Virus record (IMG/VR): IMGVR_UViG_3300025276_002912
Span: 1-21,977 of that record
Length of the DNA stretch: 21,977 nucleotides
Direction: 5' to 3' (one strand)
Source: a virus
In this document: positions 1-21,977 of the stretch, piece after piece
Numbering within the stretch: the stretch's first letter is position 1
How the letters are laid out: each line of letters starts with the position of its first letter
Translations under genes and position numbers: made by a program
Notes under the pieces: model-generated
Told to the model about the DNA's origin: nothing
Seen by the model: the letters and a program-made list of their open reading frames with translations, nothing else
Databases searched by the model: none

Positions 1-163
1 TTCTAAGTAGTTCAGGATAAAATAGTTCTTTAAACTTATCTAAAGATATTGTATATTTTTTATCATTTAAATTAATGCGAAGAGGTTTAACCCTGTGACA
101 AGCAGGACATTTAGCATTACATCTAAATGTTAACTCTGTTGTAAGTTGTCTATATTTTCTCAT
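1..163 (-). CDS. Radical SAM enzyme, N-terminal part (runs off window)
   Basis: This gene starts with ATG at 163-161 and is still open at base 1, giving 54 visible residues. Cys15, Cys19 and Cys22 form CNAKCPAC, the CX3CX2C signature that holds the [4Fe-4S] cluster of radical SAM enzymes; the preceding ELTFRC lies on the first beta strand of the barrel, as usual. The cluster motif comes within the first 22 residues, so any accessory SPASM or Twitch domain would have to be C-terminal, unlike the other radical SAM enzyme at 11089-12300. The start codon shares one base with the stop of the fibre gene upstream (TAATG), so translation is probably coupled. The substrate is unknown. I am confident in the superfamily, not in the function. 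Confidence 0.85.
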   Translation of the reverse strand, partial: MRKYRQLTTELTFRCNAKCPACHRVKPLRINLNDKKYTISLDKFKELFYPELLR

Positions 164-1404
164 TAGGTCGGTGGATTAAAGGAAGTAATCTGCACAGTTA
201 ATCCATCAGGAATTAAAGCATCTTTAAAAGTAACAGCACCTGTTCCTGCTGTGTATATATAGTCTGTTGTCTGGGTCTGCATAATACCATTTATACTTAC
301 TGATATATTATCAATAGCAGTAGGGTTGCCTCCTGCTGGAGTAGCTACAAAAAATACATTATTACCGCTACCTGCTCCTGTAACACTTGCAGCTACATTT
401 ACTTTTCTAGATAAACCTACCGCAACATTACCTGATACTACATTAATATTAGCATTTAGTCTTTGAAAAGTTACAAAATCATTAGCAGCAGAAGCAGTAA
501 TAGCAATTTTACCAGCTAACTGTGTTTGTAAAGCACTACTAACGCCATCTAGATAACCAAGTTCTGTTGAAGTTACGGCAGATACAGCTACCTTACCACT
601 GCCATCAGATACTAAGGCACGAGAAACTGTAAGGTTATCTTTATATACTGTAGAAATAGCACCTGAGCGGTTAGATGTGATAGCAGTATTTAGATCTGCA
701 CCATTATATTTTAACGTACCTACAGCTAAATTAGCTAGTCCTGTAGGGCTAATAACTACATTAGAATCAGGGTCTCTAGTTTCAGCTAGTGTAAAAGATT
801 TAGCAGATTCATCATAAAAAATAGCAGCATTACCTAAGTTACCTCTATTCATAAAGATACCTACATCTGCACTAGGCGCTCCTGTCACAGAATTAGCTAA
901 TAGTATAAATCTATCTTGAACAACAGAGTTTATAGTATTAGCACTAATACTATCACCAAGTACCGTTAAGTTACCTTGAATGATTAGATCATCTGCCATA
1001 TTTACTTGCCCAGTAAAGGTACTGCCATCAAGTATACCAGCAATATTAGCTTCTGCGGCATCTACATTAGATTTAACAGAATTTACATTAGCTTTTAGAT
1101 TAATTTGTAATTGTACAGTATTAGCTGCATTAAGATTTACATTTGCTAGTAAGCTAACAGTATTACCAGTAACTAATGATACATTTAATGCGGCTGCAGC
1201 TATGTTAGCAGAAGTTTGATTTAGATTAGCAGTCAGTAAATTTACATTAGTTGTAAGACTAAAAGCATTGGCGCTAGTAGCCATGTGTCTAGCTTCAATT
1301 GATTTTATACCATACAGCCTAGTAGTTAAAGAACTATTAGCCATTTTTTCTGCAGATACTGCATTTGCCTCTAAAACTGTAGATGTTACACGCGTAAGCG
1401 CCAT
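163..1404 (-). CDS. Tail fibre protein with Asn-marked heptad stalk
   Basis: This 413-aa protein is probably a trimeric tail fibre or side fibre. It opens with a segment typical of phage fibres (about residues 1-40). A stalk follows in which Asn falls at residues 46, 53, 60, 67, 74, 81, 88, 95 and 102, then, after a four-residue shift, at 106, 113 and 120. This is coiled-coil periodicity with a stutter. The middle (about 135-235) reads like the beta-rich blocks of marine phage structural proteins. The phrase TELGYLDGVSSALQTQL near 282-298 is a common fibre motif. The C-terminus (about 365-410) is a small beta module. A strong AAGGAG lies 5 nt before the ATG. The acidic-protein gene ends 16 nt upstream, and the radical SAM gene overlaps the stop by one base. 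The receptor-binding part is not identified. Confidence 0.8.
   Translation of the reverse strand: MALTRVTSTVLEANAVSAEKMANSSLTTRLYGIKSIEARHMATSANAFSLTTNVNLLTANLNQTSANIAAAALNVSLVTGNTVSLLANVNLNAANTVQLQINLKANVNSVKSNVDAAEANIAGILDGSTFTGQVNMADDLIIQGNLTVLGDSISANTINSVVQDRFILLANSVTGAPSADVGIFMNRGNLGNAAIFYDESAKSFTLAETRDPDSNVVISPTGLANLAVGTLKYNGADLNTAITSNRSGAISTVYKDNLTVSRALVSDGSGKVAVSAVTSTELGYLDGVSSALQTQLAGKIAITASAANDFVTFQRLNANINVVSGNVAVGLSRKVNVAASVTGAGSGNNVFFVATPAGGNPTAIDNISVSINGIMQTQTTDYIYTAGTGAVTFKDALIPDGLTVQITSFNPPT
1045..1269 (-). repeat. Heptad repeat region with Asn at a fixed position
   Basis: This stretch encodes residues 46-120 of the fibre. Nine asparagines fall exactly seven residues apart, followed by three more seven apart after a +4 phase shift. 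The residue after each Asn is mostly V, L, I or T. The pattern resembles the N@d coiled-coil motif of trimeric autotransporter stalks, in which buried Asn side chains bind anions, but the exact register is my inference. Confidence 0.7.
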
Positions 1405-1409
1405 ATTAG

Positions 1410-1415
1410 CTCCTT
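1410..1415 (-). promoter_or_regulatory. Ribosome binding site of the heptad fibre gene
   Basis: AAGGAG sits 5 nt before the ATG at 1404. It is among the clearest Shine-Dalgarno sequences seen in the window and suggests high expression or independent initiation of this fibre. Confidence 0.75.
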
Positions 1416-1420
1416 AGATA

Positions 1421-2026
1421 TTAAACTTCATCATCTTCTAGTTGTTCAAAAAACTCAGCTAAAAAATCTACTGTTTCTAATGAAGTATTATTAAATCTAT
1501 CTTCTATTCTTTTATTTAGTGTAGTATCAGAATCTTCCTCAAAAAAATCAGCTAAAGGATCATTTTGTTTAGGTAAATTTTGAGACAGAGGTTCTAACTC
1601 TTCAAAAAATTCTGCTAAAAAGTCTTTTTGTTCTAAAGGTTCTGAATCACCTTCCTCAAAAAACTCTTTTATAAAATCTTCAACTTGTTCGTCAATTGTT
1701 GGAGGTTTTAGTAATTCGTCATACACTTCTTCTATACATATCTTTTTTACAAGTGTAGTAATCCAATTAATTGTTTCATCTTCTAAAGGTTCAATTTTAT
1801 CAAGCCATTGTCTTTCACTAGTAAAATTGTTTCCTCTTTGTTCGTAGTAGATTCCTATAATAGGGCCATCAACTAGTTCTTGTATTTTTGGTTCTTTTTC
1901 AATAATTTTAGAAAAAGGAAAAGCTCTAGATATAAGCGGTCCTTTTTTATCTTCTAGTATTTCTCTGTATTCACAGAATACAAACTCTTGATCCATTTCG
2001 TCTATATGAAATTTTATATATTCCAT
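1421..2026 (-). CDS. Acidic protein with four FFEE-type linear motifs, unknown function
   Basis: I do not recognise this 201-aa protein. Residues 1-110 look like a small folded domain with Trp74, Trp88 and one Cys pair far apart (C18, C97). The C-terminal half is strongly acidic and looks disordered. It carries four copies of a short motif, D-[FP]-[LI]-x-[ED]-F-F-E-[EQ], at residues 117-125, 135-143, 156-164 and 187-195, the last ending the protein in DDEV. The copies use different synonymous codons, so the peptide rather than the DNA appears conserved. The gene lies between two fibre genes, 10 nt after the collar fibre and 16 nt before the heptad fibre, with GAGGG upstream of the ATG. A fibre assembly chaperone, a multivalent adaptor or a substrate of the nearby radical SAM enzyme are all possible; none is shown. 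Confidence 0.7.
   Translation of the reverse strand: MEYIKFHIDEMDQEFVFCEYREILEDKKGPLISRAFPFSKIIEKEPKIQELVDGPIIGIYYEQRGNNFTSERQWLDKIEPLEDETINWITTLVKKICIEEVYDELLKPPTIDEQVEDFIKEFFEEGDSEPLEQKDFLAEFFEELEPLSQNLPKQNDPLADFFEEDSDTTLNKRIEDRFNNTSLETVDFLAEFFEQLEDDEV
1442..1678 (-). repeat. Four-copy short acidic/aromatic peptide repeat
   Basis: The copies lie at 1652-1678, 1598-1624, 1535-1561 and 1442-1468. Each encodes a variant of DFLAEFFEE. Spacing is irregular (18, 21 and 31 residues from start to start), and the copies differ at third codon positions (GAC/GAT, GCA/GCT, GAA/GAG). This fits a selected binding motif more than a recent DNA duplication. Each copy contains a run of six or seven T. Confidence 0.8.
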
Positions 2027-2036
2027 TCTTTTCCCT

Positions 2037-3293
2037 CTATGTTTTTATTATATATCTTGCAACAGCATGTGGAACCACCGCTGTATGTGTATGACCACCG
2101 GCACTAACAGCTGTTAGTACTGTTACACCACCAGCATCTTTTACGCCTGTTGATGCAGAACTTGTTGACGTAGATAAAGCAGCAGATCCAGAAGCAGTAG
2201 TTAAAGTACCTCCAGAAGCAAATGTTCCAGCACCTGCACCATGATTATTATTAGTACCAGCACCCATCAACATCTTGTTTTTTAAATCGGGAGCTGCAAA
2301 AGTGCTACCTGCACTAGCTCCTGCACCATAAGTAGTACCTATAGTTGCAAATAGAGCAGCATATGTACTTCTAACTAGACTTTGCCCATTACAATTTATC
2401 CAACCTGCAGGAGTAGAATTTGCTCCATAAGCTACAATAGTTCCTACAGGAATCAAAGGTACAGGTGCTGTACCAGAACCTGTAATTGCAGAAGATAATA
2501 CAACATTAGCAGCTATAGGTGCATAAGTACCATTTTGTTGTATAATATTTAGTCCATTTTTAGTAGATGCGACTCCTGGTATATGGGCTAAAGATACATT
2601 AGCGCTAGAACTACCAAAATTAAATAGTATAGCAGTATTGTCACTAGAACCTATACTCGATATTTTAAGGGCTGCATGCCCTACCCCTATAGTTTCTGGA
2701 AACCATTTTTTACCACCACCAGCTGTGGTAGCTGTTATAGTAAGATTGTTAGTACTTACTCCGCTTGTTGTTAAGTTAGTTCTATCAGAGGTAACACCGC
2801 TAATAGCAATCATCGTATTAACAACTTGCCCTGTTCCTGGTGTACCTATATCAAAAATAGCAGCATCATTAGCATTATTACTAGTTTTTAAATAGACTCT
2901 AGAGTTAGCGGCTAAAGTACCATTTTCAGATACAGTAGCTACTAATTCACCAATATCATAATGACTAACATTAGACATCAAAGATACAATACCATTTTCT
3001 ATTCTATGGCCTATACCTACTCTAGTAAAATTGCCACCAATATGAGAACTTTTCTTAGTTGTAGAGTCAGAAATAAATAGAGCATTAACATTTGCATTAG
3101 CAAACTGCATCATAGTGCCATCAGGTACAGCAATACCGTCACCCGATGCAGTAATATTTACAGTAGCAGGAGGACTAGAACTTCTAAAATTAGTTAAAAG
3201 TGATCTCATAGAATTATTGAACTGGGTGCGGGCACTGTTTAGTGACGTACCTGCAGTAGCTTCAATATATGTATTTGAATCTTGTAGTGCCAT
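2037..3293 (-). CDS. Tail fibre protein with phage tail collar domain
   Basis: This 418-aa fibre has the phage Tail Collar domain at about residues 280-346: PVGTIVAYG, then PAGWINCNGQ, then a TYGAG segment and FAAPDLKNKMLMGAG, the usual order in this family. After it come a Gly/Ser/Thr-rich stretch, an HTHT dipeptide repeat at 401-404 and a terminal VARYIIKT strand, as in many short-tail-fibre-like tips. HTH motifs of this kind bind metal in T4 gp12, so metal binding is plausible here. Residues 1-275 are beta-rich and low in cysteine, without a domain I can name. The ATG follows the stop of the gpJ-like gene with no gap, so the two are probably translated together. Probable role: a distal or baseplate-attached fibre for host contact. 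Confidence 0.85.
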   Translation of the reverse strand: MALQDSNTYIEATAGTSLNSARTQFNNSMRSLLTNFRSSSPPATVNITASGDGIAVPDGTMMQFANANVNALFISDSTTKKSSHIGGNFTRVGIGHRIENGIVSLMSNVSHYDIGELVATVSENGTLAANSRVYLKTSNNANDAAIFDIGTPGTGQVVNTMIAISGVTSDRTNLTTSGVSTNNLTITATTAGGGKKWFPETIGVGHAALKISSIGSSDNTAILFNFGSSSANVSLAHIPGVASTKNGLNIIQQNGTYAPIAANVVLSSAITGSGTAPVPLIPVGTIVAYGANSTPAGWINCNGQSLVRSTYAALFATIGTTYGAGASAGSTFAAPDLKNKMLMGAGTNNNHGAGAGTFASGGTLTTASGSAALSTSTSSASTGVKDAGGVTVLTAVSAGGHTHTAVVPHAVARYIIKT

Positions 3294-6200
3294 TTATACT
3301 CCTGTTGCTGTTAACATTACTGACATACCTGAAGATGTTGATCCTGCACCTCCATCATCACTCTTAAATACCTGATAACTAATTGCCTGATTTGATGCAG
3401 CAGTAGTTACTACTATATGAGGTTTATTAGAATCTTCACTAAGCATTGAGTAACTTATTACAGGTCTAGTAAGAAATCCTGCACTAGTAATATCAATAGT
3501 TTTAGTAGTAGCATTATATGCAGTAGTATCTGTAAAAGTAACTGTATCCTTTTCTATAGTATACCTAAATTTATCAATTGTAAAGTCAAATTCATCAGGT
3601 TGGTTATTTTGTATAATAAATTTTAATTGAAATTGTCTAAAGGTTCTAGTACCCGCTTGATACGTCTGAAAACCATCATTTACTGCTGAACCAATAAACT
3701 GACTTATATTAACATTGCCATTAGCATAATATAAAGCAGCATTTGCAGCAGTAGTAGTTCTAATTAGTGTTTGGCTACTAACAGCTCCTAATGTTCCTGC
3801 AAAAGTATCACCAGAACCTGTGTCAATATATTGTTTAAAGTTAACTAACTTATAACTACTTGCAGCAGATGTTATATTGGCTAAGACATTTCCGCCAGTA
3901 GCATCACCATTAGAAAAATAAGAATCTCCTAGTCTAATTTCATCAACATCTATAACACCAGCTATTAGTGCATAAGAATTAGCATTTGCATAGTCACCTT
4001 GATCTAATACTCCTTCAGAAACATAAGTACCAAAACCACTTGAGTTAAGTGCCGCACTTCTTCCTGCATTAGTATAGAGTTGTACACTAGTAGCATTTAC
4101 CCTATTAACATATAGTTCTCTATTGTTTATTTGAGTCATACCATTTACATCATGAATAATAATTCTATTACCATTTACTAGTCCATGCTCACTACCACCA
4201 GTAGTCACAACTGCAGGACTAGCTTTTGTAATTCCTGTAATAGTTATCACATTACCTGTATATTTACCATCATCCCAAATAGCAAATACATTACCAGAAG
4301 CACCACCTGTCATAAAAGTTTGATTATTAGAATCGAATCTAGGACTAACTACTGCTGTATTACTAAATCCCAGCACATGACCAATTCCCCCAAAACTTGC
4401 ATCTTTTAATACGCCAGCAGTTCCGGAAGCATCAGTAACACCTGATAAATATGTTTCTTTAGAATCATTAAAAGTAGTTTCTACTGCCTGACTTCCTTCT
4501 ATATCTACAAATATAGCGCCTGTCACAGTACTTCCTGCATCTCTAATTGAAGTTATATATTCTGCAGATTCACTAGCTAATAAGTCACTAGCAGCGGCTG
4601 CAGAAGAAAAACCACTAGAAGTACCGTTTGCATTATCGACAATAGAACTAGGGTGTCCATCACCTTTATTAGCAAATGCTACTCCACCACTGTTAGAAGT
4701 TGTAAAAGAAGGATAAACAGCTTCTGCACTATTATCATTAGTTCTACCTGCAAAAATAGTAGTAGGTGCGTCCTCACTATAGGCTCTTATTACCGTACTT
4801 CTATTAGGACGACTAGTAGTTAGTGTTATAACAACTACCTCATCACTAAAGTTACCGCTGGTATCTCTAGTCCTAGCTAGGTAACTAAATTCCCCAAAAG
4901 TATCAATAGGAATTGATTTGCGAGCAGTACCTGCCGAGACAGTAACTAAACCGTCAGCTACAACAAAATTCGCAATGCTGGCTGATTGCGTTCCTGCTAT
5001 TCGTTTTATTACAACCTCTTTTAAATCTATGTCTGCCAATTCTCCATCACTAGTACGAGGATAAGACCATAATAAAGTAATTTGATCAGTCTGTTGACCA
5101 CCAGTAAAATTAAATATATTTGAGGGTTTAGCTGTCTTACCAATAATAGATTTACTTATATTAGCAGTTATCCCTCTTATTTCTTTATTTAAAGGCACAA
5201 CTCTAAATACAATATTTCTAGTATCACTAGTTTGTCCTCTATTTACGCCGTTAACAGTAAATCTAAGCTTACCATCAGAATCTACCCCAGTAGCAGGAAC
5301 TTTTACAGTATTAAAAGAAGTTAAATCAGTACCGCCATCATCTACACCTACATCATCTACTGAATCTAATTTATATGATATTTCATAATCTGTAACATTT
5401 TGTTGCTGAATATGATCAAATTGTATAGTAACACGTACAGCTACTCCTCCAGTTTGTTCACGGTACAAAGATTCTATAATATTAATATTTTCTACTTTTT
5501 GTATAGGAATAGGATTAATATTTAATGATTTACTATTAAAAGGACTAGTTCTACCTCCTCTAGTTTTATTCCTAGCTCTTATAGAAGTAGTTCCTACATT
5601 TAAATCTGGTATTACCATGTCTTTAGTTAGAAATATAGATTCAAAGTCAGATCCAACTTCTAATTTATACACTCTATTATTAGCTAAAGCAAATCTACCT
5701 GGAAAAGCAGCAGGATCATAGTCAAAAGTACCTGAGCCTCCTGAAATATTACCTAAAGAACCTATAGGATCAGGAGTTATATTAGTAAAAGTAAATCCTG
5801 CTAAATTAGAATTAGGTCTAGAACCAGTGTGTATTCTAAATATTGAGTTAGCAGTCAGTGCAGCATTATACTTAGGAGAAGTAGAATCATAGCTATTAGT
5901 AAGTATACTAAATACATTAGCATGGGAAGATTGTACATTATCTCCTATCTCAAATACAGGAACAGTATAATAGTCTACCTCTGTTCTAAAAGCTGTTTCA
6001 GTAGCAGTACTTGTATATACTATATTTGAATTATTTAAGGGAACTGTATCATTTTTATTAAATACAAACTGACCAGAACTTTTTTGACTACCATCTACAA
6101 ATAATCTAATAAAAGCTTTATCTCTAGGAGTTACAGGCAAATCAATAGTACTAGTAGTAGCACCATTTATTTCACCACTTTTTACATAAGTATCTTCATA

Positions 6201-9200
6201 TCCAGATACATAAAAACTATTATTTGCGTAATGTCTAGAATCTAAAAGTTGATTTAAAGTAACATAAAAAGGAGCTTCAGGTACTTTATTAGCTAATGTT
6301 ACGTCACTAGTTCTTTTATTTTGTATCTTTAATTTATCTGTAGCAAGAGTATAACCCGTGATAGGCTGACTTAAATCAGTTATAATACCTGCATATCCTA
6401 TAAAATTTAATAAACCCTGTTGTTGATCTTTTTCCTTGATAGGAATAGTAACATGATCTGTACCTTTTAGTGTACCAAAAACAGAATCGTCATTAGCATT
6501 TAACAAATCAGTTTGAAAATTTTCATCGAATACTTGACCAAAACCTTGTAAAGTTAATTCTATATTACCATCTTGAGTACCGCCAACAGTATCTACAACA
6601 TTAACAGCTGTACATAATAATTTAACCTCACCAGCAACACTACTAAATCCATTTTTACCAGATAAAGTTATAGGATTTACTTCGCCTACTAACACATTTG
6701 CGTGCTCTACATGAATAACTTGATTATTAATACCAGATAAATTTGCATTTGCTACTAGGGTAGCTCCTGATGGTTTAGATAACTCATATTCAGTAACATA
6801 AGTAACACCAAAACCATCTTTTTCTGTTGATGTTTTTATTAAACCATCAATAATTACTGATCCATCTAGTTTTCTTCTAGCACTAGTAACAAAATCAAAT
6901 TGAGGAACAGGAGGTACTGACAATGCAGATTGCATATCGGTATATGCAGTAGGTTTATAGTCAATAAACTTATCAGAATCTACATATACATTAGATATAT
7001 ATTCAACAGCTTGTAGTTTAACTTCTTCATCATCCATTTCTCTTTCTATTTGTGTCACTTTAAATAGTTTATCACTTTTAGCTCTGTATATATCTCCTTC
7101 AGATTCTATTTCTCCAAAAGTCCATAAGTCTCCCTTAGTAGGAGCTGTGTTAGCAGTAAAAGCAGTATAGTTATCCCATACTTTAGTAATAGGATTATAT
7201 CTTTTAATAGGATTTACAATAGCATGGTCTATACCAGAATTTACAGCATCAGTAGTTGTTAATGCAAATTTAGTTTTAGATAATATATATACATCAATCT
7301 TATCATTAACCATTTTTATAACTCTAAGCACTAAGGGACCAGTATTAGCACTAAAATCCGTAGAAGCTAAAGAAGGTACAGTATAATGTTCTAGAAATAC
7401 ATTAGTATTACTTGACTGAACTGGGGAGCTTGCTCTTATTTTACCGCCATAACCATATGCAATACCATTAGCTTGTTGTGACACTGCAATCACATCTCCA
7501 GGTACTAACTGTAGTGCATCAGTACTAGTAGTAAAATTACAAGTTCTTCGCAAGTATCTAGATGAAGCAATTTGATATTGAGCATATCTAAGAGCTTGTC
7601 CTCTTCTAGTAACACCAGGCACGTCCAATGACGTTAAATTTTCTATTTCAGTTTTTCTAATACCGTCATTACTTCCTAATTGATCTATACGTACTGTTTC
7701 TCTTTTATAGTGATTACCTGGGTCTACATAGCTAACATCTACCCCTGTTAATACATCACTTTCTTTATTACCTGCTATTACAAAAGTATCTTCTTTTATA
7801 TTAGTCTCATTAAATACCATAACAGGAGTTTCATCAGGTAAATCACATGCCATAGTTATTTTACCATGCGCATATATGATAGCTCCTCTAAAACTAGCAG
7901 CTAAAGCATTAATAGTATCAAATGATTGTTTTTGATCTGCAACAATACAGTCTAAAGTAAATCTTCTTTCTTTTATTTTAGTACCTTGATCTATACCTAA
8001 TTGATTTTCTCGTGTAGTTGTAAAAGTATTTCTAGGTTTACTTCTAAAAGTACCATCAGCAATACCTTCTACTCCAATAAAATTACCAGTAGTATAGTCA
8101 CAAGCATCGCAATATTGAGCTATTTGATAAAATCTATATTTATCAATATTGCTTTCTGGTATACTTAGTCCATATGTTTTATTTGTTAGTATATCATATA
8201 TAATCCATACAGGATTTTGTGACCATGAATATACAAAAGTACCGTCCCAAGTTCCTGCATATATATTAATAGTAGAACTAGTTTGAACTGCGGTGCCTGA
8301 TTGTTGCATAAAATAACCAGCTGTTGCTGCACTATCAGCACCTGTAGCAGGAACTTCTATATGTCTCCAATCAATTTCTCCATTAACTAAAGTAGGTTGA
8401 TTATAGTTAGTAGGAACTTTAAGTAATAAACCTTTTACTAAGCTAGTAAAACTAGGAATACCACTATGTTCATCAGTAGCTTTTAACGCAAAACCTATAT
8501 GAGCAGTTCTAGGATATGCTTGTGGAGAATTTTCTATCTCATTCCAGCCAAGTAGTCTCACATCATCAGTTGTACCAGAGCTAGAAGAATCACTAGAAGT
8601 TTTACGTACTGAAAATTTATAACCATTTGTACTTTTACTAGCTTCAGGTATTTGAATCTTTACGTTAAATTTAAAACTAACAGTTGTTTTACCACTTACA
8701 GTTTTATTAGCAGAAGCAATTTGAGTTGATCCATTGCTGTTAAAAACTGTTATAGCTACAGATAAACTATGTCGTAGTACATCACCTTTATCTGTAATTC
8801 TTTGTAGAGATGCAATAGTAAATTGAAATTCTAAAGCATCCCAATCCTTAGAAGAAGTTTCTTGTAATGTAACTCCAGAAGCAGGTATACCACTGCTACC
8901 GTTTTTTAAAGAGACAGGAGATGCAAAATTTTGTGGAGTAGTTACTGTTTCACCAAATACATCTAACCTACCTTGTACTGGTGTACCAGTAGTAGATATT
9001 GTTTTAAATTTTTTAGTTTGTTCAAGTCCATCCCCATCTAAATTAACTAGATCATCAATAGAGCTATCTGCAAGTTCTATATCTTGAGGACCATTAGGAT
9101 TAATTCTATATAGTGGTCCTTCTCCAAGTCCTACTACAACAAAAAGAATATCAGTAGAAAATAAACTTTGAGGATCTTCTACTGGAGTATGTGGTTCTTG

Positions 9201-9284
9201 TTGCGCTCCACCTTTACCGCCTTTTGCTCCTTGTATTTGGGGAACAAGAGTATTTGAATAATTAACAAAATTTCTAATCGCCAT
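3294..9284 (-). CDS. J: Central tail tip / host specificity protein, gpJ-like
   Basis: At 1996 aa this is far longer than lambda gpJ (1132 aa). The N-terminus carries the gpJ family phrases: GGKGG near residue 22, a TPVEDPQSLFS segment, and a GEGPLYRIN region. Residues of about 80-650 match the expected tip hub body, including a WRHIEVPATG segment and the region ending GYGYGGKIRAS. The later part holds beta-sandwich stretches that look like fibronectin type III domains (about 1300-1500), an E1_FCCH-like module (about 1680-1757) and a C-terminal beta domain. By analogy with lambda it forms the trimeric central fibre, contacts the receptor and opens the channel for DNA. It overlaps the gpI-like gene by 11 nt. 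The C-terminal extension is where host range would be expected to vary. Confidence 0.9.
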   Translation of the reverse strand: MAIRNFVNYSNTLVPQIQGAKGGKGGAQQEPHTPVEDPQSLFSTDILFVVVGLGEGPLYRINPNGPQDIELADSSIDDLVNLDGDGLEQTKKFKTISTTGTPVQGRLDVFGETVTTPQNFASPVSLKNGSSGIPASGVTLQETSSKDWDALEFQFTIASLQRITDKGDVLRHSLSVAITVFNSNGSTQIASANKTVSGKTTVSFKFNVKIQIPEASKSTNGYKFSVRKTSSDSSSSGTTDDVRLLGWNEIENSPQAYPRTAHIGFALKATDEHSGIPSFTSLVKGLLLKVPTNYNQPTLVNGEIDWRHIEVPATGADSAATAGYFMQQSGTAVQTSSTINIYAGTWDGTFVYSWSQNPVWIIYDILTNKTYGLSIPESNIDKYRFYQIAQYCDACDYTTGNFIGVEGIADGTFRSKPRNTFTTTRENQLGIDQGTKIKERRFTLDCIVADQKQSFDTINALAASFRGAIIYAHGKITMACDLPDETPVMVFNETNIKEDTFVIAGNKESDVLTGVDVSYVDPGNHYKRETVRIDQLGSNDGIRKTEIENLTSLDVPGVTRRGQALRYAQYQIASSRYLRRTCNFTTSTDALQLVPGDVIAVSQQANGIAYGYGGKIRASSPVQSSNTNVFLEHYTVPSLASTDFSANTGPLVLRVIKMVNDKIDVYILSKTKFALTTTDAVNSGIDHAIVNPIKRYNPITKVWDNYTAFTANTAPTKGDLWTFGEIESEGDIYRAKSDKLFKVTQIEREMDDEEVKLQAVEYISNVYVDSDKFIDYKPTAYTDMQSALSVPPVPQFDFVTSARRKLDGSVIIDGLIKTSTEKDGFGVTYVTEYELSKPSGATLVANANLSGINNQVIHVEHANVLVGEVNPITLSGKNGFSSVAGEVKLLCTAVNVVDTVGGTQDGNIELTLQGFGQVFDENFQTDLLNANDDSVFGTLKGTDHVTIPIKEKDQQQGLLNFIGYAGIITDLSQPITGYTLATDKLKIQNKRTSDVTLANKVPEAPFYVTLNQLLDSRHYANNSFYVSGYEDTYVKSGEINGATTSTIDLPVTPRDKAFIRLFVDGSQKSSGQFVFNKNDTVPLNNSNIVYTSTATETAFRTEVDYYTVPVFEIGDNVQSSHANVFSILTNSYDSTSPKYNAALTANSIFRIHTGSRPNSNLAGFTFTNITPDPIGSLGNISGGSGTFDYDPAAFPGRFALANNRVYKLEVGSDFESIFLTKDMVIPDLNVGTTSIRARNKTRGGRTSPFNSKSLNINPIPIQKVENINIIESLYREQTGGVAVRVTIQFDHIQQQNVTDYEISYKLDSVDDVGVDDGGTDLTSFNTVKVPATGVDSDGKLRFTVNGVNRGQTSDTRNIVFRVVPLNKEIRGITANISKSIIGKTAKPSNIFNFTGGQQTDQITLLWSYPRTSDGELADIDLKEVVIKRIAGTQSASIANFVVADGLVTVSAGTARKSIPIDTFGEFSYLARTRDTSGNFSDEVVVITLTTSRPNRSTVIRAYSEDAPTTIFAGRTNDNSAEAVYPSFTTSNSGGVAFANKGDGHPSSIVDNANGTSSGFSSAAAASDLLASESAEYITSIRDAGSTVTGAIFVDIEGSQAVETTFNDSKETYLSGVTDASGTAGVLKDASFGGIGHVLGFSNTAVVSPRFDSNNQTFMTGGASGNVFAIWDDGKYTGNVITITGITKASPAVVTTGGSEHGLVNGNRIIIHDVNGMTQINNRELYVNRVNATSVQLYTNAGRSAALNSSGFGTYVSEGVLDQGDYANANSYALIAGVIDVDEIRLGDSYFSNGDATGGNVLANITSAASSYKLVNFKQYIDTGSGDTFAGTLGAVSSQTLIRTTTAANAALYYANGNVNISQFIGSAVNDGFQTYQAGTRTFRQFQLKFIIQNNQPDEFDFTIDKFRYTIEKDTVTFTDTTAYNATTKTIDITSAGFLTRPVISYSMLSEDSNKPHIVVTTAASNQAISYQVFKSDDGGAGSTSSGMSVMLTATGV
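4012..4250 (-). other. E1_FCCH-like beta module inside the gpJ-like protein
   Basis: The encoded segment runs from TITGITKASPAVVT through HGLVNGNRI and VNGMTQIN to TYVSEG (edges approximate). It shares this pattern with a module in the gpL-like protein at 13793-13999. In databases such phage modules are often labelled ubiquitin-activating enzyme E1 FCCH domain. The name refers to the fold only; no ubiquitin chemistry is implied. Confidence 0.6.
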
Positions 9285-9984
9285 CGAACTGCGCTCCTAC
9301 ACTAATTTGGTCTCCACTGCCATGGGGAATAGAACTTATATAACCACTTAAAAATTGTCCACCTACTCTGTGTTGGCCATATATTAAAGCAATAGGAGTA
9401 CCACTTTCAGAACTATTAGTTAGACTACCAAACATTCCGCTATCTCTAGTAGTAGATTCTGTAGTTTTTTGTGCTTGTCTAGCTGCAGGAGACTTAGTAA
9501 ACATTCTTCCTATAATAGACATACCTATATTTAAAGCCATAGTACCTAAAAAACTCATACCTTTACCTGCAGCCATTGCTGTTGTTATACTTGCCTTTGC
9601 ACCTACTAACAGAGCTTGTCCAGGAGGGGTCATAGCTAACATTATAACAGCAGCAATCATAAACATTTTTCTACCTGATTTACCGCCACCACCACATATA
9701 TTAGGAACTAAATGTATAGTATCCCCATCTTTAAAATGTTTAAGTTCTAGCATTTCTTCAGTAATCTCTTTTAAATTCTTATCAAGTAGAGAAAAAGACT
9801 CATCAGAATCTCCAGAACCGATCTGTGTCATATACTTGGAAAATTTAGGATGCATACCTTTAAGATAATGCATAACATCTGCAGCAATATACGCATCAAA
9901 AGTATATTCTTTTTCTTCAAAAAATTTATTATATGCTGAGTGTATTTTAATATTAATTAACAAGATGTTCTTCCTTAAACTCAT
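9274..9984 (-). CDS. I: Tail tip assembly protein, gpI-like
   Basis: The protein has the layout of lambda-type gpI. It has an N-terminal ubiquitin-like beta-grasp half (about residues 8-95) ending in DTIHLVPNI. A Gly-rich turn follows (GGGGKSGR, about 98-105), then a hydrophobic helix (about 107-130), and a C-terminal phrase PIALIYGQHRVGGQFLSGYI near 198-217. In lambda, gpI acts with gpL, gpK and gpJ in building the tail tip and is not found in the virion. The start is uncertain. ATG at 9984 overlaps the JAMM gene by 32 nt and has no clear Shine-Dalgarno. TTG at 9963 has AAGGAA seven bases upstream, overlaps by only 11 nt, and would start the protein directly at the beta-grasp strand. The stop overlaps the gpJ-like start by 11 nt. 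Confidence 0.85.
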   Translation of the reverse strand: MSLRKNILLINIKIHSAYNKFFEEKEYTFDAYIAADVMHYLKGMHPKFSKYMTQIGSGDSDESFSLLDKNLKEITEEMLELKHFKDGDTIHLVPNICGGGGKSGRKMFMIAAVIMLAMTPPGQALLVGAKASITTAMAAGKGMSFLGTMALNIGMSIIGRMFTKSPAARQAQKTTESTTRDSGMFGSLTNSSESGTPIALIYGQHRVGGQFLSGYISSIPHGSGDQISVGAQFDGD

Positions 9985-10324
9985 CAAATATGAGTGCGTC
10001 TACGTTATAGTCTAACCAGTATATAAAAAATTTATTATTAAAACCTACTAAAAATTTATATTCTTGAAAAGCTGCACTTACTTTATCTTCCCTACTTGGG
10101 ATAGGGTTTTCTTCACCCGGATGGGAGTGAAAAATACCCCATATATTACCATCATTTCTAACTAAATCTGCAGGATCTAATATAAAAGTTGTTTTAGGAT
10201 AAGGAGATGTATTAGTACAAGGTATATAGGTAAAGTCATTAGTTACTATTCCTACACATTCTCTAGGATAATCTAGCATGGCATGTCCGTTCATATCCTC
10301 AACTAGTTTTATAAATCTTTCCAT
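9953..10324 (-). CDS. JAMM/Mov34 metallopeptidase, N-terminal half of gpK function
   Basis: This 123-aa protein has a complete JAMM zinc-peptidase motif: Glu22 in the strand PRECVGI, then HSHP at 66-69, seven residues, Ser77 and Asp80 (H-x-H-P-x7-S-x2-D). All metal and catalytic residues are present. In lambda gpK the JAMM domain is fused to an NlpC/P60 domain; here it stands alone and the NlpC/P60 partners are the two genes just upstream. It overlaps the preceding gene by 16 nt, with GGGG 8 nt before the ATG. Likely role: processing of a tail tip component or peptidoglycan stem peptides during tip assembly or DNA entry. The target is not known. Confidence 0.9.
   Translation of the reverse strand: MERFIKLVEDMNGHAMLDYPRECVGIVTNDFTYIPCTNTSPYPKTTFILDPADLVRNDGNIWGIFHSHPGEENPIPSREDKVSAAFQEYKFLVGFNNKFFIYWLDYNVDALIFDEFKEEHLVN
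9971..9976 (-). promoter_or_regulatory. Shine-Dalgarno favouring an internal TTG start of the gpI-like gene
   Basis: AAGGAA lies 7 nt before TTG at 9963-9961. The ATG at 9984 lacks such a site. If used, the gpI-like protein would be seven residues shorter than from the ATG. Confidence 0.45.
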
Positions 10325-10734
10325 CTGTAAATCCCCGTAGTATATTGTTTATAGTAGTTTCCGTAAGGAGCAATCCAACTTTTATGGTTTATCATAGTTT
10401 GTAGTATTTTATTTCTATCTGCGTATAAAGCACAATGATTAGTTACATTTGTAGCACCTAAACTCATAGTTATTATATCGTAAGGCTTAGGTTCTTTTAC
10501 TTTTATCCAACCATACTCATCTGTAGCTGCTTGCTCAAATAATCTTTCTTGAGTCTTACTATACCAATCTTCATCTACTATTTTACAAAAGTAATCTGTT
10601 GTGTAAGGAATATCTATTTCTAATTCGTTTAGGTACACTAATTTGCAGAGATTAAAACAATCAATCCCTTTCTCAGCATTATTACCTAAATGTAAATATG
10701 GAAAATCTTTGTATTTATCATACCAAACTGTCAT
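10309..10734 (-). CDS. NlpC/P60-like cysteine peptidase, second of a tandem pair
   Basis: This 141-aa protein shows an NlpC/P60 pattern: GIDCF with probable nucleophile Cys26 at the start of a helix, then a DIITMSL strand near 86-92 and NHCALY with probable His100. The phrase HKSWIAPY near 117-124 lies where the third polar residue is often found. A GIYR strand closes the fold, as in phage members. The family cleaves D-Glu-diaminopimelate type bonds in peptidoglycan or acts as a tail tip processing enzyme. It overlaps the upstream paralogue by 17 nt and the JAMM gene by 16 nt. Cys26 is preceded by Asp, as in canonical members, so this copy is the more typical of the two. Confidence 0.75.
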   Translation of the reverse strand: MTVWYDKYKDFPYLHLGNNAEKGIDCFNLCKLVYLNELEIDIPYTTDYFCKIVDEDWYSKTQERLFEQAATDEYGWIKVKEPKPYDIITMSLGATNVTNHCALYADRNKILQTMINHKSWIAPYGNYYKQYTTGIYRWKDL

Positions 10735-11107
10735 GCCTATAAATCGAATGTATACTCTCTACCCAATAGTCTGATAAAGTTTCTACACACGAAATTCCCC
10801 CTTCTTCGATATGTAACATTTTAGATGGCATTAAATACATTCCAAAATGTGTTACTAAATTTGTTTTTTCTGACTTAAATGCTATTACATCATAATCTTT
10901 AGCGTTTGTCAAACTTACTTTTTTAGCACATTGAGCTGCCCAATTATCTATACTAGTTGTAGTAAATTCTTTAATCCAATGCTTAGACAGAGGGTAATCA
11001 GGTAAAGAAAATTCTAAACTCAATTCATTGTGATAAAAGTCTTTTATTATTGTTATACAATTTACACTATCATATGAATGTGGTAGGCTTATATAGTTTC
11101 GTACCAC
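10718..11107 (-). CDS. NlpC/P60-like cysteine peptidase, first of a tandem pair
   Basis: This 129-aa protein appears to be a paralogue of the next gene. The putative nucleophile Cys17 lies in YDSVNCITIIKDFY, and a shared Y-x-N-E-L phrase follows in both proteins. A DVIAF strand (about 73-77), THFGMYL with His87, MLHIEEGG with His99 and a closing SIYR strand complete the fold. It has Asn rather than Asp before the Cys, so it is more diverged and activity is less certain. It starts at GTG 11107 with GGAG 8 nt upstream and overlaps the radical SAM gene by 19 nt. Alternatively one copy may be structural rather than catalytic. Confidence 0.65.
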   Translation of the reverse strand: MVRNYISLPHSYDSVNCITIIKDFYHNELSLEFSLPDYPLSKHWIKEFTTTSIDNWAAQCAKKVSLTNAKDYDVIAFKSEKTNLVTHFGMYLMPSKMLHIEEGGISCVETLSDYWVESIHSIYRHDSLV

Positions 11108-12300
11108 GATGCAAACTCCGGAAAAGTAGTTACAAAAGATTCATTGCGTAATTTATCAACTCTTTCAGTCTCTTGCTTAAATTCTAGTAATTGATCACTT
11201 TCATCTACACTAGTCATATAGCTTAGCCAATTTTTTATTTGTTCTAAATCATATACTGTTAATATTGTTCTATACTCTTTAATAAATTTTTTATATATAG
11301 TTAACACTTGTTTTTTAGACTCTTTAGGTAAACAAGTAATTTTTTGGTAAGAAGGTTCTAATTGTGTTGAACCATAAAAATCAAAATCATTACGTTTACA
11401 CCATATAATAAGATCAGGCATAGAAGTTATACTATATATATTTATAACACAACTAACTGTTTGTATATGTTCTTTAAACATAATAGCATGTTTTTCAAAT
11501 TTAGGCCAGGATAATCCTTTTCTAGCATACTCTACTCGGCTTCCATATCCTTCAACACTAGGCCAGATAGATACTTTTTTAAAATTAGCCCATAGTTGGG
11601 TAAGATCATATTTTTTAAATTTAGAATAACTTAAGTTAGTATTATAACTAATATGAATATTTTTAGCATAGCCTGAATCTATAAGTAAATTAAGCATTTT
11701 ATAATGACCTTCTTGTATAAAAGGCTCACCTCCTGCAAAATATATCTCTTCTAAATTAGGAATATATTGAGGTACATCTAACCAAAAATCCTCATTATCT
11801 GTATAATAGTCTTTAGTCTTATTCCAGCCAGCTTCTAAAGTATCTTTATACCAACTAGTAGATGCATAAGGTCCACACATTCTACATTTAAAATTACATA
11901 AATTACCAAATCTAATATCTAGATAAGTAGGAGTAGTATCTATACTACCATCTTCATTAGTCTTATCTTGTAGATAACCATATTTATTAAATCTTTGATT
12001 TACTTGTAATCTATTACTACCGCTACCTTGTTTTTCTTTATTATAACAGGCTTCTATACACTCACTAGGTATATTATTTTTTAAAAGATTAAGACGAGCT
12101 TCTTTATATTCTGTACTATTCCATATTTCACCTAAAGATTGTTTATAGTTACCCATAGGTCTAACGCTAGAAGTATATTCAGCATGACAACATATATAAA
12201 AATTGCCACTTAGACTACCAAAAATATGCATCCAAGGAAGTATACAGCCTTTTATATTATTGTTTAGGTATTGTTCGTCCTGTTGCAGGGAAACCTCCAA
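11089..12300 (-). CDS. Twitch-domain radical SAM enzyme inside the tail tip cassette
   Basis: This is a protein of about 400 aa. The radical SAM cluster motif CNFKCRMC is at Cys135, Cys139 and Cys142, followed by an FAGGEPF segment at 188-194, the SAM-binding GGEP motif. Before the barrel lies an N-terminal Twitch-like half: CILPWMH at 19-25, NFYICCH at 33-39 and CIEAC at 81-85, which could bind an auxiliary Fe-S cluster. This order matches the N-terminal Twitch radical SAM proteins found in bacteria and phages. Such enzymes usually modify peptides or proteins, but the substrate is unknown. The gene overlaps gpL by up to 44 nt and the next gene by 19 nt. There is no ATG before the first Twitch cysteine, so the start must be TTG at 12300 or CTG at 12288. 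Confidence 0.9.
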   Translation of the reverse strand: MEVSLQQDEQYLNNNIKGCILPWMHIFGSLSGNFYICCHAEYTSSVRPMGNYKQSLGEIWNSTEYKEARLNLLKNNIPSECIEACYNKEKQGSGSNRLQVNQRFNKYGYLQDKTNEDGSIDTTPTYLDIRFGNLCNFKCRMCGPYASTSWYKDTLEAGWNKTKDYYTDNEDFWLDVPQYIPNLEEIYFAGGEPFIQEGHYKMLNLLIDSGYAKNIHISYNTNLSYSKFKKYDLTQLWANFKKVSIWPSVEGYGSRVEYARKGLSWPKFEKHAIMFKEHIQTVSCVINIYSITSMPDLIIWCKRNDFDFYGSTQLEPSYQKITCLPKESKKQVLTIYKKFIKEYRTILTVYDLEQIKNWLSYMTSVDESDQLLEFKQETERVDKLRNESFVTTFPEFASWYETI

Positions 12301-14527
12301 AATGTAAAGAGTTATTTCTTATGGTACAGGCTAATATATTTTTACCACATACATCTCCTTCAGGACCGGAAGCAGTTTGATTATCTACACCAATAGGATT
12401 AGTATTAGCAGTAAGACTAGTACCTGGTATAGTACCACCTCCTGGTCCAGGATACTGACACTCTTCTCCTTTATACTGCCACTGACAAGTATTTTTATAA
12501 TATTTACGTCTAGGAGTTACTTGTTTAAAATATTGAAGCCAAGTAACTAAGCCAAAGGCAGCAGTAGTATCGCCTAAAGACTCTAATTGATCTATTCTAA
12601 ATCTATCTTCAATATATGATTCAGTATCTACATCATCATTTATAATAAAAACAGAATCTCCTATAGAAGTATTAGATTCTAAGCCATTAGATAAGAATAA
12701 AAATCTATTTTCTTCTATAGTTTGTATAGTAGCAAAAGTTGAGCCTTTTGACGAACGAATCTTATCTCCTACTCTATAAGGCATACTATTATATACCTCA
12801 ATCACGTTTCCTGAAACATATTTAATAGAACTATGCTCAGGCCAAACATCTAAAAAATTGGCAAATGTAGTCTTAATATTAACTACAGCACCTTGTAAAT
12901 CTCTAGAATCATTTTTAAGCTCTCTCCAAGTTCCTGCAACTGCCTCTGTTTGGAATTTTGTAAAAGAAGAATTAGCTTGCCCATAGAATCCTTCTATAGC
13001 AGAGCTATAGTTTAAACCTTTTGCTCTTGCTATAGTTAAAGTATCAAAAGCAACTTCTCCAGCATTACCTACTTGTGCAGGAGTAAAGTTAATGGTTCTA
13101 GGGTCAATACCGTGACAAGGTACTCCATTAACATTAGCAACACATGAATTAGATGTATTATTACCCACAATAAAAGGATCTTCAACCAATGCTGATATAA
13201 TATTATCAACATTGAATATTGTCAAAGTAAGTTCATTAATTTTTCCATCAGTACCTTGACTAATACTCGATACATCTACAGGAAATGGTATGTATGAATC
13301 TCCATCATAAGTTACATTATAGTTTAGATCAGAAATTAAGTCACCAGCTATATCTGCAAACTTTAAAGGAAAATTAGTAGGCCAAGCTCTACCCTGACCA
13401 TCTTCTGTGGGATTACCTTCAGGAGTTGCGGGAAACCACTCACCAGGATAATATATTTCATACAGTCGTACTATAGGATTTTGTGTAAAAGCATTTTTTT
13501 CGGCTATAAAAGGACTAGGAGCTTGTGAAGATAGGGTAGCTGCAGCAGTTTGTTGAGCGGAAATAAATATATTAGCAACAAAAGGTACACTTATTAAACT
13601 ACTGCCTGAATCAATAAATAATATTGTCCCATTAGGAATACTATTTGGAGCATCAGATACAGTTAACTGGGTAGTACTATCTACACTCGTAACAGTTTGT
13701 GTACCTGTATAACCATTACTATTTGGAGAGTTAACTACGTAGCCAGCATTTATTCCTATAGTATTAGCAACTGTTAAAATAGTATGAAAACTTGCTGTAC
13801 CTGCACTTGAGTATGCAGTGAATGAAGAAGTATTAACAAAAATAATAAAACTATCCTCATCTATAACTGTAATTGTATAAACATTTCCATTAACTTGTGT
13901 CATACCTACTACACCTGAAAATGCAATACGATTTCCTGTACTAAATCCGTGTGCACTAGCTGTTACCACACCTGGATCAGCTCTTGTTATGCCTGTAATT
14001 GTTTTACTAGTACCTGCTATGCCCCCTATATTAGAAACCTTAAAGGTTAAGACAGCAGCTCCTCCACCTCCAAGTTTATTATCAGCAACAGTAATAATAT
14101 CTCCTATAACGAATCTGTCACCACCAGCAATAACTGTAACTGCTGCTGCACCAGAACTATTAACTACTATAGAAAAAGTTGCATCTATACCGCTACCAGT
14201 ATGAGTATAGTCAGTCGCACCAATAGCATAGGTTCCTGCAGTACGAGCGGATACTGCAGCGCTAATAGTATTAATTGTTAAGATAGGAGTAAATACGGTG
14301 GTAGTAAGTCTAGCACCCCCTACAATAGAGGCACTTGAAGTCACTGTTTCACTATTATGAAACTCTTGTAAAACGTTATTTAATTTAACTTTTACCTCAT
14401 TAGTTGTTTGGTTAACATTAGCAATTAACGCTACTGTTTTACTAGTAGAGCCTACAACAGAGTTGCCAGAAACAAACCCAGTGGCATTATTTACAGTAAG
14501 TATTACGTCATAATTTCTAGCAGTCAT
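12257..14527 (-). CDS. L: Tail tip protein gpL-like, iron-sulfur cysteines, long N-terminal extension
   Basis: The C-terminal part of this 756-aa protein matches lambda gpL. It has NTCQWQYKGEEC with Cys681 and Cys690, then CGKNILAC with Cys727 and Cys734, then the FGGFP phrase at 743-747. These four cysteines correspond to those that hold the [4Fe-4S] cluster in gpL. An upstream gpL-like region reads YIPFPVDVSSIS (about 412-423). Lambda gpL is only 232 aa; here about 340 residues are added at the front, including an E1_FCCH-like module (177-245), and another insertion of roughly 180 residues (about 455-635) lies between the two gpL halves. The ATG at 14527 shares one base with the stop of the gpM-like gene (TAATG). 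It forms part of the tail tip below the tape measure. Confidence 0.9.
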   Translation of the reverse strand: MTARNYDVILTVNNATGFVSGNSVVGSTSKTVALIANVNQTTNEVKVKLNNVLQEFHNSETVTSSASIVGGARLTTTVFTPILTINTISAAVSARTAGTYAIGATDYTHTGSGIDATFSIVVNSSGAAAVTVIAGGDRFVIGDIITVADNKLGGGGAAVLTFKVSNIGGIAGTSKTITGITRADPGVVTASAHGFSTGNRIAFSGVVGMTQVNGNVYTITVIDEDSFIIFVNTSSFTAYSSAGTASFHTILTVANTIGINAGYVVNSPNSNGYTGTQTVTSVDSTTQLTVSDAPNSIPNGTILFIDSGSSLISVPFVANIFISAQQTAAATLSSQAPSPFIAEKNAFTQNPIVRLYEIYYPGEWFPATPEGNPTEDGQGRAWPTNFPLKFADIAGDLISDLNYNVTYDGDSYIPFPVDVSSISQGTDGKINELTLTIFNVDNIISALVEDPFIVGNNTSNSCVANVNGVPCHGIDPRTINFTPAQVGNAGEVAFDTLTIARAKGLNYSSAIEGFYGQANSSFTKFQTEAVAGTWRELKNDSRDLQGAVVNIKTTFANFLDVWPEHSSIKYVSGNVIEVYNSMPYRVGDKIRSSKGSTFATIQTIEENRFLFLSNGLESNTSIGDSVFIINDDVDTESYIEDRFRIDQLESLGDTTAAFGLVTWLQYFKQVTPRRKYYKNTCQWQYKGEECQYPGPGGGTIPGTSLTANTNPIGVDNQTASGPEGDVCGKNILACTIRNNSLHFGGFPATGRTIPKQ
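12294..12298 (-). promoter_or_regulatory. GGAGG ribosome binding site inside the end of the gpL gene
   Basis: GGAGG, which also encodes part of the FGGF motif of the gpL-like protein, lies 5 nt before an in-frame CTG at 12288-12286. The TTG at 12300 overlaps this site and has no Shine-Dalgarno of its own, so CTG initiation of the radical SAM gene deserves consideration. Confidence 0.5.
13793..13999 (-). other. E1_FCCH-like beta module inside the gpL-like protein
   Basis: Residues 177-245 follow the pattern TITGITRADPGVVT, then HGFSTGNRI, then VVGMTQVNGNVY. The same pattern occurs in the gpJ-like protein at about 4012-4250, so a single beta module has been used twice in this tail. It probably adds surface decoration or subunit contacts. 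Confidence 0.65.
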
Positions 14528-16146
14528 TAATCATATGTCTCTTGCAATTTAAAACTAACAGTGAAAAAGTTTTCTGTTAAACTAGTACCTGCTGATAAAA
14601 CTTGACTTATTTGTAAATCTCCGTCAAATCTTGTACTAATTGTACCACTCTCGTTTAGATGTGACAAGTCAAAACTAAAAGATTCAAATTCTCCACTTCG
14701 GGCATTATAAAAGTTCTCAATTGCAGTTCTTTCTATTCCTGATATATTAGTATATTGTAAGTCATAAGCTCTAAGACCTCTTCTAGATTTTAATCTTCTT
14801 TTTTCATAGCCTGCTTGAGACTTAAAGGTACTTACTTCAAATTTCTTACTAGTTGAAAATCCTGAATCAGGTTTTCTATCCGCCATAGAATTAAATCTAT
14901 CACCTACAGTAACACTAGAATCAAATACTCTAACAGATAACGTATCGTCAGAATATATAGACCCTAAAGGTGCTCCACCTATTACTGTAGCAGTAGTAGG
15001 TAATGAGTTTATAGTAGCTGTTCTATATCTAGCACCATCTGACATACGTATATACTCAATTTTACCTTTAAATCTCTGCCTACTAGTAACAGATCCACCA
15101 GCTACAGAATCATTAGCACCTATAATTAACGAACCGCCAGGAAAAGTAGCTACTGCAGGATTATAGTTTACATGTTTAACTAATTTACCTTGAACATATA
15201 AGCGTAAATTAGCAGTAGTTTTATCATAAGATAGTGCAACACTATATGAGGTACCTCCATTACAATTACCACCATATATTTCTGTTATAGTATTTGCTTT
15301 ATTTATTATAAAACCTACATTAGAATTTGATCCTACAGTACGTAGAGCATAGTAGTTTGTAGAACTATTTTTACGAGCTATTACAGTTTGATTAGAACTC
15401 ATACTAGTTCCTGAATCAGGAGTTATAATAGTGTCAAAAGTAAATGATTTTTCTTCTCCTGCATTAAAATCATTACCGGAACCTATTACAGCTATAAATT
15501 TAGAACCATCTAGCACTACATTAGAACCGCTAAAACTAGCAGAGCCAGTATTTATTTGCACTGTATGTTCTTTAGGACTTAAGTCTGTTAAATTACCTGC
15601 AAAATTAGTTAATAAGTTTACAGATGCATTATCACCTATATCTATACCTTGATACCCTAAATTAACAGAAGGATATGTGTAAGCAGTTGGTTGTTGAAAA
15701 ACACCAGAAGCATATACTATAAAATCACTAGTACTAACTACATTAACGCTTGCGGGAAAAGAAAAAGACTCAGTAACTCCATTTATAATATAGTTATTAC
15801 CATTAATTACTGTGGGAGCTGTGTTACTAAAATCTGCTGCTACTACTTCAGGAAAACTTCTAGTTAATCTATATCTTTCAGGTAATGTTATAGTTTTTAC
15901 AACTAATTGAGTAGCATTAGGAGCATCTGCAAATGTTATGGTTTGTCCTGCATTAGATAAACTATAGGTAATAGTGGATTGTAAAACACCATCATCAAAA
16001 GCTGTCACTTCTCCTTTACTAGTAACAGTACTAGGTAAGTTAAAAGTTACTCTAGTTGTTCCAGTGTTATTAAAAGTACTAGTAGCTACAACAGAAAAAG
16101 CTGTTATAGGAGCTTGTGCGTCATCAGGGTAGGTAGCAATAGTCAT
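14527..16146 (-). CDS. M: Minor tail protein gpM/DUF2460-like with inserted LamG-like domain
   Basis: The C-terminal 110 residues of this 539-aa protein resemble lambda gpM and DUF2460 proteins: KFEVSTFKSQAGYEKRR (about 435-451), YDLQYTNISGIERTAIENFY (461-480), ESFSFD, and a closing TVSFKLQETYD strand. Lambda gpM is only about 110 aa. In front are a small beta module (about 12-88), a second similar segment (139-165) and a LamG/concanavalin-like domain (about 176-374) with NLLTNFAG at its start, YVQGKLV in the middle and FKGKIEYIRMSDGARY at its end. LamG folds often bind glycans, so a side-surface carbohydrate-binding role is possible. The gene follows the tape measure by 3 nt and precedes gpL with a TAATG overlap, exactly the lambda H-M-L order. 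Confidence 0.8.
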   Translation of the reverse strand: MTIATYPDDAQAPITAFSVVATSTFNNTGTTRVTFNLPSTVTSKGEVTAFDDGVLQSTITYSLSNAGQTITFADAPNATQLVVKTITLPERYRLTRSFPEVVAADFSNTAPTVINGNNYIINGVTESFSFPASVNVVSTSDFIVYASGVFQQPTAYTYPSVNLGYQGIDIGDNASVNLLTNFAGNLTDLSPKEHTVQINTGSASFSGSNVVLDGSKFIAVIGSGNDFNAGEEKSFTFDTIITPDSGTSMSSNQTVIARKNSSTNYYALRTVGSNSNVGFIINKANTITEIYGGNCNGGTSYSVALSYDKTTANLRLYVQGKLVKHVNYNPAVATFPGGSLIIGANDSVAGGSVTSRQRFKGKIEYIRMSDGARYRTATINSLPTTATVIGGAPLGSIYSDDTLSVRVFDSSVTVGDRFNSMADRKPDSGFSTSKKFEVSTFKSQAGYEKRRLKSRRGLRAYDLQYTNISGIERTAIENFYNARSGEFESFSFDLSHLNESGTISTRFDGDLQISQVLSAGTSLTENFFTVSFKLQETYD

Positions 16147-16149
16147 ATC

Positions 16150-19100
16150 TTATCCATTTCTCATAGCATTTCTAATAGGTCCGTTGCTTTGTAAGTCTCT
16201 CATTACAACCTCAACTACGATCTTATCAGCATCAAATTTAGGGGGTCCTTGCTGTTCGGCAGATTTAGGTGCGCCCTCATTAACAATGTTAAATTGTACA
16301 TTACCCATACCAGCAGCCCCAGTAGCGTTCATTTGACCCAGTGCACGATTACCTATAGATTTAGCAGCAGGTTTACGAATTACAAATTCTCCAGGTTCTA
16401 ACATGGCGGGTACACGGTCACGAAGTGCATTTACTTGTCCACCAGCCGCCATATTTCTAACACCTGTCATACCGACTAGTCCTCCGGTAGCCGCAGCAGC
16501 AGGCCCAAAAAAACTAAGAGCTGTTTTACCCAGATTAAACAGAGTAGATCCAACACCTTCTCCACCGTTACCAGTTATACCCTGCATGAATCCTGATAAG
16601 CTCTTCATAATACCGCCTTCTCCAGTAAATAAATCCTTAAGACTGCTACCTAAACCTCTAAATGTCTCCATAGCTTTGCTGCCAAATTCACCAAGACTAC
16701 TTTGTATAGTTTCAAATGCTCCTTTAGCTTTTTCTTTAAAGCCAGTAAAGAAGCTTTCACCTTTTTCTTCCATCTCTCTTTTTACTTTGGTAATAGGGCC
16801 TTCTTCTGCTCCGTCTAAAGTAACAGGCACTTTTTTCCCTACCAGCTCAACGTCATCAATGCCTTTTTTGTCAAGGTCAAATCCAGTAAGATTACCTATA
16901 AAACCCTTCATCATATCTTGAGCAGGAGTAACAATAGTCTGACTAACAATAGTTTTACGTATGTCTTCATACATTCCTAATCCTATTTCTTTAATACCAT
17001 CTGTTAAAGAAGCACCTCTAGTTGATATATTTTCAAAAACTTTTTGAATAGCGTTAGCTAGTCCACCATTAATATCATTAGTTATTCCTAGTATTAGCTC
17101 TTTTAATTTTTTTCTAGCACTTAATTCATAAGCTAACTGCTCAAGTTTATCTTTAAAGAGTCTCTCTGCTGCTGCTCCTTCTGCGCCCATACCTGCTAAA
17201 GTTTTTCTAAGATTTTTTTCTATATTTTTTTCTTTTAAGTCGAAGTTAGCCATATCTGCTATCATCATTTGTTCAGCATGATTTAATTCCATATCCATTA
17301 TATCATTTTGTACTTTGGCAACCAGTCGTTGTTGTATTTCTAGATCACCATTTTTAGCTATTAAGAGTCCTAAGTTCTCAATACGTTTTTGAAGTAAATC
17401 TTTTTCTCCTTTAGCTGCAGCTTTAATACCTTCAGTTTGAGTAACTCCAGCTTGCGTAATAAGATCACTAATAGTATCATAATTTTCTAAAATGTCCTTT
17501 ACATTATCCATTAAACCTTGAGAAGGATCATCTAATTTACTAGTGGTTCTAAGAGTGAGTTCTTTGGCTTTTTCATTACCGTTTGCTATTAGTAAATCTC
17601 TATTATCAGCTATTACTTTTTTATCATGAGTAATCTGAGTTAATAGTAACGCAGCTTTATCTCTTTGTAAGGTATTTTGTGCTTGTCTATCTACAATTTG
17701 AGCTGATACTGCGGCTAAATCATCTTTTCTCTTTAAATCTATATTCTCTTTTTGCTGACGTAGAATGTCTTGTTCAAATAATTTTCCAAGATTCATTATT
17801 TCAAATTCTGCTTGACGTACAGTTTCTTGTTGATTGAATAAGTCTTTTCTTTGTTTAAGCTCTGCTAGAATATCAGCTTGCTCATCTTTTCGAGCAGCTC
17901 TTTGGTCATCAAGAGCTGCTTTATCTTGTTTTGCTTTTAATCTAGCTACACCAGCCTGTGCTCCTGCAGATCTTTTAGCTTCTTCCATTTTTGTTTTTTC
18001 TAAAGCTAGTTCTACTTTTAGTATATCTTCGCGTTTGAGAATAGTACGATCTAAAATTTTAGCAGTTTCTCGTTCTGCTTTTGCTACTCTAGCAGCAGAA
18101 GCAGCTTGCGCACCTGCAGCAGATGCTTCTGCATCAATCATTACTCCTTGTCTTTCTATAGCTGCACCTTGTCTACCCACAGCATTTAATTCTCTTAACT
18201 GACTAGCAGCTAATTCAGTTTTTTCTGCGTTAACACCCATTACTGCATTAAACGACTTTAACCGCTCAATATCATCTGTGCCTAGTATTACTACAGATTT
18301 ATATCGTCTTTTAGAATCAGTAGCATTCTCCATTGCAACAGCTGCCCCATTTAATCTCAATTGCAGTAGATTTACAGCTTTTGCATCCTTTCCAAAAGTT
18401 TCGGCACCACCATAATCTCTAGCTAATGATTGTTGCACAGCTGCACGAGCAGCTGTGGGAATTGGTGCTTGATCAAGTCGATCTATCTGGTTGGAGTTTA
18501 AGGCGCCCTCATCAGCAGCACCACCTCTTGGAGCGTTAAAAGATGCTTGTATAGTCGGTCCTTTAAAACCTATTCTAGCATTATCCTGGACACCTTGAAG
18601 TTCAATATTTTTAAAAGGATTTTTTGCTCCAGCACGCCTCTGTATAAATGCTCCTCGCTGAGTCATACTTTCTATATCAGCCTGTTTTTTTGCTATATCA
18701 AGACTACGATTGGCCTCTCTATTTTTAGCTTCTTGTACCCTAAGCTGCTCGTAAGCAGCAGCCAATAGTTTGTCTTGTGCTTTTGCTTCTTTTTCTACTA
18801 AAGGTACTCTTTTAATTTGTTGAGCAAAAGCCTCTTTAGATGTTTTAAGTAGTATCTCATCTATCACTGCAATAGCTGATGCATTTCTTAGTTCTTCTTC
18901 CCGAATGGTTACAGTAGCATCTAAGTCTGCTCTTTTTTGTTTTAAGGCAGCTAAATTAGCTCTCTGAAATGTAAGTTCTTCTTCAGCATTTTTAGCTATC
19001 TGTCCTGTTTCAGCACTTACCTTTCCGTTTAAATACATATCTTCTAAGAAAGAAAAACTTTTTTGAAAAGTCTTAGCTAATTTATTATTTAGTGCGTTCA

Positions 19101-21936
19101 TGCGTTGAAATTCTATATTCAAGCCATCAGCTTCACTAACACTAGTTGCTATAGCTTTACCTAATTGACTGTTTTTATCCAATACACCAGACTCAAAAGC
19201 TTTGCCTAATAGGTCAAATACTACTACCATATCCTTAGCCGCTCTACTAGCACTAGTAGTACCACCTGTTAGACCTGTCATAAGTTTTTGTAATTTATCT
19301 ATAGTCTGAGTGCTAGCATTAAGTCCTTCTAGTTGATCTTTATCGACTAATTTACCAAACATATCACTTGTAGGATCATTAAATACTTTTGCTACTTCAG
19401 CTTGTATACCTCTAAAAATTAATATTAACTGATCGCCTTCTTTTTTAGCTTGGCCTAGGTTAACTAGTTTTACTAACGATTTATCTTCAGTGCCTAACTG
19501 ACCTTGTATCTGTCCTTGTAAATTTTCCATAGCAGTTAGCTGCTGTGCAGCAGCTATAGCTGCTCGTTCATCTTTTATTTCGGCAAGTATTTCTTTTATT
19601 CTTTTTAGCCTTGCTTCTTCTAGTCTACCGATTGTATCGCTTTTTTCAGCTAAAGCAAGTAATTCTTTATTTTTTTCTACTAAACCTTCTTCTATTACCC
19701 CGATATCCCTCATTGCATTAACACGGGTTTTTGCAAAATCTGTAATAGCACCTTGAGCAGCTTGAATTGCTAGGTCTAGTGCTCCTACCTTTTGTCTATC
19801 CGCTATTGCCTCTTCTTCAAACATAACGATTCTTTCTTGTAGTGCCAGCTTCTGCGCATAGGCGGCAGCTTCTGATTCTGTAAATTTACTTGCGCGAGTG
19901 AAATAGCCAGGCTGTTTATCTCGTATACTTTCTAACTCCATTTCTGCATTTATTCTAGCTGTATCAGCAGACGCAGTAGAAATAGTAGCAACTGTTTGTC
20001 GATTATTACGATCAGTCTGTAATGCAGTTAATCTACTTTCTAGTTCTAATTCTTTTTCTGATAATGCAGCTATTACTTCTCTATTTGATTTTTTTGTTAA
20101 ATGTATACTTTTCTCATCAGCCATTATGTTTTCACGTATTCGCTTTTGAATAGCTTCAGTTTTTGAGACTGGTCCAGAACCTATATCAGCAGTAATAGCA
20201 CTTTGTTCTGGATTTGGTCCTACAGGCATCATATCCATACGCCTTAACTTAAGTAACTCTTCTCTACGAGGATCTATAATATCTTCTTGTACATTAGCCT
20301 TTGACAGCTGTTGACTAGTTATGGGTGCCATATTATTAGCTTCACGGGCAGCATTAAGTCGTTCCATTTCATCTGCTTGTTTAGAAATAAAACCTGTAGA
20401 GTTTTCCATAGCAGCCGAAAACGTTTTTTGTCCTGCTGCATTTTCTTGGGAAGCTTGAAAAAATTTATTGTATAAGTCTGTAGCTTTTTCAATTAAATCT
20501 ATACCAAAGAAACTAGCTATAATTTGGGCTCCGGTAAAAAGTATAACTACAGCATTTAGTAAACCAAATACCTTACCAAGTCCTTTACCAATTGCCGAAA
20601 CTGCTCTAGCGGCAACATTAAGAGTTGTACCCCAGACTCTAGTAAGAATAGTAGCTCCACGTAGTCTTGCCTCAACTAGTTGCATACCTGCGTCAATACC
20701 TATCACGCGTTGTTGTGATTGGCGTAAAAGTCTATTCATAGTTTGAGTAGTAAGAGTACCTCTTTGTCTTCTTTCCTGTAACTGATCTTGATATCTTAAT
20801 TCAGCGGTACGAAATTGTGGTAGCTGTGCATCAAGCTCTACGGCTCTACGACTACTCATAGTTCCTTCTGCTAAAGTTCTTTTAAAAGCCGCACCCTGAC
20901 TAGCATTACCGCCTACAAAAGCCCCTTGTCCTTGTAGTTGTGAATTAACTGCTCCCGCTTCATTACCAAAATCAGCAGCACTTGCCCGTGTGGATTCGAA
21001 TGATTGAGATAATCCAGCTAAGCTAGTCGAAAGAGTTGCAATACCTTGCATAGCAAAACCCGCAACAACAGTCTTTAAACTGTTGAAAACAAGTAAACCA
21101 ATAGAACCTAATAATATAATTCTATTTCCTAAATTTTTATCTAAAAATTCTGCTAAGGGTGCTAGTCTATCTGCTAGGAAAGATCCTACAATTAATGCTA
21201 AATCAGTAAAGTTAGCTACTAGTCTTTCAAATTTTTCTTGAGTACTGATAACAGACGTATCAATATCTCTAAAAGCTTCTGTACCATCCTTAATAACTTG
21301 ATTAGCAAAAGCTTGTCGTCTTTCAAATTGTGTTAACTGAGATACAGATTTACCTACTTGACGTGCATAAGCTTCTACAGCGGGTTCAATACGTGTAAAA
21401 ATACCGAGTTCATCTAGCAGTTCTGGTTCAAGTTTAATAGCACCTCTAGCAAGTCTTTGAAAGGAATCTCCTAAATCTCTACCCAGTGCCCGTGAAGCTT
21501 TTAGTGCTACAGCTCCAAGTTTCTCAATCTGTTCAACATTAAAACCAGCAGATAGAGCTAAGTTAGCATTTCTAGCAGCTTCTACTATAGATAACTGTCC
21601 TTCAGTTATATTTTTTAAAGAACTAATAACTTGAGTAGCACTTGTGCCTACTGCATTGGCTAGAGATTCAGTACCTCTGATAATTGTGTCGAATTTTGCA
21701 GCAGCATTTAGCGCCTCAAAAGCTGCACTGATAGCAAATACATTAGCAGCGGCTGCTGCATATATACCAACTAACCCTCCCAGTCCCTGAGACTGAGAGG
21801 AAAAAGAACGTCCAGCAGAAGCAGAGCTTTGTCCAAGACGAGTTTGAGCCCTACCGATTTGTTCGGTCTCTCTAACAGCTCTTGTAGCTCCTCTAGTAGT
21901 AAAATTAGTTTCTAAAGTATTTCTAATAGTTGCCAA
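16150..21936 (-). CDS. Tail tape measure protein
   Basis: This 1928-aa protein sets tail length and lines the tail tube. Three hydrophobic segments lie at about residues 54-76, 272-296 and 454-477, as expected for a protein ejected into the inner membrane. Near 175-225 is the conserved tape-measure phrase with LGIFTRIEPAVEAYARQVGK. A long helical, coiled-coil-rich part follows (about 560-1560). The C-terminus has the familiar AGGQVNALRDRVPAMLEPGE FVIRK segment (about 1827-1850). It starts with TTG at 21936, with AAGGGG 7 nt upstream; the next in-frame Met is some 300 residues in, well inside the conserved region. Using about 0.15 nm per residue, the uncleaved protein would give a tail near 290 nm, about twice that of lambda. 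Confidence 0.95.
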   Translation of the reverse strand: MATIRNTLETNFTTRGATRAVRETEQIGRAQTRLGQSSASAGRSFSSQSQGLGGLVGIYAAAAANVFAISAAFEALNAAAKFDTIIRGTESLANAVGTSATQVISSLKNITEGQLSIVEAARNANLALSAGFNVEQIEKLGAVALKASRALGRDLGDSFQRLARGAIKLEPELLDELGIFTRIEPAVEAYARQVGKSVSQLTQFERRQAFANQVIKDGTEAFRDIDTSVISTQEKFERLVANFTDLALIVGSFLADRLAPLAEFLDKNLGNRIILLGSIGLLVFNSLKTVVAGFAMQGIATLSTSLAGLSQSFESTRASAADFGNEAGAVNSQLQGQGAFVGGNASQGAAFKRTLAEGTMSSRRAVELDAQLPQFRTAELRYQDQLQERRQRGTLTTQTMNRLLRQSQQRVIGIDAGMQLVEARLRGATILTRVWGTTLNVAARAVSAIGKGLGKVFGLLNAVVILFTGAQIIASFFGIDLIEKATDLYNKFFQASQENAAGQKTFSAAMENSTGFISKQADEMERLNAAREANNMAPITSQQLSKANVQEDIIDPRREELLKLRRMDMMPVGPNPEQSAITADIGSGPVSKTEAIQKRIRENIMADEKSIHLTKKSNREVIAALSEKELELESRLTALQTDRNNRQTVATISTASADTARINAEMELESIRDKQPGYFTRASKFTESEAAAYAQKLALQERIVMFEEEAIADRQKVGALDLAIQAAQGAITDFAKTRVNAMRDIGVIEEGLVEKNKELLALAEKSDTIGRLEEARLKRIKEILAEIKDERAAIAAAQQLTAMENLQGQIQGQLGTEDKSLVKLVNLGQAKKEGDQLILIFRGIQAEVAKVFNDPTSDMFGKLVDKDQLEGLNASTQTIDKLQKLMTGLTGGTTSASRAAKDMVVVFDLLGKAFESGVLDKNSQLGKAIATSVSEADGLNIEFQRMNALNNKLAKTFQKSFSFLEDMYLNGKVSAETGQIAKNAEEELTFQRANLAALKQKRADLDATVTIREEELRNASAIAVIDEILLKTSKEAFAQQIKRVPLVEKEAKAQDKLLAAAYEQLRVQEAKNREANRSLDIAKKQADIESMTQRGAFIQRRAGAKNPFKNIELQGVQDNARIGFKGPTIQASFNAPRGGAADEGALNSNQIDRLDQAPIPTAARAAVQQSLARDYGGAETFGKDAKAVNLLQLRLNGAAVAMENATDSKRRYKSVVILGTDDIERLKSFNAVMGVNAEKTELAASQLRELNAVGRQGAAIERQGVMIDAEASAAGAQAASAARVAKAERETAKILDRTILKREDILKVELALEKTKMEEAKRSAGAQAGVARLKAKQDKAALDDQRAARKDEQADILAELKQRKDLFNQQETVRQAEFEIMNLGKLFEQDILRQQKENIDLKRKDDLAAVSAQIVDRQAQNTLQRDKAALLLTQITHDKKVIADNRDLLIANGNEKAKELTLRTTSKLDDPSQGLMDNVKDILENYDTISDLITQAGVTQTEGIKAAAKGEKDLLQKRIENLGLLIAKNGDLEIQQRLVAKVQNDIMDMELNHAEQMMIADMANFDLKEKNIEKNLRKTLAGMGAEGAAAERLFKDKLEQLAYELSARKKLKELILGITNDINGGLANAIQKVFENISTRGASLTDGIKEIGLGMYEDIRKTIVSQTIVTPAQDMMKGFIGNLTGFDLDKKGIDDVELVGKKVPVTLDGAEEGPITKVKREMEEKGESFFTGFKEKAKGAFETIQSSLGEFGSKAMETFRGLGSSLKDLFTGEGGIMKSLSGFMQGITGNGGEGVGSTLFNLGKTALSFFGPAAAATGGLVGMTGVRNMAAGGQVNALRDRVPAMLEPGEFVIRKPAAKSIGNRALGQMNATGAAGMGNVQFNIVNEGAPKSAEQQGPPKFDADKIVVEVVMRDLQSNGPIRNAMRNG

Positions 21937-21943
21937 CGGCTAT

Positions 21944-21949
21944 CCCCTT
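21944..21949 (-). promoter_or_regulatory. Ribosome binding site of the tape measure gene
   Basis: AAGGGG sits 7 nt before TTG at 21936 and overlaps the stop codon of the upstream gene. It supports the TTG start, since no ATG is available nearby. Confidence 0.6.
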
Positions 21950-21977
21950 ATTTACGTGACTTTGTCTGTTGTGCATA
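21948..21977 (-). CDS. C-terminal end of an upstream gene, possibly the tail assembly chaperone
   Basis: Only nine codons and a TAA stop (21950-21948) are visible, ending in QQTKSRK. The reading frame is open to the window edge and ends 11 nt before the tape measure start. In lambda-type tails this place is held by the G/GT tail assembly chaperone, which suggests that identity by position only. The sequence is too short to confirm even that it is coding. Confidence 0.4.
   Translation of the reverse strand, partial: YAQQTKSRK

Follow-up and report, generated by a model that had tools for sequence, protein, structure and literature searches.

An N-twitch radical SAM enzyme gene in the tail-tip operon of uncultured siphophages, a possible optional modifier of a tail protein

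The tail-tip operon of the 21,977-base virus record analysed here (the window, meaning the whole stretch) holds, between its gpL-like gene and its first NlpC/P60 peptidase gene, a gene for a radical SAM enzyme, rSAM1, whose identity and position are secure. Siphophage tail-tip operons belong to the most strongly conserved gene blocks of these phages and are commonly supposed to do with structural and peptidase genes alone. The carriers of rSAM1 are uncultured, mostly marine viruses of bacteria, which form a large siphophage group; within it, rSAM1 keeps its slot and is exchanged there as a cassette. The most economical reading, put forward tentatively, would be that rSAM1 optionally modifies a protein which that operon produces.

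On the minus strand, the genes follow each other in the order tape measure, lectin/DUF2460-like protein, gpL, rSAM1, NlpC1, NlpC2, JAB, gpI, gpJ, collar fibre, acidic protein and fibre-like protein (Table 1). This is the order of the lambda-type tail-tip operon (L-K-I-J), with a gpL bearing four C-terminal cysteines, NlpC and JAB domains, gpI and gpJ. Nevertheless, the lambda-type gpK is whole, whereas here NlpC and JAB are split, an extra NlpC gene is present, rSAM1 stands between L and K, and a second radical SAM gene (rSAM2) lies behind the fibre-like gene. The gpK functions are divided in the window between two NlpC/P60 genes and a separate JAB gene (9953-11107), NlpC2 and the JAB gene together resembling a split gpK. 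Besides, the gpL of the window (12257-14527) contains at residues ~186-245 an E1_FCCH-like domain that resembles a stretch of gpJ, with 31-37% identity in relatives, and that is apparently missing from the gpL of some close relatives. The reading frame of rSAM1 overlaps that of gpL by 44 bp and that of NlpC1 by 19 bp; together with the family matches of the neighbours, these overlaps bear out the position between gpL-like and NlpC/P60/JAMM genes, with overlaps on both sides, that an earlier note on this DNA had described. Its translation probably goes together with that of the tip proteins.

Table 1. Genes of the tail operon and motifs of rSAM1, with positions in the window
Feature	Positions	Strand	Basis
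Fibre-like virion protein	163..1404	(-)	phrog_16122
Collar-domain tail fibre protein	2037..3293	(-)	PF07484
gpJ-like central fibre	3294..9284	(-)	phrog_31, E=1.8e-99
gpI-like protein; N-terminus weakly MoaD/ubiquitin-like, GGGG, hydrophobic part	9274..9987	(-)	phrog_32; TIGR01687 weak
JAB/MPN peptidase (Prok-JAB)	9953..10324	(-)	PF14464; phrog_30
NlpC2, NlpC/P60 peptidase 2	10309..10734	(-)	PF00877; phrog_30
NlpC1, NlpC/P60 peptidase 1	10718..11107	(-)	PF00877; phrog_30
rSAM1, N-twitch radical SAM enzyme, 403 aa	11089..12300	(-)	NF033640; AF2 model; TTG start uncertain
Radical SAM core, rSAM1 residues 130-288	11437..11913	(-)	PF04055
GGEP, G190-G191-E192-P193, SAM binding	11722..11733	(-)	alignment
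CX3CX2C, C135-x3-C139-x2-C142, radical SAM [4Fe-4S] site	11875..11898	(-)	alignment
N-terminal SPASM/twitch domain, rSAM1 residues 19-85	12046..12246	(-)	PF13186 and invariant cysteines
gpL-like tail-tip hub protein, four conserved C-terminal cysteines	12257..14527	(-)	PF05100; TIGR01600, 77.8 bits; alignment
Lectin-domain tail protein with DUF2460-like C-terminus, upstream of gpL	14527..16146	(-)	PF13385 over cut-off, PF09343 below
Tape measure protein	16150..21936	(-)	phrog_3779

At the composition of the window, an open frame of 403 codons would arise by chance with a probability of ~4e-15. Neither the TTG start nor the first ~15 residues can be taken as certain, because distant relatives begin with an ATG at the residue equivalent to ~15-16 of rSAM1, directly past the gpL stop. 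The protein reaches 356 bits with NF033640 (N_Twi_rSAM, twitch domain-containing radical SAM protein; cut-off 170) and matches this model over its full length, from position 5 to position 398 of 398, sharing its arrangement of an N-terminal auxiliary-cluster domain followed by the radical SAM core. NF033640 is a broad family with no functional name, of which only the rSAM1 subclade is bound to the gpL-NlpC slot. In Pfam, the SPASM domain (PF13186) scores 34.8 bits against a cut-off of 21.5 and the Radical_SAM domain (PF04055) 34.4 bits against 29.5. The cysteines C19, C37, C38, C81 and C85 are invariant in 11 aligned sequences, the same columns being invariant in 63, and so is the CX3CX2C motif in these 63 sequences. 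The twitch-like cysteine set, the CX3CX2C at 135-142 and the GGEP at 190-193 are therefore present as previously proposed, the two motifs being invariant among the relatives. Cleavage of SAM by rSAM1 is a prediction from family and motifs.

The AF2 model of rSAM1 has a mean pLDDT of 94.5, and a search of solved structures with it places at the top the RiPP maturases SuiB, SkfB and a sactisynthase (E ~3e-6 to 1e-5), with BlsE, which is not a RiPP enzyme, as the second-best match. Since the TM-scores are only ~0.35-0.40, these matches inform on the core and not on the function. rSAM1 shares with the SPASM/twitch RiPP maturases the radical SAM core and the SPASM/twitch cysteines, but their SPASM/twitch domain lies C-terminal to the core while that of rSAM1 is N-terminal. 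On both sides rSAM1 is flanked by overlapping tail-tip genes; neither a precursor-peptide gene nor an RRE domain was recognised, the Pfam matches including no RRE family. Two named families were rejected for rSAM1, namely viperin (TIGR04278, 21.5 bits against a cut-off of 450; NF038283, 21.6 against 180) and the tungsten oxidoreductase radical SAM maturase (TIGR04317, 28 bits against 380).

In a first homologue scan, the gene order was kept in all loci reaching the neighbours, down to 45% identity, and scans anchored on NlpC2 and on gpL instead of rSAM1 returned the same order, gene-less loci excepted. The gpL/NlpC slot holds 97 of the 99 unique close homologues of rSAM1 (IMG/VR, at least 400 bits), a count that includes L061, whose listing as an exception is a distance-threshold artefact, given that its two frames overlap by 286 bp, slightly past the limit that was set. 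The co-occurrence in gpL-K intervals that the earlier note had offered as a check is thus found for the close family. Where the sequence continues far enough past a unique gpL gene, that gene is directly followed by rSAM1 in 103 cases, by NlpC1 in 10 and by NlpC2 in 2. In a tree of 75 homologues, the slot members and the two exceptions, L216 and L252, share one branch with a support of 100, the exceptions being nested inside, which suggests a single entry into the slot followed by two later escapes. In the slot, rSAM1 is retained to ~39% identity. With a dN/dS of ~0.21 versus the window, compared to 0.11-0.25 for the tip genes, it is under purifying selection like its neighbours.

Within this fixed slot, rSAM1 itself is an exchange cassette. 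Near-identical tip operons carry rSAM1 alleles that are 44-48% apart, the identity dropping sharply at the gene edges, and the protein distances agree with these drops in DNA identity. In the pair L054/L080, the gpL DNA is nearly identical and the identity falls to ~0.6 from the rSAM1 start, only one edge being visible as L080 ends within NlpC1. In the pair L131/L132, the identity passes from ~0.83 to 0.54-0.65 through rSAM1 and then exceeds 0.9 in NlpC2, while in L105/L112 it declines from ~0.96 to ~0.8 over rSAM1 and a portion of NlpC1 before recovering to 0.99. Because alleles exchange between near-identical operons, rSAM1 is not closely adapted to a particular gpL or JAB.

At 12 of 115 unique gpL loci, which fall into two gpL lineages, rSAM1 is absent. 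In the first type of loss (17 loci, L145-147, L153-165 and L173, several from the same contigs), gpL leads directly into NlpC1, which keeps its Cys and His; in the second (L178, L195, L201), both rSAM1 and NlpC1 are missing. Both types sit among carriers in the gpL tree, pointing to two changes, and rSAM1 was likely lost at least twice, a polarity that is likely rather than certain because of the midpoint root and of long branches in some carriers near type 1. The gene-less contigs, mostly fragments, yielded no further NF033640 member above the cut-off. The gpL of the gene-less lineages keeps all four cluster cysteines and still passes TIGR01600, so that its iron-sulfur site appears independent of rSAM1. 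The inference of the earlier note stands in part: a twitch/SPASM-type radical SAM enzyme is indeed built into the tail-tip operon, as the family matches and the slot indicate, but its action on the gpL iron-sulfur site is contradicted by the cysteines kept in gene-less gpL and by near-identical gpL pairs whose enzymes are 44-48% apart, and its role as a needed maturation step by its absence from two gpL lineages. Since the slot is kept while the gene is swapped and was lost at least twice, rSAM1 is probably an accessory that modifies the tail or host attachment, and not a required assembly step. As a separate observation, type 1 L147 (8787-10165) and its relatives carry two gpI-like genes in tandem; this duplication was discarded as a mark of gene-less phages, being also present in the carriers L151, L152 and L263.

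In the proposed mechanism, one N-twitch radical SAM gene would have entered the gpL-NlpC slot once and would have spread mainly by descent through uncultured siphophages. SAM would be reduced at the CX3CX2C cluster to yield a 5'-deoxyadenosyl radical, as in other twitch/SPASM radical SAM enzymes, and hydrogen would be abstracted from the substrate with the help of the auxiliary cluster. The most likely substrate would be a tail-tip or fibre protein of the same operon, in which the changed residue may tune adsorption or stability, tails forming without the step; both the protein nature of the substrate and the effect on adsorption are what we infer from family and context. That rSAM1 is an accessory post-translational modifier of a candidate tail or virion protein, tuning adsorption, is a plausible reading held with limited confidence. 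It is favoured by the NF033640 and Pfam matches and by the RiPP maturases among the top fold matches, though with BlsE second and low TM-scores. It is also favoured by the 97 of 99 slot members on one fully supported branch, by the overlapping frames and neighbour-like dN/dS, by the cassette exchange, a pattern that we associate with adaptive accessory genes, and by the fixed place that rSAM2 has in this operon, after the fibre-like gene.

On the other side, a search for the substrate returned no residue that is strictly kept with rSAM1 and radically changed without it in gpL, the lectin protein, NlpC1, NlpC2, JAB, gpI, gpJ, the collar protein or the fibre, the sample for gpJ and the fibre being of only 10 carriers and 4 gene-less contigs; in the larger samples this result speaks against the accessory modifier. 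In gpL, the lectin protein, NlpC1, JAB and gpI, the changes were either conservative or showed exceptions, and the tyrosines and glutamine of the lectin protein were set aside on these grounds. Two other candidates were rejected as well: the second cysteine of NlpC2 (DCFNLC), supposedly lost without rSAM1, is L, V or I in 20 of 151 carrier loci and remains a cysteine in 6 of the 17 type 1 loci, and the collar change W298 to Y, taken as a gene-less mark, also occurs in the carriers L308 and L311. Besides, in L105/L112 the alleles are exchanged without a matching change in gpJ or collar, which again counts against the accessory modifier.

Related enzymes outside the slot could also fit another kind of substrate. 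One homologue nested in the phage tail-tip clade (L216:7878-9065) lies on a contig of a Neomarinimicrobiota MAG with an ordinary chromosomal gene content, including genes that by their sequences are pyrF- and pyrE-like. Its neighbours are the gene of an LPP20-type lipoprotein on one side and, on the other, a short lipoprotein-like gene followed by one of CsgG type. Another nested homologue, on the phage contig L252, stands amid glycosyltransferase, 2OG oxygenase and Asp/Asn hydroxylase genes. Homologues of ~30% identity, of which representatives also exceed the NF033640 cut-off, occur commonly elsewhere among viral contigs, where they often form runs of 2-7 radical SAM genes, and none of those outside the clade was found beside gpL or NlpC. 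Their arrays adjoin B12-binding radical SAM, UDP-sugar dehydrogenase and methyltransferase genes; in L277, L284, L295 and L303, five to seven N-twitch radical SAM genes stand in tandem, with B12-binding radical SAM and sugar-nucleotide genes nearby. In isolated phages, the matches to rSAM1 are only ~23% identical (Vibrio phages K566/K567 and one short marine record), and a search of genome contigs gave a single bacterial match. The scattering of homologues at unrelated positions, against which the earlier note had set its idea, is hence found for the distant N_Twi_rSAM homologues and for the nested L252 and L216, but not within the rest of the clade.

These neighbourhoods fit a glycan or small-molecule substrate as well as a protein, which weakens the accessory modifier and feeds its main rival: rSAM1 would act on the host surface, a glycan or a small molecule, for instance in a superinfection block or on an envelope sugar, the tail operon serving as a late-expression site only. 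The glycosyltransferase, oxygenase and hydroxylase genes around L252, the B12-binding radical SAM, UDP-sugar dehydrogenase and methyltransferase neighbours of the distant arrays, the lipoprotein-type and CsgG-type genes around the bacterial L216 homologue, the second place of BlsE among the solved folds and the failure to find a covarying tail residue all speak for it. Nevertheless, 97 of 99 close members hold the exact slot, whereas cargo genes usually move, and their frames overlap with those of the tip genes; this rival is accordingly regarded as rather unlikely, while deserving consideration.

A pairing of rSAM1 with NlpC1, by which rSAM1 would modify or mature this extra peptidase or both would act on the cell wall, is clearly improbable. 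The two genes are missing together in L178, L195 and L201, the stretch exchanged in L105/L112 extends into NlpC1, and the distance correlations of rSAM1 with NlpC1, NlpC2 and JAB exceed that with gpL. However, type 1 loci, several of them from the same contigs, lack rSAM1 only and retain an NlpC1 with its Cys and His, and the partial correlation is only 0.28 with NlpC1 and 0.44 with NlpC2; the mirror-tree correlations designate no single partner of rSAM1. The view that rSAM1 is a bystander, a mobile gene of the selfish or moron kind that landed where it is harmless and has no tail role, draws on the cassette exchange, the losses and the wide occurrence of the family elsewhere, but is made decidedly improbable by the single origin in the slot, the retention to ~39% identity, purifying selection like that on the tip genes and the fact that no flanking mobility gene was seen in the operon. 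Largely refuted and most improbable, finally, is an obligatory assembly step in which rSAM1 would mature gpL, be it the iron-sulfur cluster or some other conserved portion, given at least two losses with all gpL cysteines kept, the failure to find a conserved tip residue strictly lost along with rSAM1, the same gpL travelling with enzymes 44% apart, and lambda, whose genome to our knowledge has no rSAM1-like gene while its gpL has a cluster. In its favour are the adjacent and overlapping genes and the likeness of the four C-terminal gpL cysteines to the four by which lambda gpL binds its iron-sulfur cluster (PMC10721106).

The second radical SAM enzyme, rSAM2 (326-333 aa), bears a CNAKCPAC motif and C-terminal SPASM-like cysteines spaced like the N-terminal set of rSAM1. 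Its gene comes immediately after that of the fibre-like protein in every relative whose sequence extends far enough (78/78), in rSAM1 carriers and gene-less phages alike; in the rSAM2-anchored scan, this corresponds to 73 of 80 cases by strict distance and 5 more by looser spacing, the other 2 lying at contig ends. In the close relative G003, rSAM2 lies where the window ends, i.e. just beyond window position 1. No NCBIfam model reached its cut-off for rSAM2, PHROGs assigns it to a radical SAM family of unknown role, and its AF2 model is poor (pLDDT 64.5). Examples are found at L306:626-1627, L224:7335-8321 and L220:13413-14399.

It is conceivable, although doubtful, that a large marine virus group has its tail proteins modified by two operon-encoded radical SAM enzymes, one optional and swapped in the tip, the other fixed behind the fibre-like gene, and that the exchange of rSAM1 alleles alters adhesion or host range without any change in structural genes. 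If true, we would know of no earlier case in which a virion protein is modified by a radical SAM enzyme. Among the papers searched, none places a radical SAM enzyme in the tail tip of a phage; the closest is a passage on the radical SAM cassettes that pelagimyophages carry in their host-recognition island (PMC7029224). There, likewise, radical SAM genes lie near adhesion genes and differ between close phages, but the phage type is another and the island is variable, whereas rSAM1 occupies one fixed slot in the tip operon. With its slot-locked gene, natural gene-less relatives and allele swaps, the present group makes the chemical modification of phage tails and its effect on adsorption directly testable. 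Lastly, between the collar and fibre-like genes (window 1421-2026), a small acidic protein with repeated [DN]FLAEFFEELE-like motifs is conserved in the group and is a possible candidate chaperone or substrate.
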